From Burkholderia pyrrocinia (GTDB lineage Bacteria; Pseudomonadota; Gammaproteobacteria; Burkholderiales; Burkholderiaceae), in assembly GCF_018417535.1 (NCBI RefSeq), contig NZ_CP070979.1:620001-684000 (forward strand): a DNA stretch of 64,000 bases, given 5' to 3'. A program made the translations under genes and the position numbers. Positions within the stretch are counted from its first letter, which is position 1, and each line of letters starts with the position of its first letter. The notes beneath the pieces were generated by a model. The model searched no databases. It was not told the DNA's origin and worked only from the letters and a program-made list of their open reading frames with translations. Positions 1 to 64,000 of this stretch are shown here, piece by piece.

Positions 1-315
1 TGGTTCGTGTTTCCGCAGATCGAAGGGCTTGGCGACAGCGCGATGGCGCAACGATACGCGATCTCGACACTGGCCGAAGCCGCCGCGTATCTTCAGCATC
101 CGCTGCTCGGAGAACGGCTGCGGGAATGCACGCGGCTGGTCAATCAGGTCGAAGGCAGTTCGATCCAGACGATTTTCGGGTATCCGGATTACCTGAAATT
201 CCGGTCGTCGGTCACGTTGTTCGCGCATGCGACTGCGGACAACGCGGTGTTCGTGGAGGCGCTCGAGAAATATTTCGGCGGTGAGGCCGATCACAACACG
301 CTCGCGCGAATCTAG
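1..315 (+). CDS. DUF1810 family protein, 3' part only
   Basis: The reading frame is open from the first base of the window (Trp-Phe-Val-Phe-Pro-Gln) to a TAG at 313-315, so the start codon lies upstream and about 104 C-terminal residues are present. The segments FPQIEGLGDSAMAQRYAI, HPLLGERLRECT and FGYPDYLKFRSS match my recollection of the DUF1810 family, small soluble proteins of about 140 residues. The family has no established biochemical role and I assign none. No downstream partner is co-oriented within 350 bp, so it looks monocistronic or last in its operon. Confidence 0.85.
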   Translation, partial: WFVFPQIEGLGDSAMAQRYAISTLAEAAAYLQHPLLGERLRECTRLVNQVEGSSIQTIFGYPDYLKFRSSVTLFAHATADNAVFVEALEKYFGGEADHNTLARI

Positions 316-385
316 GCGGTGTGGGCCGCAAGCGGCCAGGCCCTGTCGAAGTGACGTGCGTGCGCGCTGATGTCGGTGGCGCGAT

Positions 386-543
386 CTTCATTGCATTACG
401 AATCGAAGCTGGCCGCGCGAGATTGCGGCCGGCGGTCGCCGTGTCGGGCTTGGGCGTGAAGTCACGTAGCCGCGCTTCATCGTCTTCACGAAGCGCTCCG
501 CCATGCCGCTACTTTGTGGGCTCATCCCCAAAATTGGGGATGA
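386..543 (-). pseudogene. IS3-family transposase (OrfB) remnant, frameshifted
   Basis: Read on the minus strand, one frame gives SPQSSGMAERFVKTMKRGYV. After a one-base frame change the next frame gives DFTPKPDTATAGRNLA. Together they match the conserved C-terminal part of the DDE integrase domain of IS3-group OrfB proteins, which typically reads SPQSNGMAE-FVKT-KRDYV followed by a PKPD segment and a Tyr-Asn-Glu stretch. Only about 50 codons remain, in two frames, with no recognisable OrfA, catalytic DDE context or terminal inverted repeats. This is a decayed relic and not an active element. It shows that the 316-677 interval has hosted an insertion sequence. I see no intact gene in that interval. 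Confidence 0.65.
522..543. repeat. Perfect 10 bp inverted repeat at the IS relic boundary
   Basis: Arms TCATCCCCAA (522-531) and TTGGGGATGA (534-543) are perfect reverse complements separated by AA. The dyad lies where the IS3-like similarity fades and about 135 bp upstream of the lipoprotein gene at 678. It could be an operator, a small hairpin or a recombination scar; the sequence does not decide between these. Confidence 0.5.
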
Positions 544-677
544 ACGCATTGGCCAGATGCGAGAAACTTCGATCGCCCGCCGCATCCGGAAAGGGATGAT
601 CGGTCATGTGCCAGATCGTCGAGAAGCCGCACACGACAAGCGGAATATAAAAAGCACCAATTGACTCAGGGGATACC

Positions 678-2156
678 ATGAACTGGATATCGGTCGGTTC
701 ACGGGCGGGGTTCGCGCTTGCCTGTGCAGCAGTGCTGTCTGCCTGCGCGGTCAAAGACGTGCCCTCGCACCTCGTATGCAGCGGCGAGGCAAGTTGTCGA
801 GCCGCCGAACTCGAGCACGCGGTTGTCACTCAACGGTGTTCGCTCTCGCCAATCGGACGCGATGCGGTCTGCGAGCCGGAGCGGAATCCTGGTGCGGTCG
901 TTGGGGTTGAATCCGACGTCGCGCACGTTCGGCTCGCGTACCTCGAGTACGACAGTCACGGACATCGCTACGATCCGAACCAGCACACTGCGATTGTCGA
1001 CGAGATCCGTCGCGTCGCGGCATCTGGAAAAACGCTGCTGATCGTCACCTATGTTCACGGCTGGCATCACAACGCGTCGGCGGCGAGCAGCAATGCCCGT
1101 GATTTTCCGCTGCTGCTCGCACGTTACGCAGACGGTCTACGACACACCGATCAAGCAAACATCGAGGTACTTGGCGTGTACGTCGGTTGGCCCGGTGAGA
1201 TTACGACCGCCCCGATACTGACTCAACTGTCTATCGGCAACCGCGCGCAAGTGGCTGATCGCGTTGCGTTGGGTGATGGATCGGACGGCTCGACGCACAG
1301 CGACGCCATCGCCGATCTACATGGCATCGCCGACGCGATGCACACGGCGAACGCGGCGAACCGGATGATCGTGACCGGCCATTCGCTCGGCGGCCGCTTG
1401 CTGTCTCGAGCCTTCCTCGCCGAGCTTGAGCGACCGGACCCGGTACTGCTCGGCGCTGGCGTGCTGATGGTCACCGTGAATGCCGCGATCGATGCAGACG
1501 CGTACCGTGCGCTATATACCGAGTCTCGCACCAGCCGCGACGTACGCCGGCCGCTCTGGATCAACTTCACATCGTCCGACGACACCGCGACAGGACATAT
1601 CTACCCTCTCGCCATCTGGTCCGGTGTGCTGCCCCGCATCGATACGGAGCATCGTCAAACGAGACAGACGATTGGCCACCACAACGACTACGTTACACAC
1701 GAGCTCGGCGTCGCGAATTGCGGGGCCCCGAATACCGACGGCATAACGCGGTGCGGCCCGCAGTCGTCACTCTCGCGCCTGCCCGCTTCTCCATGGACAT
1801 CAGGTGCTTTCCGCGCTGCGGCGCTGATCTATGGCCCTGTCGCATCGCAAGGCCGGCCAGAGTTGACCCACTGCGTGCTGCTGAACCGCTATCCGGTGAC
1901 GTCGGCAATGGCAACCGCCATCGTGCGGCCAACCGTTTGCAACGCGCTGTTCAAGAAGGACTTCGACCGTGCATCGGCCTCGCACCCGGTTCCGGCCTAC
2001 GGCCGTCTGTGGAATGTGCTGACCGACAAGAGCCTGATTGATTTCGAACAGCCGAGTTTCTGGCGAGCGTCGACGCACAATGGCTGGATCCAGACCGATC
2101 TTGCAGTGATGCTGTTGCAACTGGCATTCGCACCCGATGCCGCGTTCGCTGAGTGA
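678..2156 (+). CDS. Lipoprotein with alpha/beta-hydrolase fold
   Basis: The N-terminus has a short hydrophobic signal ending in a lipobox (VLSAC, Cys23), which predicts a lipid-anchored envelope protein. The central domain carries the nucleophile elbow GHSLGG with Ser236, preceded by HGWHHN (about 127-132), a plausible oxyanion segment. This indicates a serine hydrolase of the lipase/esterase type. Length 492 aa. The substrate cannot be told from sequence. The ATG at 678 directly precedes the signal peptide and the leader is AT-richer than average. It has no co-directional neighbour and is convergent with the adhesin downstream. Confidence 0.75.
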   Translation: MNWISVGSRAGFALACAAVLSACAVKDVPSHLVCSGEASCRAAELEHAVVTQRCSLSPIGRDAVCEPERNPGAVVGVESDVAHVRLAYLEYDSHGHRYDPNQHTAIVDEIRRVAASGKTLLIVTYVHGWHHNASAASSNARDFPLLLARYADGLRHTDQANIEVLGVYVGWPGEITTAPILTQLSIGNRAQVADRVALGDGSDGSTHSDAIADLHGIADAMHTANAANRMIVTGHSLGGRLLSRAFLAELERPDPVLLGAGVLMVTVNAAIDADAYRALYTESRTSRDVRRPLWINFTSSDDTATGHIYPLAIWSGVLPRIDTEHRQTRQTIGHHNDYVTHELGVANCGAPNTDGITRCGPQSSLSRLPASPWTSGAFRAAALIYGPVASQGRPELTHCVLLNRYPVTSAMATAIVRPTVCNALFKKDFDRASASHPVPAYGRLWNVLTDKSLIDFEQPSFWRASTHNGWIQTDLAVMLLQLAFAPDAAFAE

Positions 2157-2344
2157 AATCGGCGGTGTTCCGTGGCCGGGAAAGTACCCGGGACGCACGG
2201 TTGGGTAGCGTGACGACATGCTGTCGAACGTGATACCGCGGTGACATTATCCGAAGGATCGGATGCACCCGCCCAGCATTCCACTCGGAAGTTCCGTGCG
2301 ACACCTGGCGGACCAGATGATTTCTTTTTTGACGGCAAAGCACA

Positions 2345-2372
2345 GCCCGAGGTCGAGAAATCGACCTCGGGC
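2345..2372 (-). terminator. 12 bp hairpin downstream of the adhesin gene
   Basis: Perfect arms GCCCGAGGTCGA (2345-2356) and TCGACCTCGGGC (2361-2372) flank a four-base loop. The hairpin lies 75 bp beyond the adhesin stop codon, between two convergent genes, and is the obvious candidate for transcription termination from either side. On the minus strand it is followed only by TGTGCTTTG, so the U-tract is weak. The plus strand has a T-run before, not after, the hairpin. Confidence 0.55.
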
Positions 2373-2447
2373 CATGAACTGGTCGCAAGCACCGGGTACC
2401 ACACGCATTGCCGGCGCTTCCGAACGTTCAACGCGTCGCGAACGACA

Positions 2448-5400
2448 TCAGAACTGATAACCCGCGCCGACCACCGCACCGAAGTCCGACCGGCTGTTGC
2501 CCGTCACCGACGCCTTGACGACCCAGCGGTTGCTTTCAGTCACATACGAGTACCCGGCGGCAAACCCCTGCTGGCCGTGATAATTCGCGGTCGCCGCCGA
2601 CACCATCGAGCGACCGGCACCCGTCGGCTGCGGCAGCCCGGCCACCGCCATCGCCGACGCGACGCCGCCGTACATGTCCTTCTTCAGGTCGTTGAACGAG
2701 TTGTACACCTGCCCGATGCGCTGGTCGGTGTAGCCCTTCGCCTGCGTCGAAGCGGTCGTGAGGTTGTCGTTCAGTTGCTGCACGTTCACCGCGTCGGTCG
2801 GCGCCGTCCCGGCCGCGACGTTCGTGACCTGGCGCTCGCTGCCCTTCGCGCCGACCGAGAACGAGTTGTCGCGATCGGCGACCGAGCCCTGGCCGACTGC
2901 CACCGCGTTCTTGCCGGTTGCCGTCGCCGTCGTCCCGATCGAACCCGCGTCGGCACGCGCGATCCACGTCGTATTCGCATCGGTTGCCGCCGCGCGGACC
3001 TGGTCGTTGGCCGCCACGCTCTTCATCGCGTTGTTGAACTGGCCGACGTTGACCGCGTCGTTGTCGTTCACGCCCGCCGCGACGCCGGTCAGCACGCGGT
3101 CGCCCGCCGTGCCGGAGAAATTCACGCTGGTACCGCCGGTGCCCTTCCCGACCGTGATCGCGCCGTTCGGATCCTGCTGCTGCACGAGGCCGGCCTTGCC
3201 GTTCGCGATGTTGGTCACGTTCCCCTGCAGGTTCGAGATGTCGGTCGTGTTCTTCGACACCTGCTGGTTGGTCGCGTAGAGCTGCGAGCCATTCACCGCG
3301 TCCGTGCTGGTTGCGCCGAGCGTGCCGGCCTGCACGTTGGTGATGCGCGTGCCGCCCGCACCGCCGAGCGTGATCGTACTCTTCGAGCTGTCGTCGTACT
3401 GCACCGCGAGCGCGCCGAGCTGGTTGAGATTCGACTGCACGCCCTTCAGTTGCTTCACGTTCACCGCGTCCGTATCGTTGGTGCCCGCCGCAACGTTCTT
3501 CAGCACGACCGCCGAATTGGCGTCGCCGCCGACGAGCGACACCGAATTCAACCGGTTGCCGTTCGTGTCGACGTCGTACTTGACGACGTTCTTCACGGCT
3601 TCGCCGGTCTGGTTCGACACCTGCGTGATCTGCTGCTGGAGATCGGATTTCACGCCCGACAACTGGCCGCCGTTCACCGCGTCCGTGCTGCCCGCCGCGA
3701 CGTTGCCGTCGGCCACGTTCGTCAGCTTCGTCGGGGCACCGGCGCGCGCCGCGCTGTAGGCGCCGAGTTTCGGGTCGAACTGCAGCGCATCCTGCTGCAG
3801 CCCGGCGATCGCGGCCGTATTGCCGGCGATGTTCGTTTCGGCATTGCCGAGGCGCGTTTCGTGATTCTCGAGCGTCGTCGTGTTGCTGCCGACGCGGCCG
3901 TCGAGGTTCGTCAGCGCGTCGCCGACGTTGTTGAACGAGCCGCCGCCAACCTTGTAGGCCGGCGCGCCGATCGAGCCGTCCGGATTCGCCGTCGCACCGC
4001 CGCCGAGCGCGGCCGCGGTGGCGTCGGTCGCGCGGCGCAGTTGCGCGCCGTTCACCGCGTCCGTGCTGCCGGACGCCACGTTGCCTTCCGCGACATTGGT
4101 CACGCGCACCGGGCTCCCGCCGTTGCCCGCGCCGAGCGAAACCTGCCGCTTGCTCGCATCGTCGTACTTCACGGCCAGCGCATCGAGCTGGCTCGTTCCG
4201 TCGTGAATCGCCGCGGTCAACTGGTCGACGTTGACTGCGTCGGTCCCGCTCTTGCCGGCCGCGACGTTGCTGATCAGTTGCGGGCCGTTGCCGCCGTGGC
4301 TTGCATCGTACGCGCCCAGGCCCGCGTTCCACTGGAGCGCATCCTGTTGCAGTGCCGCGATATTGCCCGTATTCGTCGTCACCTGGTTGCCGAGCGTCGT
4401 CACGTTGTTGCCGACGGTCGTGATCGACTGATTGAGCGTGTCGGTCGCCTTGCCGAGCTGGCCGACGTTCACCGCGTCGCCGGCGGCAATGCCGTCCGCG
4501 ACGTTGTGCAGGCCGACCGGCGCCTGCGCGCCCTTGCCGCCGAGCGTGACGCCCCCGTGCGCGTCGTCGTCGTACTGCACGGCGTTCTTCGTCGCGCTGC
4601 CGATCTGGCTGGTGATCGACGTGCTCAGGTTGCCGAGCGTCGTGCTGAGGTTGTTCGTCACGCTCGTGCTGAGCGATGCGAGGCCGCCGTTCAGTTGCCC
4701 GACGTTGACGGCGTCGTGCACGTCCTTGCCGTCCGCGACGTTGTGCAGCGTCGTGCCGTTGGTGCCGGCGAACGTCACCGAATCGAACCCGCTCGCGCCG
4801 TCGTATTTCACGTTGCGCGTATCGGCCGCCTGCAGGGTGCCGATGTTCGAGGCCGCCGTGCTCAGCGACGTGTTGATGCCGGAAACGCTGTTCTGCAGGT
4901 TCGTGATGTTCGAAGCCGCCGTCGAAATGGACGTTTGCAGCGGCGCGACACTACCCTTCAACTGACCGACGTTCACCGCGTCGGTATCGGCGACGCCGGC
5001 CGCGACACCGCCGATCGTGGTGCCGTTGCTGCCGTCGAGCGTGATCGCCGCATGCGAATCGTCGGTGTATTTCACGACGTTCTTCGTTGCCGAAACGATG
5101 CTCGTGCTGAGGCTGTTGCCGACGCTGGTCACGCGCTGGTCGACGTTCGTGATCGAGGTCGACAGCGAATTGCCGACCGACGTCACGCGCGCGTCGACGT
5201 TGCCGATGCTCGTGCTGAGCGTGCTGTTCACGTTCTTCAACTGCTGGACGTTGACGGCGTCGGTATCGGCCGCGCCGGCCGCGACGTTCTTGAGCTGGCG
5301 CTCGTTGCCGACCGCACCGAACGACACCGCACCGCCGACCGGCGCAGCCGTGCCGCCGAACACCGGCGTACCGCCATTGTTGGCACCGATGCTGCCCGAA

Positions 5401-6062
5401 CCGATCGCCACCTGGTTGTTGTCGTTCGTCTGCGCGCCCGCGCCGATCGCCACGGATTGCGTACCGCCGGCACGCGTCTGCGTCGCCGCGTCGTACGCAG
5501 CGCCGTTCGATACGCCGTCGCTCGACGTCGGATTCGCGCCGCCGATTGCAATCGAGCGATCGCCGCTGGCCAGCGCCGAGTGACCGAGCGCGATCGAGCT
5601 CGTGCCGTGCGCATCGGCGACGTTGCCGAGCGCCATCGAGAAATCGCCGATCGCGGCCGACTGGCGGCCGATCGCGAGCGCCGTATTGCCTTGCGCGACC
5701 GCCACCGTGCCGATTGCCGTGGACGAGTTCGCCAGCGCCTGCGAGCCGACACCGATCGCAATCGCGCCGCCGCTGCTGGTGCCGCCCTTGCTGCTTGCAT
5801 TCGACTGGTCGCCGATCGCGATACCGCTGGTACCGGCCTTGGCATTCGTTCCCTGCGTCACGTTCGCGGTGCTCACTGCCACGAAACTGCCGCTCTTCGT
5901 GGCCACGCAGAGCGGGTTCGTCCCGTCGATGCACTGGCCGTTCAGCGCGTTGTCCGGGTTGCCACGGTCGACGAAATTGTCCGCGTGTGCGACTCCCGCG
6001 ATCAGGACACCTGCGCCCGTGAACATGGCGGCGGCAAGCGCCGAAATCTGATTCCTCTTCAT
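2448..6062 (-). CDS. Trimeric autotransporter adhesin (YadA/Hia-like)
   Basis: This 1204-residue protein has a signal peptide (cleavage likely after VAHA, about residue 27). A head region of YadA-type repeats follows (AIG/ALG units, roughly residues 80-250), then a long stalk punctuated by about eleven neck motifs of the DAVN-x-x-QL type, and a C-terminal anchor of about 75 residues. The anchor contains YNSFNDLKKDMYGG and ends in GAGYQF. That order is the type Vc secretion layout: a trimeric outer-membrane barrel that exports its own passenger for attachment to host, matrix or other cells. The ATG is preceded by a GGAG about 12 bases upstream. The repeated stalk makes copy-number variation between strains likely. 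The binding partner is unknown. Confidence 0.95.
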   Translation of the reverse strand: MKRNQISALAAAMFTGAGVLIAGVAHADNFVDRGNPDNALNGQCIDGTNPLCVATKSGSFVAVSTANVTQGTNAKAGTSGIAIGDQSNASSKGGTSSGGAIAIGVGSQALANSSTAIGTVAVAQGNTALAIGRQSAAIGDFSMALGNVADAHGTSSIALGHSALASGDRSIAIGGANPTSSDGVSNGAAYDAATQTRAGGTQSVAIGAGAQTNDNNQVAIGSGSIGANNGGTPVFGGTAAPVGGAVSFGAVGNERQLKNVAAGAADTDAVNVQQLKNVNSTLSTSIGNVDARVTSVGNSLSTSITNVDQRVTSVGNSLSTSIVSATKNVVKYTDDSHAAITLDGSNGTTIGGVAAGVADTDAVNVGQLKGSVAPLQTSISTAASNITNLQNSVSGINTSLSTAASNIGTLQAADTRNVKYDGASGFDSVTFAGTNGTTLHNVADGKDVHDAVNVGQLNGGLASLSTSVTNNLSTTLGNLSTSITSQIGSATKNAVQYDDDAHGGVTLGGKGAQAPVGLHNVADGIAAGDAVNVGQLGKATDTLNQSITTVGNNVTTLGNQVTTNTGNIAALQQDALQWNAGLGAYDASHGGNGPQLISNVAAGKSGTDAVNVDQLTAAIHDGTSQLDALAVKYDDASKRQVSLGAGNGGSPVRVTNVAEGNVASGSTDAVNGAQLRRATDATAAALGGGATANPDGSIGAPAYKVGGGSFNNVGDALTNLDGRVGSNTTTLENHETRLGNAETNIAGNTAAIAGLQQDALQFDPKLGAYSAARAGAPTKLTNVADGNVAAGSTDAVNGGQLSGVKSDLQQQITQVSNQTGEAVKNVVKYDVDTNGNRLNSVSLVGGDANSAVVLKNVAAGTNDTDAVNVKQLKGVQSNLNQLGALAVQYDDSSKSTITLGGAGGTRITNVQAGTLGATSTDAVNGSQLYATNQQVSKNTTDISNLQGNVTNIANGKAGLVQQQDPNGAITVGKGTGGTSVNFSGTAGDRVLTGVAAGVNDNDAVNVGQFNNAMKSVAANDQVRAAATDANTTWIARADAGSIGTTATATGKNAVAVGQGSVADRDNSFSVGAKGSERQVTNVAAGTAPTDAVNVQQLNDNLTTASTQAKGYTDQRIGQVYNSFNDLKKDMYGGVASAMAVAGLPQPTGAGRSMVSAATANYHGQQGFAAGYSYVTESNRWVVKASVTGNSRSDFGAVVGAGYQF

Positions 6063-7205
6063 GCTGTTCTGCTCCGTTTTGTAGCGTCTGGTTTGAATAC
6101 GGACTACTTACTTTTATTGATAGCTTCGACTTCGACTGCGATTGCGACTTCAGTGCGGAACCTGATTCCGATGCCCGGCCTGGCCATGTCGAAGGCGACA
6201 AGCATCGACCGCGCATGTCGACAGGGCGTTCGAAAGCCCGGGCACGCCGTCTCGTTACGGCCCGTTCCGTTAATTCGCCATTTACATTAGGAATACGTAT
6301 TGTTATTCATGGACGAGCTCACCCCCGACTGAATCCAGAGATTCAACCCGTCTTTATAGCCACCCGGAATCCAATGTCGCGCCGACCGCGACCAACCCCG
6401 TCTCTTTTATTTCATCTCCGGCAACCGGATTTGCGTTTCCGTGCGCAAGACATTCTTTCAGACATGCATCAACTGATGCTTCGGACTCGAATCGCGCAAC
6501 GTCCGTCGCGGTTCGCGATGACTTCCCGTGTCCTGTGCCATCCGTTGCTCAAAGTTCGGACGAATTATGAGACACGATCGATAATTATCAAAGGTGACAT
6601 TGTTTATAGATTGCAAAATCCAATATATTCAATGAGTTACTTAAAATATTTCCATCTCGCAAACGATTGCGAACCGCCACGATTAATCGAAATGTTTTTC
6701 GAAGCGGATAAATACTTTGCCGAAGCGGATTTAAATTAAATGCATTCGAACAAGCCGCAACCAGAGAGCCGGTCGACTGCGCGATTGTGCGCCGAACATG
6801 CATGGAATCTACGAGTATTGACGAACATCAACGCGCGACACCGCAGACGCAAACCGCAACGCATCCTGAAAACGAGTAAATCGACATGACGCGAATATCG
6901 ACAACCCATCTGGCGGGATTCGAAATATGCTCCTACAATTCCGCTCGCATCGATACCGGCAGCCGCGACCATTCACGACGCGGCCACGGCAATCGTCCGC
7001 GTCTTTACCGGCTCAGTGATCAAAACAACGAACGCCGGGTAATGCGCAGACCGGTTGCCTGCCGCGCAGTCCGGCGCAATCCGAATATCGATGCGAGCGT
7101 GCGATGCGTTTGCGCGTCGTCATAGAGCGGCTTCCGACGATTACCCCGAACCGGGCAGGCCACCCGCGGGATCGCAGCCAGCCGCCGTTCCAGAACAGGT
7201 GCACG
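6063..7205. other. Long non-coding stretch upstream of the adhesin
   Basis: About 1.1 kb with no convincing gene. Open frames here have no recognisable domains and unusual composition. The part around 6560-6760 is clearly more AT-rich than its surroundings, as in silenced or horizontally acquired promoter DNA. A 10 bp palindrome AATACGTATT lies at 6292-6301, about 230 bp upstream of the adhesin start. The stretch probably holds the adhesin promoter and its control sites; I could not identify a specific regulator site. Confidence 0.5.
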
Positions 7206-8012
7206 ATGCCTCCATCGATCTCCGCATTGAGCGACGCCCATCTCCTGATCGTCGACGATCAGCCCGACCAGCTCCGTTTGCTGATCGATATCCTGCGCAG
7301 CACGGGCTGCCGGATCAGCATCGCATCCGACGGGGCGCAAGCGTGCCAGCGCGCGCAGGCGCTGATGCCCGATGTAATCCTGATGGATGTCCGCATGCCG
7401 CGCATGGACGGGTTCACCGCGTGCCGGCTGCTTGCCGCCGATCCGCTGACGCGCGCGATTCCGGTCATTTTCCTGACTGTGGCCGGCGACTTGCACGAAC
7501 GCCTCGAGGGACTCGAAATCGGCGGCGTCGACTACGTGGTGAAGCCGTTCGAACCGGCCGAAGTGCTCGCGCGAATTCGAGTGCAGCTCGCACGGACGAA
7601 GCGAGAAAGGCCCGCGGACACGGAAAACCCGTTCGCCGCCGGCACGGACGACGACATCATCGTGCGCGCAGCCATTCGCCACCTGTCGCGGACGCTGAAC
7701 GATCCGCCGACGGTCGAGCAACTGGCGCGCGCGGTCGGCACGCATGAAAAGCGGCTGTCGCGCGCGTTTCGCGACAATCTCGGCCAGACGGTGTTCGAGT
7801 ACCTGCGGCACGAGCGGCTGCGGATCGCACAGGATCTGCTGGATTCGACGTCGCTCAGCATCGCCAGCATCGCGAAGGAAATCGGCTTTTCCACGCCGGC
7901 GAACTTCGCGACCGCGTTTCGCGAACGTTTCGGCATCACGCCGACCGAGTGGCGGCGCCAGCGCCACGCGAGCCGGCGCGTCGCGACCCGCGAACCGCAA
8001 CGCGGCACATAG
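7206..8012 (+). CDS. Response regulator with AraC-type DNA-binding output
   Basis: A receiver domain (about residues 10-130) has the acidic pocket DD (17-18), phospho-acceptor Asp61 in LMDVRMPR and Lys113 in VVKPFE. A two-helix-turn-helix AraC domain follows (about 165-255; IASIAKEIGFSTPANFATAFRERFG). Such proteins act as phosphorylation-controlled transcription factors. The ATG at 7206 was chosen because the receiver begins a few residues later, while an upstream extension would add about 34 low-complexity residues. No histidine kinase lies nearby, so it is an orphan. It is convergent with the TonB-dependent receptor, 22 bp apart, and that receptor is a conceivable but unproven target. Confidence 0.88.
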   Translation: MPPSISALSDAHLLIVDDQPDQLRLLIDILRSTGCRISIASDGAQACQRAQALMPDVILMDVRMPRMDGFTACRLLAADPLTRAIPVIFLTVAGDLHERLEGLEIGGVDYVVKPFEPAEVLARIRVQLARTKRERPADTENPFAAGTDDDIIVRAAIRHLSRTLNDPPTVEQLARAVGTHEKRLSRAFRDNLGQTVFEYLRHERLRIAQDLLDSTSLSIASIAKEIGFSTPANFATAFRERFGITPTEWRRQRHASRRVATREPQRGT

Positions 8013-8034
8013 GCCGCGTTCGGCGCGATCCTGA

Positions 8035-10227
8035 CTACCAGTTGTATTTCGCGCTGGCCAGCACGGTCCGCTCGTTGCCGAATACGCACACGGCATACGA
8101 CTGGCAGCCGCTGACGTAGCGCCGGTCGAACAGGTTCGCAACGTTCAATGCGAACCGCCAGTGCCGCATGTCGTAGTGCATCGCCAGGTCGTACAGCGTA
8201 TAGCTGGACACCGTCAGCGAATTGTCGGGCGCGCCGGCCGACGCGCTCTGGTAGCGCACGCCGCCGCCGATCCCCAGGCCCGACAGCGCGCCCGTATGCC
8301 ACGTCCAGTCGGCCCACATCGACGCCATCTGCCGCGGCAGCGGCACGGCCACCGGCCAGTTGTTCAGCGACGCGCCGTTCGCCTGCACGTTCTTGACGTC
8401 CTGATACACATACGATGCGACGACCGACAGCTCGCGGGTCACCTTGCCGACCGCGCTCAGCTCGATGCCGCGCGAGCGCACCTTGCCGGTCTGCACGGAC
8501 GACGTGCCGGTGCGGTCGAGATTCACCGGCGTCGGCGTCACGACGTTGGTCTGGTCGATCTGGTACACGGCCGCGCCCAGCATCAGGTTCTGGCCGGGCG
8601 GTTGCCAGCGCAGCCCGGCCTCCGTCTGCGTGCCGCGCGTCGGCTTCGGCAAGCCGCCGCCATACATCCGCACGCCGATGACGGGATCGAACGACGTCGA
8701 ATGACTCACATACGGCGACAGCCCCGCGTCGCCCCGATAGGTGAGCCCGACACGCCCGGAGAACGCACTGACGTCCTGCCGCGCCTGCGTACCGGCCGTC
8801 CGGTCGTCGAACCGCGCATTCACGCGATCCTCGCGGCCGCCGAGCGTCAGCGTCCAGCGCTGCCAGCGGATCTGGTCCTGCGCGTACACGCCGAACGCGT
8901 TCATCGCCGTGTACTGGTCGACGTGGCCGAGCGACGTCGGGCCGGAGAAGATCGCGGCCGTGACGGGCCGATAGACGGGGTGGTACAGGTTGAGCGACGG
9001 CGCCAGCGCGAGCCATACGCTGTTGGTGGTCGTCTGCCGGTCGAACTGCAGGCCGAGCAGCAGCGTATGTTCGAGCGGCCCCGTGCCGAGGCGCGCCTGC
9101 GCGTAGTTGTCGATATCGAGCCGGCTGTAGTTGAGCTGGAACAGCCCCGCGAAACGCATCATGTTCGTCGTGCTGCGGGGCGCCAGGCCGTTGCCGAACA
9201 CCGTCGCGTCGTCGAGCGACAGGTGCGACCAGCGCACGTCCTGGTGCAGCGTCCACATCGCATTCACGCGGTGCTCCAGCGCGTAGCCGAGCGACCATTG
9301 CTTCTTCCGGTAGTCGTTGAACGACGGGTCGCCCATGTAGATGTCCTGCGACAGGCGACCGTTCGGGTTCGGCAGCACGGTGCCCTGCGCGGGCAGGAAG
9401 TTCGACGAGATGTCGCCGCTGTCCTGCAGGAACGACGCGGAGAATGTCAGCGACGTGTCGGCGTTCGGCCGCCATCGGAACGACGGCGCCAGCGCGACGC
9501 GCCGGTCGCCGTTCGGGCCGGTCACCGCATTGCCGTCGCGCGCAACGCCGACGAAGCGATACGCATACCGGCCGTCCCGGTCGAGTTGGTCACCGACGTC
9601 AAGCATGAATTGCTTGCGCGCATAATTGCCGATCTGCATGCCGGCTTCGCGCACGCGCTCGCCGTCGGCGAGTTTCGTATGCGCGTCGACGATCGCGCCG
9701 GGTTCGCCCGCACCGTACAGCACCGACGTCGGCCCGCGCAGCACCGCGATCGAGTCGATCGTGTACGGGTCGACACGCCAGTTCGCGATGACGGCCGTAT
9801 TCGGCGCCGGCACGCCGTCGACGTACAGCGTCGGCGTGAAGCCGCGCAGCGCCGCATACCAGTCGGTCCGGCTGTCGGCGCCGAACGACGCGAAGCCCGG
9901 CACGTAGCGCAGCGCCTGGTTCAGGTCGGCCGCGCCGGTCATCTCGATCTGTTGCGCGGTCACGATGTTGGTCGTCTGCGGGATCTCGGCCACCGGCGTG
10001 TCGGTCTTGGTTCCGGCGGCGGTGCGCAGCCCGACGAGCCCGACGGACGATCCGCCGGCCTTCTCCGTCACGTCGATGGGCGGCAGCACGGCCACCACCG
10101 CGCCGGCCTGCGCCACCGCCGTGGCGTTCGACGCCTGCGCATGCGCGCCGCCCGCCGCGGCCACGCACAACGTTCCCCCGGCAGCGATCGCCCTTGCGCG
10201 TCGCGCCGCACCCGTCCCCGTTCCCAT
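8035..10227 (-). CDS. TonB-dependent outer-membrane receptor (siderophore type)
   Basis: The 730-residue protein has a signal peptide ending near AHAQA, then an N-terminal plug (about 70-200; EIPQTTNIVTAQQIE, LRGPTSVLYGAGEPG) and a beta-barrel ending in the terminal aromatic NW. The plug motifs place it in the ferric-siderophore receptor group (FhuA/FcuA-like, TIGR01783 type), which uses TonB-ExbBD energy to import iron chelates. No siderophore synthesis or permease genes are adjacent. A GGAG ribosome-binding site lies 9-10 bases before the ATG, and a dispersed intergenic repeat begins immediately upstream of it. I did not find a convincing Fur box. Confidence 0.9.
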   Translation of the reverse strand: MGTGTGAARRARAIAAGGTLCVAAAGGAHAQASNATAVAQAGAVVAVLPPIDVTEKAGGSSVGLVGLRTAAGTKTDTPVAEIPQTTNIVTAQQIEMTGAADLNQALRYVPGFASFGADSRTDWYAALRGFTPTLYVDGVPAPNTAVIANWRVDPYTIDSIAVLRGPTSVLYGAGEPGAIVDAHTKLADGERVREAGMQIGNYARKQFMLDVGDQLDRDGRYAYRFVGVARDGNAVTGPNGDRRVALAPSFRWRPNADTSLTFSASFLQDSGDISSNFLPAQGTVLPNPNGRLSQDIYMGDPSFNDYRKKQWSLGYALEHRVNAMWTLHQDVRWSHLSLDDATVFGNGLAPRSTTNMMRFAGLFQLNYSRLDIDNYAQARLGTGPLEHTLLLGLQFDRQTTTNSVWLALAPSLNLYHPVYRPVTAAIFSGPTSLGHVDQYTAMNAFGVYAQDQIRWQRWTLTLGGREDRVNARFDDRTAGTQARQDVSAFSGRVGLTYRGDAGLSPYVSHSTSFDPVIGVRMYGGGLPKPTRGTQTEAGLRWQPPGQNLMLGAAVYQIDQTNVVTPTPVNLDRTGTSSVQTGKVRSRGIELSAVGKVTRELSVVASYVYQDVKNVQANGASLNNWPVAVPLPRQMASMWADWTWHTGALSGLGIGGGVRYQSASAGAPDNSLTVSSYTLYDLAMHYDMRHWRFALNVANLFDRRYVSGCQSYAVCVFGNERTVLASAKYNW

Positions 10228-10241
10228 CGTTCAATGCTCCA

Positions 10242-10431
10242 TCGTGCTGGTGGCCGATTCGGCCCGATCGACGCACGGTGCGCCGCCGGCGACCGCCCTG
10301 CGCTGTCGTGATTGTCGTGCTGGTGATGTCGGTTGCGCGCGAGTCGGTATGCACCGGCCAATGGCGTCGTTCGCGAGCGCAGCGATCATACCGGGCGAAC
10401 GTGGCGCGGTCTTTAAAAAAGTGCGTGGGCG
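10242..10431. repeat. Dispersed intergenic repeat, copy A (about 190 bp)
   Basis: This stretch matches 50998-51178 nearly base for base. The shared blocks start TCGTGCTGGTGGCCGATTCG, continue through GTGCTGGTGATGTCGGTTG and GCGAGCGCAGCGATCATACC, and end at CTTTAAAAAA and GCGTGGGCG. The copies differ by a ~10 bp indel and scattered substitutions. Both keep the arms CGGTATG and CATACCG about 35 bp apart, and a TATGAT on the minus strand. The small frames inside it have no recognisable domain and are probably not genes. Here it fills the leader of the TonB-dependent receptor. No transposase or target duplication is visible. Confidence 0.8.
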
Positions 10432-10630
10432 GGCGAATCGCGGGTTCGTGGCGTTGGGGGGCAGGTCAGGAAACGGTAAGGTGTGACGGATCGTCCGCCT
10501 TTCGACAGCGGGCCGGCGCAACGGACACGGGCTTGCATCGCGCCCGCTTCGCGGGAACCGTGAAGGGAGAAGGTTCGGGCCCGGCTGGCCCCGTTGCGTC
10601 GCGCTTTGGCGGTCGTGCCTGCCGTGTCGA

Positions 10631-10924
10631 TCAGCGCCGGGGTAGTTCGAGCGCACGCGAAAAAACTGCCGCGCCGATATCGCACGCGCTCCTCTCGATC
10701 GCCGACTCCACATCATCGGCAGAAGCGACGTCAAAGCGGACTGCGTGAGGCTGCGCCCCCTGGGCACGAAGCCGCGCAGCGGCTTGCCCGAGCCGGTCGG
10801 GATCGCGTCCTTTCAGAACGACTTCAGCGCCGGCCTCCGACAGTCCCGTCGCCAGGGCAACGCCAACACCGGTACTCGATCCGGCGATCGGCGTCCGACG
10901 GCCCGACGAATCGAACAAGTTCAA
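10631..10924 (-). pseudogene. idnO: N-terminal fragment of gluconate 5-dehydrogenase (SDR)
   Basis: Downstream of gntK on the same strand the frame reads LNLFDSSGRR, then GSSTGVGVALATGLSEAGAE, VVLKGRDPDRL and FDVASADDVESAIER. This is the start of a gluconate 5-dehydrogenase: beta-1, the glycine-rich NAD(P) loop and the next two strands. The catalytic Asn-Ser-Tyr-Lys half is missing, no ATG is present at the expected start (only TTG near 10922), and the frame runs into unrelated sequence before a stop. IdnO normally interconverts 5-ketogluconate and gluconate in the L-idonate pathway. This copy cannot be functional. Its neighbours gntK and the distant idnD suggest the ruin of an idonate operon. 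Confidence 0.7.
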
Positions 10925-10962
10925 TCCTTGTGCGACCGGGCCACGCCTGTAGCGAGACGTCG

Positions 10963-11490
10963 TCACTCGCCGACGGTATCCATCGATCCATCCAGCCATC
11001 GAACGATCGACGCGAGATTCCGCTCTTGTCGGTCGCGGGCGAGCAAGCACAGCACGCGATCCTCGCCGACCGGCGACTCGAGGGTGTCGAACTGATTCGA
11101 CACGAGTCCGGCTGGAAACGCGTGCCCGACTCGATCCGATACGCGCTTCAGTGCCTCTTCCATCCCGATTTCGAGGTAGACGAACCGCAACCCGGGAACG
11201 CGCGCGCGCAGCCGGGTGCGATAAGCGGCCCGCAGCGCCGAGCACGACAACACGACGGAAGCGCTCGAGGCCGTCATCATGCTTGCCAGCACGTCCAGCC
11301 ATGGCTGCCGATCGGAATCGTCCAGCGCGATGCCGTTGCGCATCTTGTGCTTGCTTTCCGGCAGGTGGTAATCGTCGCCCTCGACGAACACGCCGCCGAG
11401 GGCAGCCGCCAGCATCGCGCCAAGCGTCGACTTCCCGCAACCGGACACGCCCATCACGACGATCCTGTGTCTCGACTCTACCGATGCCAT
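10963..11490 (-). CDS. gntK: Gluconokinase
   Basis: A 175-residue P-loop kinase with Walker A GVSGCGKS (14-21) and the family segments EGDDYHLPESKHKM and LDDSDRQPWL. It phosphorylates D-gluconate to 6-phosphogluconate, feeding the Entner-Doudoroff and pentose-phosphate routes in the cytoplasm. The ATG at 11490 gives the usual family length; an upstream ATG at 11556 would add a non-conserved tail. It follows the amino-acid-binding protein gene by about 80 bp on the same strand and precedes the idnO remnant, so it may be read through from the transporter operon. Confidence 0.9.
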   Translation of the reverse strand: MASVESRHRIVVMGVSGCGKSTLGAMLAAALGGVFVEGDDYHLPESKHKMRNGIALDDSDRQPWLDVLASMMTASSASVVLSCSALRAAYRTRLRARVPGLRFVYLEIGMEEALKRVSDRVGHAFPAGLVSNQFDTLESPVGEDRVLCLLARDRQERNLASIVRWLDGSMDTVGE

Positions 11491-11568
11491 TCCGATTCTC
11501 ACTGGCAAGCTCCGGGTGCCGGCTGCCCCGGCCTGGATGGCGTGTTGCCGCGCCATCGAACGGCCACG

Positions 11569-12417
11569 TTACGAAACCGGCGTGAACTTCAGCTGATTGA
11601 TCGGCGTCACCTTGTCGGTCCGCACCAGACCGTACGGCGTCTTCGGTCCCAGCCATTTTTCGAAGATGGCCTGCATCTGCCCGTTCTGTTCGAGCGACGC
11701 CAGCGCCTGGTTCACGGCGCCGAGCATCCCCTGCTCGCTCAGACGCAACCCGACGGCAATCGGCTCGATCAACATCGGCTCGGCCGCAATGGTGACCGCG
11801 CCGTCCGTGCCCTCGACCTGTTTCGCGATCTTGATCGCCGTCATCTGGTTGGTCACGAAACCCTTCACCTTGCCTTGCGCGAGGGCGAGAAACGCCGAAC
11901 TCGTGTCGTGGAACGTCACCGCCTGGCCATCCTTGATCGACAGCGGGATCGATTGCGCCGACGTCGATCCATCGGCCGCGCTGATCTTCTGGCCCGTGAA
12001 ATCGGCCAGCTTCTTGCCGCCGTCGGCCTTTTTCACGACCAGCACTTCCTTGGTGGAGTAATACGCATCGCTGAACGCGATCTGGGTCGCCCGCGTCTTC
12101 GTATAAGCGAGGTTGGCGACGACGATATCCACGCGCCCGAGCTTCAATTGCGGAATGCGCGCCTCGACGGCCAGCGGCGAGAGTTTCGCCTTCACGCCGA
12201 TCTGCTTCGCGATCGCGTTGCAGAGGTCGACGTCCATCCCCTCGAGCTGGCGCGTTTGCGCGTTCGGATAGGAAAAAGGCTCGACGTTCGAATACACGCC
12301 GCAGTTCAGTTCGCCGTGTGCCTTGACATCGGCCAACTGATCGGCGCGAGCGGGCGCGACGTACATGAAGATGCCGACCGACAGCAGCATTCCCGCGATG
12401 ACTTTCAACTTTTCCAT
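11569..12417 (-). CDS. Periplasmic binding protein of a polar amino-acid ABC importer
   Basis: 282 residues with a signal peptide (cleavage after APARA, about 26) and a family-3 solute-binding fold: GVYSNVEPFSYPN near the start, LEGMDVDLCNAIAKQIGVK, and the hinge segments typical of glutamine/arginine/glutamate binders. It captures the ligand in the periplasm for the two permeases and the ATPase encoded just upstream in the same operon. An AAGGGG ribosome-binding site sits before the ATG. The ligand cannot be read from sequence. The surrounding metabolic genes suggest an acidic or cyclic amino-acid derivative rather than a common protein amino acid. Confidence 0.9.
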   Translation of the reverse strand: MEKLKVIAGMLLSVGIFMYVAPARADQLADVKAHGELNCGVYSNVEPFSYPNAQTRQLEGMDVDLCNAIAKQIGVKAKLSPLAVEARIPQLKLGRVDIVVANLAYTKTRATQIAFSDAYYSTKEVLVVKKADGGKKLADFTGQKISAADGSTSAQSIPLSIKDGQAVTFHDTSSAFLALAQGKVKGFVTNQMTAIKIAKQVEGTDGAVTIAAEPMLIEPIAVGLRLSEQGMLGAVNQALASLEQNGQMQAIFEKWLGPKTPYGLVRTDKVTPINQLKFTPVS

Positions 12418-12503
12418 CGTGTAACCCCTTGAGGCTTGACTGACAAACTTGTTTTGAAATGAACTACGGAGGACCTGCAGTGCCCGGCCGGCCGCGCTCG
12501 CGA

Positions 12504-13232
12504 TCAATGCGAACGCAGATCCGACAGGAATTTTTTCGCGCGCGCGTGCTTCGGCGCAGTGAAGAACGCGTCGGGCTCGGCCGTCTCGAGAATCGTTCCC
12601 GCGTCCATGAACCAGATGCGGTCGGCCACTTCACGCGCAAACCCCATTTCGTGCGTCACGCACATCATCGTCATGCCTTCCTGCGCGAGACTCTTCATCA
12701 CGCTCAGCACCTCGCCGACCATCTCCGGATCGAGCGCGCTGGTCGGTTCGTCGAACAACATCGCCGGCGGGTTCATCGCGAGCGCCCGTGCAATCGCAAC
12801 GCGTTGCTGCTGCCCGCCCGACAACTGGGGCGGATAGGCGTTCGCCTTGTTCGACAATCCGACACGGGCGAGCAAATCCAGTGCCTTGCTCTGCGCCTCC
12901 GCGCGCTTCACGCCGCTGACGCGAATCGGCGCGAGCGTGATGTTCTCCAGCACCGACAGATGCGGGAAGAGATTGAATTGCTGGAACACGAACCCGATAC
13001 GGCTTCGATATGCGTTCACGCTCATCTTCCGGTCGTGGATGTCCTGTCCGTCGAACGAAATCTGGCCGCGATTGATTTCTTCCAGCCGGTTGACCGTGCG
13101 AATCAGCGTCGACTTCCCGGAACCCGACGGCCCGCAGACAACCACCACTTCGCCCTTGCGCACCTCGGCGTTGATGTCGACGAGCGCGTGATATTCGCCA
13201 TACCACTTGTTGACGTTGGAAAACTTGATCAT
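12504..13232 (-). CDS. ATPase of the polar amino-acid ABC importer
   Basis: 242 residues with Walker [10 protein letters not shown], signature LSGGQQQR, Walker [14 protein letters not shown] and the switch histidine in CVTHEMGF. The close similarity to GlnQ/HisP-type ATPases matches the binding protein and permeases around it. It powers import at the cytoplasmic face of the inner membrane. The ATG at 13232 was preferred over one nine codons upstream because an AAGGAA ribosome-binding site lies about 7 bases before it. It lies 27 bp downstream of the second permease. Confidence 0.93.
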
Positions 13233-13259
13233 CGGAGTTCCTTGAGAGAGTCGGGTCAC

Positions 13260-14009
13260 TCAGTTCCCGGTGGATACCGAGCCGGCCAGCGAAACCGCGT
13301 TCGCCGATTTCGCGCGGGCGTTCATGCCGGCGCGTTTGCGCGTCACACGGCGTTCCAGGTATTGCGCGAACTGCGTCAGCGCATAACAGAGCGCGAAGTA
13401 GCAGAGCGCGAGGATCAGATAGACCGGGAACGGCTTCGTCAGCAGCCGGTTGTTGATCTGGTCGGCCGCGAACGAGATCTCCTGGACGTTGATGATGTAG
13501 CCGAGCGACGTCTCCTTGATGGTCGACACGAACTGCGTCATCATGCTCGGCACCACGTTGTACAGGGTCTGCGGCAGCACCACGCACCGCATGGTCTTCA
13601 AGTAGCTCATGCCGAGTGCACGCGACGCTTCGACCTGCCCTTTCGGCAGCGCTTCGATACCGCCGCGAATGATCTCGCCGAGATACGCCGAGTCGTAGAC
13701 GACGAGCGCGCACAGCATCGTGACGAACCCCGTGACCGGATAGCCGGTGAGCACGGGCACGAGGAAGTACACCCAGAACACGACCATCAGCAGCGGCACG
13801 CCGCGAACCGCGTAGACGAGCGCGGTGGCCGGCGCGCGCAGCACCCGGAACGGGCTGATTCTCGCGAGCGCAACGAGTATCCCGAGCGGAAAGGCGATCG
13901 CGAGCGCGGCGACCGAAAGCAGGATCGTCAGCACGATGCCGCCGAGCGGCCCGTGCGGATACTGCCCGATCAGCAACAGCGCCCAGTTGTCTCGAATGAT
14001 CTCGAACAT
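13260..14009 (-). CDS. Permease 2 of the polar amino-acid ABC importer
   Basis: 249 residues, about five membrane helices, with the EAA coupling loop (EASRALGMSYLKTMRCVVLPQ) characteristic of the His/Glu/Gln/Arg/opine permease subfamily. It forms the membrane channel as a heterodimer with the permease encoded directly upstream; only two bases separate the stop of that gene from this ATG, so translation is probably coupled. A GGAG lies about 11 bases before the start. The C-terminal ~35 residues form a charged cytoplasmic tail slightly longer than usual. Confidence 0.92.
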   Translation of the reverse strand: MFEIIRDNWALLLIGQYPHGPLGGIVLTILLSVAALAIAFPLGILVALARISPFRVLRAPATALVYAVRGVPLLMVVFWVYFLVPVLTGYPVTGFVTMLCALVVYDSAYLGEIIRGGIEALPKGQVEASRALGMSYLKTMRCVVLPQTLYNVVPSMMTQFVSTIKETSLGYIINVQEISFAADQINNRLLTKPFPVYLILALCYFALCYALTQFAQYLERRVTRKRAGMNARAKSANAVSLAGSVSTGN

Positions 14010-14011
14010 GG

Positions 14012-14713
14012 TCACTTCACTCCCGGAATACGGTAGAAGGCTGCAAGCCGTGCGCCCAGGAGCATGATCAGCAGCGAGATGGCCAGATACATCACGGTTG
14101 CGACGAAATACGATTCGAACGACAGGAACGTGTCGTTCTCGATCTGCCGCGTCACGTAGGTGAGCTCCGCGGCGCCGATCGCCATCGCGAGGCTCGTGTT
14201 CTTGAAGAGCAGCACCGCATGATTGACCATCGGCGGGATTGCGTTTCGCAGCGCCTGCGGCAGGACGACATGACGCATCCCCTTCAGGAAGTTCAGGCCG
14301 AGCGCGCGGCAGGCTTCGTACTGGCCATACGGAACGGCGCGCAGCCCGCTGCGGATGTCTTCCGAGAAATAGGCGCCGCTGCACAGCCCGATCGCGACGA
14401 CCGCGAACACGAACTGGCCGTTGTATTCGTTGAGAAACGCCTGGATCCCGGCAGGCAGGATGTTCGAGATGCCGAAATACCAGAACAGGATCTGCACGAG
14501 CATCGGCACGTTGCGGTGATACGCGACGAACGCGGCGACGAAGCGCTCCGCGATCCGGATATTCGTCATGCGAATCAACGTGAGGGTCAGCCCTATCACG
14601 AGCGACAGCAGCCACGCCGAGACGGCCATCATCAGCGTCAGCTCGATGCCGTGCAGAAACAGTGCGCCGTAGTCGCCTCGCAGCACTGCAGAAAGGTCAA
14701 AATGCAGCTTCAT
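14012..14713 (-). CDS. Permease 1 of the polar amino-acid ABC importer
   Basis: 233 residues with about five membrane helices and the EAA loop (EACRALGLNFLKGMRHVVLPQ). It is the first gene of an operon that runs permease 1, permease 2, ATPase, binding protein, and possibly gntK. The promoter region 14714-15039 contains one of the four shared Nac-type promoters (14821-14885). It also has an inverted repeat with arms TTCAACGCGG (14782-14791) and CCGCGTTGAA (14808-14817) between promoter and start, which could form a leader hairpin. Confidence 0.92.
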   Translation of the reverse strand: MKLHFDLSAVLRGDYGALFLHGIELTLMMAVSAWLLSLVIGLTLTLIRMTNIRIAERFVAAFVAYHRNVPMLVQILFWYFGISNILPAGIQAFLNEYNGQFVFAVVAIGLCSGAYFSEDIRSGLRAVPYGQYEACRALGLNFLKGMRHVVLPQALRNAIPPMVNHAVLLFKNTSLAMAIGAAELTYVTRQIENDTFLSFESYFVATVMYLAISLLIMLLGARLAAFYRIPGVK

Positions 14714-14820
14714 AGTCCGCGCCTCTGGAATGAATCCGGATCGTGGCGTACCGCAATGCCGGATCCGCCACCACTTCGTTGTTCAACGCGGCGGTCGGCA
14801 TCGATGACCGCGTTGAATTC

Positions 14821-14885
14821 ATACTAGCTCGCAAAAAAACCGGCTTGCAGACGCCTTTCGTCTGGTGCGATAAGTTTGGTCGATG
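14821..14885 (-). promoter_or_regulatory. Shared Nac-type promoter, copy 1 (ABC transporter operon)
   Basis: On the minus strand CTTATCGC (plus 14867-14874) stands 17 bp upstream of a -35 hexamer TGCAAG (14844-14849). A 17 bp spacer then leads to TAGTAT as -10 (14821-14826). The same spacings occur at 20483-20547 and 25595-25659. The outer half-site is degenerate here: CATCGA where the other copies have CATAAG. The -10 is 108 bp from the permease ATG. Confidence 0.65.
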
Positions 14886-15039
14886 ACCTGCCGGCACGGC
14901 CGCCCGAGCCCCGCCCGGCGGCGCTGCGCGCCGTGTTCCCGTCGATCGGAAAGCCGCCTGTGCCGCGACGCCGCGGGGTAAACACCCACGCGCCGAACGC
15001 AGCTACGCCACCATGCGGCGACCGGTACAACAACGGCCG

Positions 15040-16053
15040 CTATCGACCGATGCGCGGCGCATCGGTCAACACCTGAGGATTGACGGGTGTCGGCGGCCGG
15101 CCGGCATGCGGCCCCGCTCCCAGCGCCGCAATCAGGTTGTCGACGGCGAGCGACGCCATCGCTCGCCGTGTCGCCACCGATGCGCTGCCGATATGCGGCG
15201 TCAGCACCACGTTCCGTTGCGCGAGCAGTGCCGGGCAGACGACGGGCTCGCCCTCGAACACATCGAGTCCCGCCGCGGCGATCGCGCCTTCGGCGAGCGC
15301 GGCGGCCAGTGCGCTGTCGTCGACCACGCCACCCCGTGCGATGTTCGTCAGCGTTGCCGTCGATTTCATCTGCCTGAGTTCGTGCGCGCCGATCGCATGA
15401 TGGGAGGTCGACGAATACGGCACCACGACGATCAGGTGGTCGGATTCGCGCAGCAGCGCATCCTTGTCGACATGGCGCGCACGGCAACTCGCCTCCAGTT
15501 CCGGCGACAACCGCGAGCGGTTGTGATAGATCACCTTCATGCCGAAGCCCAGTGCGCCGCGACGCGCGATCGCCTGGCCGATGCGGCCCATGCCCAGTAT
15601 CCCGAGCGTCGCGCCATGAACGTCTGCGCCGACGAACATGTCGTAGCGTCCCGTTTTCGTCCACGCGCCGCGGCGCAGGTAGTGCTCGGATTCGGTGATG
15701 CGCCGCGCGGTCGCCATCATCAGCGCGAAACCGAAATCCGCGGTCGTTTCGGTCAGCACGTCCGGTGTGTTGGTCACGATCACGCCGCGCGCGGAGCACG
15801 CATCGACGTCGATGTTGTTGTAGCCGACGCCGATGTTGCAGACCGCCTCGAGCCCGGGGCAGGCATCGAGCAGGGTCGCGTCGATCCGGTCGCTGCCCGC
15901 GGTGACGGCGCCGCGTTTCCCCTGCAGCCGGGCGATCAGTTCCGGTTGCGACCAGATCGTGTCGTCCGGGTTGTCGGTCACGTCGAAAGGCTCCCGCAAA
16001 CGGTCGACGATGTCGGGAAACGACGCTCGGGTCACAAGAATCGACGCTCGCAT
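15040..16053 (-). CDS. D-2-hydroxyacid dehydrogenase (2-ketogluconate/hydroxypyruvate reductase type)
   Basis: 337 residues. The Rossmann loop LGILGMGRIGQAIARRG and the catalytic Arg (NIARGG), Glu (FEGEP) and His (TPHIGSA) of the D-isomer-specific 2-hydroxyacid dehydrogenases are all present. Members of this subgroup reduce glyoxylate, hydroxypyruvate or 2-keto-gluconate with NAD(P)H. The ATG at 16053 has a strong AAGGAG site. It follows the PEPC-like gene by 123 bp, a gap with a long-loop inverted repeat (arms GCCGCCCCG at 16116 and CGGGGCGGC at 16167) that may attenuate read-through. In context it could reduce a 2-oxo acid released by the RraA-type aldolase; gntK and idnD nearby also make ketogluconate plausible. 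Confidence 0.85.
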   Translation of the reverse strand: MRASILVTRASFPDIVDRLREPFDVTDNPDDTIWSQPELIARLQGKRGAVTAGSDRIDATLLDACPGLEAVCNIGVGYNNIDVDACSARGVIVTNTPDVLTETTADFGFALMMATARRITESEHYLRRGAWTKTGRYDMFVGADVHGATLGILGMGRIGQAIARRGALGFGMKVIYHNRSRLSPELEASCRARHVDKDALLRESDHLIVVVPYSSTSHHAIGAHELRQMKSTATLTNIARGGVVDDSALAAALAEGAIAAAGLDVFEGEPVVCPALLAQRNVVLTPHIGSASVATRRAMASLAVDNLIAALGAGPHAGRPPTPVNPQVLTDAPRIGR

Positions 16054-16176
16054 GACAGCACTCCTTGCTGGATTTCGGTAAGGGTTGAATGAGTCGGGCC
16101 GTGCCGGCGTCCGAGGCCGCCCCGGTGCGCATCGCATCGCGAACGCCGTCGCCCGCGCTGCGCGTGCGGGGCGGCG

Positions 16177-18969
16177 TCAGCCGAACGTGCCGACTTCGTG
16201 GGTCACGGCCACGGAGATTTCGCGTATCGATTCGAACCACTGCCGCATCGGCGCGAAAATCTCGCGGTGCTCTCTCGCATAGGAACCCGGCGCGCGCGGC
16301 GCGGCGGGCTCGGCGTACTCGTATTCGGCCGTATCGTCTGTCCGCTCGGGAAATATTCGCGCGAGTACCGGCAGCACGGACGGCATGTCGAGGCCGATGA
16401 TCGCGCGATGCAGATCGTCGGCCGTCACATCGGGACGCGGCGAAAATTCCGGAATTTCCGTCGCCTTCAACCAGACCAGCTGGATCAGCGCAAGCCGCAG
16501 CGCATGCAGCAGCATTTCGCGATCGCTCATGCGCGCGCGATTCGGCCATACGGCGCGCAGCGCCAGATCGTCGGCCAGCGCGCGGCGGAACATCGCCCGC
16601 GTCGCCGCGGACGCGCCGATCCGCTCCAGCATCGCGGCGACCGCGAGCATCGCGTCCCGCGCACCGCCATCCGCCGTGTGAAGCGCACGGTCGAGCCACG
16701 TGCCGGGATCGAGCAACGACGTCACGGCTCTCAGCACCTCGATGTCGGAGTGCGCGAACGCGGCTTCCGCGAGATCGAGCGCGCGCCTGAACCTGCGGCT
16801 GCGCCCGCGCATCTCCGCGAAGCCCTCCGGCTGCCGGGCGGCAGCGGCGCCCAGGCCGTGCACGGTGTTCGCGCACCAGCCGAGCTGCTGCAGGATCGCG
16901 TTGTTCGGGATCGCGCGCAGTTCGCTCGGGTGGCGAATCAGCGCGCGGAACGCGGCGCCGTCCGCTTGCCGCGCCGCGGGCCGCGAACCCGTGCGGTCGA
17001 GCAGCGCGGGACCGAACGTGCTCAGCATCGCCGTATAGCCGGCGTCGTCGACGAGCGCCGTCATCGTCGCGCGCACCGAACCGAAGAAATCGGCAGCGAA
17101 ATCCGGATCGTCGTAGATCGGATCGTCGACCGGGCCGACCGCATGATGGAACGCATGCTCGGCGATCCGCGCGACCGTCGCGAGCGCCAGCGCCGGCGTG
17201 CCGAACAGCAGATAGCCGTCGCCGCCCTGGAATGCGCTCTCCTCCCGTACCTGCAAGCCCCCATCGTTCAACGCATGGCGCGACGCCGTCGGCGACAGGT
17301 ATTTGAGGCGATCGGCCAGCGAGCCGGGATGCGCGCCGCGGCCGACGCTTTCGCCGTGCGTGTCGAACAGCACGACCTCGACGCCGTCCAGCCCGTGGCG
17401 CGCGAGCATGCCGGTTATCTTCATCCTCAGCCGCTCGATCAGGTAGCTCGCGGCAAGCTGACCGACATAGCGGCCCGAATCCGAATAGCCGAATTGCAGT
17501 GCCAGCCGTCCGTTCGATTTCACGTAGGCGCGATAATGCGGGCTGCGCAGCGCTTCATCGAGGACATGCGCGCCATGCTCGAGCGCCTCCTCGGTCTCGA
17601 ACAGCGGGCTGATTTCGACGTGCCGCTCCACGCCGAACAGCCGTGCGAGCCACAACGCGACCAGCAGCGTGTATCCGCTCTCCGTCTCCGCGATCAGGAA
17701 TCGAACCGGCGTCGCGCCGTCGATGTGCTTGACGAGCTGCGCGATCGTCATCATCGTCCGCGCGGCCGTCGCCTGCTCCGCGAGCAGCGCGCCGAAGTCG
17801 ACCGGCAGCGGCCGCACCTTGTCCAGCTCGGCGTTGATCGCCGCCAGCATCGCGCGCCGGTGCAGCGGCGCATCGACGGAATCGGCGATATTGAGCCTTT
17901 GACGCGCGGCGTTATGAAGCTGCGCGGCGTTCAGCCGGAAATGCGTATGCGCGAGCGCAAGCCCGTGCGACGCGAGGCCCGCGCGCGACACGGCCAGCGC
18001 CAGCTGGTCGGAATCGGGCGCATCGGCGATCGCGTCGCGATAAAGCTCGTCCAGGGTTTCCGGATCCACCAGCGCGTCGTCGCGGTGCGCGACGAGCGCC
18101 TGTGCGAACCGGGATGTCTGGCGCGCATCGGCACCGTCCGGGCATGCTGCGATCTGGTGGTCCAGCACGTCGAGTGCCTTCGCGACACGTTCGGTCAGCT
18201 GCCGCGCGCTGTCGACGGCGGACGCCTGCCGATGAATGCGCGCGAGCTGCAGCCGCTTGATCCGCAGGCGAAATCGCAGCGTATCCCACCAACCGATATC
18301 GGTTCGCCCGTCGGTGTCGTAGCCGACCCAGGTCGACACGATCAACGGCCGCGGCACCAGCGCCAGCCAACGGTCGGGAAATGCCCGGCGCGCCGCCGAC
18401 AGCAACGCGGCATTGAAGCGATCCAGCGCATCGCGGGCATGATCGATCGCCTGGACCGATTGCTCGAACTCCGCGTCGAGCGTGACCGTCCGCGGGCGAT
18501 GCGACTCGAATCGCCGCGGCGTCGCGCCGCACGCGCGATCCGCGAGATGGCGCGCGACCTCCGGATTCAGCGCGAAGGTCGGATGCCCGGTGAATACCGC
18601 CGCATAGCGGGTGCGCTCGGCACGCGCGCGAAAGCCGTCCCAGTCGCTCGCGTCGCCCACGACACGACCGGCAATCGATTCGAGCGCCGCTTCGTTCGCG
18701 TCGACACCGACGCCGCCGACATACGCGGCGATCCGCGCCGCCCGATCCGAGAACGCGTGATCGCGCAGCTGTCTCACCAGCTCGAGCGTGTCTTCGCCGC
18801 CGATTCGCCCGTCGCCGATCGACTGCATGATCGCGCATGCGAGCGACAGCACCGGATTGGCGAACGGGTCGCCCGCCGAGCGTTCGCGCGTCGCGGCGGT
18901 CAGGGCAAGAAGCCGGTTCGCCAGCGCCGTGATGGCAACGCCTTCGCATGCTTCGCCGCGAGGTTCCAT
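16177..18969 (-). CDS. Divergent phosphoenolpyruvate-carboxylase-like protein
   Basis: 930 residues, near the normal PEPC length. PEPC landmarks appear in order: TGHPTF (127-132, normally TAHPTE, His129 kept), WVGYDTDGR (about 214), LFETEEAL (about 456), GYSDSGR (494-500) and VGRGAHP (about 542). Several catalytic positions differ from recalled E. coli PEPC. The Lys of GYSDSxK is Arg, FHGRGG has become FDTHGE so the key His and Arg are lost (the Arg of GRGG remains), and the C-terminal Gln/Arg-Asn-Thr-Gly motif is absent. Carboxylation of PEP is therefore doubtful and another phospho-acid or carboxylate reaction is possible. It lies 3 bp after the RraA-like gene, so the two are translationally linked. 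Confidence 0.8.
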   Translation of the reverse strand: MEPRGEACEGVAITALANRLLALTAATRERSAGDPFANPVLSLACAIMQSIGDGRIGGEDTLELVRQLRDHAFSDRAARIAAYVGGVGVDANEAALESIAGRVVGDASDWDGFRARAERTRYAAVFTGHPTFALNPEVARHLADRACGATPRRFESHRPRTVTLDAEFEQSVQAIDHARDALDRFNAALLSAARRAFPDRWLALVPRPLIVSTWVGYDTDGRTDIGWWDTLRFRLRIKRLQLARIHRQASAVDSARQLTERVAKALDVLDHQIAACPDGADARQTSRFAQALVAHRDDALVDPETLDELYRDAIADAPDSDQLALAVSRAGLASHGLALAHTHFRLNAAQLHNAARQRLNIADSVDAPLHRRAMLAAINAELDKVRPLPVDFGALLAEQATAARTMMTIAQLVKHIDGATPVRFLIAETESGYTLLVALWLARLFGVERHVEISPLFETEEALEHGAHVLDEALRSPHYRAYVKSNGRLALQFGYSDSGRYVGQLAASYLIERLRMKITGMLARHGLDGVEVVLFDTHGESVGRGAHPGSLADRLKYLSPTASRHALNDGGLQVREESAFQGGDGYLLFGTPALALATVARIAEHAFHHAVGPVDDPIYDDPDFAADFFGSVRATMTALVDDAGYTAMLSTFGPALLDRTGSRPAARQADGAAFRALIRHPSELRAIPNNAILQQLGWCANTVHGLGAAAARQPEGFAEMRGRSRRFRRALDLAEAAFAHSDIEVLRAVTSLLDPGTWLDRALHTADGGARDAMLAVAAMLERIGASAATRAMFRRALADDLALRAVWPNRARMSDREMLLHALRLALIQLVWLKATEIPEFSPRPDVTADDLHRAIIGLDMPSVLPVLARIFPERTDDTAEYEYAEPAAPRAPGSYAREHREIFAPMRQWFESIREISVAVTHEVGTFG

Positions 18970-18972
18970 CGC

Positions 18973-19641
18973 TCAGCCAGCCATGTTCGCTTCGAACGCG
19001 TCGATCCACGAACGGTCGAAGCGGCCTTCCCTGATCGACTGGATCGTGTCGGCTTCCTTGCGCATTTGCGCGCGCGCCTTCTCGATCAGGTATTCGGCTT
19101 CGTCCTGCGGAAACGCGACGAGGCCGTCGTCGTCGCCGACGACGATATCGCCGGGATGGATCACCAGGCCATCGATCGACACGGGCACGTTGATCTCGCC
19201 GGGACCGGCCTTGTAGGGCCCCTTGTGCGTGACGCCTCGCGCGAACACCGGGAAATCCTTCTCGCGAATCGCCGCGACGTCGCGAATCGCGCCGTCGAGC
19301 ACGAGCCCGGCCACGCCGATGCTCTCCGCATACATCGACATGATTTCGCCGAGCAGTGCCTGGGTGATGTCGCCGCCGCCGTCGACGACCAGCACGTCGC
19401 CCGGCCGGCAATACTCGAAGGCGCGGTGAATCGCGAGATTGTCGCCGCGGCGCACGCGGACCGTGACCGCGGTGCCGACCATCCCGCCCGATCGGTGATA
19501 CGGGCGCAACGCGGCCGTGCCGACGATGCGCCGCATGTTGTCGCTGATCAGCGCGGCCGGAATGTCGCGCAGCGCGTCGATGATCGCAGGATCGGCCTGC
19601 GGTGCCGACGCGTTCTTTCGGGAACCGATACGTTGTTGCAT
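18973..19641 (-). CDS. RraA/HMG-aldolase family protein
   Basis: 222 residues with GDVLVVDGGG (phosphate/carboxylate loop) and the conserved LDGAIRDVAAI segment with the Arg-Asp pair of the class II aldolase/RraA family. Family enzymes cleave 4-hydroxy-4-methyl-2-oxoglutarate or 4-carboxy-4-hydroxy-2-oxoadipate to pyruvate and a 2-oxo acid and often decarboxylate oxaloacetate; the E. coli RNase E inhibitor RraA is a non-enzymatic relative. The catabolic neighbourhood favours an aldolase or decarboxylase. The ATG at 19641 has a GGAGAG site. It lies between the SDR (43 bp upstream) and the PEPC-like gene (3 bp downstream). Confidence 0.85.
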   Translation of the reverse strand: MQQRIGSRKNASAPQADPAIIDALRDIPAALISDNMRRIVGTAALRPYHRSGGMVGTAVTVRVRRGDNLAIHRAFEYCRPGDVLVVDGGGDITQALLGEIMSMYAESIGVAGLVLDGAIRDVAAIREKDFPVFARGVTHKGPYKAGPGEINVPVSIDGLVIHPGDIVVGDDDGLVAFPQDEAEYLIEKARAQMRKEADTIQSIREGRFDRSWIDAFEANMAG

Positions 19642-19684
19642 GATGTGCTCTCCGTGCTTGTGGACGTGACCGAATCGATCCGCT

Positions 19685-20428
19685 TCATGCGTCGCGCTTG
19701 ACCGTCGTGAGGCCGCCCGGCACCTGCAGGGTCGGGAGGATTTCCATGTTGCTGATGTTGACCGCGAGCGGCGCGGCGATCGCGAACGCGATCGCATCCG
19801 CGATGTCGGACGGCTGCGGCAGCTCGAAGCCTTCGATGAACTGCTTGCGCGCCGCTTCGATGTCGCCGCTCACGTGGCCGAAGATATCGGTCGCGACGCG
19901 TCCCGGGCAGATTTCCGTCACGCGCACGCGCCGGCCGGTCGCATCGACGCGAAGCTGTCGCGACAGCGCATGAATGGCCGCTTTCGTCGCGTGATAGATC
20001 GAGTTGCCGTTGAAGTTGTAGATCGCCGCGATCGAGCTGATGTTGACGATGTGCCCGCGGTCGCGCTCGACCATGCCCGGCATCGTGAGCCGCACGATAT
20101 GCAGCACCGACTGCAGGTTGACTTCCACCTGCACGTCGATGTCGTCGACGTCGGCGTCGAGAATCGACCCCTTGCGCGATACCCCCGCGTTGTTCACGAC
20201 GATGTCGAATTCGACGTCCTGCGTCAGCTTCGTGACCGCGTCCAGGTCACAGACGTCGATCGCATGCGGAATGCACCCCGTGCGTTTCGCGAGCGCGTCG
20301 AGCCGGTCCGCGCTGCGCGCCAGTGCATGGACCTCGAGCCCTTCGCGGCAGAAGCGCTCGACGATCGCGGCGCCCATCCCCGTCGAAGCGCCCGTGACGA
20401 GTGCGGTTTTGTAATCGGAAAACGGCAT
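19685..20428 (-). CDS. Short-chain dehydrogenase/reductase
   Basis: 247 residues with the classical SDR motifs TGASTGMG (cofactor loop), NNAG, a catalytic Ser in NISSIAA, and YHATK (Tyr and Lys). It resembles the YdfG/3-hydroxy-acid dehydrogenase branch, which oxidises 3-hydroxy acids such as serine, L-allo-threonine or 3-hydroxyisobutyrate with NADP. It is the first gene of the operon SDR, RraA-like, PEPC-like, D-2-hydroxyacid dehydrogenase. Its -10 lies only 55 bp upstream in the shared Nac-type promoter at 20483-20547. The physiological substrate is unknown. Confidence 0.88.
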   Translation of the reverse strand: MPFSDYKTALVTGASTGMGAAIVERFCREGLEVHALARSADRLDALAKRTGCIPHAIDVCDLDAVTKLTQDVEFDIVVNNAGVSRKGSILDADVDDIDVQVEVNLQSVLHIVRLTMPGMVERDRGHIVNISSIAAIYNFNGNSIYHATKAAIHALSRQLRVDATGRRVRVTEICPGRVATDIFGHVSGDIEAARKQFIEGFELPQPSDIADAIAFAIAAPLAVNISNMEILPTLQVPGGLTTVKRDA

Positions 20429-20482
20429 GGTTCACCTCTGTGGAATCGCGTTGCATCGGTATGCCGATCAACGCTGCTAACA

Positions 20483-20547
20483 ATGTATTCGGCGCCGCAT
20501 TCGCGCGCCAAGACGGATTCGATGTGGTGCGATAAGGCGGACTTATG
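20483..20547 (-). promoter_or_regulatory. Shared Nac-type promoter, copy 2 (SDR operon)
   Basis: On the minus strand: CATAAG (plus 20542-20547), five bases, CTTATCGC (20529-20536), 17 bp, TTGGCG as -35 (20506-20511), 17 bp, ATACAT as -10 (20483-20488). CATAAG and CTTAT form an ATA-N9-TAT dyad. The outer half overlaps the stop codon of pxpA, so the operator of this operon is embedded in the 3' end of the preceding gene. Confidence 0.75.
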
Positions 20548-21325
20548 ACGGCGACGGGCGATCGACGAGCTTCGATACCGGCACGACGCGCCCGCCCGTC
20601 GCTTCGATCGCACCGCGCACGGTGCGCGCGAGTTCCACCGCGCCCGGCGTGTCGCCATGAAGCAGGATCGACCTCGCATTCATCCTGAGGGTGTTGCCCG
20701 CGATCGTGGTGACCGTGCCGTCCTCGAGCAGTTGCTGCACGCGCGCGAGCACCGCCGCCCGGTCCTTGATCACCGCGCCCGCGAGCTTGCGGGACACGAG
20801 CGCGCCCTGATCGTCGTAGGCGCGGTCGGCGAGGAAGGTATTCGCCGTGCGCACGCCGATCCGGTCGGCCGCGCGCTCGATCTCGGTGTTGGTCGACACG
20901 CTGATCACGAGATTCCGGTCGAACTCCGCAACCGCCCGCACCAGCGGCTCCGCGAGTTCATACGACGCGGCGGCCATGTTGCCGAGCGCGCCGTGAAAGC
21001 TCATGTGGGTCAGGCGGTGGCCCGCCGCGCGCGCGATCCCTTCGAGTGCGCCCATCTGGTACAGCACGTACTTCGCGAGTTCGAGCGGGTCCGCCTGGAT
21101 CGGCCGCCGCCCGAACCCGAGCAGGTCGGGAAAGCCGACGTGCGCGCCCAGGTCGATTCCCTTCGCGCCTGCAAGGCGCACGGTCCGGTCCATGATCACC
21201 GGGTCGCCCGCGTGATAGCCGCACGCGATATTGATCGACGAGACGATATCGAACATCGCTTCGTCGTCGCCCATCCGATACGGGCCGAATCCTTCGCCGA
21301 CATCCGCGTTCAGGTCAATTTCCAT
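20543..21325 (-). CDS. pxpA: LamB/YcsF family 5-oxoprolinase subunit A-like
   Basis: 260 residues starting MEIDLNADVGEGFGP, the family hallmark. SSINIACGYHAGDP, LGAHVGFPD and FHGALGNMA supply the conserved acidic/His pocket. PxpA with PxpB and PxpC hydrolyses 5-oxoproline using ATP in many bacteria. Here pxpA is the last gene of a carboxylase-type operon and overlaps the preceding gene by 11 bp. The start at 21325 is chosen over the adjacent ATG at 21328 by family alignment. With accB and accC in the same operon, the substrate may be another cyclic amide. Confidence 0.92.
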   Translation of the reverse strand: MEIDLNADVGEGFGPYRMGDDEAMFDIVSSINIACGYHAGDPVIMDRTVRLAGAKGIDLGAHVGFPDLLGFGRRPIQADPLELAKYVLYQMGALEGIARAAGHRLTHMSFHGALGNMAAASYELAEPLVRAVAEFDRNLVISVSTNTEIERAADRIGVRTANTFLADRAYDDQGALVSRKLAGAVIKDRAAVLARVQQLLEDGTVTTIAGNTLRMNARSILLHGDTPGAVELARTVRGAIEATGGRVVPVSKLVDRPSPS

Positions 21326-21785
21326 CATCTGCTCTCTCGATGCGTGGGAGGTGTGGCGGCGGCATGTCGGCCGCCAGTTCGAACAGCGGCGCCCCATACC
21401 CGACGAGGCCCCCCGGTTCCGCATGAATCGCCGAGATCACGCCGCCGCGCTCCGCGACGACCGGCCGGTACAACTCGGCGATCTGCAGCAGACCGACGAC
21501 GTTCCCGGCTTCGACACGTTGGCCGATCGCGGCCTGCGGCGCCGTGCGGTCGGGATGCGTGGTCACGAAGATTCCGGTCGACGGCGACCTGACGATCGAC
21601 GTCGGGCCGGCGGCCGGCGACGGCGTCCCGATCGCGCCCGCATCACCCGTCGGCGCCGCGGGTTCGAGCGTCAGGCGGACCGTCGATCCCGCAAGCCGGA
21701 TCTCCGCGAACTCGATCTCGGCGGCGGCAAGCCACGACGAGATCTGGCGAAGGTCTTGAATGTCCACTTCGTTGTTGTTTGTCAT
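21315..21785 (-). CDS. Biotin-carrier-like protein lacking the biotinyl lysine
   Basis: 156 residues laid out like AccB: a short helical N-terminus (DIQDLRQISSWLAAAEI), an Ala/Pro-rich linker (43-63) and a C-terminal biotinyl-lipoyl-like domain (about 64-138). Aligned with AccB, the EAMKM turn is replaced by QIAEL, putting Glu104 at the position of the biotinylated lysine, while the flanking glycines and the GVISAI strand are kept. It therefore cannot carry biotin in the standard way. It overlaps pxpA by 11 bp and begins 3 bases after pxpC, so it belongs to the operon. A structural or decoy-carrier role is possible. Confidence 0.75.
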   Translation of the reverse strand: MTNNNEVDIQDLRQISSWLAAAEIEFAEIRLAGSTVRLTLEPAAPTGDAGAIGTPSPAAGPTSIVRSPSTGIFVTTHPDRTAPQAAIGQRVEAGNVVGLLQIAELYRPVVAERGGVISAIHAEPGGLVGYGAPLFELAADMPPPHLPRIERADDGN

Positions 21786-21788
21786 GGG

Positions 21789-22793
21789 TCAGTATTTCGA
21801 CGCACGGAACAGCCCGGCGAGATTGCGGACCTTGGCGAGATAGCGCTCCACCTCGTCCAGCGCGGCAACCGCTTCTTCGTAGGTGGTCCTGGCAAAGCGG
21901 ATCCGCGTGCCGATCCGGGCTTGCGCGAGCCGCCACAAATCGGCTTCGATCACCGTGCCGATCTTCGGATAGCCGCCCGACGGCTGCGCGTCGCGCAGCT
22001 GGATGATCGGCTGGCCGCTGTGCGGCACCTGGATGACGCCCGGCACGATGCCGTGCGAGCGTTTCTCGATCGGCCGGCGGGCCGCGAGCGTCGGGCCGGC
22101 GAGCCGGTATCCGTATCGATCGCTCTGCGGCGTCACTTTCCAGCCTTCGCGCCAGAACGCGTCGAGCGAATCGGCTTCGTAGCACTCGTACTCGGCGGCC
22201 GGCAGCACCCTCACCACCGTGTCGCCGCCTTCGGCGGCCGGCGTGGCTGCGGGCGTCGGCAACAGGTACGCCGGCGGCACCGTGCCGAACCCGCCGTTCG
22301 CGGCGGACTGCAGCGGTGCACGCGCATCGAGCCCGATCGCGTGGAGCACGTCGCCTTTCTGCAACTGCCGTCCGTTGAATCCGCCGAACTCCCCGCGCAA
22401 CTGCGTGCTCCGCGACCCGAGCACGCGGGGCACGTCGACGCCGCCCGCAAGCGACAGGTAGCAGCGCGTTCCCGACGCAGGGATGCCGATCGTCAGCACT
22501 TCGCCCCGCCTCGCCTCGATCGTCCACCACGGCAGAATCGGCCGCTCGTCGAGCCGGGCCGCGCAATCGGCGCCCGTAATCGCAAACGCCAGATCCTCGA
22601 GGAAGCGGACGCGAAACGGAAACATCGGGATTTCGATCGCGGCCGCGTCGTCGGGATTGCCGAGCAGCAGGTTGCCGATCGCGAGCGCGACCCGGTCCAT
22701 CGCACCGGACGTGCCGACGCCGAATCGCAGGTAGCCCTCGCGCCCGCGGTCCTGCACCGTTGCCAACGCGGATGAAGACAAGATCTCGATCAT
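21789..22793 (-). CDS. pxpC: Biotin-dependent carboxyltransferase-like subunit (PxpC/KipA, AHS2)
   Basis: 334 residues beginning [20 protein letters not shown], with GVGTSGAMD, the ALAIGNLLLGN helix and HSGQPIIQLRDAQPSGGYPK near the C-terminus, all typical of the AHS2 domain. The same fold forms half of the carboxyltransferase of urea carboxylase. The ATG overlaps the pxpB stop as ATGA, so the two are translationally coupled and probably form one heterodimer. In the Pxp complex it takes part in ATP-dependent ring opening of 5-oxoproline; beside accB and accC a true carboxyl transfer is conceivable. Confidence 0.9.
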   Translation of the reverse strand: MIEILSSSALATVQDRGREGYLRFGVGTSGAMDRVALAIGNLLLGNPDDAAAIEIPMFPFRVRFLEDLAFAITGADCAARLDERPILPWWTIEARRGEVLTIGIPASGTRCYLSLAGGVDVPRVLGSRSTQLRGEFGGFNGRQLQKGDVLHAIGLDARAPLQSAANGGFGTVPPAYLLPTPAATPAAEGGDTVVRVLPAAEYECYEADSLDAFWREGWKVTPQSDRYGYRLAGPTLAARRPIEKRSHGIVPGVIQVPHSGQPIIQLRDAQPSGGYPKIGTVIEADLWRLAQARIGTRIRFARTTYEEAVAALDEVERYLAKVRNLAGLFRASKY

Positions 22794-23548
22794 CGGACAA
22801 TCCTTTCGGCACGGAAACGAATCATGTCGCCGGGCGCGAGCGTGGCCGGCTGCTCGCGCGCGGGGTCGAAGAACGTCATCGCCGTGCGGCCGATCGTGTT
22901 CCACCCGCTGGGGCCGGCGGACGCCGATACGCCCGTCTGCACGCCGCCGATCGAGACGGCGCCGCCCGGCAGCCCGAGTACGGGCACCTTGCGCCGCGGC
23001 GTGGCGATCCGCGGATCCATGCCGCCGAGATAGCAGTAGCCCGGATGGCTGCCGAGCGCGTAGACGGTGTAAAGCGGCGCGCAATGGATCTCGACGACCT
23101 CGTCGACCGACAGGCCCGTATGCGCGACCACGTCCTCGAGATGCGGTCCGAACTCCCCGCCGTACTGCACCGCGAGCTCGACCACGTTGCCCGCGATGTC
23201 GAGTTCGCCGGCCGCATGCCATGCGTCGACCAGTTGCGCTTCCAGCGCGGCAGGGTCCGTCGGCGGATGCGTGAAGGTCAGCATCAGGTTGGTCACGCCG
23301 GGCACGGCCTCGCGCACGCCGGGCCACGCGCCGACCGTGCGCGCGAGCGTCCAGATGCGACGCTGCACCCGCAGGTCGAGCGCGCCCGGCGCCTCGAACA
23401 GCATCGCGGTGGTGCCGAGCAGACTGACGCGCAGCGTTTGTTCCGAATCGTCCTGTTTCATTGCGAGAGCTTTTCCTTCCGGCTCGGCACACGCGACTGC
23501 CGAATCGTCATGCAGGCCGGGCGGCGCAGGCTCGATGATTCGGGTCAT
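22790..23548 (-). CDS. pxpB: Carboxyltransferase-like subunit (PxpB/KipI, AHS1)
   Basis: 252 residues containing the AHS1 core: GVTNLMLTF near residue 95, [12 protein letters not shown], a Pro-Gly-Tyr-Cys-Tyr-Leu-Gly segment, and [16 protein letters not shown] near 210. It is the partner of PxpC. The ATG at 23548 overlaps the accC stop as ATGA; a second ATG at 23461 would give a protein nearer the usual 220 residues, and the first ~30 residues are not conserved. Tight overlap with accC upstream and pxpC downstream ties the biotin carboxylase to the AHS1/AHS2 pair. Confidence 0.88.
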
Positions 23549-24897
23549 ACGGCCTCCCGCGCGGCGAGCCAGCGTTCCAGATGATGAATATCCACGCCGC
23601 CGTCGCCGAACGCCGGATCGTCCAGGATCGCGCGATGAAGCGGCACATTGGTCCGTATCCCTTCGATGCGCATCTCCGACAGCGCGACGCGCATCCGCGC
23701 AATCGCCTCGTCGCGGGTCGCGCCGTGCGTCACGACCTTCGCGATCAGCGAGTCGTAGTACGGCGGCACGACATGACCGGCGCTCAGGTGCGAATCCACG
23801 CGAATGCCGTTCCCGCCGGGCACTTCCCATTCGACGATCCGACCCGGACACGGGACGAAGGTGAACGGATCTTCCGCGTTGATCCGGCATTCGAGCGCGT
23901 GTCCGGCCGAGCGAAGGTCGGCTTGCGTCCACGTCAGCGCATGGCCTTGCGCGATGCGGATCTGCTCGCGCACGATGTCGATTCCGGTAATCGCCTCCGT
24001 CACCGGATGCTCGACTTGAAGCCGCGTGTTCATTTCGATGAAATAGAACCGGCCGTTCTCGAACAGGAACTCGAACGTCCCTGCGCCGCGATATCCGATC
24101 TGCCGGCACGCGTCCGCGCAACGTTCGCCCACCTCGCGAATCAGTCCCGGATCGATGTGAGGCGTGGGCGCCTCCTCGAGTACTTTCTGATGGCGCCGCT
24201 GCAGCGAACAGTCGCGCGACCCGAGCCACAGCGCCGTGCCATGCTGGTCGCAGAGCACCTGGATTTCCACGTGGCGCGGATGCTCGAGGAATTTCTCGAC
24301 ATAGAGCTCGGGCCTGCCGAACGCCCGCCGCGCTTCTTCGCGCGTCACGGCCACCGCATCGAGCAACTGGGCCGCGGCGTGCACGACACGCATGCCGCGA
24401 CCGCCGCCGCCGCCCGACGCCTTCACGATCACGGGATAGCCGATCTCGGCCGCGATGTTCAGGATCTCGTCGGGATCGTCGGGCAGACTGCCGTCCGGGC
24501 CCGGCACGCAAGGCACGCCGGCCGCGCGCATCGCGCGTTTGGCCGTCACCTTGTCCCCCATGGTGCGAATCGATTCGGCCGTCGGCCCGATGAACGCCAG
24601 CCCGGCCGCCTCGACCTGTGCCGCGAAAGCCGCGTTTTCGGACAGGAAGCCGTAACCGGGGTGGATCGCCCCCGCGCCACTCACGCGAGCGGCGAGCAGG
24701 ATTGCCTCCTGGTTCAGATAGCTGCGATCCGGCGCCGCCGGCCCGATACAGAGGGCCTGGTCCGCCAGACGAACGTAGCGCGCGCCGGCATCCGCCTCCG
24801 AATGAACGGCAACCGTCCGCAAGCCCAGCTCGCGGCACGCGCGCTGAATCCGCAGCGCGATTTCGCCTCGATTCGCAATCAGCACCTTATCGAACAT
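23545..24897 (-). CDS. accC: Biotin carboxylase subunit
   Basis: 450 residues, full length for AccC. It starts [17 protein letters not shown] and has the ATP-grasp glycine-rich loop [24 protein letters not shown], the catalytic [12 protein letters not shown] and [14 protein letters not shown]. It carboxylates biotin on its carrier using ATP and bicarbonate. It lies 69 bp after accB and overlaps pxpB by 4 bp, unlike the housekeeping accBC pair. A dedicated biotin carboxylase for the PxpB/PxpC-type transferase is the simplest reading; the catalytic residues all look intact. Confidence 0.93.
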
Positions 24898-24966
24898 GGT
24901 CGCCCCGCTCGTCGGTTCCGATGGCGCCGCGGCCGTTCGCCGCCCGGCTGTCAGGAAGGAAGCGCA

Positions 24967-25431
24967 TCATCGTTCGATCCGGAACAGCGGCTGACCGGCT
25001 TCGACCTCGTCGCCGGAATTCACGAGCACCTCGGCTACCCGGCCCTCGTATTCCGATTCGATCGCGTGAAACACCTTCATCGCCTCGATCGTGCAAAGCA
25101 CCTGGCCGGCCTGCACGCGATCGTCGTTGTTGACGAAGTCCGGATCGTTCGGCGACGGCCGAAGATGCGCGACGCCGAACATCGGCGCGCGCACGATGCA
25201 CGGCTCGGCCCGCTGCATGTCGGGCGACGCGACCGGCAGCGGCGCCGCCTCCTGCTCGATGCGCGATTGCGGCCCGCGCACGGAAGCCGCGTCGCGCGCC
25301 GGCGCGGCGGCGGCATCGCCCCGGTTCCGCTTGACCAGCCTGACCTTGTCGTCGCCCTCGATCAATTCGAGTTCCAGGAGCGGCGAGTCCGCCAGCAGGT
25401 CGATCAGAGACTTAATCTTCTTGAGATCCAT
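24967..25431 (-). CDS. accB: Biotin carboxyl carrier protein
   Basis: 154 residues: N-terminal MDLKKIKSLIDLLADS helix, an Ala/Pro linker (about 40-75) and a biotinyl domain with CTIEAMKVFHAIES, where Lys119 is the biotinylation site. It shuttles carboxylated biotin between AccC and a carboxyltransferase. It is the first gene of the operon accB, accC, pxpB, pxpC, carrier-like protein, pxpA. Its -10 (25595) lies about 164 bp upstream, leaving a long untranslated leader in which I see no defined riboswitch. The start at 25431 matches AccB proteins; an upstream in-frame ATG adds ten unconserved residues. Confidence 0.92.
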   Translation of the reverse strand: MDLKKIKSLIDLLADSPLLELELIEGDDKVRLVKRNRGDAAAAPARDAASVRGPQSRIEQEAAPLPVASPDMQRAEPCIVRAPMFGVAHLRPSPNDPDFVNNDDRVQAGQVLCTIEAMKVFHAIESEYEGRVAEVLVNSGDEVEAGQPLFRIER

Positions 25432-25594
25432 CGTTTGGCCCGTAGCCCGGTTGGCGAGCAACGGCGAACGGAGATTCGCCGCTGCGTACGTTGCGCGACG
25501 ACGATCGCTGCGGCAGCTTCACCGGCTGCGCAGACCGCGTCGCGGCACGCCCCGTCGCCCCGCGCGCGGCGCCGGGCAACTGACGATGGATTCA

Positions 25595-25659
25595 ATGTAT
25601 CGGGCGCAGAAAAATTACGCCAAGACGGATTCGCTTTGTAGCGATAAGGCGAGCTTATG
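25595..25659 (-). promoter_or_regulatory. Shared Nac-type promoter, copy 3 (accB operon)
   Basis: On the minus strand: CATAAG (plus 25654-25659), CTTATCGC (25641-25648), 17 bp, TTGGCG as -35 (25618-25623), 17 bp, ATACAT as -10 (25595-25600). Identity with copy 2 runs through CGAATCCGTCTTGGCG and again at the -10. The ATA-N9-TAT dyad overlaps the stop codon of the LysR gene. Confidence 0.75.
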
Positions 25660-26590
25660 TATCCGCGGTATCCGCGTTCGGTTCCGAACGCGTGTCGAAA
25701 GCGAGATCGCCCGCGAGCTCGAGCAGGATGTCCTTGACTGCCGCGGCCGGCTCGGACAGCGGAAGATGGTCGGACAGGCAGACCGACAACGGGATCTTGA
25801 TCACCGGCGACACGATGCGGCACTGGACGACGTCGCCGGCCGCCGCCACGACGCGCGCGGTGGAATCCGGCAGGATCGTCGCGCCGATCCCGGCCCCGAC
25901 GGCCGCGGACAGCGTCGTGGCCGACTCGATCTCGGCGATCACGTTCGGAATCATCTGCATCCGCGCGAAGGCCTCGTCGACGTATTTGCGCAGATAGTTG
26001 TACGGGCGCGGCAGCAACAGCGGAACATCGCGCAGCGCGGTCACGTCGATTTCGCCTGCCGCGATGCCCATGCTGCGCGGCGCGACGAGGAACAGTTCCT
26101 CGTTCATCAGCAACTGGAACGACAGGCCGTGCACGGGCTTGTCGCCGTACAGCACCGCCATGTCCATGCGGCCGTTCATGATCAGCTCGCTCAGCGTCGT
26201 GCCGAAATTTTCGTTGATGTACAGCAGGATCGACGGATGGCGCGCGCGGACCGCGCGCAACAGCGGCAGCGACAACGCGGAGGCGCCGGTGCCGGGCGCG
26301 AGCCCGACCGAGACCTGGCCGGCCAGCGTCTGTCCCGCGCTCTTCACGTCGGCCTGCGCCTGCTCGAACTGGCGCAGGATGAGCTGCGCATGGCGGTAGA
26401 GCGTCGCGCCGGCCTCCGTCGGCGTCACGCCGCGCTTCGTGCGGACGAGAAGCTGCTGCTGGAATTCGTCTTCCAGCGTGATCAGCTGCTGGCTGAGTGC
26501 CGGCTGGGCGATGTGCAGCACCTCCGCCGCCTGCGTCAGGCTGCCGATGTCGACACTCTTCACGAAATACTTCAGGCGCCGCAGGTTCAC
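25655..26590 (-). CDS. LysR-type regulator, Nac-like
   Basis: 311 residues from a GTG start at 26590, where the family sequence begins (NLRRLKYFVKSVDIGS). An upstream ATG at 26722 would add 44 unrelated residues. The winged helix (TQAAEVLHIAQPALSQQL, RTKRGVTPTEAG) is very close to enterobacterial Nac as I recall it, followed by a type-2 periplasmic-binding-like effector domain (about 90-300). Nac recognises ATA-N9-TAT, and that dyad occurs intact in two of the four shared promoters here and partly in the other two. The gene is divergent from the aminotransferase and directly upstream of the accB operon. It is the likely regulator of the block; the inducer is unknown. Confidence 0.88.
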   Translation of the reverse strand: MNLRRLKYFVKSVDIGSLTQAAEVLHIAQPALSQQLITLEDEFQQQLLVRTKRGVTPTEAGATLYRHAQLILRQFEQAQADVKSAGQTLAGQVSVGLAPGTGASALSLPLLRAVRARHPSILLYINENFGTTLSELIMNGRMDMAVLYGDKPVHGLSFQLLMNEELFLVAPRSMGIAAGEIDVTALRDVPLLLPRPYNYLRKYVDEAFARMQMIPNVIAEIESATTLSAAVGAGIGATILPDSTARVVAAAGDVVQCRIVSPVIKIPLSVCLSDHLPLSEPAAAVKDILLELAGDLAFDTRSEPNADTADT

Positions 26591-26719
26591 GGTAATCGGG
26601 TCTTCAATGCATGGGTCGGCTAATGGTAGGACGAAGCCATCGGCCCGGAAAGTGGACAAAAACCCTACCGACCGCGGGCGGCGACACGAATCGCACCCGG
26701 GCATCGTCGGACGATTCGT

Positions 26720-26785
26720 CATAAGCGGATGCTCTCGCCCCAGCGGAAAGACATCTTGGCGCGCGCGTTTTCGCCCGCTTACTGT
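26720..26785 (+). promoter_or_regulatory. Shared Nac-type promoter, copy 4 (aminotransferase operon)
   Basis: On the plus strand CATAAG (26720-26725) starts exactly 36 bp before TTGGCG (26756-26761), as in copies 2 and 3. CTCTCGC stands where they have CTTATCGC, and TCTTGGCG is identical. TACTGT (26780-26785) is a -10 at 18 bp spacing, about 33 bp before the GTG start of the aminotransferase. The inner half-site is degenerate, so regulation may be weaker. Confidence 0.6.
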
Positions 26786-26818
26786 TAAGGCTACTCATAT
26801 TTCGTTCAGGAGCCTAGA

Positions 26819-28027
26819 GTGAGTGCATCGCGCATCGCCGCCCGTGTTCAGCGCATCAAACCCTCGCCGAGCAGCGCGGCGGCCGACCGGGCCGCCGAAT
26901 TGCGGCGCCAAGGCAAGGCCATCGTCAATCTCGTCGTCGGCGAACCCGACTTCGACACGCCCGCGCCTATCCGCCAGGCCGCCGTCGACGCGATGGAACG
27001 CGGCGAAACCCGCTACACGCCGACCGCCGGCACCCCCGCGCTGCGCGCCGCGATCGCCGCGAAACTCGAACGCGAAAACGGCCTCACCTACGATCCGAAG
27101 CAGATCATCGTGACCTGCGGCGCGAAACACGCGATCTTCAACGCGCTCGCGATCACGGTCGAAGCCGGCGACGAAGTGCTGATCCCCGCGCCTTACTGGG
27201 TGTCCTATCCCGACATGACGCTCGCGTGCGACGGCGTGCCCGTCGTCGTGCCGTGCACCGAAGCGCACGGCTTCAAGCTCACCGCGGCGGCGCTCGACGC
27301 CGCGATCACGCCGCGCACCAAGTGGCTGATCATCAATTCGCCGACCAATCCGACCGGCGCGGCGTATTCGGCAGACGAACTGCGCGCGCTCGCCGACGTG
27401 CTGCTGCGTCACCCCCACGTCCTCGTGATGATGGACGACATCTACGAGCACATTCGCTACACCGACGGCCGCACACCGCATCTGCTGACGGTCGAGCCGG
27501 CCCTCGCGTCGCGCACGCTGGTCGTCAACGGCGTGTCGAAGACCTACGCGATGACGGGCTGGCGCATCGGCTATGCGGCGGGCCCGGCCGACCTGATCGC
27601 CGCGATGGACACGCTGCAGTCGCAATCGACCAGCAATGCGTGCTCGATCAGCCAGGCCGCCGCGCTTGCGGCGCTCACCGGCGACCAGACCTTCGTCGCG
27701 CAATCGGTGGGTGTCTATCAGGATCGCCGCGATCATGCGCTCGCCGCGCTCAATGCGATTCCCGGCATCAGTTGCGGCGCGCCCGACGGCGCGTTCTACC
27801 TGTACGTCAATTGCGGCGGGCTGCTCGGCAAGACCACGCCGCTCGGCAAGCGGCTCGATACCGATTCGGACGTCGTTCTGTATCTGCTCGAGCATGCGGG
27901 CGTGGCAGTGGTCGCGGGAACGTCGTACGGCCTCTCGCCTTATTTCCGGATGTCGATCGCCACCAGCGTGGACACCATCGGCGAGGGCTGCCGAAAGATC
28001 GCCGAAGCGGTCGCCGCACTGAACTGA
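26819..28027 (+). CDS. Class I aminotransferase (aspartate/aromatic type, subgroup Ib)
   Basis: 402 residues. VVGEPDFDTP near the start, SPTNPTG (174-180), MMDDIYEHI (Asp for the pyridine nitrogen) and the PLP lysine Lys241 in NGVSKTYAMTGWR mark a fold-type I aminotransferase related to thermophilic-type AspAT. It exchanges an amino group between an amino acid and 2-oxoglutarate or oxaloacetate. The start is GTG at 26819 with CAGGAG 7 bases upstream. As first gene behind the fourth shared promoter, it is a candidate for converting the imported or ring-opened amino acid to its 2-oxo acid. Confidence 0.92.
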   Translation: MSASRIAARVQRIKPSPSSAAADRAAELRRQGKAIVNLVVGEPDFDTPAPIRQAAVDAMERGETRYTPTAGTPALRAAIAAKLERENGLTYDPKQIIVTCGAKHAIFNALAITVEAGDEVLIPAPYWVSYPDMTLACDGVPVVVPCTEAHGFKLTAAALDAAITPRTKWLIINSPTNPTGAAYSADELRALADVLLRHPHVLVMMDDIYEHIRYTDGRTPHLLTVEPALASRTLVVNGVSKTYAMTGWRIGYAAGPADLIAAMDTLQSQSTSNACSISQAAALAALTGDQTFVAQSVGVYQDRRDHALAALNAIPGISCGAPDGAFYLYVNCGGLLGKTTPLGKRLDTDSDVVLYLLEHAGVAVVAGTSYGLSPYFRMSIATSVDTIGEGCRKIAEAVAALN

Positions 28028-28144
28028 GGGATCGGCCGGACTCGCCGCTGCGCTTTCCGTCCGCATGACATAAAGGCATGCCGCGCCTCCGGACGCGGCA
28101 GCCGGAGCCGATATCGCTTTACTTTCACTGACAAGGGGATGCAG

Positions 28145-29254
28145 ATGAACACCAGGATATTAGTTGCCCTAATCGGTTGCGGAATGCTCGTCACCGTGAC
28201 GGCGCGCGCCCAGTCCAGCGTCACGCTGTACGGCATCATCGACGAAGCGGTCCGCTTCGACACGCACCAGAGCAAGACGGGCGGCAAGCTCTTCACGATG
28301 GGCAGCGGCGGCCAGATCCAGGGCAGCCGCTGGGGCCTCCAGGGCGCGGAGGATCTCGGCAACGGCATGAAGGCCATTTTCCAGCTCGAGTCCGGATTCA
28401 CGCCGAATACCGGGATTTCCCAGCAGTCGACCCCGTCCGGCACCCAGCGGCTTTTCGGCCGGACCGCGATGGTCGGATTGAGCAGCCCCTACGGAACGAT
28501 CTCGGGCGGGCGCCTCTATACGCTGGCCCACGAGATGGCCTGGTCGCACGACCTCTACGCGCTCTCCAACTACACGGGCACGCTGGGCTTCCAGGGCGCC
28601 GGGCTCACCGGCGGCGGCCGCCTCGACAATTCCGTGCGCTATACGTCTCCGACGATCGCCGGCTTCACCGCCAAGGCCTCCTATACGTTCGGCCAGACCG
28701 CGGGCGATATCCACCGCAACTCGTCCCCGGCCGTCAGCCTGTCGTACGATCGCGGCCCGCTGAGCGTCGGCGCCGCATACCAGATCGTCAACGACATCGG
28801 CGGGCTGACGCCGGCGTCGAGCGTATACGGCAGCACGTATTTCGGCGTCACGATTCCGGACAGCTCGCAGAAGATCTTCACGATCGGCGCGACGTATTCG
28901 TTCGCCCGCGCGAAGGTTTACGGCTCGTATATCTACAGCCACGTCTACCCGGCGGATTACCGCAACGATTCGTTTTCCGCCGCGGTCGACTACTTCATCA
29001 CGCCGTTCCTGACGTTGAAGCTGCCCGTCTACGTGGACGTCGTCCATCACGCGGGACAGAGCGGCACCCGGATCACCGGCGGCCCGACACTCGATTACGC
29101 GCTGAGCAAGCGGACGGACGTGTATGTCGGCGTCGACTACAACCACCTGACCGGGGCGTGGACGACCCTCGCGGCGGCCTCCGGCTCGAACCAGCCGTTC
29201 TATGGCTACAACTCGCTGTTCGAGGCGGCGATCGGCTTGCGACACAAATTCTAA
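28145..29254 (+). CDS. General outer-membrane porin
   Basis: 369 residues with a signal peptide (cleavage after TARA, about 22), then QSSVTLYGIIDEAV, the SRWGLQGAEDLGNGMKA turn and a C-terminal LRHKF, all typical of the 16-stranded Burkholderia/Neisseria porins. It probably admits the substrate through the outer membrane. The second ATG (28145) is chosen because AAGGGG at 28133 is 6 bases before it but abuts the first ATG at 28139. A short GC stem (28079-28100) separates it from the aminotransferase and may be a weak terminator or processing site. Confidence 0.9.
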   Translation: MNTRILVALIGCGMLVTVTARAQSSVTLYGIIDEAVRFDTHQSKTGGKLFTMGSGGQIQGSRWGLQGAEDLGNGMKAIFQLESGFTPNTGISQQSTPSGTQRLFGRTAMVGLSSPYGTISGGRLYTLAHEMAWSHDLYALSNYTGTLGFQGAGLTGGGRLDNSVRYTSPTIAGFTAKASYTFGQTAGDIHRNSSPAVSLSYDRGPLSVGAAYQIVNDIGGLTPASSVYGSTYFGVTIPDSSQKIFTIGATYSFARAKVYGSYIYSHVYPADYRNDSFSAAVDYFITPFLTLKLPVYVDVVHHAGQSGTRITGGPTLDYALSKRTDVYVGVDYNHLTGAWTTLAAASGSNQPFYGYNSLFEAAIGLRHKF

Positions 29255-29362
29255 CGATCGCGTCGAACCGGGCCGGCCCCATGCGGATCGGCTCCGTCCG
29301 TTCGCCCGACGCGTCGCGTCACGCGTGGGCGAGCGGCACGCGCCATTCAGGAGGTAGAACAC

Positions 29363-30505
29363 ATGAGAATCGGCATTCCCGCCGAAAGTGCGGCGGGTGA
29401 AGCGCGCGTCGCCGCCACGCCGGAAACCGTCAGGAAGCTCGCTGCCCGAGGGAACGAAGTGCTCGTTCAAGCCAGCGCCGGCGAACGGGCGAATTTCACG
29501 GATGACGCGTACGCGTCGTCCGGCGCGACGCTCGTCGATGCGCAGCGCGCACTGGAGGCCGAAGTCGTCCTGAAGGTCCAGGCGCCCACGGATACCGAGT
29601 TCGCGCTATTGCGAACAGGCGCCGTGCTGATCGGCATGCTCGATCCGTTCAATGCCGAACGTGCCGCGCGTCTGACGACCGCGGGCATTACCGCATTCGC
29701 GCTGGAGGCGATCCCCCGGACGACGCGCGCGCAGAGCATGGACGTGCTGTCGTCGCAGGCCAACATCGCCGGGTACAAGGCCGTGCTGATTGCGGCGGGG
29801 CTCTACCAGCGATTCTTCCCGATGCTGATGACGGCGGCAGGGACCGTCAAGGCCGCGCGCGTACTGATTCTCGGCGCGGGCGTGGCAGGCCTGCAGGCGA
29901 TCGCGACGGCGAAGCGCATGGGCGCGGTGATCGAGGCGTCGGACGTGCGCCCGGCGGTCAAGGAACAGATCGAATCGCTCGGCGCCAAATTCCTCGACGT
30001 GCCGTTCGAAACGAACGAAGAGCGCGAGGCCGCCGAGGGAACCGGCGGTTATGCGCGTCCGATGCCCGCGTCGTGGCTCGCCCGCCAGAGCGCGCTGGTG
30101 CGCGAGCGCGCCAGCGCGGCCGATATCGTCATCGCGACCGCGTTGATTCCCGGCAGAACGGCGCCCACCTTGCTGCCGGAGGACATCGTCCGGGACATGA
30201 AGCCCGGTTCGGTCATCGTGGATCTCGCCGCCGGACGCGGCGCGGAGACAGACGGCCGGCGTGGCGGAAACTGCCCGCTCACCGAAACGGATCGCGTCGT
30301 CACGCGGCATGGCGTCCACATCGCGGGATTCACCAACTTGCCGGCCATGGTCGCATCCGACGCGTCGTCGCTCTACGCACGCAACGTGCTCGACTTCCTC
30401 AAGCTGATCATCGACGACGACGGCCGGCTCAGGATCGATACGACCGACGACATCGTGGCCGCCACGCTGCTCGGTCACGATGCTTCGCATCAGCAATCCG
30501 CCTAG
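29363..30505 (+). CDS. pntAA: NAD(P) transhydrogenase alpha subunit, part 1
   Basis: 380 residues with the alanine-dehydrogenase/PNT fold: an N-terminal catalytic half (MRIGIPAESAAGEARVAATP) and the NAD-binding half with LGAGVAGLQAIATAKRMGA, ASDVRPAVKEQIESLGAKF and the mobile-loop region about 230. It is the NAD(H)-binding domain I of proton-translocating transhydrogenase. The alpha chain is split from its membrane part, as in Rhodospirillum-type enzymes. It stands 11 bp before pntAB. The enzyme would make NADPH at the expense of the proton gradient, probably for reductases in this block. Confidence 0.93.
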   Translation: MRIGIPAESAAGEARVAATPETVRKLAARGNEVLVQASAGERANFTDDAYASSGATLVDAQRALEAEVVLKVQAPTDTEFALLRTGAVLIGMLDPFNAERAARLTTAGITAFALEAIPRTTRAQSMDVLSSQANIAGYKAVLIAAGLYQRFFPMLMTAAGTVKAARVLILGAGVAGLQAIATAKRMGAVIEASDVRPAVKEQIESLGAKFLDVPFETNEEREAAEGTGGYARPMPASWLARQSALVRERASAADIVIATALIPGRTAPTLLPEDIVRDMKPGSVIVDLAAGRGAETDGRRGGNCPLTETDRVVTRHGVHIAGFTNLPAMVASDASSLYARNVLDFLKLIIDDDGRLRIDTTDDIVAATLLGHDASHQQSA

Positions 30506-30515
30506 AGGCCGCACG

Positions 30516-30836
30516 ATGGAACTGATCAATCACACCACCCTCAATCTCATCATCTTCACGCTGGCGATCTACGTCGGCTACCACGTCGTGTGGAACGTCA
30601 CGCCGGCACTGCATACGCCGCTGATGGCCGTCACGAACGCGATCTCGGCGATCGTCATCGTCGGCGCGATGCTGGCCACCGGGCTGACGGTCGGCGTACC
30701 CGGCAAGACGTTCGGCGCGGCAGCCGTCGCACTCGCCGCGGTCAACGTATTCGGCGGATTCCTGGTGACGCGGCGCATGCTCGAGATGTTCCGGAGGAAA
30801 GACAACCGCCGGCAAGGTTCCGGAGCAGCGCAATGA
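30516..30836 (+). CDS. pntAB: NAD(P) transhydrogenase alpha subunit, membrane part
   Basis: 106 residues with about three membrane helices (LNLIIFTLAIYVGYHVVWN, TPLMAVTNAISAIVIVGAML, FGAAAVALAAVNVFGGF), matching the short PntAB chain of domain II. The Gly-Tyr-His-Val-Val-Trp and Thr-Pro-Leu-Met segments belong to the proton-channel region. The start at 30516 was chosen over an in-frame ATG at 30480 that lies inside pntAA. The stop overlaps the pntB ATG as ATGA, indicating coupled translation. Confidence 0.92.
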   Translation: MELINHTTLNLIIFTLAIYVGYHVVWNVTPALHTPLMAVTNAISAIVIVGAMLATGLTVGVPGKTFGAAAVALAAVNVFGGFLVTRRMLEMFRRKDNRRQGSGAAQ

Positions 30837-32272
30837 GCATGAACCTCGTCACCCTGCTGTATCTCGTCGCCTCCGTCTGCTTCATCCAGGCGCTCAAGGG
30901 TCTCTCCCATCCGCGAACCGCAAGACTGGGCAACGCGTTCGGCATGGCGGGCATGGCCATCGCGATCCTGACGACGATCGCGTTGATCGGCAAGCAGGCT
31001 GCCACGCTCGGGTCGAACCTGACGCTCGGGCTCGGCCTGCTGGCCGGCGCGCTCGCGATCGGCGGCATCGTCGGCGCGATCGTCGCTGCCCGCGTCGAAA
31101 TGACCAAGATGCCCGAGCTCGTCGCGGCCATGCATTCGCTGATCGGCCTGGCCGCGGTGTGCATCGCGTACGCGGTGGTCTGCGAACCCTCCGCGTTCGG
31201 ACTCGCCACGGACGGTCGCAGCATCCCCTACGGCAATCGCGTCGAACTGTTCATCGGCACCTTCATCGGCGCCATCACGTTCTCCGGCTCGGTCATCGCG
31301 TTCGGCAAGCTGGCCGGCAAATACCGGTTCCGGCTGTTCCAGGGCGCGCCGGTCGTCTATCCGTTCCAGCATGCGCTCAATCTGGCGCTCGCGATCGCGA
31401 TGCTCGGCTTCGGCATCGCGTTCGTCGTCACGCAGTCGTGGCTGCCGTTCATCGCGATGACCGTGCTCGCATTCGTGCTCGGCGTGCTGATCATCATTCC
31501 GATCGGCGGCGCCGACATGCCGGTCGTCGTATCGATGCTGAATTCGTACTCGGGCTGGGCCGCGGCCGGCATCGGCTTTTCGCTGAACAATCCGATGCTG
31601 ATCATTTCGGGTTCGCTGGTCGGTTCCTCTGGTGCGATCCTGTCGTACATCATGTGCCGCGCGATGAACCGTTCGTTCCTCAACGTGCTCCTCGGCGGAT
31701 TCGGCACCGAAGCGGCGGCGCAAAGCGGTGCGAAGCAGGAGCAGCGGCCCGTCAAATCGGGTTCCGCGGACGACGCGGCGTTCCTGCTCGGCAACGCGGA
31801 ATCGGTCGTCATCGTGCCGGGATACGGCCTCGCCGTCGCCCGCGCGCAGCACGCGCTCAAGGAACTCTCGGACAAGCTGGCCGGCAAGGGCATCGACGTC
31901 CGTTATGCGATCCATCCGGTGGCGGGACGGATGCCGGGCCATATGAACGTACTGCTGGCCGAGGCGGAAGTGCCTTACGAGCAGGTGTTCGAGATGGAGG
32001 ACATCAACGCGGAATTCGGCCAGACCGATGTCGTGCTCGTGCTGGGCGCCAACGACGTGGTCAATCCTGCCGCCAGGAACGATCCGTCGTCGCCCATCGC
32101 AGGCATGCCGATTCTCGACGCATACAAGGCGCGCACGGTCATCGTGAACAAGCGATCGATGGCGTCGGGATACGCGGGCCTCGACAACGAGCTGTTCTAC
32201 ATGGACAAGACCATGATGGTGTTCTCCGATGCGAAGAAGGTCATCGAGAACATGACGAAAGCGCTGGACTAG
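30833..32272 (+). CDS. pntB: NAD(P) transhydrogenase beta subunit
   Basis: 479 residues: about eight or nine N-terminal membrane helices (to about residue 270), then the cytosolic NADP-binding domain III with VVIVPGYGLAVARAQHALKE, HPVAGRMPGHMNVLLAEA, VLVLGANDVVNPAA and VNKRSMASGYAGLDN. It completes the transhydrogenase with pntAA and pntAB. A GGAG lies 9 bases upstream of the ATG. No further gene follows for 108 bp before idnD, which may share the transcript. Confidence 0.94.
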   Translation: MSMNLVTLLYLVASVCFIQALKGLSHPRTARLGNAFGMAGMAIAILTTIALIGKQAATLGSNLTLGLGLLAGALAIGGIVGAIVAARVEMTKMPELVAAMHSLIGLAAVCIAYAVVCEPSAFGLATDGRSIPYGNRVELFIGTFIGAITFSGSVIAFGKLAGKYRFRLFQGAPVVYPFQHALNLALAIAMLGFGIAFVVTQSWLPFIAMTVLAFVLGVLIIIPIGGADMPVVVSMLNSYSGWAAAGIGFSLNNPMLIISGSLVGSSGAILSYIMCRAMNRSFLNVLLGGFGTEAAAQSGAKQEQRPVKSGSADDAAFLLGNAESVVIVPGYGLAVARAQHALKELSDKLAGKGIDVRYAIHPVAGRMPGHMNVLLAEAEVPYEQVFEMEDINAEFGQTDVVLVLGANDVVNPAARNDPSSPIAGMPILDAYKARTVIVNKRSMASGYAGLDNELFYMDKTMMVFSDAKKVIENMTKALD

Positions 32273-32380
32273 CGTCATTCGCGGCACCTCTCGCGCCAGA
32301 CGAAAATCGTCTTTGCGGACCCCGTCGGGCGCGCCTATCGTGGAGTCACCCTTTCCTCTTCAAAGCCGGAGACACCTTTC

Positions 32381-33415
32381 ATGCAGGCACTCGTCATTCA
32401 TGCCCCGCTCGATCTGCGGATCGAGGATGTTCCGACGCCGGAAGCCGGACCGGACCAGATGCTGATTCGCGTCCGCGCGGGCGGCATCTGCGGATCGGAT
32501 CTGCATTACTACAATCATGGCGGATTCGGCACGGTTCGCATCAAGGAACCGATGGTGCTGGGCCATGAAGTATCCGGCGTCATCAGCCGGGTCGGCGCGA
32601 ACGTTCGCGGTTTCTCGCCGGGCCAGCGTATCGCGATCAGCCCCAGCCGGCCGTGCGGATCGTGCGAATACTGCCAGCAAGGACTGCAAAACCATTGCAT
32701 GGACATGCGCTACTACGGCAGCGCAATGCGTACGCCGCACGTCCAGGGCGCGTTCCGGCAGGAAGTCGTGATCGACAGCACGCAGGCGCATTGCGTCGCC
32801 GATAGCGTCAGCGATGCAGAAGCCGCGATGGCCGAACCGCTGTCGGTCGCGCTGCATGCGGTACGCCGCGCCGGGCCGCTGCTCGGCAAACGCGTGCTCG
32901 TCACCGGCTGCGGGCCGATCGGCTCGCTGATTGTCGCGGCTGCCCGTCGGGCGGGGGCCGCAACGATCGTCGCCACCGACGTCAACGCGGTGCCGCTCGA
33001 CAGCGCCCGGCAGGTCGGCGCGGATATCACGGTCAACGTCGCCGCTGCCCCTTCCGGGCTCGAGCCGTTCTCGACCGGCAAAGGCACCTTCGACGTGCTG
33101 TTCGAGGCGAGCGGCAACGCGGCCGCGCTGCGCTCCGCATTCGACGTGCTGCGGCCGCGCGGAATCGTCGTTCAGGTCGGGCTCGGTGGCGATAGCGCGT
33201 TGCCGATGAACGTCATCGTCGCCAAGGAATTCGACCTGCGCGGGGCCTTTCGATTCCACGAGGAATTTGCGGTTGCCGTCGAACTGCTGAACAAGGGCCT
33301 CGTCGACGTCAAGCCGTTGATTTCCGATATCTTTCCGTATCAGGAATGCGTGAAGGCGTTTCAGACGGCCGGCGATCGCACGAAGGCGATGAAGGTGCTG
33401 GTTACCTTCGACTGA
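32381..33415 (+). CDS. idnD: L-idonate 5-dehydrogenase (zinc medium-chain dehydrogenase)
   Basis: 344 residues of the MDR superfamily: catalytic zinc ligands in GGICGSDLHYYNHGG and LGHEVSGV, structural zinc cysteines in PCGSCEYCQQGLQNHC, and the cofactor loop TGCGPIGSL. The Ser-Asp-Leu-His-Tyr-Tyr and overall pattern fit IdnD, which oxidises L-idonate to 5-ketogluconate with NAD(P); sorbitol dehydrogenase is the nearest alternative. Its pathway partners gntK and an idnO remnant lie about 21 kb away at the far side of the amino-acid/carboxylase block. The substrate assignment is by similarity only. Confidence 0.82.
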   Translation: MQALVIHAPLDLRIEDVPTPEAGPDQMLIRVRAGGICGSDLHYYNHGGFGTVRIKEPMVLGHEVSGVISRVGANVRGFSPGQRIAISPSRPCGSCEYCQQGLQNHCMDMRYYGSAMRTPHVQGAFRQEVVIDSTQAHCVADSVSDAEAAMAEPLSVALHAVRRAGPLLGKRVLVTGCGPIGSLIVAAARRAGAATIVATDVNAVPLDSARQVGADITVNVAAAPSGLEPFSTGKGTFDVLFEASGNAAALRSAFDVLRPRGIVVQVGLGGDSALPMNVIVAKEFDLRGAFRFHEEFAVAVELLNKGLVDVKPLISDIFPYQECVKAFQTAGDRTKAMKVLVTFD

Positions 33416-33511
33416 CAACCCGTGGATGACCGGGTCATTCGGTTTGCGTACGTCGAATGGAGTCGATGCGACGAACGAATGACCCACTGCCGTCACGCAC
33501 GCCGTTGTCGT

Positions 33512-33700
33512 TCAAGCGGCGCGAACGGGCTCGTCGATCCGCAACAGCCGGCCTGCATTGGCGATCGCGATGCACGTGCCGACGTTGTGCAGGATCGCGG
33601 CCCACACTGCGCCGAGCACGCCGGTCGCGGCCGGCGCGATCACCGCGAGCGTCCACGCGAGTCCGATCGCCGCATTGGTGGTCGCCGTGCGCCGGCAGTG
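33512..33700 (-). pseudogene. C-terminal scrap of a heavy-metal P-type ATPase
   Basis: The minus strand encodes RRTATTNAAIGLAW, then AVWAAILHNVGTCIAIANAGRLL. These are the last two membrane helices of CadA/ZntA/CopA-type pumps, which typically end ALLHNxGTxLVVLNSLRLL. The rest of the pump, including its DKTG and metal-binding sites, is missing. Further upstream on the same strand (about 33775-33940) another frame ends in FDLLATFAMYDFAAVMPRS, apparently the tail of a second lost gene that I cannot identify. The 33416-33983 interval is therefore debris between the idnD and pectinase blocks. Confidence 0.6.
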
Positions 33701-33933
33701 CCGGCCAACGCGGATGCAGGTCGGAATCCGCCGCCGTCGTGCTGCGGGGCGAGTGTGCATCCTTTGATTCATGCCTTCGCCGATCGCGGCATGACGGCCG
33801 CGAAGTCGTACATCGCAAACGTTGCGAGCAAATCGAAAATGCGCGTCGAAACCGATCCGCTGCCGCCCGCCGGCGCCTGGAGCGCGGCAGCGCCGAAAGC
33901 GGAATGGCCCGGTTCGGCGGAGAACACGCCACG

Positions 33934-33981
33934 CGGGCGTCAGCGCGCCACGCCACCGCCGGCGTGGCGCGCTGACGCCCG
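33934..33981 (-). terminator. Perfect 21 bp hairpin after the polygalacturonase gene
   Basis: Arms at 33934-33954 (starting CGGGCGTCAGCG) and 33961-33981 (ending GCTGACGCCCG) are exact reverse complements around a six-base loop. The hairpin begins three bases beyond the polygalacturonase stop codon. It should be extremely stable in RNA. There is no U-run after it on the minus strand, so it may act by pausing or mRNA protection as much as by intrinsic termination. Confidence 0.65.
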
Positions 33982-33983
33982 GA

Positions 33984-35588
33984 TCAGATCGGCGAAGTCG
34001 GCGCGACGGATTTCAGCGTCGTGAACGCAGCGCTGCAGTCGTACGGCGTGGACGTGCCCGGCGTACCCGTGACCGTCACGTCGTTCGCGCTCGACGTGAC
34101 GATCGAGCCGGAGAAGCTCACGGCGCCCGGCCCGAGCACATAGTGCGTCGCGGCGTCTTTCTCGAACGTCGGCTGCGTGCCGTCGAACACGACGTTGTTC
34201 AGCGCGATGCCGAGCGGAAAGTGCTGCCCGTTCGCTTCATAGCCGGAGAACGTGACCCTTCCGCCGCCGAATTTCGCACTGCCGACGTCGTGAAAGTCCT
34301 GGACCGTGATGTTCGTGAAATCCGGATACAGCGTGCCGGTCGACGAACTGTAGAACGGATCGAACACGAGCGGCCGCGCGACGTTCCGCATGCAGACCTG
34401 CCGGAAGCGCACGTTGGTCACCAGGCCGCCGCGCGACGAATCGGACTTGATCCGCAGGCCGTTGCCGTTCGGGCTGTCGAACCCGTCCATCGTCAGGTCG
34501 CGCACATCCACGTCCGACACGCCGGCATTCGTCTCGCTGCCGATCGACATGCCGTGGCCATAGTAGAAATGATTGTGCGCGATCGTCAGTTGCTTCACGC
34601 CCGGCGATGCGCTCGACTTCACGGCGACATGATCGTCGCCGGTGCTGATGTACGAGAACGCGAGCAGCACCTGGCTCGACTGCCCCGGATCGAACCCGTC
34701 GGTGTTCTTCGCCGTGTCGGGCGTGAAACAGGTAGCGGGCGTCGCCTCGCCGGGCTGCGTACCGCTCGGGCACGCGTAGCCGCTCTTCGTATAGACCGCG
34801 CTCGGCGTGACGATCTTGATTCCCCACGCGGTCACGCCGGTCACGCCGTTCGTCACCACGTGGAAGTTCGGCGAATTCTGCAGCGTGATCCGGTACAGCG
34901 TGAAGTTGCTGCCGCCTTTCACTTCGAGCAGCCGCGGGTTCTGCTGGTTCAGACCTTGCGTCTTGTTCTGGTACGCGACGTCCCACCATGTGCGCAGGCC
35001 CGCATTCGGCCCGCTCGTCAGCAGGCTGCCGCCGCGCCCGTCGATCACGCCGTCGCCGACGATCGCCGCGTTCGCCGTGCCGGACGCGCTGATGAACGGG
35101 TTGCACGATTTCTTGCTGCTCGAGGTGGCGGTGCCGCACGTGCCGACTCCGTTGTCGTACAGCGCGGGATTGCGCGACGCGAACAGCGTGACGCCCTTGT
35201 CGAGCCACAGCGTCACGCCCGATTTCAGCGTCAGCGGCCCGCTGATGAACGCTGTCTGGCCGTTTGCACCGGCTGTCAAATGCACGGCGGAGCCGGCCGC
35301 GCATTGCGCGATCGCGTTCTGGATCCGCGTCGTATCGTGCTCGGTATTCGACGCGGTCGAGTCGAGCGCGTCGACCGAGCCGCCGACCGGCGTGAGCTGC
35401 GCCGCGACCGTGCCGCATACGCTCGTCGGCAGTGCCGGTTCGCTGACGGTGCCCCACTGCGTACCGACCGTCGTCGCGGCCGTGGCCGACACTGCCATCA
35501 CGCCCGCGCCGGCCAGCGCCGCAAGTGAAGCCAACCTCACCGCGCGTCGCGCGAATCGATCGTCAAGGACTGCGATCCTGCTCGTCAT
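33984..35588 (-). CDS. Polygalacturonase (glycoside hydrolase family 28)
   Basis: 534 residues with a signal peptide (cleavage after VSATAA, about 38) and a right-handed beta-helix. The four GH28 motifs are all present: NTDGFDPG (Asp297), STGDDHVAVKS (Asp318, Asp319), YYGHGMSIGS (His345) and LRIKSD (RIK 379-381). It hydrolyses alpha-1,4-galacturonosyl bonds of pectin outside the cell. The ATG at 35588 begins the signal peptide; the frame continues upstream without merit. It is divergent from the lyase-type lipoprotein at 36051. Whether it is endo- or exo-acting cannot be told. Confidence 0.94.
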   Translation of the reverse strand: MTSRIAVLDDRFARRAVRLASLAALAGAGVMAVSATAATTVGTQWGTVSEPALPTSVCGTVAAQLTPVGGSVDALDSTASNTEHDTTRIQNAIAQCAAGSAVHLTAGANGQTAFISGPLTLKSGVTLWLDKGVTLFASRNPALYDNGVGTCGTATSSSKKSCNPFISASGTANAAIVGDGVIDGRGGSLLTSGPNAGLRTWWDVAYQNKTQGLNQQNPRLLEVKGGSNFTLYRITLQNSPNFHVVTNGVTGVTAWGIKIVTPSAVYTKSGYACPSGTQPGEATPATCFTPDTAKNTDGFDPGQSSQVLLAFSYISTGDDHVAVKSSASPGVKQLTIAHNHFYYGHGMSIGSETNAGVSDVDVRDLTMDGFDSPNGNGLRIKSDSSRGGLVTNVRFRQVCMRNVARPLVFDPFYSSSTGTLYPDFTNITVQDFHDVGSAKFGGGRVTFSGYEANGQHFPLGIALNNVVFDGTQPTFEKDAATHYVLGPGAVSFSGSIVTSSANDVTVTGTPGTSTPYDCSAAFTTLKSVAPTSPI

Positions 35589-35706
35589 CGTGTTGTTCTC
35601 CGGTTTTTCGTACGTCGAGCGACGCCGACGTTGCCGCGCCGGCATGGGGTTGTACCGGCCCGCGAGCCGGCCTTTAAGCCGGCATGCAATGCACGGAACG
35701 CCATTA

Positions 35707-35903
35707 TGTTGTCGGTTGTGTGACAACAACACGAATAGCGGGCCGGTATCGATCGGCACACATGAGGCGTCTCCTGAGCGCAGGCCGGCGACGATAATAT
35801 CTCGCAAACGTATCAATCACCATTTATTTCGATTTTATTAGCATGTTAATCAATCAATTCGTGACAATTACTATCCGATCGACAAGTTGTTTCGTGACAA
35901 CTT
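35707..35903. promoter_or_regulatory. Two GTTGT/ACAAC inverted repeats in the GH28-lyase divergent region
   Basis: Site 1: TGTTGTC (35707-35713), 8 bp, GACAACA (35722-35728). Site 2: AAGTTGT (35884-35890), 6 bp, ACAACTT (35897-35903). Both are perfect seven-base dyads sharing a GTTGT...ACAAC core in an otherwise AT-rich 462 bp divergent intergenic region (35589-36050), which contains no gene. They are candidate operators for one regulator controlling both polysaccharide genes. No regulator gene is adjacent. Confidence 0.45.
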
Positions 35904-36050
35904 TTTATTTCGTCATGGTGATGCTTCCGCTACACTCGGCGTCGTTATGCGATGACTGATTTCAATGGCGCTCAAGATCGCGTCCGGCGAATGGTCGCCC
36001 CGCTCGCCCGCGGTGCCCGTGAGCGGGTCTCGCCAAGGAACGAAGCAACC

Positions 36051-38264
36051 ATGAACGACACGCAATTTCGGTCCGGATCCGGTGCAGGCCTCTCCCGGCG
36101 CACCTTCCTCTACAGCATCGGTGCGCTCGCGCTGTCGGCGTGCGGCGGCACGGAAGCGACCGGGAACGCCACCGGCATCGCAGCCGCCGCGGCGGGCAAC
36201 CGTGCACTCGCACGCGTTGCGACGGGTACCGCGGCCGTCGCAACGCGTGAAGCGTTCGCGCATCCGGGATTGCTGCACACGCAAGCCGATTTCGACCGGA
36301 TCGCACGGAAGGTATCGGCCGCCGCGTCGCCCTGGCTCGACGGCTGGAACAGGCTGATCGCGAACGGTCACGCGCAATTGTCGTGGTCGCCGCGACCGCA
36401 GGCCGTCGTGACGCGCGGCGGCACCGGCACGCAGAACTACCCGGTGCTGTACAAGGACATCGCAGCCGCCTATGCGTGCGCGCTGCGCTGGAAGATCTCC
36501 GGCAATACCGCCTATGCGGACAAGGCCGTGCAGATCATGAATGCGTGGTCGTCGACGCTGCAAAGTCTCGCCGGGGACTCGAACGTCGATCTGGCAGCCG
36601 GCATCTACGGCTACGAATTCGCCAACGCCGGCGAAATCATGCGCACCTATCCCGGCTGGGCGACGGCCGACTTCGCCGCGTTCCGGACGATGATGGCCGA
36701 CAAGTTCTACCCGATCAACGCCGACTTCCTGAATCGCCACAACAACACGGACATCACGCATTACTGGGCCAACTGGGATCTGTGCAACCTCGCGTCGATC
36801 ATGGCGATCGGCGTGCTGTGCGACGATCACGCGAAATTCGACGACGCGGTCAACTATTTCATCGCCGGGCCCGGCAACGGCGCGCTCGCGCAAGCCGTCT
36901 ACTACGTGCACCCGGGCCATCTCGGCCAATGGCAGGAATCGGGCCGCGACCAGGGGCACAACACGCTCGGCATCGCGCTCGCCGGCGCGATCTGCGAAAT
37001 GGCGTGGAACCAGGGCATCGACCTGTACGGCCACGACAACAACCGTTTCCTCGCGGGCGCGGAGTATGTCGCAAAGGCGAATCTCGTACAGCCGGACGGC
37101 ACGTTTCTTCCGGTGCCGTACGTGCCGTACGCGAACGCCGACGTCACGCAAGCGCAATTCTCGACCGCGAGCCAGGGGACGATCCGTCCGTGCTGGGCGC
37201 TGGTCTACAACCATTACGTGAGCCGCAAGGGGCTGGCGGCGCCCTGGTCGACGAAGTTCGCGCTCGCGATCCAGCCCGAAGGCGGTGGCGGCAATTACGG
37301 CGAAGCGAGCGGCGGCTACGATCAGCTCGGCTACGGCACGCTCACATGCACGCGCGATCCCGTCGCGCCCGCCAGCGCGCCGAGCGGCCTGACCGCATGG
37401 CCGGGCGCCGGGCAGGTCGTGCTGTCGTGGTGGGGCACCGCGAATGCGGCAAGCTACAACGTGAAGCGCGCGTCCGTGCCGGGCGGCCCCTACACGACCA
37501 TCGCGAGCGGCATCGTCGATCCGCCGACGTACACGGACAGCCCGGCGACGGGCACCTGGTACTACGTGATCAGCGCACAGACCGCATCGGGCGAAACCGC
37601 GAATTCGGCGGAAGCCGCCGCAGCGACGGCACTGCAGCTGCATACGCTGCTGACGTTCGACGAGACGGGCGGCACGGCCGCTGCGGACACGTCCGGCAAC
37701 GGTCATGCGGGTACGCTCGCAGGCGGCGCTTCGCACGGGCCCGGGAAAAACGGCAACGCCGTGTCGCTCGACGGTTCGACCGGCTACGTTGCGTTGCCGA
37801 ACGACATCGTCGCCGACGTGTCGGATTTCACGATCGCGGCGTGGGTGAACTGGAACGGCGGACAGACGTGGGCGCGCCTGTTCGATTTCGGTTCGGGCAC
37901 CGGACGCTATCTGTTCGTCACGCCGAGGAGCCATGGCGGGACGATGCGCTTTGCGATCACGACCAACGGCGGGCACGGCGAACGCGCGATCGACGGCAAC
38001 GCTGCGCTGCCGGCCGGACAATGGGCACACGTGGCCGTCACGCTGGCGGCAACGACGGCGACGCTCTATCTGAACGGCAATGCGATCGGCTCGGCGAACG
38101 ACGTGATATTCGCGCCATGGCGGATCGGACCGACCGCACAGAACTGGATCGGACGTTCGCAGTATCCGGGCGATCCGTTCTTCAACGGCTCGATCGACGA
38201 ATTCCGCATCTATCGCGGCGCGATGTCGGCCGGCCAGGTGAAGGCGCTTGCGCAGCAAGCGTGA
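36051..38264 (+). CDS. Alginate-lyase-family lipoprotein with FN3 and LamG domains
   Basis: 737 residues. The N-terminus has a twin-arginine motif (SRRTFLYS, Arg16-Arg17) followed by a lipobox (LSAC, Cys31), suggesting Tat export and lipid anchoring. An alpha/alpha-toroid alginate-lyase-type domain follows (about 65-430) with HYWANWDLCN and ESGRDQGHNTLGI, then a fibronectin type III domain (about 440-530) and a LamG/concanavalin-like domain (about 540-735). It probably cleaves a uronic-acid polysaccharide at the cell surface and binds it through the C-terminal domains. The exact polymer is not evident; pectin-related material is plausible because a GH28 enzyme is divergent next door. The ATG at 36051 starts the signal sequence. 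Confidence 0.85.
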   Translation: MNDTQFRSGSGAGLSRRTFLYSIGALALSACGGTEATGNATGIAAAAAGNRALARVATGTAAVATREAFAHPGLLHTQADFDRIARKVSAAASPWLDGWNRLIANGHAQLSWSPRPQAVVTRGGTGTQNYPVLYKDIAAAYACALRWKISGNTAYADKAVQIMNAWSSTLQSLAGDSNVDLAAGIYGYEFANAGEIMRTYPGWATADFAAFRTMMADKFYPINADFLNRHNNTDITHYWANWDLCNLASIMAIGVLCDDHAKFDDAVNYFIAGPGNGALAQAVYYVHPGHLGQWQESGRDQGHNTLGIALAGAICEMAWNQGIDLYGHDNNRFLAGAEYVAKANLVQPDGTFLPVPYVPYANADVTQAQFSTASQGTIRPCWALVYNHYVSRKGLAAPWSTKFALAIQPEGGGGNYGEASGGYDQLGYGTLTCTRDPVAPASAPSGLTAWPGAGQVVLSWWGTANAASYNVKRASVPGGPYTTIASGIVDPPTYTDSPATGTWYYVISAQTASGETANSAEAAAATALQLHTLLTFDETGGTAAADTSGNGHAGTLAGGASHGPGKNGNAVSLDGSTGYVALPNDIVADVSDFTIAAWVNWNGGQTWARLFDFGSGTGRYLFVTPRSHGGTMRFAITTNGGHGERAIDGNAALPAGQWAHVAVTLAATTATLYLNGNAIGSANDVIFAPWRIGPTAQNWIGRSQYPGDPFFNGSIDEFRIYRGAMSAGQVKALAQQA

Positions 38265-38266
38265 TG

Positions 38267-38287
38267 CGCGCCGGGGCGCGGGCTTTT
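38267..38287 (+). terminator. Possible intrinsic terminator after the lyase gene
   Basis: Three bases past the stop codon, CGCGC (38267-38271), a four-base loop and GCGCG (38276-38280) are followed by GGCTTTT. The stem is short but wholly GC, and the T-run is on the correct strand. The rest of the 334 bp gap up to 38598 shows no gene. Confidence 0.4.
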
Positions 38288-38598
38288 CGTCCCGTCGGTT
38301 TCGGAACAGCAGTGCGCGGTGCATGCCGCGAGAGACCGATACGGACTTCAAGCGGATTCTTGCCGCAACAAGACCGCGCCCTGCGCCGGAAGAGCCGGCA
38401 TGCGCAGGCCAGCCAAGTAACGGACCGGCAACGTTTGCGTTGCCCACCGACGCCGTGTTCGCTTAGGAAAGCAGATCAAACGTCGCCGACCCGGCATCCT
38501 GCTTCCGCGCGCAGAACGACGCGCAACAAATCCTTAACCATCGCGTCACGATCGGCCACCACAATTCGCCATCTTCGATCATCAGGATGGAGTCTTGC

Positions 38599-40557
38599 AT
38601 GTTTGCATCACGAAGCCGTCTCCCGCTGCATGTCGCGGCCCTGTCGACCGCGATCGTCCTGGCCGCCTGCGGCGGCGGCGACGATGTCGTCGCAACGAAC
38701 GCGACGAACGCCGCGGTCCCGGCGCCGCCGGCCGATCCCGGCTTCGTCGACAGCGCGCCCGTGCCGAGCGTGCCCGCGTTGGTCGACAACGTCGCGACCA
38801 ACCAGCGCGGCGACGCTCGCTATGCAACGCTGTCGACCAACGCTGCGGTGCGCGTGGTGAGCCGCTTCCTCGACCTGTGGCAGCCGTCGACGATGCTCGT
38901 CGATGCGGGCGTAACCGCGCCGGCCAACGGCGCGTTTCCGGCCATCTCGCCTTCCACCTGCTCGGGCCTGCCCGGCAACGGCACGCCGTGCGGCACGAGC
39001 CTGAACGACGCGGTGCTGGCGGCGAACGTGCAATACGTGGTCAACGCAACGACCGTGCGCACGCCGCAGCAAGCCGACGCCGCCTACTACGACGACCGGC
39101 GCGGCAAGGGCTACAGCGTGACGGACGGCATGGGGCCGCTCACCGCGGCATGGCGCACCGCTGCCCGGCAGACGACCAGCATCACCAGCGTGCCGGCCGA
39201 CGCCACGACCGTCCTCTATAACGACACCGGCAACAATGTCGGCGTCGGCAGCAACGGCAACGCGAGTTTCGGGAAAGTCGTCGACCTGCTCAACGAGATG
39301 GGCAACAACGCGTCGACCGAACCCGCGAAGCGCTTCTACAAGTATGCGCGGCCGTATCGCTGGAGCTCGAGCGTCGTCGTCGCGCCGACGCTCGTGCCAG
39401 CGGAAAGCACGACGCCGGCGACCGACGGCGGCTTCATCAGCGGTCACCAGGCCGAAGCGATGCGCGACGCCGTGACGATGGCGTGGCTCGTACCAGAACG
39501 CTTCCAGGAAATGGTCGGCCGCGGTCTCGAACTCGGCGAGAACCGGATCCTCGCCGGCATGCACTCGCCGCTCGACGTGATCGGCGGCCGCATGCTCGCG
39601 CTGGCCGTCAGCGCGGCCAACCTCGCCGCGTACGCGAGCGACGCGCAGGCCGCGTACAACCAGGCGCACCAGACGCTGCAGCAGCTCACCGGCACGACCG
39701 ATGCGACCTTCCCGGCATTCGCGCGCTCGGGCACGACGGCGACCGACCGGTTCGCCGACTACGCGACGAACAAGGCGGCCTTCACGCGCCGCATGACGTA
39801 CGGCTTCGGCGCGATCGACGCGACCGGTGCGCCGCCGGTCGTGCCGAAGGGCGCGGAGATCCTGCTGCAGACGCGCTTCCCGTACCTGGGCGCCGACCAG
39901 CGGCGCGTCGTGCTCAAGACCACCGAATTGCCGTCCGGCTACCCGGTGATGGACGATGCGGAAGGCTGGGGCCGGCTGAACCTGTTCGCCGCCGCCGACG
40001 GCTATGGCGCGTTCAACGGCAACGTGACCGTCGCGATGGACGCGTCGAAGGGCGGCCTCAACGCCGCCGACCTGTGGCGCAACGATATCGCGGGCGCCGG
40101 CAAGCTGACGCTGCAAGGCAGCGGCACGCTGACGCTGGCGGGCAACAACAGCTACACGGGCGGCACGCAGATCAGCGGCGGCACGCTCGCCGCCGCTTCC
40201 ACGACGGCGTTCGGCAACGGCGACGTGTATGTCGGCGCCGGCGGCGGCATCCGGATCGCGGCCGGCGCACCCGTCACGATCGCGACCCGCTACACGCAGC
40301 TCGACAACACGACGCTCGAACTCGATATCGACGGCAACGGCGGCGGGCGCCTGCGCGTGGGCGGCGCGTTCACCGTCGCGGGCGGCACGCTGCGCGTGAA
40401 GTTCGTGAACGGTTATGCACCGAAAACCGGCGATACCATCGCGCTGATCGACGCGGCAGCCGGCGCCGCAAAATTCTCGACGGTGACGGTCGACGGGTTC
40501 AAGGCAACGCCGGTCTATACGGCGTCGGGTGTGTCGATCACGCTGTCGGCAGCGTAG
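38599..40557 (+). CDS. PAP2 acid phosphatase-like lipoprotein with autotransporter-type beta repeats
   Basis: 652 residues. The signal ends in a lipobox (VLAACGG, Cys near residue 22). The PAP2 phosphatase core shows K-x6-RP (KRFYKYARP), a modified second motif FISGH (usually PSGH) and R-x5-H-x3-D (RILAGMHSPLD). After about residue 490 comes an autotransporter-associated beta-strand segment (GTLTLAGNNSYTGGTQISGG), but no C-terminal membrane barrel follows. It is likely a surface or periplasmic phosphomonoesterase or related haloperoxidase-fold enzyme carrying a beta-helix tail. A GGAG is 6 bases before the ATG at 38599. It appears monocistronic. Confidence 0.82.
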   Translation: MFASRSRLPLHVAALSTAIVLAACGGGDDVVATNATNAAVPAPPADPGFVDSAPVPSVPALVDNVATNQRGDARYATLSTNAAVRVVSRFLDLWQPSTMLVDAGVTAPANGAFPAISPSTCSGLPGNGTPCGTSLNDAVLAANVQYVVNATTVRTPQQADAAYYDDRRGKGYSVTDGMGPLTAAWRTAARQTTSITSVPADATTVLYNDTGNNVGVGSNGNASFGKVVDLLNEMGNNASTEPAKRFYKYARPYRWSSSVVVAPTLVPAESTTPATDGGFISGHQAEAMRDAVTMAWLVPERFQEMVGRGLELGENRILAGMHSPLDVIGGRMLALAVSAANLAAYASDAQAAYNQAHQTLQQLTGTTDATFPAFARSGTTATDRFADYATNKAAFTRRMTYGFGAIDATGAPPVVPKGAEILLQTRFPYLGADQRRVVLKTTELPSGYPVMDDAEGWGRLNLFAAADGYGAFNGNVTVAMDASKGGLNAADLWRNDIAGAGKLTLQGSGTLTLAGNNSYTGGTQISGGTLAAASTTAFGNGDVYVGAGGGIRIAAGAPVTIATRYTQLDNTTLELDIDGNGGGRLRVGGAFTVAGGTLRVKFVNGYAPKTGDTIALIDAAAGAAKFSTVTVDGFKATPVYTASGVSITLSAA

Positions 40558-40828
40558 CCGGCATGCGGCAATGACGACGGCCGGTGCGGCGACGCCCGGC
40601 CGCGTGGATCACCCGGATGTCGTCGACGACCGGCGACGGCGCGGCATCGATCCGCACGGCCGCCGCCGGGAAACGCGGATGAAATACCGTGCCGGTCTCG
40701 CGCGCGTCGCATGAAGCCGGGAATGCGCGCCCTGTCGCGCCTCGCCAGATAGTAGGCAACGCACGCGTTCTTTGCGCGCGCGGCAGCGGGTGCGCTACGC
40801 TCGATCCGGCCTCGCATCGAGGCTGAAA

Positions 40829-40842
40829 TTTAAGCGCTTAAA
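40829..40842 (+). promoter_or_regulatory. LacI-type operator before the galactanase gene
   Basis: TTTAAGCGCTTAAA is a perfect 14 bp palindrome with the central CG typical of LacI-family sites, 56 bp upstream of the galactanase ATG. Its partner (TTTAAACGCTTAAA) precedes the sugar-transporter operon at 49789. The rest of the 40558-40897 gap shows no gene. Confidence 0.85.
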
Positions 40843-40897
40843 CATTTCGAAGACGACGATCCCGTGCCCAACGGGGTCCATCACATGGAGGATGACG

Positions 40898-42061
40898 ATG
40901 AACAGACGATCGATGTTGCGCTGGAGCGTTTCAACCGCGGCGCTCGCGTGCGTCGACCTGGCCGGCCCGCTGCCGGCCTTCGCGCAACGCGCCGCGCGCG
41001 GCGCGGCGGCGAGCCAGTTCGCGATGGGTGCCGACGTATCGACGCTGCCGGAACTCGAAGCCCATGGCGCGACCTTCTTCGACCACGGCGGTGCCCCGCG
41101 CGACTGCCTGAAGATCCTGCGCGCGCATGGCGTCGACGCGATCCGCATCAAGGTCTGGAACGATCCCGGCAACCCGGACTTCTTCCCCGCCAACCAGAGC
41201 GCCGCGGCCGGCTACAACGATGCGGCGCACGCCATTGCGCTCGCGCGACGCGCGGCCGCGCTCGGGATGCGCATCCTGATCGACTTCCACTACAGCGACT
41301 GGTGGGCCGATCCGGGCAAGCAATACCCGCCGCATGCGTGGGCCGGCAAGAACCTGGCCGACACCTGCGCGCTGCTGTCCGCGTACACGACCGACGTGCT
41401 GCGCCGGCTTGCACGCGCGGGCGTGCGGCCCGAGTGGGTGCAGATCGGCAACGAGATCACGGGCGGCATGCTGTGGCCGCTCGGCCGATACGATCAGTGG
41501 GACAACCTCGCGCAATTGCTGAAGGCGGGCCGCGACGCGGTGAAGGCCGTCGATCCGCGCATCAAGGTGATGCTGCACATCGACAGCGGCGGCGACAACG
41601 GGAAGAGCCGCTGGTGGTTCGACAGCGCGACGCAGCGCGGCGTCGCGTTCGACGTGATCGGCCTGTCGTACTACCCGCAATGGCAAGGCGCGCTCGACGA
41701 TCTGCGCAACAACGCGAACGATCTCGCGGTGCGCTACGACAAGGAGCTGATCGTCGTGGAGACCGCGTATCCGTGGACCACGAGCGACGGCGATTCGGAG
41801 CCGAACGCGATGACGAACACCGGATCGACGACATTCCCGCCGTCGCCGGCCGGTCAGGCGCAGTTCTTCGCGGCCGTGGTCGACATCGTGAAGGGCGTGC
41901 CCGGCAATCGCGGCACGGGCGTGTTCTGGTGGGAACCGGAATGGATCCCGACGCCGGGCGTCGGCTGGAAGCTCGGCGCGGGCGATCAGTGGGACAACAA
42001 CACACTGTTCGACTTCCACGGCCGCGCGCTGTCGTCGCTCGACGCATTCCGGCGACGCTGA
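40898..42061 (+). CDS. Arabinogalactan endo-beta-1,4-galactanase (GH53)
   Basis: 387 residues with an N-terminal export signal containing paired arginines (MNRRSMLRW) and cleavage near PAFAQ (about 30). GH53 motifs: FAMGADVSTL, RIKVWNDP, IDFHYSDWWADPG, acid/base Glu186 in VQIGNEITGG and nucleophile Glu288 in IVVETAYPW. It cuts beta-1,4-galactan side chains of pectin outside the cytoplasm. The ATG at 40898 has GGAG 7 bases upstream. A LacI-type operator controls it, linking it to the transporter and beta-galactosidase genes that converge on it from the other side. Confidence 0.95.
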   Translation: MNRRSMLRWSVSTAALACVDLAGPLPAFAQRAARGAAASQFAMGADVSTLPELEAHGATFFDHGGAPRDCLKILRAHGVDAIRIKVWNDPGNPDFFPANQSAAAGYNDAAHAIALARRAAALGMRILIDFHYSDWWADPGKQYPPHAWAGKNLADTCALLSAYTTDVLRRLARAGVRPEWVQIGNEITGGMLWPLGRYDQWDNLAQLLKAGRDAVKAVDPRIKVMLHIDSGGDNGKSRWWFDSATQRGVAFDVIGLSYYPQWQGALDDLRNNANDLAVRYDKELIVVETAYPWTTSDGDSEPNAMTNTGSTTFPPSPAGQAQFFAAVVDIVKGVPGNRGTGVFWWEPEWIPTPGVGWKLGAGDQWDNNTLFDFHGRALSSLDAFRRR

Positions 42062-42064
42062 CCT

Positions 42065-42100
42065 GCCGCAACGCTGGCGCGCGCCGCGCGTCAGTGCGGC
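42065..42100. terminator. Bidirectional hairpin between galactanase and MFS genes
   Basis: GCCGCA (42065-42070) pairs with TGCGGC (42095-42100), and CTGGCGCG inside pairs with CGCGTCAG, with one G-U and a three-base bulge. It spans the 29 bp between the two convergent stop codons and overlaps the end of the MFS gene. No T-run is present on either side. Confidence 0.4.
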
Positions 42101-43422
42101 GCATCGAAGCGGCTGCGCGGCCGCTTCGATGCACCTGCCGCGCCTGACGCTCGTGTCACGCCGGCCTGCGGATCGCGCGCATCGTACCCGAGCAGCACGA
42201 GCGCCACGACGGCGAGCGCGCCGCAACCCGCGAACGTCGCACGATAGCCGAACAGGCCGACGAACGCGCCCGACAGGATGCCCGACACGATCGAGCCGAC
42301 GCGCGCCGTACTGAAGAACATCGCGGTCGCGGTGCCGGGACGGGTCGGCATCAGGTCGCACACGCGCGTCATGCCGAGGCACGACGTGATCGCGACCACG
42401 CACGCGCTCAACAGTTGCAGCGGCAGGATCGCATCGACGCGCGTCACCGCCGCGAGCCCGACGAAGTACACCACATGCACGGCCGCGCAGCCCGTCAGCC
42501 AGCGCGCCTTGTTCAGCCGCGCCGAGCGGATGCCGAGCCACAGCATCATCGGGATCTCGAACAACGCGGCGAGGCCGAGCGCGGCCGACACGTTCGTCGG
42601 CGCGCCGCCCAGCCCGCGCACGATATACAGCGGCAGCACGATCATCGTCGCGTTCGCCGCGAGCCCGATCAGCATGAGCGCGGCAAGCGTGCGCAGCACG
42701 ACCGCACGCGGCGCAACCACGGCCGGTGCCGCATCGACCGACGGCACCGGATCGTCGCCGGGCGCGCTCGTCGCGGCGGACCTGCCCGCATCGGCCGCCG
42801 CCGGCCGGCGCGCGGGTTCCGGAATGCGCGCGACGATCATCGCGCACGCGACAAAGCCGGCGGCTGCCGCGAGAAACAGCCCGGTGAAGCCCGTCCGCGC
42901 GAGTATCAGCGCACCGAGCGCGGGGCCGAACACCCATGCGACCGACAGCATCGTGCGCAGTGCGGCCGAGGCCAGCTCGCGCTGCGCGTCGCTGTCGACC
43001 GGCAGCACCGCGCGTGCGAACGAGAAAATCTGCGACAGCGACACGGCGCCCGCGCCGAGCAGGATCGTGCCGGCCGCGATCACGGGCATGGGCCCGCGCA
43101 GCACGCACAGCAACGCGAACCCGAGCGCGGCGGCCGCGAGCGACACGACGAGCAGCGGCCGGTGCCGGTCGCGGCGATCGGACCAGCGACCGGCCCACGT
43201 GCTCGCGACGACGCCGCTCGCCGCGATCAGCGTCATGAACACGCCCGCGAGAAACGGCGACATCGCGGCCGCCTCGACGCCGAACAGCGACAGGTACGGC
43301 GCGGTAAACGACATCGCAATGCCAAGCATCAGCGCCGCGGCCGACAGAGGAACGAAATGCGCAATCCCGGCCAGGCCCGCGAAACGTGACTGCAGCGACT
43401 GCAGCGACCGCGGCGATCGCAT
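42091..43422 (-). CDS. MFS sugar efflux transporter (SET-like)
   Basis: 443 residues with about twelve membrane helices in two halves and a charged Ala/Pro-rich central loop (about 205-240). The first half contains the MFS signature GRWSDRRDRHRPLL, and the overall pattern resembles SetA-type sugar exporters. It starts 4 bp after the beta-galactosidase stop and is last in the galacto-oligosaccharide operon. It may export excess galactose or a toxic galactoside, or import one. The C-terminal 30 residues are hydrophilic. The direction of transport is inferred from family only. Confidence 0.8.
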   Translation of the reverse strand: MRSPRSLQSLQSRFAGLAGIAHFVPLSAAALMLGIAMSFTAPYLSLFGVEAAAMSPFLAGVFMTLIAASGVVASTWAGRWSDRRDRHRPLLVVSLAAAALGFALLCVLRGPMPVIAAGTILLGAGAVSLSQIFSFARAVLPVDSDAQRELASAALRTMLSVAWVFGPALGALILARTGFTGLFLAAAAGFVACAMIVARIPEPARRPAAADAGRSAATSAPGDDPVPSVDAAPAVVAPRAVVLRTLAALMLIGLAANATMIVLPLYIVRGLGGAPTNVSAALGLAALFEIPMMLWLGIRSARLNKARWLTGCAAVHVVYFVGLAAVTRVDAILPLQLLSACVVAITSCLGMTRVCDLMPTRPGTATAMFFSTARVGSIVSGILSGAFVGLFGYRATFAGCGALAVVALVLLGYDARDPQAGVTRASGAAGASKRPRSRFDAPH

Positions 43423-43426
43423 CGCG

Positions 43427-45397
43427 TCAGTCCGGCTCGACCCATGCGGCCACGTCGAGCGCGCCGAGTTCCGGGCCGCCAAGCACGAATCGCGCGCCGG
43501 CCGGCGCGGGCAGCGGGCACGGCGCGTCGCCGTAGTTCAGTGCGAACACGACGCGCCCGCGCCGGCGCAGCCTCAGCCCGTCGGGCAGCGCCGCCACGGG
43601 CAAGCCGGCGTCGCGCGCGCAGCGGCCGACGATCGCCCGCAATAGCGCACGATCGAAGCAGGCGGTCGCCATCGTCACGTGAGCGCGCCGCACCAGCGCC
43701 GGCACGCCGTCGTCGAACGTCGCGAGCACGTCGATGCCGGGCGCCGCGTCCAGGTCGACGTGATCGCGCCATTTCACCGCGTGGCCGTCGACGCCGTCGA
43801 ACGCGACACGTGGCGCGAGCGACGGCCGCAACGATTCGACCTGCGCGATCCGCATCGGCAGCACGTCACGCAGCTTGCCGGGCGCCAGGCCCGGCACGAT
43901 CGAGAAATCGGCCGTGCGCGAGCCCGTGCGCGGTCCGAACACCCAGTGCGTGCCACCGCGCGCGACCTGCTCGGCAACGCGGTCCGGGACGACCGGCAGC
44001 GTCGGCGCGACGACCAGCGCATAACGCGACACGTCGGCATCGGCCGCGATAATGTCGACGTCGAGCCCCAGTTCGCGCAGTGCGCGATACCAGTCGAACG
44101 CGTGCTGTTGATAATCGAAGTCGGCGCCATGCGGCTGGATCCGGATCATCCAGTCGGCCTCGTAGTCGAACAGCAGCGCGACGCGCGCCGGCTCGGCCGC
44201 GCCGTCGACGAGCGTGCGGTCGAACGCCGCAAGCTCGCGGGCGACACGCGCCACTTCATGGCCGCCCGCCGACAGCCGGTCGTCGGGCGCATTCAGGCCC
44301 GAATGCAGTTGCTCCTGCGCGTGCGGATACTGCCGCCAGCGGAAATACGACACGAGCTCCGCGCCGTGCGCGAACGCTTCCCACGTCCACAGCCGCACCG
44401 CGCCGGCATGCGGCACCGGGTTGTGCGGACCCCAGTTGACGGGCCCCGCCTGTTGCTCCATCACCCACATCCGGCCGTTGCCGACGCCGCGATACAGATC
44501 GTGCGAGAACGCCGACACGTCCGGATGACCGGTGCGGGCCCAGCGATGCTTGTCCTGCTCGTCGAGCGGCAGCACTTCGGTGCGCGGCACCGGATAGCTG
44601 TCCCACGCGGCGACATCCAGGCCCGCGCGCGCGAACGCGTAGTGATCGAATTCGGTGAAAAAGCCCATGAAGTTGTGCAGCACGTCGCGCCCCGGCGCAT
44701 GCGCACGGATCGCATCGACCTGCGCCGCGTGAAAGCGCGCGACCTCGTCGGACTGAAAGCGCCGGAAGTCGAGCACGTGAGCCGGATTCGCGTCGGTCGG
44801 CGTCTGGCGCGGCAGTTCGATCTCGTCGAAGCCGCGATATTCCATGCTCCAGAACACGTTGCCCCACGCGCGGTTCAACGCGCCGACGTCGCCGTAGCGC
44901 GCGGCGAGCCATGCACGAAAACCGGCCAGCGCCGCGCGCGTATAGCTCGGCAGCGTGTCGTGGCAGCCGAGTTCGTTGTCGGTCTGCCACGCGATCACGG
45001 CCGGATGCGTGCCGTAGCGCCGCGCCATCGCGTCGACGATCCGCACGCAGTGTTCGCGATAGACGGGGCTCGTGATGTCGTAGTGGCGGCGCGAACCGAA
45101 CTGCCGGACGGCGCCGTCCGCGCCGATCGGCAGGATCTCCGGATGACGGTCGACGAGCCATTTCGGCGGCGCCGCGGTCGGCGTGCCGAGCACGAGCTTC
45201 AGGTGCTGGCGCGCGAGCGTGTCGATCGCTTCGTCGAGCCAGGCCCAGTCGTAGCGGCCGGGCTCCGGCTCCATCCGGCTCCACGCGAATTCGGCGATCC
45301 GCACGCGCGTCAGGCCGAGTTCGGCCATTCGCCGCGCGTCGCGGTCCCATTGTTCGCGCGGCCAGTGTTCGGGGTAGTAGCAAACGCCGAGGTGCAT
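43427..45397 (-). CDS. Beta-galactosidase (GH42)
   Basis: 656 residues. It starts MHLGVCYYPEHWP as GH42 enzymes do, with acid/base Glu142 in WQTDNELGCHDT and nucleophile Glu313 in MWVMEQQAGPVNW, then the trimerisation domain (about 390-590) and a C-terminal beta domain. No signal peptide is seen, so it hydrolyses imported galacto-oligosaccharides in the cytoplasm. It follows the inner-membrane permease gene by 38 bp and precedes the MFS gene by 4 bp. Together with GH53 outside the cell this makes a complete galactan route to galactose. Confidence 0.95.
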   Translation of the reverse strand: MHLGVCYYPEHWPREQWDRDARRMAELGLTRVRIAEFAWSRMEPEPGRYDWAWLDEAIDTLARQHLKLVLGTPTAAPPKWLVDRHPEILPIGADGAVRQFGSRRHYDITSPVYREHCVRIVDAMARRYGTHPAVIAWQTDNELGCHDTLPSYTRAALAGFRAWLAARYGDVGALNRAWGNVFWSMEYRGFDEIELPRQTPTDANPAHVLDFRRFQSDEVARFHAAQVDAIRAHAPGRDVLHNFMGFFTEFDHYAFARAGLDVAAWDSYPVPRTEVLPLDEQDKHRWARTGHPDVSAFSHDLYRGVGNGRMWVMEQQAGPVNWGPHNPVPHAGAVRLWTWEAFAHGAELVSYFRWRQYPHAQEQLHSGLNAPDDRLSAGGHEVARVARELAAFDRTLVDGAAEPARVALLFDYEADWMIRIQPHGADFDYQQHAFDWYRALRELGLDVDIIAADADVSRYALVVAPTLPVVPDRVAEQVARGGTHWVFGPRTGSRTADFSIVPGLAPGKLRDVLPMRIAQVESLRPSLAPRVAFDGVDGHAVKWRDHVDLDAAPGIDVLATFDDGVPALVRRAHVTMATACFDRALLRAIVGRCARDAGLPVAALPDGLRLRRRGRVVFALNYGDAPCPLPAPAGARFVLGGPELGALDVAAWVEPD

Positions 45398-45435
45398 CGT
45401 GGATTCCTTGCAGGAAGAGGAAGGATTGGACGGAT

Positions 45436-46287
45436 TCAGCCTTTCGTCGCGCCGAACGTGAGCCCCGCGACGAAGTGCTTCTGCATCGCGAAGAACATCG
45501 CGACCGACGGCAGCGCGGCGAGCACCGACCCGGCCGACACGAGGTTCCATGCGGTGGTCCACTGCCCCTTGAGCGCGGCGACGCCGACGGTGATCGGCGC
45601 CGCGTCGTCGCCTTGCGTGAGGCACAGCGCCCAGAAGTAGTCGTTCCACACGAACGTGAACACGAGGATCGCCAGCGCCGCGAGCGCCGGCCGCACGAGC
45701 GGCAGCACGACGCGCCAGTAGATCGCCCACTCGGACGCGCCCTCGACGCGCGCGGCTTCGATCAGCTCGAACGGCAACTCGCGGATGAAGTTGCGCAGGA
45801 ACAGCGTGCAGAACCCGGTCTGAAACGCGGTATGGAACAGCACGAGCGCCCACACCGTGTTGTAGAGCCCGATACCGAGCATGATCTGGCGCACCGGAAT
45901 CATCAGGATCTGGATCGGCACGAAATTGCCGGCGACGAACAGCCCGAGCAGCACGACGTTGCCGCGAAACCGGTAGTTCGCGAGCGCATGGCCCGCGAGC
46001 GACGCGAGCAGGATCGACGCGGCGACCGACGGCAGCGTGATCAGGATGCTGTTCGCGAAGTAGTGGAGCATCGGCGTCTGCGTGAGCGCCATGCCGTAGT
46101 TGTCGACGAAGGCGAACTGCTTCGGCCAGCCCCAGTAATGGCCGGCCATGACCTCGTCGGTCGAGCGAACCGACGTGACGAGCACCGCGAGCAGCGGCAC
46201 GAGCCACAGCACGAGCGCGCATGGCAGCGACAGGCGATACAGCCGGCGGGAATGACGTCCCCAGCGGGACACGGGCATCGGATACAT
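45436..46287 (-). CDS. Sugar ABC transporter permease, MalG type
   Basis: 283 residues, six membrane helices, and the EAA loop (EAARVEGASEWAIYWRVVLP) near residue 200 that docks on the ATPase. It pairs with the MalF-type permease encoded 11 bp upstream. The ATG at 46287 has AAGGA about 8 bases before it; a second in-frame ATG follows three codons later. By operon context it carries galactose-containing oligosaccharides. Confidence 0.92.
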   Translation of the reverse strand: MYPMPVSRWGRHSRRLYRLSLPCALVLWLVPLLAVLVTSVRSTDEVMAGHYWGWPKQFAFVDNYGMALTQTPMLHYFANSILITLPSVAASILLASLAGHALANYRFRGNVVLLGLFVAGNFVPIQILMIPVRQIMLGIGLYNTVWALVLFHTAFQTGFCTLFLRNFIRELPFELIEAARVEGASEWAIYWRVVLPLVRPALAALAILVFTFVWNDYFWALCLTQGDDAAPITVGVAALKGQWTTAWNLVSAGSVLAALPSVAMFFAMQKHFVAGLTFGATKG

Positions 46288-46298
46288 GTTGGCGATCC

Positions 46299-47216
46299 TT
46301 ACGATTCGACGCGCACCAGCTTGCGCAGCTGCCACACGATATAGACGAGCATGATCGCGAACAGCACCACCGCGATCGCGGCCGAATAACCTTCGCGGTA
46401 GTACTTGATCGCCTGGTCGACCATGAAGTACGCGAGCACGGTCGAGCTGTCGAACGGCCCGCCGCCCGTCATCACGGAGATCAGGTCGAAGCTGCGCAGC
46501 GCGCCGATCACGGTCAGCACCACCGCCATGAAGGTCGCGGGGCGCAACTGCGGCAGGATCACGTGCCACAGCAGCGTGACGCCGCGCGCGCCTTCCATGC
46601 GCGCGGCCTCGACGATTTCGCCGTTGATGCCGGTGAGCCCGGTCAGGTAGAGGATCATGCAGAACGGGATCTGCGGCCACAGCGCCGCGACGATCACGCC
46701 GTAGGTCGCATAGCGCGGATCGCCGAGCACGGGAATGCCGTGCCCGACGACGAGCTTGAGCAGCCCGAACGTCGGGTCGTAGAACCACGAGAACACGAGG
46801 CCGACGACGACGCCCGGCAGCACGAACGGCGCGAAGAACAGCGACTTCACGAGCCGGATTCCGAACACGTTCTGGTTCAGGTACAGCGCGAGCGCGAGGC
46901 CGAGCGGCGGCGCGGCGAGAAACAGCGCGAGCCAGACCAGGTTGTTCTTCAGCGCGACGTAGAACGTGTCGGACTGCAGCAGTTCGCGATAGTTGTCGAG
47001 CCCCGCATAGGTCATCGGCGTCATCCCGTCCCAGTGATGGAAGCTCAGCCAGATGCTGCTGACGATCGGATACAGCACGAACACGGTGAAGAGCGCGAAC
47101 CCCGGCAGCACGAACAGCAGCGCGGCACGGTTGCGCCGGCGCGCGAGCGACGCGCGCGCATGCCGCTGCGGGCCGGTGTCGCCACGCGCGGCGCCTTCGG
47201 ACAGGCTGGTTGACAT
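46299..47216 (-). CDS. Sugar ABC transporter permease, MalF type
   Basis: 305 residues with six membrane helices after a ~30-residue basic N-terminus, and the EAA loop (EAARMEGARGVTLLWHVILP) near residue 210. It belongs to the CUT1 group of carbohydrate importers. It lies 74 bp downstream of the binding-protein gene and 11 bp upstream of the MalG-type permease. An AAGG lies just before the ATG. Confidence 0.92.
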   Translation of the reverse strand: MSTSLSEGAARGDTGPQRHARASLARRRNRAALLFVLPGFALFTVFVLYPIVSSIWLSFHHWDGMTPMTYAGLDNYRELLQSDTFYVALKNNLVWLALFLAAPPLGLALALYLNQNVFGIRLVKSLFFAPFVLPGVVVGLVFSWFYDPTFGLLKLVVGHGIPVLGDPRYATYGVIVAALWPQIPFCMILYLTGLTGINGEIVEAARMEGARGVTLLWHVILPQLRPATFMAVVLTVIGALRSFDLISVMTGGGPFDSSTVLAYFMVDQAIKYYREGYSAAIAVVLFAIMLVYIVWQLRKLVRVES

Positions 47217-47290
47217 GATGTGACCTTCGACGAAACGAACCTGACGGTTACGACGGAGCGCCGGGCCGGGCGGCCCGGCCGAACGGCGCG

Positions 47291-48529
47291 CTACTTCCGG
47301 TAGATGCGCTTGCGGGTCTGTTCGAGGCGCTGCAGGATCGCGTCGAGTTGCGTCGGGTCGGACAGGAACTGCTGCATCGCCTTCATCCCTTCGTCGGCCA
47401 TTTCCTTCGTCATGTCGCGGTCGTAGAACTGCGCGATGCCGCCCGGCGTCGTCGCGAGCGTGTGGAAACCGATCTTCGAGATCGGGTCCTGCGGCTCGGG
47501 CGCCTTGTTGTTCGACGGCAACTGCCCCATCCCCTTCGCAAACTCGCCGTTGATCGCGGGTTGCCCCATGAACGCGAGCAGGCGGCGCGCGTCCGTCTTG
47601 TTGTGCGCCTTTGCCGGAACGACCATCACGTTGACCGGGCCGTCCTCCGCGAGCGGCACCGACGCGTCGATCGCCGGGAAGCGGAAAAAGCCGATCGGAT
47701 TGCGCGACGCGCCCAGCAGGCCCGCCGAATACCAGGTGCCCATCAGCGTCATCGCGGCCTGCCCGTTGACGATCAGCGGGCTCAGCGAATCGACGTCGTA
47801 GGACAGCGCGTTGTCGATGAAATACTTGTCGTCGATCAGCTTTTTCCAGGCCGCATACACGGCGCGCACGCGCGGATCGGTATAAGCGACGTCGCCCGCC
47901 ATCAGCTTCTGGTGGAACGCGTAGCCGTTGATCCGCAGGTCGAGGTAGTCGAACCATGCGGCAAGCGTCCATGCGTCGCGCGCGGCCACCGCGATCGGCG
48001 CAATGCCCGCCGCCTTCAACTTGCGGCATGCGTCGAGAAACTGCGCCCAGTCGGCCGGCTCGCCATGAATGCCCGCCTTCTCGAACAGATCCTTGCGGTA
48101 GAACAGGCCATACGCGTCATAGCCGAGCGGCAAGCTGTAGACCTTGCCGCCGTAGGTCGACGATTGCTTCACGGCCGCATACGTGTCGTTCCAGCCGTTC
48201 TTCTGCCAGTCCGGCGCAAGATCCTCGATCAGCCCGCGCTTCGCGAAATACGCGAGGCGTTCTCCGTTGTTCCAGCTCAGCACGTCGGGCGGATCGGTCG
48301 CGAGCCAGCCCGACATCTGCACCTTGTACGCCTCCTCGCCGACGTAGCTGACCTTCAGGTCGATGTCCGGATTCGCGTTGCGGAACTGGTCGAATACCGC
48401 TTGCCACGTCGCGCGCTGGTTGCCGCGCGCGGCTACGTTCACCTTCAGCGTGCCCGCGTCGGCCGTCCCCGCGGCGAACGCGGCGGCAGTCGTCAGGGCA
48501 AGCAGCAGTCGGCTCGCACGAAATCTCAT
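47291..48529 (-). CDS. Sugar-binding protein of a CUT1 ABC importer
   Basis: 412 residues with a signal peptide (cleavage after GTADA, about 25) and an extracellular solute-binding family 1 fold: NVAARGNQRATWQAVFDQFRN is the first lobe, and the NGQAAMTLMGTWYS segment is typical of oligosaccharide binders. It delivers the sugar to the permease pair encoded downstream. The operon order is ATPase, binding protein, MalF-type, MalG-type, GH42, MFS, all behind the LacI-type operator at 49786-49805. The likely ligand is a beta-1,4-galacto-oligosaccharide. Confidence 0.92.
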   Translation of the reverse strand: MRFRASRLLLALTTAAAFAAGTADAGTLKVNVAARGNQRATWQAVFDQFRNANPDIDLKVSYVGEEAYKVQMSGWLATDPPDVLSWNNGERLAYFAKRGLIEDLAPDWQKNGWNDTYAAVKQSSTYGGKVYSLPLGYDAYGLFYRKDLFEKAGIHGEPADWAQFLDACRKLKAAGIAPIAVAARDAWTLAAWFDYLDLRINGYAFHQKLMAGDVAYTDPRVRAVYAAWKKLIDDKYFIDNALSYDVDSLSPLIVNGQAAMTLMGTWYSAGLLGASRNPIGFFRFPAIDASVPLAEDGPVNVMVVPAKAHNKTDARRLLAFMGQPAINGEFAKGMGQLPSNNKAPEPQDPISKIGFHTLATTPGGIAQFYDRDMTKEMADEGMKAMQQFLSDPTQLDAILQRLEQTRKRIYRK

Positions 48530-48592
48530 CGTTGTCTCCTGGTATTGGTGTGATGGGTGCCGCGTCGCACGCGGCGGATCGGCGATGCGCGG

Positions 48593-49747
48593 CTACGCGA
48601 ACGCCGCTTCGGCATGGACGGCCGGCAACGCGATGCCGGCATCGTCGAACAGGTGGCAGCACGACGGCGGCACGCGCAACGCATGGCGCTCGCCGCGCCG
48701 CAACGCGGCCTGGCCCGGCAGTTTCGCAAGCAGCGGGACGCCGCCGGGCTGGTCGAGATGCACGTACGCGGCTTCGCCCAACTGCTCGACGAGCGCGACG
48801 TCGCGAACGATCGACGGCACGTCGGCATCGCCGGACGGCGCGAGCGCCAGATGCTCGGGACGAATTCCCAACGTCACGCGCGCGCCGCTGCCGACGTGGC
48901 GCGGCAACGGACGATCGCGCAAGGTCAGCGTTTCGCCGGTGCCGTCCAGGCGCAGGCGACAGCCGCGCGCATCGCTCGATTCGACGGCCGCCGGCAGGAA
49001 ATTCATCCGCGGCGAGCCGATGAAGCCCGCGACGAAGCGGTTGGCCGGCCGGTGATACAGCTCGAGCGGCGCACCGGCCTGCGCGATGCTGCCGAAGCGC
49101 GCGACGTCGTCGCCCGCGTGCAGCAGCACGATCCGGTCGGCCAGCGTCATCGCCTCGATCTGGTCGTGTGTGACGTAGACGGAGCTCGACTGCGTGAAGC
49201 GCGCATGCAGGCGCGCGATCTCGACACGCGTCTGGCCGCGCAGCGTCGCGTCGAGATTCGACAGCGGCTCGTCGAACAGGAACACGCGCGGCTCGCGCAC
49301 GATCGCGCGGCCGATCGCGACGCGCTGCCGCTGGCCGCCCGACAGCGCCTTCGGCTTGCGCTCGAGCAGCGCGTCGAGCTGCAGCACGCGCGCGACCTCG
49401 GTCACGCGGCGGCGGATCTCGTCCTTCGGCACGCCGGCGATGCGCAATCCGAAACCGATGTTGTCGAACACGGTCATGTGCGGAAACAGCGCATAGCTCT
49501 GGAACACCATCGCGACGCCGCGCTCGGCGGGTGGCGTGTCGTTCATTCGGGCCCCCCCGATCCGCAGTTCGCCTTCGCTCACGTCCTCGAGCCCGGCGAT
49601 CATCCGCAACAGCGTGGACTTGCCGCAGCCCGACGGACCGAGAAACACGCAGAATTCGTGCGATGCGATCTCGAGGTTCACGTTGCGCAGCACCGGCGCA
49701 TGGTCGCCGTAGCGCTTCGAGACGTCCTTCAATGAAATGGCGGTCAT
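48593..49747 (-). CDS. Sugar ABC transporter ATPase (UgpC/MsmX/MalK type)
   Basis: 384 residues: nucleotide-binding domain with Walker A GPSGCGKST, signature LSGGQRQRVAIGRAI, Walker B VFLFDEPLSNLDA and switch VTHDQIEAM, then a C-terminal TOBE/OB domain (about 245-384). It energises the CUT1 importer. It is the first gene of the galactan operon. Its ATG lies 38 bp from the operator, so repressor binding would block initiation. A 63 bp gap separates it from the binding protein. Confidence 0.93.
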   Translation of the reverse strand: MTAISLKDVSKRYGDHAPVLRNVNLEIASHEFCVFLGPSGCGKSTLLRMIAGLEDVSEGELRIGGARMNDTPPAERGVAMVFQSYALFPHMTVFDNIGFGLRIAGVPKDEIRRRVTEVARVLQLDALLERKPKALSGGQRQRVAIGRAIVREPRVFLFDEPLSNLDATLRGQTRVEIARLHARFTQSSSVYVTHDQIEAMTLADRIVLLHAGDDVARFGSIAQAGAPLELYHRPANRFVAGFIGSPRMNFLPAAVESSDARGCRLRLDGTGETLTLRDRPLPRHVGSGARVTLGIRPEHLALAPSGDADVPSIVRDVALVEQLGEAAYVHLDQPGGVPLLAKLPGQAALRRGERHALRVPPSCCHLFDDAGIALPAVHAEAAFA

Positions 49748-49785
49748 CGCGCTCTCCTCTCCTGAATCACGCGCGTCGAATCGAG

Positions 49786-49805
49786 AAATTTAAACGCTTA
49801 AATTT
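49786..49805 (-). promoter_or_regulatory. LacI-type operator before the sugar-transporter operon
   Basis: AAATTTAA (49786-49793) and TTAAATTT (49798-49805) flank ACGC; the 14 bp core TTTAAACGCTTAAA has the same consensus as the site before the galactanase, with one asymmetric pair. It lies in the 235 bp divergent region between the ATPase and the LacI gene, so it can control both. Confidence 0.85.
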
Positions 49806-49982
49806 TGATGGCGCAATGAGCCCGGTTCGCCGTACCATGTCGTCTCCTTCATCTGATGTGTCGAGAAATTAGCGTATCGCCTGTCCCTGCGCAACTTGTG
49901 GGACGCACTCCCAGAATATGAGCAAACACACCCCTGCTTCGCACGCCCCGCACGGCGCCGTCCGACCGGCCGGAGGCCGTGC

Positions 49983-50996
49983 ATGGTGACGCTCGCGGAA
50001 GTCGCGCGACGCGCGAACGTCACCGCGGCCACGGTTTCGAACGTGCTGCGCAATCCGCAGAAGGTGAAGCCGGCGACCGTCGAGCGCGTGATGGTGGCGA
50101 TTCGCGAACTCGGCTATCGACCGAATCTCACCGCGCGTGCGCTCGCCGAGGGCCGCACGTCGACGCTCGCGCTGATGCTGTCGAACATCACGAACCCGTT
50201 CTATCCGGAGTTCGTGCTGGCCGCCGAGCGCGAGGCACGCAAGCGCGGCCATTACCTGCTGGTGTCCAATACCGACGACGACCCGGCGATCACCCGCAAC
50301 TACCTCGAGCGGATCGCCGGTACGCTTGCGGCCGGTGCGATCGTGATGAACACCGATCTCGCCGAAGCCGAACTCGCCGACATCGCGCGCCACGGCGCGT
50401 CGATCGTGCTGTGCATGTGGGAGCACGTGCATGCGTCGCGCGCGCTGCCGTGCGTGACCGTCGATTTCGCCGCGGCGGGCGCGCTGGCCGCCGCGCATCT
50501 GTCCGGGCTGCGGCATCGCGCATTCGGCGCACTCGTCGGCAAGGGTTCGGGCGGTCCGCAGTCGATGCGGCTGCGCGGCTTTACCGACGAACTCGCGGCT
50601 CGCGGCCATCCGCCGGACGCGGTAACGACCGTGTCCTCACACGATTCGATCGAGGGCGGCTACGAGGCGGCCGCCGCGCTGCTGCGCGCGAAGCCCGATC
50701 TCACCGCGCTGTTCGCGACCAACGACCTGATGGCGATCGGCGCGATGCAGGCGGCGGCCGATCTTGGCCTGCGCGTGCCGGCCGATCTTTCGATCGTCGG
50801 CATGACCGATATCCAGCTCGCCCATCAGTTCCGCCCTGCGCTGACGACGGTCCGGTTCCCGACGTCGCTGATCGCCGCGCGCGCGATCGCGCTGACACTC
50901 GACATGATCGACGGGATCGAGCCGGCCGCGGCCGTGCATACCGTCGGCACGCCGGAGCTCGTCGTGCGGGAGTCGACCGGCACGGCGCAGGGTTGA
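49983..50996 (+). CDS. LacI-family regulator of the galactan regulon
   Basis: 337 residues: N-terminal LacI helix-turn-helix (VTLAEVARRANVTAATVSNVL), hinge helix (PNLTARALAEGRT) and a periplasmic-binding-type effector domain (about 60-335). Its position next to the galactan transporter operon and the two matching palindromes make it the presumed repressor, by analogy with GanR-type regulators; the inducer would be a galacto-oligosaccharide. The ATG at 49983 has GGAGG 7 bases upstream; an upstream ATG at 49896 would put 29 odd residues before the DNA-binding domain. Its stop codon ends where dispersed repeat copy B begins. Confidence 0.92.
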   Translation: MVTLAEVARRANVTAATVSNVLRNPQKVKPATVERVMVAIRELGYRPNLTARALAEGRTSTLALMLSNITNPFYPEFVLAAEREARKRGHYLLVSNTDDDPAITRNYLERIAGTLAAGAIVMNTDLAEAELADIARHGASIVLCMWEHVHASRALPCVTVDFAAAGALAAAHLSGLRHRAFGALVGKGSGGPQSMRLRGFTDELAARGHPPDAVTTVSSHDSIEGGYEAAAALLRAKPDLTALFATNDLMAIGAMQAAADLGLRVPADLSIVGMTDIQLAHQFRPALTTVRFPTSLIAARAIALTLDMIDGIEPAAAVHTVGTPELVVRESTGTAQG

Positions 50997-50997
50997 T

Positions 50998-51178
50998 TCG
51001 TGCTGGTGGCCGATTCGGCCCGATCATGGCGCGACGCGCCGCCGGCGTCGGCCCCGTGTTGTCGTGCTGGTGATGTCGGTTGCACGCGAGTCGGTATGCA
51101 CCGGCCGATGGCGCCGTTCGCGAGCGCAGCGATCATACCGGTCGAACGTGGCACGGTCTTTAAAAAAATGCGTGGGCG
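50998..51178. repeat. Dispersed intergenic repeat, copy B (about 180 bp)
   Basis: Near-identical to 10242-10431 in the same orientation, ending in the same CTTTAAAAAAATGCGTGGGCG-like tail (a G/A difference interrupts the run). It starts one base after the LacI stop codon. The rest of the gap to 51410 shows no gene. Arms CGGTATG (51092-51098) and CATACCG (51134-51140) are kept. Confidence 0.8.
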
Positions 51179-51410
51179 TTCGCTGGTGGGCAGTCTTTGG
51201 TTGGATCGCCGGGGACGGGGCCGGCACGATGGAGCGTCACAGACCGTCGACTTCGCGGAAGCGGTAACCGGAGACGGTCCGTGCCTGAACGGGCTCGCCG
51301 CACGGAGGTGCGCCGGCCGTGCCTGCGGGTAGCATCGACCACGCCGGTTAATGAGGCGCCGGTCTCACGGCCATGCGCTCACGGGTGGCGCGCCCGCCTC
51401 CTCCCGATGC

Positions 51411-52958
51411 TCAACGACCGTCGTCCGATGCGTCGGTCGTCGCCGTGCGCGCCAACGCGTCCATTTGTGCGGCGTCGAACCAGCGCGGATCGTCATAGCC
51501 TGCCAGTTCGCGCGCGACGGCCGCCGGCAGCCGCGCTTCGCCGCCGTCTTCCCGTACCGTCCACGCATGGCCGTCACGAAAGCCGATCGCAAGCCATTCG
51601 TCGCGAACGCCGACCGTGCTGACGCTCTCGTAGCGCGCCTCGCAGCGTTCGACGCCGCCCAGATCAACGATGCCCCAATGCTCGCCACGCCGAAAGCGCA
51701 GCAGCGCACCGACCGACAATACGGCGAGTTCGTCGACCATGCCGGGCGCCAGAAGCGCGTTGCCACGCTCGTCGACGAGCGCACACTGCTCGACGCCGTC
51801 GGCACCGGCCTGCCGCGTAAGATAACGGAACGTCTTGCTGCCGTCGGCACGGTGCGCTTCTTCGACGTCTACCTGCGTCGGCGGCAAGCGGCCGAGCCGC
51901 ACCAGGCGGCGCGTATAAACGTCCGGCACCGCATCGCCGGCACGCGTGGCGAAGATCACACCGACCGCGTGGTCGATCTCGCCGAATTCGGGCGGCAACC
52001 GCCACTGTCCGGACGGGTCGACGACGCCCCATGACGCGCCTTCGCGCGCCGCCCAGCAACACTCACCGAAATGGAGCAAGGCCGCCAGATCGTCGAATCG
52101 GCAAGGCACGACCTCCACGCCGTTGCGATCGACGACTCCGAATCGGCCCTGGCGGCTGACCCGCGCGAAGTCGCCGTGCCAGAACGCCCACACCGCGTCG
52201 TACTGCACGGGTGTAATCTCCCGCCCGGTCGTGTCGACGTGGCCATACCGGTCGCCCCGCCTGACGATCGCGACATCCGTCCACGCATCGAATTCGCCGA
52301 TCTCGTCATAGCGCGCCGGCGCGAGCACCTCGCCGGTCACCGCCATCACGCCCCACCGCCCGTCCTGCTCGAACACCAGCGCCTCGTCGTAGATGCTCGA
52401 CGTCAGCGGCTCCCAGCCGTAATCGTAATGCGGCTGATTGAGCAGCTCGCGGAAGGTCGCCACGTCCTCGAAGGCCAGACCTTCGCACGCATCGAGCAGC
52501 ACGGGATCGTCCGCGTCGATCGCCGCACGGATCCGTGCGTTGTCGCGTTCGATGCGTGCGAGCAGCGACTGCGCCTGTTGCACGTGCGTGTCGCCGGACA
52601 GATTGAACACGTCCCACGCATCGAGATGGAAATAGCGATGCACGGCCCGGTTGTCGAGAAACGCGAACATCTTCCGCTTCGCGTCGCGAAACGCGTCGAA
52701 ATCGTCGATCAGGCGGTCGGCGTGACGCTCCAGGAACACGTAAAGCCGCGCCAGCAACGCCTTTCCGCCCGCGGCGTCGGCATACAGGCCGTCGTCGCCG
52801 CCAGTATCGTTGCAGCGGTTGCGCGCGAGAAACGGCGACGACGACAGCAATGGGCTCAGCACGGTCGGAAAGTCGTAGTTCCATTCGACCATGCCCAGAT
52901 GCGCCGTGCCGTTGCGGCCGACGTCGTCTACGTTGTACAGATACAGCCGATGCGCCAT
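51411..52958 (-). CDS. WG-repeat protein
   Basis: 515 residues without signal peptide. The N-terminal ~190 residues (MAHRLYLYNVDDVGRNGTAH) form an alpha-helical region of unknown type. The rest carries several WG beta-repeats, such as GRWGVMAVTGEV, DRYGHVDTTGRE, GRFGVVDRNGVE, ASWGVVDPSGQW and EHWGIVDLGGVE. Such repeats are usually protein-protein interaction or surface modules of uncharacterised function, and I do not assign one. An AAGGAA site precedes the ATG at 52958. It stands alone, with unremarkable gaps on both sides. Confidence 0.85.
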   Translation of the reverse strand: MAHRLYLYNVDDVGRNGTAHLGMVEWNYDFPTVLSPLLSSSPFLARNRCNDTGGDDGLYADAAGGKALLARLYVFLERHADRLIDDFDAFRDAKRKMFAFLDNRAVHRYFHLDAWDVFNLSGDTHVQQAQSLLARIERDNARIRAAIDADDPVLLDACEGLAFEDVATFRELLNQPHYDYGWEPLTSSIYDEALVFEQDGRWGVMAVTGEVLAPARYDEIGEFDAWTDVAIVRRGDRYGHVDTTGREITPVQYDAVWAFWHGDFARVSRQGRFGVVDRNGVEVVPCRFDDLAALLHFGECCWAAREGASWGVVDPSGQWRLPPEFGEIDHAVGVIFATRAGDAVPDVYTRRLVRLGRLPPTQVDVEEAHRADGSKTFRYLTRQAGADGVEQCALVDERGNALLAPGMVDELAVLSVGALLRFRRGEHWGIVDLGGVERCEARYESVSTVGVRDEWLAIGFRDGHAWTVREDGGEARLPAAVARELAGYDDPRWFDAAQMDALARTATTDASDDGR

Positions 52959-53340
52959 CGGGTTTCCTTGAGCAAAATGGGCGTCGATCTGCAGCGTCGG
53001 CTTCCCTTCGGAGGGGTTACCGGGCAGCCGGCTGCGGATATCCGAACCTGCTAGGGTACAACGTTCGACGCGGAGTCGAGCGACGGATACGTGACCCAAC
53101 CGGCGTCGGAAAATCATACTTACCGGTACGCCGATTCGGGCAGGGATCGAGAGACCGATTCGAGCCGTGGCAGGCTCATGGCGATCATTCCGCGCGTCGC
53201 GCGCCACCGCGTTCGCCCGGTCGATTTCGCCGGGCGATGTTCGCGGCGTCAGGTTCTCACGCAGACCGTGCAGCGGATGAACCGCGCGCGCTTTTCCAGG
53301 CTTCGCATGCGCATGGTTTTCAGCCCTGCCGTTTCCTCCC
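52959..53340. other. Intergenic gap without identified features
   Basis: About 380 bp between the AraC gene stop and the WG-repeat gene start, both on the minus strand. Short open frames here have no recognisable family. The promoter of the WG-repeat gene must lie in it, but I see no clear hexamer pair. Confidence 0.5.
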
Positions 53341-54366
53341 TCAACCCCGCACGCGCCGCATCCTGAGCGTCGCCGACGGCGACTCGCCGAACGCCCGCTT
53401 GTACTCGATCGCGAAGCGCCCGAGGTGCGCGAAGCCCCATTTCAGCGCGATCTCGGTGACCGACGCGAGCCCCGGCGTATCGTCGGCCAGCAATTCCTCG
53501 CGCACATGTTGCAGCCGCAACTGCCGCACGAAGCCCATCGGCGTGATCCCGTGGCGATTGCGGAAGCCGGCGAACAGCGTGCTCGGGCTGACACCGGCGA
53601 GCTCGGCGAGCCGTTCGATCGTCAGCGGCTCGTCGAGATGCGCACGGACGTATTCCTCGACACGCCGCACGTAGAACGGCGCGAGCGCCACCGGCAGGTG
53701 CCGCGCGCCGTTACGCGTGCTGTTCGGGTGGCCGTGCAGCAGCAGGTTGAGCAACGTCGATTCGAGCTGCTCGAACGCGAGCGGGTAACGCAGCGGATGC
53801 GCATCCGTCGCGATCGCGCCGGCGAGGATCGGCAGCATCTGGGCCAGACACGTCCCCTGCGACGACGACAGGCTGAATTCCGGTTCGAATTCGACCGGCG
53901 CGCGCCGGTCGTCGCCGAAATGCCGCTGCGCGTGGCGCTCCATCACCTCGCGCTCGATGCGCAGGATCACTTGCGGGCACGCATCGCCCCACCGCATCTT
54001 GAGCGACAGCGTCGGCGAGATCAGCGACGCGGTGCCCGGCGACGACACGAAACGCGTCGAGCCGCATTCGATCTCGGCGTCGCCGCGCAGCGGAATCTGC
54101 AACAGGAAGAAGTGTTCGAGCGGCCCGGGCTCGATGCTGACCCCGCCGCCATAATCGAGCAGGTTCAACGACAGGTTGCCCCAGCGCGCATGATGCATGC
54201 AGCTGTGCAGCGCGCGCGACTGGCCGGTCGGCGTGAGCCGGTGCGGCTTGAACACATCGGCGACGCGTGCGCGCACCTCGTCGACATCGTCCGACTGCAG
54301 CATCAGGTTGCCGTGATTGAAACAGGCGGCGTCGTCAAGCCAGCCGGTTTCGGAAATTTGCGCCAT
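53341..54366 (-). CDS. AraC-family regulator of the indole-type cluster
   Basis: 341 residues: an N-terminal cupin-like AraC-binding-type domain (about 40-215, LEHFFLLQIPLRGDAEIECG) and C-terminal AraC double helix-turn-helix (about 245-340, TIERLAELAGVSPSTLFAGFRNRHG and EIALKWGFAHLGRFAIEYKRAFGESP). It is divergent from the monooxygenase operon and presumably activates it, as IifR does in Acinetobacter indole clusters. A GGAG precedes the ATG at 54366. Two pairs of 20-bp-spaced CGGATA repeats lie in the divergent region. Confidence 0.9.
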   Translation of the reverse strand: MAQISETGWLDDAACFNHGNLMLQSDDVDEVRARVADVFKPHRLTPTGQSRALHSCMHHARWGNLSLNLLDYGGGVSIEPGPLEHFFLLQIPLRGDAEIECGSTRFVSSPGTASLISPTLSLKMRWGDACPQVILRIEREVMERHAQRHFGDDRRAPVEFEPEFSLSSSQGTCLAQMLPILAGAIATDAHPLRYPLAFEQLESTLLNLLLHGHPNSTRNGARHLPVALAPFYVRRVEEYVRAHLDEPLTIERLAELAGVSPSTLFAGFRNRHGITPMGFVRQLRLQHVREELLADDTPGLASVTEIALKWGFAHLGRFAIEYKRAFGESPSATLRMRRVRG

Positions 54367-54443
54367 CGAAGTTCTCCCGTCATGCTCGATCGCACTCGCG
54401 CCGTGCATGCGTTCCCGGTATTGGGGAATCCCGTTGCACGATC

Positions 54444-54657
54444 CGGATAGCGCCCGGAGTATCCGGACAGTCCGGCCATCGGAACACGCGAGTCCCGCGC
54501 AAACGACGCAAGAATCGGACCGTTCGCGCATCGTAGAAAACTGTGCGGGGCTTCCGCATCCGCACATACCCGCAGTCAGCCGCGCACCCGCCCAGGCGCG
54601 GCGGCCGGATCGTCAGGTTTCCGGAGTTCGCGGATACCGGCCGAAGAAAGCGGATAG
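54444..54657. promoter_or_regulatory. Paired CGGATA direct repeats, candidate AraC binding sites
   Basis: CGGATAG (54444-54450) and CGGACAG (54464-54470) are 20 bp apart; CGGATAC (54631-54637) and CGGATAG (54651-54657) are also 20 bp apart. Direct repeats two helical turns apart are the usual AraC-family target. The second pair ends 62 bp before the first gene of the operon and would overlap the -35 if AATACT at 54678-54683 is the -10. The rest of the 353 bp gap has no gene. Confidence 0.55.
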
Positions 54658-54719
54658 AAGCGCGCGTTTCGTCCGCCAATACTGGGCCTGTCACGGACAC
54701 GAACAGCATGGAGGGACGC

Positions 54720-55967
54720 ATGAAAGGACGTTACATCGAGATTCCGTCGCCGGACGGCGGGACGTTTCGCGGATACCTGAGCACGCCGGCCGGCGGCACG
54801 GGGCCGGGCATCGTGCTGTGTCACGAGATCTTCGGCGCGAACGCGACCATGCGGGAAACGGCCGACTATTACGCGGAGGAAGGTTACACGGTGCTCGTGC
54901 CCGACCTGTTCTGGCGCCAGTCTCCGGGGATCGAGCTCGGCCACGCCGCGGCCGATGTCGAGCGCGCGATGGCCCTGTATCGCGAGTTCGACGAGGACAA
55001 GGGCGTCGAGGACATCGGCGCCGCGCTGGGCGTGCTCACGCAACGGCCGGAATGCACGGGCGAAGCCGGCGTGCTCGGCTACTGCCTCGGCGGCAAGCTC
55101 GCGTATCTCGCCGCGTGCCGGCTGCCGGGCGTGGCCGCGGCGGTCAGCTATTACGGCGTGGGTATCGAGCACGCGCTGGACGAGGCTGCGCGCCTGCGCG
55201 GGCGGCTCGTGCTGCAGATCGCGGGGCTGGACCGCTTCTGCCCGCCCGACGCGCAGCAGCGCATCGCCGAAGCGCTGTCCGGGCGCGACGGCGTCGAAGT
55301 GTATGTCTATCCGGGCGTCGATCACGCGTTCGCGCGCATCGGCGGCGATCATTTCGACAAGGCCGCCGCGATCATGGCACATCAGCGCGCGATCGCCGCC
55401 TTCCGCGGCGCGCTCGGCCCGCACTACGATCTCTCCGCGCTGTGGGAGACCCATCTCCGGCACGAATTCGACACGCGCAATGTCGACGCGACGATGGCCA
55501 CGATGGTCGCCGAGCCTTATGTCAACCATATTCCGACGCTGACGGGCGGCGTCGGCTACGACGAGCTCAAGCGTTTCTACACGCATCACTTCGTGCATGC
55601 GAATCCGCCCGACACGACGATCACGCCGATCTCGCGCACGGTCGGCGCGAGCCAGATCGTCGACGAACTGCTGTTCTGCTTCACGCACACCACCGAGATT
55701 GACTGGATGCTGCCGGGCGTCGCGCCGACCGGCAAGCGCGTCGAGATCCCGCTCGTCGCGATCGTGAAGTTTCGCGGCGACAAGCTCTATCACGAACACA
55801 TCTACTGGGACCAGGCGAGCGTGCTCGTGCAGGTCGGCCTGCTCGATCCGGCCGGCCTGCCGGTCGCGGGCGTCGAAACGGCCCGCAAGCTGCTCGACGA
55901 GACCGTGCCGTCGAACGGCCTGATGCCCCGCTGGCAGGACAGCGAACCGTCGACGGGTGCGCGTTGA
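54720..55967 (+). CDS. Dienelactone-hydrolase / SnoaL-like fusion
   Basis: 415 residues. Residues 1-235 are a dienelactone hydrolase with Glu36 (LCHEIFG), nucleophile Cys122 (GYCLGGK), Asp171 and His202 (PGVDHAF), so the triad is intact. Residues 240-415 are a SnoaL/NTF2-like domain (LRHEFDTRNVDATMATMV; EIPLVAIVKFRGDKLYHEHIYWD). It heads the operon. In indole-degradation clusters the corresponding early gene product opens or decarboxylates 3-hydroxyindolin-2-one towards anthranilate (IifA role); I infer the same but have not verified the orthology. GGAGG sits 5 bases before the ATG. Confidence 0.82.
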   Translation: MKGRYIEIPSPDGGTFRGYLSTPAGGTGPGIVLCHEIFGANATMRETADYYAEEGYTVLVPDLFWRQSPGIELGHAAADVERAMALYREFDEDKGVEDIGAALGVLTQRPECTGEAGVLGYCLGGKLAYLAACRLPGVAAAVSYYGVGIEHALDEAARLRGRLVLQIAGLDRFCPPDAQQRIAEALSGRDGVEVYVYPGVDHAFARIGGDHFDKAAAIMAHQRAIAAFRGALGPHYDLSALWETHLRHEFDTRNVDATMATMVAEPYVNHIPTLTGGVGYDELKRFYTHHFVHANPPDTTITPISRTVGASQIVDELLFCFTHTTEIDWMLPGVAPTGKRVEIPLVAIVKFRGDKLYHEHIYWDQASVLVQVGLLDPAGLPVAGVETARKLLDETVPSNGLMPRWQDSEPSTGAR

Positions 55968-56007
55968 CGCGGCCCTTCCCTCACCCAACGATTCCGGGAG
56001 ATACCCC

Positions 56008-56796
56008 ATGACTGCCCTGGCTGGCAAAGTCGCGATCGTCACCGGCGGCGCCACGCTGATCGGCGCCGCGGTCGCGCAGGACCTGACCCGCGCCGGCGCG
56101 TGCGTCGCGATACTCGATCTCGATACGGAGAACGGCGCGCGCGTCGCCGATGCGCTCGGCGAACGCGCCATGTTCGTCGCGATCGACATCACCGACGACC
56201 GCGCGATCGAGCGTGCGGTGTCGGCGATCGCCGAACGGTTCGGCGCGATCGACGTGCTCGTCAACCTCGCGTGCAGCTACGTCGACAACGGCATCCACGC
56301 GACCCGCAACGACTGGCTCGCGGCGATGGACGTGAACGTCGTGTCGGCGGCGATGCTGGCGAAGGCCGTTCATCCGCACATGGTGCGGCGCGGCGGCGGC
56401 GCGATCGTGAACTTCAGTTCGATCTCGGCCCAATGCGCGCAAACCGGCCGCTGGCTGTATCCGACGTCCAAGGCGGCGATCCGCCAGCTCACGCGCAGCA
56501 TGGCGATGGATCTCGCGCCCGATCGCATTCGCGTCAACTCGGTGTCGCCGGGATGGACGTGGTCGCGCGTGATGGACGAGATGACGCGCGGCGATCGCGC
56601 GAAAACCGATCGCGTCGCCGCGCCGTTTCATCTGCTCGGCCGGGTCGGCAATCCGTCGGAAGTCGCGCAGGTCGTGACGTTCCTGTGCAGCGACGCGGCG
56701 AGCTTCGTGACGGGCGCCGACTACGCGGTGGACGGCGGCTATTCGGCGATGGGCCCCGAGCAGGCGGTGCCGGCCATTCCGCGCCTGGCGGAATGA
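56008..56796 (+). CDS. iifB: Short-chain dehydrogenase of the indole-type cluster
   Basis: 262 residues. Cofactor loop TGGATLIGA, active-site Ser (NFSSISA) and YPTSK (Tyr and Lys) are present, but the usual NNAG reads NLAC. The lid region is unremarkable. By position and family it matches IifB, which oxidises the indole dihydrodiol to 3-hydroxyindolin-2-one with NAD. A GGGAG lies about 8 bases before the ATG at 56008. It follows the hydrolase fusion by 40 bp. The symbol is by cluster analogy. Confidence 0.78.
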   Translation: MTALAGKVAIVTGGATLIGAAVAQDLTRAGACVAILDLDTENGARVADALGERAMFVAIDITDDRAIERAVSAIAERFGAIDVLVNLACSYVDNGIHATRNDWLAAMDVNVVSAAMLAKAVHPHMVRRGGGAIVNFSSISAQCAQTGRWLYPTSKAAIRQLTRSMAMDLAPDRIRVNSVSPGWTWSRVMDEMTRGDRAKTDRVAAPFHLLGRVGNPSEVAQVVTFLCSDAASFVTGADYAVDGGYSAMGPEQAVPAIPRLAE

Positions 56797-56857
56797 CCGC
56801 CCGCCGCCACTCCCCGCAATCAATCCGGCCGGAATCCGGCCACCCAAGGACACGCTC

Positions 56858-58096
56858 ATGAGACGCATCGCTATCGTCGGCGCCGGCCAGTCCGGCCTGC
56901 AACTCGCCTTCGCCCTGCTCGACCAGGGCTACCACGTCACGCTCGCGACCAATCGCGACGCGGAACAGATCCGCACCGGCAAGGTCATGTCGAGCCAGTG
57001 CATGTTCCATACCGCGCTGCAGATCGAGCGCGATCTCGGCCTGAACGCATGGGAAGAAGCGTGCCCGTCCGTCGAAGGCATCGGCATCGCGGTGCCGCAC
57101 CCGGACGGCAACGGCCGCAAGGCGATCGACTGGTCGTCGCGGCTGACCCGCTATGCGCAGTCCGTCGACCAGCGCGTGAAAATGGCCGACTGGCTCGACG
57201 GCATTCGGCGCCGCGGCGCGGACGTGCGCATCTGCGACGTCGGCGTGCCCGAACTCGAGGAACTGGCACGCAGCCACGATCTCGTGCTGCTCGCGGCCGG
57301 CAAGGGCGAAATCGTCAACCTGCTCGGCCGCGACGACGCGCGCAGCGCGTTCGACCGCCCGCAACGCGCGCTCGCCCTCACCTACGTGAAAGGGATGGCG
57401 CCGAGCCAGCCGTATTCGCGCGTGCGCTTCAACCTGTTGCCCGGTATCGGCGAATACTTCGTGTTCCCCGCACTGACTACCACGGGCCCGTGCGAAATCA
57501 TGGTGTTCGAGGGCATTCCGGGCGGCCCGCTCGACTGCTGGGCCGACGTGAAGACGCCCGAGCAGCACCTCGACAGGAGCCTGTCGTTCCTGCAGCAGTA
57601 TGTGCCTTGGGAATTCGAGCGCTGCCGCGACGTCGAGCTCACCGATCCGAACGGCACGCTGTCCGGGCGCTTTACGCCGACGGTGCGCAAGCCGTTCTTC
57701 CGGCTGCCGTCGGGCCGCACCGTCTTCGGGATGGCCGATGCGGTGGTGGTCAACGATCCGATCACGGGCCAGGGATCGAACAACGCCGCGAAATGCGCGA
57801 ACGCGTATTTCGACGCGATCGTCGCGCGCGATGCCGCGCCGTTCGGCGAGGACTGGATGCAGCAGACGTTCGAAGGCTACTGGGCCTACGCGCAGCATGT
57901 CGTGCGCTGGACCAACTCGCTGCTCACGCCGCCGCCGCCGCACATTCTCGAACTGCTCGGCGCGGCCGGTCAGTCGCCATCGCTCGCCGCCGCGATCGTC
58001 GACGGCTTCGACGATCCGCGCCGGTTCTCGCCGTGGTGGTTCGAGCCGTCGGCCTGCGCGGCGCTGATTCGCGAACACAGCGCGCGTGCGGAGTGA
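56858..58096 (+). CDS. iifC: Styrene/indole monooxygenase, FAD oxygenase component
   Basis: 412 residues with a Rossmann GAGQSGLQ (8-15) for FAD and the StyA-type segments TGKVMSSQCMFHTALQ and NDPITGQGSNNAAKCA. StyA-family group E flavoprotein monooxygenases epoxidise styrene or oxidise indole using reduced FAD supplied by a partner reductase. The SDR and hydrolase genes upstream favour indole as substrate, as in Acinetobacter and Cupriavidus clusters. Such enzymes commonly turn indole to indigo in the absence of the next steps. An AAGGAC is about 9 bases before the ATG. The reductase gene follows by 5 bp. Confidence 0.88.
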   Translation: MRRIAIVGAGQSGLQLAFALLDQGYHVTLATNRDAEQIRTGKVMSSQCMFHTALQIERDLGLNAWEEACPSVEGIGIAVPHPDGNGRKAIDWSSRLTRYAQSVDQRVKMADWLDGIRRRGADVRICDVGVPELEELARSHDLVLLAAGKGEIVNLLGRDDARSAFDRPQRALALTYVKGMAPSQPYSRVRFNLLPGIGEYFVFPALTTTGPCEIMVFEGIPGGPLDCWADVKTPEQHLDRSLSFLQQYVPWEFERCRDVELTDPNGTLSGRFTPTVRKPFFRLPSGRTVFGMADAVVVNDPITGQGSNNAAKCANAYFDAIVARDAAPFGEDWMQQTFEGYWAYAQHVVRWTNSLLTPPPPHILELLGAAGQSPSLAAAIVDGFDDPRRFSPWWFEPSACAALIREHSARAE

Positions 58097-58101
58097 CCGA
58101 C

Positions 58102-58629
58102 ATGGAAACGACCGTACCCGGCACTCCGGCCATCGATCCGATGCAGTTGCGCGCCGCCTTCGGGCAGTTTCCGACCGGCGTCACCGTGATCACCACGTGC
58201 GCGGCCGACGGACGCAAGGTGGGCCTCACCGCCAATTCGTTCTCGTCGCTGTCGCTGGATCCGCCGCTCGTGCTGTGGAGCCTTCGAAAGGTCGCGCCGA
58301 GCCGACCGGATTTCGTCGCGGCTACCCATTTCGCGATCAACATCCTCGCGCACGACCAGATCGACCTGTCGCGCCGCTTCGCGACGCCCAGTGCCGACAA
58401 GTTCGACGGCGTGCTTCACGTGGATTCGGACAGCGGCGGCGTGCCCTGCCTCGAAGGCGCCAGCGCGCGCTTCGTGTGCCGCAACGTCGGCCATTACGAA
58501 GGCGGCGATCACCTGCTCTTCATCGGCCGGATCGAGCAGTTCGACGCGATCGGCAAGGCGCCGCTCGTGTTCCATGCGGGCCAGTATCGTGCAATCTCCG
58601 ATCACCCCGATCTTTTGTGCACCATTTGA
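58102..58629 (+). CDS. iifD: Flavin reductase partner of the monooxygenase
   Basis: 175 residues of the FMN-binding split-barrel family: LRAAFGQFPTGVTVIT, GLTANSFSSLSLDPPL and GDHLLFIGRIEQF are the family motifs. It reduces FAD with NAD(P)H for the neighbouring oxygenase (StyB/IifD role). The ATG at 58102 was chosen because GGAG lies 8 bases before it; an overlapping GTG at 58093 is possible. A leader of AT-rich bases separates it from the porin-like gene. Confidence 0.88.
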   Translation: METTVPGTPAIDPMQLRAAFGQFPTGVTVITTCAADGRKVGLTANSFSSLSLDPPLVLWSLRKVAPSRPDFVAATHFAINILAHDQIDLSRRFATPSADKFDGVLHVDSDSGGVPCLEGASARFVCRNVGHYEGGDHLLFIGRIEQFDAIGKAPLVFHAGQYRAISDHPDLLCTI

Positions 58630-58665
58630 TTAGTTATACAAACAGATATCCAGGAGGTGGTGAAC

Positions 58666-59622
58666 ATGAAATTCGGCTCTCGCCTGCTCGTCGTCGCAGG
58701 CCTCGCGATCGCCGGCATGACCGGTCACGCGCCGGCCCACGCGACCGACCTGCCGTCGGTCAACCTCGGCATGACCAGTTTCCTCGACGGGATGCCGCCG
58801 GCCGGCTCGGGCTGGTACGGCACGCAGTACTTGCAGTACTACACGGCCGGCCGCGTCAACGACAACGCCGGCAACAAGGTCGGCCTGCCGAAGCAGGACA
58901 TCGACCTGTTCGCGGGCTTGAGCCAGCTCGTCTACCAGTCGCCGCTGACGTTCGCCGGGATGCATCCGGGCCTCGACGTGATCCTGCCGTGGATCGCGTC
59001 CGCACGTACCGACGACGGCATCGGCAACGTCGCGCTGAATGCGCGTGCCGGTTTCGGCGATCTGCTGATCGGCCCGTTCATCCAGTTCGACCCGGTGATG
59101 GGCGCGCAGGGCCCGCGCTTCGCGCAGCGCGTGGAATTCCAGTTCATCGCGCCGACCGGCGCGTACGATCCGTCGCGTGCGATCAACCCGGGCAGTCATT
59201 TCTGGTCGTTCGACCCGTACTGGGCGGCGACGCTGTGGCTGACGCCGAAATGGACCGTGTCGTGGCGCCTGCACTATCTGTGGAACGCGACCAACCATCA
59301 GCCGGCCACGTCGCCCGGCCCCGACGTGACGTCGACCCAGGCCGGCCAGGCGATCCATGCGAACTTCGCGACCGAGTATGAAGTGCGCCCCGGCCTGCGG
59401 CTGGGACTCAACGGCTACTGGCTGCGCCAGACCACCGACATGAAGGAAAACGGGCAGGACGTGCCCGGTACGCGCGAGGCCGTGCTGGCGATCGGCCCGG
59501 GCGCCATGGTCAGCTTCTCGCCGCAGGATCACCTGCTGTTCAACGCGTATTTCGAGGTCCATGCGCGCAACCGGCCACAGGGGACCCGGATGGTGCTGCG
59601 TTATGTGCATCACTTCCTGTGA
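58666..59622 (+). CDS. SphA/MetA-pathway outer-membrane protein
   Basis: 318 residues with a signal peptide (cleavage after PAHA, about 26) and the phenol MetA-pathway family pattern: NLGMTSFLDGMPPAGSGWY, then amphipathic beta-strands to a terminal HHFL. Members form outer-membrane channels next to aromatic catabolic genes and probably admit hydrophobic substrates. Start 58666 has AGGAGG 8 bases upstream; a GTG start at 58657 is less likely. It is the last gene of the operon. Confidence 0.87.
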   Translation: MKFGSRLLVVAGLAIAGMTGHAPAHATDLPSVNLGMTSFLDGMPPAGSGWYGTQYLQYYTAGRVNDNAGNKVGLPKQDIDLFAGLSQLVYQSPLTFAGMHPGLDVILPWIASARTDDGIGNVALNARAGFGDLLIGPFIQFDPVMGAQGPRFAQRVEFQFIAPTGAYDPSRAINPGSHFWSFDPYWAATLWLTPKWTVSWRLHYLWNATNHQPATSPGPDVTSTQAGQAIHANFATEYEVRPGLRLGLNGYWLRQTTDMKENGQDVPGTREAVLAIGPGAMVSFSPQDHLLFNAYFEVHARNRPQGTRMVLRYVHHFL

Positions 59623-59906
59623 TGCGGCAGTTCGCCGACATCCAGCGGCTCGCACCTGCGACGAAAGGGCGGCCGAAGCGCCGCGCACCGGGCAGCTGTT
59701 CGTGCCGTCATTCAATTTCGATGTCGAACGCTGCGCGTGGCGGCTATGCCGGCAACCTTCAGGGTTAGCAGTAGGGGGCAGCCGATGAGGGCGGTGGACT
59801 ACGGCTTGTTCCATGGCCGACCATGGGTCCAGGATGCGTTGACGCCGCTATGGTCAACCTGTCTCGCGGCACCGCCTGGGGAGGGAGCCTCCATGAAGCC
59901 GGTTGC

Positions 59907-59940
59907 CGTGCCGGCCGACGCGTCGGTCAGGGCCGGCACG
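59907..59940. terminator. Hairpin between convergent aromatic and tad operons
   Basis: CGTGCCGGCC (59907-59916) and GGCCGGCACG (59931-59940) form a perfect 10 bp stem with a 14 nt loop that itself contains part of the palindrome CCGACGCGTCGG. No T-run follows on either strand. It lies in the 361 bp gap (59623-59983) between convergent genes, where no gene is seen, and could terminate both transcripts. Confidence 0.4.
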
Positions 59941-59983
59941 CAAAATCGATATCGATGCACGCGAAGCAGCACGTGTCCGCCGC

Positions 59984-60964
59984 TCACTGCGCAATGCTGA
60001 CGAACGTCGGCAACAGCACGCGATAGACGTGAATCATGGCCGGCCCGAGCAGCACCATCATCAGCGCCGGAAAGATGCAGAAGATCAGCGGGAACAGCAG
60101 CTTCAGCGCGATCTTCGCGGCACGCTCCTCCGCGCGCATCCGCCGCCGCGTGCGCAGCATGTCCGACAGCACGCGCAGCGATTCGCTGATGCTCGTGCCG
60201 AAGCGGTCGGCCTGGATCAGCATCGCGCAGAACGACTCGATGTCCTCGACGCCGGTGCGCAGCGCGAGATTGCGCAGCGCCGTCTCCTTCGTGAAGCCGG
60301 AACGCATCTCGAGCAGCAGCAGGTCGAGTTCGCTCGCGACCACCTCGCTGCTGAACCGCAGCTCCTCGCTCACCTTCATCAGCGCCGCGTCGAGCCCGAG
60401 CCCCGCTTCGACGCACACCGTCAGCAGGTCGAGCGCGTCCGGAAAATCCTCGAAGATCTTCTGCTGGCGCACCTTGACCCGTTGCGACAGCACGATGTTC
60501 GGGATGTAGTAGCCGATCCCGGCGAGCGTCACGAGGATGACCGACAACAGCGCGCGTTCGTCGCCGAGCTCGGTCGTGATCAGCGCCAGCAGCGCCATGC
60601 ACGGCAACGCGAGCGCGAGCACCGTCTTCGCGGCGAAATACAGCGCGGCCGCGCTCTGGTTGCGCCATCCGGCATTCATGAGCCGGATCCGCAGCGGCGA
60701 ATTCTCCCAGCCCTCCTTCGGCACCGACAGCCTCGAGATCGGGGTGGACAGCTCGACCAGCTTCGCGACCCAGCGCGACGTCAGGTCGTCGCCGTCGCCC
60801 GGGCCCGCGACGGCACCCGCACTTGCACCGGCCCCGCCGGCCTGCTGGAGCCGGCGCTGGATGTTGCGCGGCGCGAACAGCAGCATCGCGACGAGCACGC
60901 CGCCGGCCACGAAGATGAACAAGCCGCCCAGCATCACGGCCTGGACCACGCTCAGGTTTTGCAT
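59984..60964 (-). CDS. tadC: Tad pilus inner-membrane platform protein TadC
   Basis: 326 residues of the type II secretion F / TadC family, with an N-terminal helix, a second helix pair about residue 115-150, the GspF domain (DFPDALDLLTVCVEAGLGLD) and a terminal helix. It is the assembly platform partner of TadB for Flp pili, used in adherence and biofilm. It lies 36 bp downstream of tadB and is the last tad gene on this side; tadD and tadG do not follow here. Confidence 0.92.
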   Translation of the reverse strand: MQNLSVVQAVMLGGLFIFVAGGVLVAMLLFAPRNIQRRLQQAGGAGASAGAVAGPGDGDDLTSRWVAKLVELSTPISRLSVPKEGWENSPLRIRLMNAGWRNQSAAALYFAAKTVLALALPCMALLALITTELGDERALLSVILVTLAGIGYYIPNIVLSQRVKVRQQKIFEDFPDALDLLTVCVEAGLGLDAALMKVSEELRFSSEVVASELDLLLLEMRSGFTKETALRNLALRTGVEDIESFCAMLIQADRFGTSISESLRVLSDMLRTRRRMRAEERAAKIALKLLFPLIFCIFPALMMVLLGPAMIHVYRVLLPTFVSIAQ

Positions 60965-61000
60965 GACAGCCTCGCAACGGTTCGTTATTCGACTCGCGCG

Positions 61001-61978
61001 TCAGACGCGAATCCGGACAATGCGGCGGATCCAGAACATGCCGCACAGCATCGACACCAGCATCGTGCCGACCATCCTGATCCCCGCCGGATCCTCCCAT
61101 AGCACGGACAGGAACTCGCGATTCACCAGCGCCATCACCGCGGCGGTGCCGAACGGCAGCAGCCCGAGAATCCACGCCGACAGCCGCCCTTCCGCCGACA
61201 GCACGCGCACCTTGTCGAACAGCTTGAAGCGCTCGCGGATCAACCCTGCGATGCTGTCGAGCAGCTCGGCCAGGTTGCCGCCGGTCTCGCGCTGGATCAG
61301 CACAGCGATCACGAAGTAGCGCAGGTCCTGCACCGGCACGCGCGTCGCGAGGTTCATCAGCGCGTCGTGCAGCGACACGCCGTAGTTGACCTCGTCGAAC
61401 GTGACGCGGAATTCGCCACCCATCGGATCGGGAAACTCTTCGCCGACCATCCCGAGCGCGCCCGTGAACGAATGACCGGAACGCAGCGCGCGCGCGATCA
61501 TGTCGCAGATGTCCGGCAACTGCCGCTCGAGCTTGAGCATCCGGCGCGCACGGCGGCGCATCACGTACATCGTCGGCATGCACGCGGCAAACAGCGCGAC
61601 CGGTAGCGCGGCGAGCTGCGGCAACGTGCCGATGCTCAGCGCAAGCCACGCGAATGCCGCGAACACCGCGCTGAGCACGATCAGCTTCGGCAGCGTCCAG
61701 TCGAGGCCCGATTGCAGGATCACGAGATCGAGCGCGTGCACGCGCGGCACGCGCAGCAGCAGCCGGTCGAACGGCTTCGAATCGTCGAGCATCCGCTTCT
61801 TCAGGATCGACAGCCGCTCCTGCGGCACGTTGCCGCCGGCCGACATCGCGCGAATGCGCGATTCGATCCGGCGCGCGGCGGCGCCGTGCCGCGCGTTCCA
61901 CCATTGATAGGCGCCTTCGATCGCGAGCACGACCGCGACGAAGGTGAGAATCACAAAACCGTAAAAGATCGTGTTCAT
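61001..61978 (-). CDS. tadB: Tad pilus inner-membrane platform protein TadB
   Basis: 325 residues: an N-terminal helix, two central helices (about 95-135), the GspF domain with LERQLPDICDMIARALRSGHSF and IQRETGGNLAELLDSI, and a C-terminal helix pair. It forms the pilus platform with TadC at the inner membrane. It lies 33 bp after tadA. All family positions I could judge look normal. Confidence 0.92.
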   Translation of the reverse strand: MNTIFYGFVILTFVAVVLAIEGAYQWWNARHGAAARRIESRIRAMSAGGNVPQERLSILKKRMLDDSKPFDRLLLRVPRVHALDLVILQSGLDWTLPKLIVLSAVFAAFAWLALSIGTLPQLAALPVALFAACMPTMYVMRRRARRMLKLERQLPDICDMIARALRSGHSFTGALGMVGEEFPDPMGGEFRVTFDEVNYGVSLHDALMNLATRVPVQDLRYFVIAVLIQRETGGNLAELLDSIAGLIRERFKLFDKVRVLSAEGRLSAWILGLLPFGTAAVMALVNREFLSVLWEDPAGIRMVGTMLVSMLCGMFWIRRIVRIRV

Positions 61979-62011
61979 GAAGCCTCCCCGGGAGCAAGCG
62001 GCGACAGGCCG

Positions 62012-63379
62012 TCAGTTCGTCTCGTAGCGCTGGGACGGGTCGTAGAGCGAATCCGGCAGGTTGATGCCGAACGCCTGCAGCCGCTCGACGAACTTCGGCC
62101 GTACGCCGGTCGCGCAGAAGTGGCCGCGTACCGTGCCGTCGCGATCCACGCCCGTGCGCTTGAACGTGAAGATCTCCTGCATGTTGATGATGTCGCCTTC
62201 CATCCCGGTCAGCTCCTGGATGCTGACGATCTTGCGCTTGCCGTCCGTCAGCCGCGCCGCCTGCACGACCACCGAGATCGCCGACGCGATCTGCTGGCGC
62301 ATCGTCTTCGGCGGCAGCGACAGGCCGGAGACGCTGATCATGTTCTCGAGCCGCGTCAGCGCGTCGCGCGGCGTGTTCGCGTGGATCGTCGCGAGCGAGC
62401 CTTCGTGGCCGGTGTTCATCGCGTTGAGCATGTCGAGCGCTTCGGCGCCGCGCACTTCGCCGAGGATGATCCGGTCGGGACGCATCCGCAGCGCGTTGCG
62501 CACGAGCGTGCGCTGCGTGATCTCGCCCTTGCCCTCGATGTTCGGCGGGCGCGTTTCGAGCCGCAGCACGTGCGGCTGCTGGAGCTGCAGCTCGGCGGCG
62601 TCCTCGATCGTCACGATCCGCTCGTTGCGCGGAATGAAGCCGGACAGGATGTTGAGCAGCGTCGTCTTGCCGCTGCCCGTGCCGCCCGACACGAGCACGT
62701 TCACCTTCGCGCGCGACAGCGCGTCTAGCAGCTCGGCCATCGGCGGCGTCAGGCTGTGGAAGCGCACCAGGTCGTCCATCTTCAGCGGGTTGACCGCGAA
62801 GCGCCGAATCGACATCAGCGGCCCGTCGATCGCCGACGGCGGGATGATCGCGTTCACGCGCGAGCCGTCCGGCAGCCGCGCATCGACCATCGGGCTCGAT
62901 TCGTCGATGCGGCGCCCGACGCGCGACACGATCTTCTCGATCACCTTCATCAGGTGCGCGTCGTCGTAGAACGTCACGTCGGTCAGTTCGAGCTGGCCGC
63001 AGCGCTCGACATAGACCTGCCGGTACGTGTTCACCAGGATGTCGGAGATGCCGGGGTCGCGCAGCAGCGCTTCGAGCGGGCCGAAACCGAACATCTCGTC
63101 GTACACGTCGATCGCGAGCTGCCGCCGCTCGATGTCGTTCGCCGGCACCCGCTCGTCATCGAGGATGCGCGCGATCAGTGCGGAGATTTCCTGCCGGACC
63201 TGATCCTGCGGCATCCGCGACAGGCGTTCCAGCTCGACGCGTTCGAGCACGGCCGCGTGAATGTCGCGGCGCAGCTTCTGGTATGCGTCGCGTACCGACG
63301 AATGCGTCGGGCCGGCCGATTCGCCGCCCGCCACCAGCGGCTGGGCCCGGTGCAAGGACATCTGTTCGCGCAATGACAT
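62012..63379 (-). CDS. tadA: Tad pilus assembly ATPase TadA/CpaF
   Basis: 455 residues of the type II/IV secretion ATPase family: Walker A GGTGSGKT (232-239), an Asp box and [15 protein letters not shown] segment after it, and [21 protein letters not shown] with the Walker B/His boxes. The ATPase powers Flp pilus assembly from the cytoplasm. GGGGAA precedes the ATG at 63379. It lies 18 bp after the tadZ gene, so the genes form one operon. Confidence 0.94.
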
Positions 63380-63397
63380 GATGGTTCCCCGAAATAG

Positions 63398-64000
63398 TTA
63401 CATGGACTTGAGCTTCGGCGTGGCCTTGCGGCCGAACAGCCGGGACATCAACGGTTCGCTTCGCGCCGCGCGGTGTCCCGCGCGCACTTCGCCGTCGACG
63501 AGTTGTTTGGCGCAACCCTGCAACGCACGCGCGACCGCGGTGCCGCGCGCGAGCCGCGACACCGGATGCCCCTGGTTGATCGCTTCGAGCACGGTGTCGG
63601 CATCGTCGGGAATCGTGCAGGCGGCCTGCAGGCCGAGTACTTCCTCGAGCGCGGTGCGGGTCCGGTCGCTCGCGCGCGTCGCGCGGTTCACGACGAGACG
63701 CATCTGGTCGGTCGAGTAGCCGAGCGACACGAGGATCTCCAGCAGCCGGCGGCCGGCGCGCACGTGCGGCATCGCGGGCTGCAGCACGATCTGGATCTGG
63801 TCGCTGCGGTCCAGCGCGACCATCGACAGCGGATTGATGCCGACGCCGACGTCGAAGATCACGAAGTCGTAGCGCGGCGCGGCGACGCCGAGGATCCATT
63901 CGAGCGCATCCTCGCGCATCTCGGCGGCCTTGACCGGATCGCCGGCGCCCGCGAGCACGTGGAAGTTCTCGGTCACGTGCGCGACGCTCGCGTCGAGAAA
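63398..64000 (-). CDS. tadZ: Tad pilus localisation protein TadZ/CpaE, C-terminal part
   Basis: The frame is open to the window edge, so the N-terminal receiver-like half is outside. The visible ~200 residues show the ParA/MinD-like ATPase fold: YDFVIFDVGVGINPLSMVAL, then IQIVLQPAM and LRLVVNRA-type segments (here MRLVVNRATRASDRTR). TadZ positions the pilus machinery at the cell pole in other bacteria. The sequence ends with a basic KATPKLKSM tail. Confidence 0.88.
   Translation of the reverse strand, partial: FLDASVAHVTENFHVLAGAGDPVKAAEMREDALEWILGVAAPRYDFVIFDVGVGINPLSMVALDRSDQIQIVLQPAMPHVRAGRRLLEILVSLGYSTDQMRLVVNRATRASDRTRTALEEVLGLQAACTIPDDADTVLEAINQGHPVSRLARGTAVARALQGCAKQLVDGEVRAGHRAARSEPLMSRLFGRKATPKLKSM

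Follow-up and report, generated by a model that had tools for sequence, protein, structure and literature searches.

A Nac-like LysR regulator and a predicted local regulon of five operator-promoters in Burkholderia pyrrocinia

Introduction

Nac is a LysR-type regulator with a global role and many targets across the genome, binds sites of the form ATA-N9-TAT, acts without a small-molecule inducer, and is transcribed from a sigma-54, NtrC-activated promoter. A 64,000-nucleotide stretch of the Burkholderia pyrrocinia genome (hereafter the window) encodes a protein of the kind that databases label "nitrogen assimilation transcriptional regulator NAC," surrounded by genes for an importer, a biotin-dependent carboxylase, and several dehydrogenases. 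A first-pass annotation, made from the letters of the DNA, described four promoters of one layout around this gene and grouped the genes behind them into one regulon. No description of the cluster or its regulator was found in the literature, among the matches listed. The locus raises the question of whether its repeated promoters belong to a global nitrogen regulon or to a private one.

Results

Five Copies of One Operator-Promoter Layout

When the letters were checked, the four described stretches (copies 1 to 4, Table 1) all read as claimed. Counted back from the -35 hexamer, CATAAG starts at 36 bp and CTTATCGC ends at 17 bp. Copy 1 deviates with CATCGA and TGCAAG and copy 4 with CTCTCGC, and the -10 hexamers are ATACAT, TAGTAT, and TACTGT. 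ATA-N9-TAT is present in copies 2 and 3, which also overlap the 3′ ends of pxpA and the LysR gene, respectively, the TAA stop codon of each gene being the TAA inside CATAAG. The count of four did not hold, as a fifth copy had been overlooked.

All copies form one element of ~45 bp, in which ATAAG-N5-CTTAT, centred ~63 bp upstream of the predicted transcription start, is followed by AnA-N9-TCTT over the -35. Relative to the predicted starts, a T-N11-A palindrome near -65 and a second site near -35 are complete in copies 2 and 3 and partly kept in copies 1, 4, and 5. Copy 1 is the weakest of the five sites and lies at a distance of 11 kb from the LysR gene; its upstream half-site is degenerate (CATCGA), and it retains CTTAT, CCAGA, and TCT, with a -10 of TAGTAT. 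Parts of the palindrome are missing from copies 4 and 5. Copy 4 precedes the aminotransferase gene, divergent from the adjoining LysR gene, and copy 5 (CATTCG-N5-CCTCT, CCAGA, TCTT, and a -10 of TATCGT) lies three bases past the PntB stop codon and 106 bp upstream of the L-idonate 5-dehydrogenase-like gene. Spacing to the -10 is nearly constant within target classes. The conserved unit is a predicted two-part LysR operator of ~45 bp with a -10 at a nearly fixed distance, not merely two short boxes.

Table 1. Predicted operator-promoters, regulator, and genes of the five transcription units (window coordinates; bits and E values of the copies are from the genome-wide scan with the 58-site profile).
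Feature	Position	Strand	Remarks
Copy 1, candidate operator-promoter of importer genes	14821..14885	-	16.5 bits, E 0.067
Copy 2, candidate operator-promoter of SDR-RraA-PEPC-like-hydroxyacid dehydrogenase genes	20483..20547	-	39.6 bits
Copy 3, candidate operator-promoter of BCCP-BC-PxpBC-PxpA genes	25595..25659	-	38.0 bits
Copy 4, candidate operator-promoter of aminotransferase-porin-PntA-PntB genes	26720..26785	+	29.0 bits
Copy 5, candidate operator-promoter of L-idonate 5-dehydrogenase-like gene	32276..32341	+	21.9 bits, E 0.0013
LysR-type regulator, NCBIfam NAC family	25655..26590	-	GTG start at 26590 assumed; proposed binder of the five sites
Polar amino-acid type ABC importer: two permeases, ATPase, family 3 binding protein	11569..14713	-	
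D-2-hydroxyacid dehydrogenase (glyoxylate reductase-like)	15040..16137	-	
PEP-carboxylase-like protein	16177..18969	-	match confined to central part
RraA-like aldolase/decarboxylase family protein	18973..19797	-	
Short-chain dehydrogenase	19685..20428	-	
PxpA (LamB/YcsF)	20543..21424	-	NF003814, 333.2 bits, cut-off 226
Second biotinyl/lipoyl-like protein, 156 aa	21315..21785	-	no biotin lysine motif; domain assigned by eye
PxpB-PxpC-like fusion (urea amidolyase-related domain)	21789..23492	-	TIGR00724, 324 bits, cut-off 230.2
Biotin carboxylase	23545..24897	-	
Biotin carboxyl carrier protein	24967..25461	-	EAMK motif
Aspartate-transaminase-like aminotransferase	26819..28027	+	NF004769, 702.5 bits, cut-off 617
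Porin, PntA, and PntB transhydrogenase genes	28139..32272	+	
L-idonate 5-dehydrogenase-like alcohol dehydrogenase	32381..33415	+	NF007375, 371 bits, below cut-off 469

The carboxylase unit encodes PxpA and a PxpBC-type protein, as does the PxpABC 5-oxoprolinase system. Unlike in that system, PxpBC is fused here and scores below the PxpC equivalog cut-off (NF045499, 309 bits, cut-off 500), and a biotin carboxylase and carrier protein are encoded alongside. The combination of these two proteins with PxpBC recalls urea carboxylase.

The Sites Are Restricted to the Cluster

The annotation had proposed a genome scan with a matrix and had allowed that the motif might prove frequent elsewhere. A profile of 58 sites, containing no sequence from the window's own genome, was scanned over the whole 8.54-Mb genome, and the five cluster sites were its best matches, in the order copies 2, 3, 4, 5, and 1. 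Beyond these five, nothing scored above chance with this profile; the sixth-ranked match reached 13.5 bits with an E value of 0.6, which is chance level. That match (C1:2303165, L104) was dropped because of its E value and because the mean of the beta- and gammaproteobacterial matrices gave no score above 3 at that place. The composite pattern with up to three mismatches found only copies 2 and 3 in the whole genome (reversed-pattern control, 0), and these two are also the only exact matches to the palindrome CATAAG-N5-CTTATCGC. Taken alone with two mismatches, the palindrome was rejected as a specific signature, since it gave eight genome matches against 44 for the reversed pattern.

Within the window, a gammaproteobacteria-only matrix placed the same five sites on top (47.9, 40.4, 21.1, 19.8, and 7.6; next score -2.3), and with 200 matrices whose columns had been permuted, the highest score in the window averaged 0.3 (standard deviation 4.0, maximum 14.0). 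Copy 1 alone, at 7.6 with this matrix, does not beat the permuted controls; it is backed by nine relatives, in which a site of this form precedes the importer. The initial choice of training sites came from a fuzzy search with a consensus of copies 2 and 3, so in this selection the matrices depend on these two copies.

Conservation Across Two Classes and Association With the LysR Gene

Similar promoter sites stand beside relatives of the regulator in Pseudomonas and Pantoea. Applied at a threshold of 20 to 29 betaproteobacterial loci, the gammaproteobacterial matrix yielded 97 sites, of which 96 are upstream of a cluster gene; across 50 gammaproteobacterial loci, the betaproteobacterial matrix yielded 130, of which 118 are so placed and 12 are unassigned (L044, Variovorax, is not counted as a gammaproteobacterium and L077 is left out). 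Shuffled loci, one shuffle each, gave no matches against 98 and 133 in the real loci, in a locus set that includes L044 under gammaproteobacteria. At least one site occurs in 79/79 loci and at least three in 57/79; the 80th, L077, has none. A site lies between -60 and 250 bp from the 3′ end of the LysR gene in 73 of the 80 loci, and the other seven have no site in that interval. In relatives too, the idonate-dehydrogenase-like gene is preceded by a site, RraA-like genes located elsewhere also carry one (14), and Caballeronia sordidicola has a second gene set with its own LysR gene and its own sites.

Among 150 genomes of the host family, Burkholderiaceae, surveyed at a site cut-off of E ≤ 0.01, the LysR gene is present in 10, and sites occur in all 10 of these against one of the 140 genomes without the gene (Fisher p 9e-15). 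All 37 sites of the LysR-bearing genomes lie within 8 kb of the LysR gene. By coordinates, at least five of these ten genomes (G013, G078, G100, G114, and G118) supplied training-site loci, so their positive matches are not independent of the profile. In the one genome with a site and without the LysR gene (G025), the site is followed by a frame of 93 codons with a TTG start that looks like part of an SDR gene.

The Regulator and Its Upstream Region

The likeness to Nac that the annotation saw in the regulator was borne out. The protein scores 454.9 bits with NF008410 (cut-off 309), has an N-terminal HTH_1 and a C-terminal LysR_substrate domain, and is the only protein of the genome over the Nac-family cut-off; it is 51% identical to E. 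coli Nac over 301 residues and agrees with a Klebsiella Nac at 55 of 64 N-terminal residues. It shares with Nac of Klebsiella and E. coli the protein family and, in copies 2 and 3, the ATA-N9-TAT form. Unlike Nac, just five sites were found for it, all within 18 kb (by a profile of the 48-bp element, which looser sites would escape), its gene lies among its predicted targets, and a second conserved half, AnA-N9-TCTT, belongs to the element.

The upstream region differs as well. In the window's group, which covers Burkholderia, Paraburkholderia, Trinickia, and Caballeronia and has 24 rows counting the window itself, neither a sigma-54 element nor an NtrC-like site was found upstream of the LysR gene in any row with up to two mismatches each. 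Outside this group, a sigma-54-like element occurs in 52/55 rows and an NtrC-like site (≤1 mismatch) in 21/55, and the E. coli nac upstream region matches each element with one mismatch. In a tree of 46 rows, enteric Nac is nested among the local regulators (support 98/98, AU p 0.033); in a tree of 64 rows with one outgroup, the AU test gave p 0.371 and the alternative was not rejected. These trees suggest that enteric Nac may be nested among local cluster regulators.

Discussion

We consider it very probable that all five copies serve as operator-promoters in a single local regulon and are activated together by the Nac-like LysR protein. The proposal of a single regulon around this regulator is strongly supported, because the sites are exclusive to the cluster genome-wide, occur almost solely with the LysR gene, are conserved in two proteobacterial classes, and stand before target-type genes also where these are located elsewhere; it now comprises five units instead of four. 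In the predicted mechanism, the LysR protein would bind as a tetramer whose first dimer occupies ATAAG-N5-CTTAT, with its centre near -63, and whose second sits on AnA-N9-TCTT, two helical turns downstream and overlapping the -35, and it would activate a weak sigma-70 promoter whose -10 stands at a nearly fixed spacing. The importer, the SDR/RraA/PEPC-like/hydroxyacid dehydrogenase unit, the biotin-dependent carboxylase-PxpA unit, the aminotransferase/porin/transhydrogenase unit, and the idonate-dehydrogenase-like gene would be switched jointly. Together they probably import and degrade an amino-acid-like cyclic amide, for example a 5-oxoproline analogue, and the same compound may serve as the inducer.

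A comparable arrangement is described for BhbR1 of Pigmentiphaga, a LysR activator of 3-bromo-4-hydroxybenzoate genes; its footprinted recognition site is ATA-N9-TAT, in T-N11-A form near -65, and an activation site lies over the -35 (PMC12016517). The palindrome studied here likewise holds ATA-N9-TAT near -65, with a second site over the -35. The substrate and genes of BhbR1 are others, and in the window five copies would coordinate five units.

Might the LysR protein instead be a true global Nac answering nitrogen limitation, the five sites being merely its strongest? Its family score far over the cut-off, its identity with E. coli Nac (51%), and the sigma-54-like (52/55) and NtrC-like (21/55) elements upstream of the gene outside the window's group fit such a role, and looser Nac sites would escape the profile because it models the whole 48-bp element. 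Against these points, the genome-wide scan gave no further site above chance and both promoter elements are absent from 24/24 window-group rows (≤2 mismatches), and we regard this alternative as improbable. For these two reasons, "Nac" should not, on present sequence evidence, be read as denoting a global nitrogen regulon in this organism. Slightly less probable again is that the LysR protein acts on the five promoters as a repressor, relieved by the substrate, with no activation involved. The downstream half overlaps the -35, where bound protein could block RNA polymerase; however, a general description of LysR activators puts their binding place where the palindrome is centred here, near -63 (PMC4834489), and the -35 hexamers deviate from consensus.

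Least credible, and very improbable in our judgement, is that a different regulator reads the element, or that it was conserved through descent of duplicated promoters without a single regulator. LysR binding is predicted here and a site also turns up in a single genome that lacks the LysR gene, yet sites occur in 10/10 LysR-bearing genomes against 1/140 others, and the same element precedes non-homologous genes in two bacterial classes.

It is conceivable, at somewhat less than even chance, that local, cluster-bound activators of this kind, controlled by NtrC/sigma-54 in Pseudomonas and Enterobacterales, were the stock of the global enterobacterial Nac, which left the cluster. In the Burkholderia line, cluster and operators would have been retained and the nitrogen control of the regulator gene lost. 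The system could serve as a test case for the possible change of a local LysR activator into a global nitrogen regulator. The operator model is ready for locating pathway genes in other genomes, and the inducer would offer a route to the pathway's substrate. Although its database name is that of the global nitrogen regulator Nac, the protein appears to control just its own neighbourhood. On this evidence, Nac-labelled proteins of the Burkholderia group run a predicted private regulon with at most five promoters, which serves a biotin-dependent pathway for an amide or lactam that is as yet uncharacterised.

Sites in the Window and Whole Genome

The four stretches described in the first-pass annotation (copies 1–4) read identically in the sequence, including the overlap of copies 2 and 3 with gene 3′ ends, where the TAA of CATAAG doubles as a stop codon, that of pxpA (20543) in copy 2 and that of the LysR gene (25655) in copy 3. 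The count of four promoters is incomplete, however, as a fifth site, overlooked there, lies 106 bp upstream of the idonate-dehydrogenase-like gene (copy 5). A genome scan with a site profile had been proposed as a check, and the profile used here comprises 58 of 63 non-redundant sites, all from other species, so that it holds no sequence of the window's genome but does include one Burkholderia relative. A search of the entire genome (8,538,927 bases, 3 contigs) with it returned six matches with E up to 10, of which only the five cluster sites stand above chance; the sixth, outside the cluster, scored 13.5 bits (E 0.6), which is chance level. With three mismatches allowed, the composite pattern matched only copies 2 and 3 genome-wide and the reversed-pattern control matched nothing, and the palindrome by itself is without specificity in the genome. 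In a cross-class test, a matrix made from gammaproteobacterial sites only was run on the window and ranked the five sites top (47.9, 40.4, 21.1, 19.8, and 7.6; next −2.3). When the matrix columns were permuted 200 times, the top score averaged 0.3 and reached at most 14.0, so copies 2, 3, 4, and 5 exceed every control and copy 1 alone does not.

Features of the cluster and predicted operator copies (window coordinates)
Feature	Position (strand)	Score	Basis
SDR-like match	about 10631–10930 (−)
Importer	11569–14713		NCBIfam/Pfam
Copy 1	14821–14885 (−)	16.5 bits, E 0.067	Profile scan, whole genome
Hydroxyacid dehydrogenase, PEPC-like, RraA-like, SDR genes	15040–20428		NCBIfam/Pfam
PEP-carboxylase-like protein	16177–18969 (−)
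Copy 2	20483–20547 (−)	39.6 bits	Profile scan, whole genome
PxpA, PxpBC, biotin carboxylase, carrier protein	20543–25461		NCBIfam/Pfam
Second biotinyl/lipoyl-like protein	21315–21785 (−)
Copy 3	25595–25659 (−)	38.0 bits	Profile scan, whole genome
LysR	25655–26590 (−)		NCBIfam/Pfam
Copy 4	26720–26785 (+)	29.0 bits	Profile scan, whole genome
Aminotransferase, porin, PntA, PntB	26819–32272		NCBIfam/Pfam
Copy 5	32276–32341 (+)	21.9 bits	Profile scan, whole genome
Idonate-dehydrogenase-like gene	32381–33415		NCBIfam/Pfam

Gene Content

Biotin carboxylase and its carrier together with PxpBC and PxpA would suit a pathway in which an amide or lactam is carboxylated or opened at the cost of ATP, and an amino-acid-like substrate is suggested by the genes for the importer, the aminotransferase, the RraA-like protein, and the hydroxyacid dehydrogenase. 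We do not claim 5-oxoproline itself, because the PxpC equivalog cut-off was not reached. A second biotinyl/lipoyl-like protein, which lacks the biotin lysine, is encoded between PxpBC and PxpA, and a similar open frame occupies this position in the four relatives inspected (loci L011, L033, L037, and L061). Only residues 259–549 of the 930-aa PEP-carboxylase-like protein match the PEPC model, and a relative occurs in 6/80 loci. Behind the importer, an SDR-like match breaks off where its frame ends, having covered just the first third of the SDR profile, and thus looks like an SDR remnant.

Conservation and Co-occurrence

Relatives' loci were fetched with the LysR protein as query (the best 80 of 123), and the cluster around the LysR gene is kept in most of these best 80 of 123 loci, which come from Paraburkholderia, Trinickia, Caballeronia, Burkholderia, Herbaspirillum, Collimonas, Variovorax, Pseudomonas, Serratia, Rouxiella, Brenneria, Erwinia, Pantoea, and others; enterobacterial loci are mostly without the biotin carboxylase and carrier genes. 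Training sites were collected by fuzzy matching with a consensus of copies 2 and 3, and the matrix of one class was tested on the other. At a threshold of 20, the gammaproteobacterial matrix detected 97 sites across 29 betaproteobacterial loci (by the gene behind: BCCP 29, SDR 22, aminotransferase 20, RraA 13, IdnD 7, porin 4, PEPC-like 1, none 1), and its betaproteobacterial counterpart detected 130 across 50 gammaproteobacterial loci (SDR 47, aminotransferase 35, BCCP 34, PxpA 2, no gene assigned 12). One dinucleotide-block shuffle of each locus yielded 0 sites (locus L044 was grouped as gammaproteobacterial there, and the real loci gave 98 and 133).

In many Paraburkholderia loci (L016:5069, L018:5021, L020:4593, and similar, plus strand), an RraA-like gene adjoins the idonate-dehydrogenase gene and has its own operator copy; RraA-like genes so placed have 14 sites of their own. 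Caballeronia sordidicola carries a second gene set (locus L107, 2752–11510) that includes another LysR, which shares 71% identity with the one in the window, and has sites before its aminotransferase, hydroxyacid dehydrogenase, and idonate-dehydrogenase genes; two LysR genes lie in tandem.

In an even draw of 150 genomes from the family, the window's among them, 10 genomes have the LysR gene with E no higher than 1e-90, and 11 have a site with E no higher than 0.01 under stricter filters. Sites are present in 10/10 genomes with the gene, two to five each, and a single site in 1/140 without it (Fisher p 9.4e-15, not a strict probability because the genomes are related). Judged by coordinates, no fewer than five of these ten genomes (G013, G078, G100, G114, and G118) were sources of training sites; the remainder are the genome of the window, G015, G036, G087, and G097. 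None of the 37 sites in the ten is more than 8 kb from the gene; copy 1 of the window, 11 kb away, misses the survey threshold. The lone site, in LysR-less G025, precedes a frame of 93 codons with a TTG start that resembles a piece of an SDR gene, and may therefore be a relic. In 14 genomes reached via named loci, which also supplied training sites, 44 matches pass E 0.01, and those of any one genome share a single contig; one of these genomes is, by coordinates, the survey's G114 again.

Operator Anatomy

Alignment and class consensuses give the order ATAAG-N5-CTTAT, AnA-N9-TCTT centered 21 bp downstream, and then the −10. The spacing to the −10, read to within one base depending on the hexamer chosen, is 18 bp in 63/63 BCCP, 72/73 SDR, 13/14 RraA, 15/15 IdnD, and 4/4 porin sites, 17–19 bp in the 59 aminotransferase sites, and 17 bp in 7/9 importer sites. 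The upstream half-site is missing in 9/9 of the relatives' importer sites, which makes the weakness of copy 1 common to its class and not an accident of the window. ATAAG-N5-CTTAT is centered about 63 bp upstream of the predicted start, a layout resembling that of BhbR1, for which an ATA-N9-TAT recognition site near −65 was footprinted together with an activation site over the −35 (PMC12016517). This arrangement would fit a LysR tetramer on the four half-sites of the element, with its activation site over the −35, and such binding may activate the promoters.

The main reading of the first-pass annotation, one regulon around a Nac-family LysR protein with binding predicted, holds. To it we add a fifth site, the genome-scale exclusivity of the element, its conservation in two classes, and a putative two-part operator; none of the matches listed in literature searches was a paper describing this regulon.

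A Probable Local Regulator of the Nac Family

The LysR protein is 51% identical to Escherichia coli Nac over 301 residues, it matches either of two enteric Nac proteins at 53 to 55 of the N-terminal 64 residues, and it alone in the window's genome passes the Nac cut-off (455 bits; next 242). "Nac-like" holds as a family assignment, but the label is corrected from a global to a probable local regulator. A sigma-54 element (at most two mismatches) precedes the LysR gene in 52/55 rows outside Burkholderia, Paraburkholderia, Trinickia, and Caballeronia (37 at 45–70 bp before the gene, 15 elsewhere within 300 bp), in 0/24 rows of these four genera, the window included, and in 4.4% of random stretches. 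NtrC-like sites (at most one mismatch) precede the gene in 21/55 outside rows, 0/24 rows of the four genera, and 0.6% of random stretches. The rows with such elements are among loci L033–L090. The window's group instead has a TATCAT-like −10 before the LysR gene (15 rows, by eye), of which the window carries a variant. This pattern suggests that the regulator gene is nitrogen-controlled, like nac, in most relatives outside the four genera but not in the window.

Trees place enteric Nac within the local regulators of Enterobacterales (joint group 98/98), as sister of the Serratia–Rouxiella rows (92/83). Forcing all local regulators together was weakly rejected (AU p 0.033) and, under other sampling, not rejected (p 0.371). 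Since these results differ, we offer it as a suggestion from sequence that the global Nac of enteric bacteria may have arisen from a local regulator of this kind.
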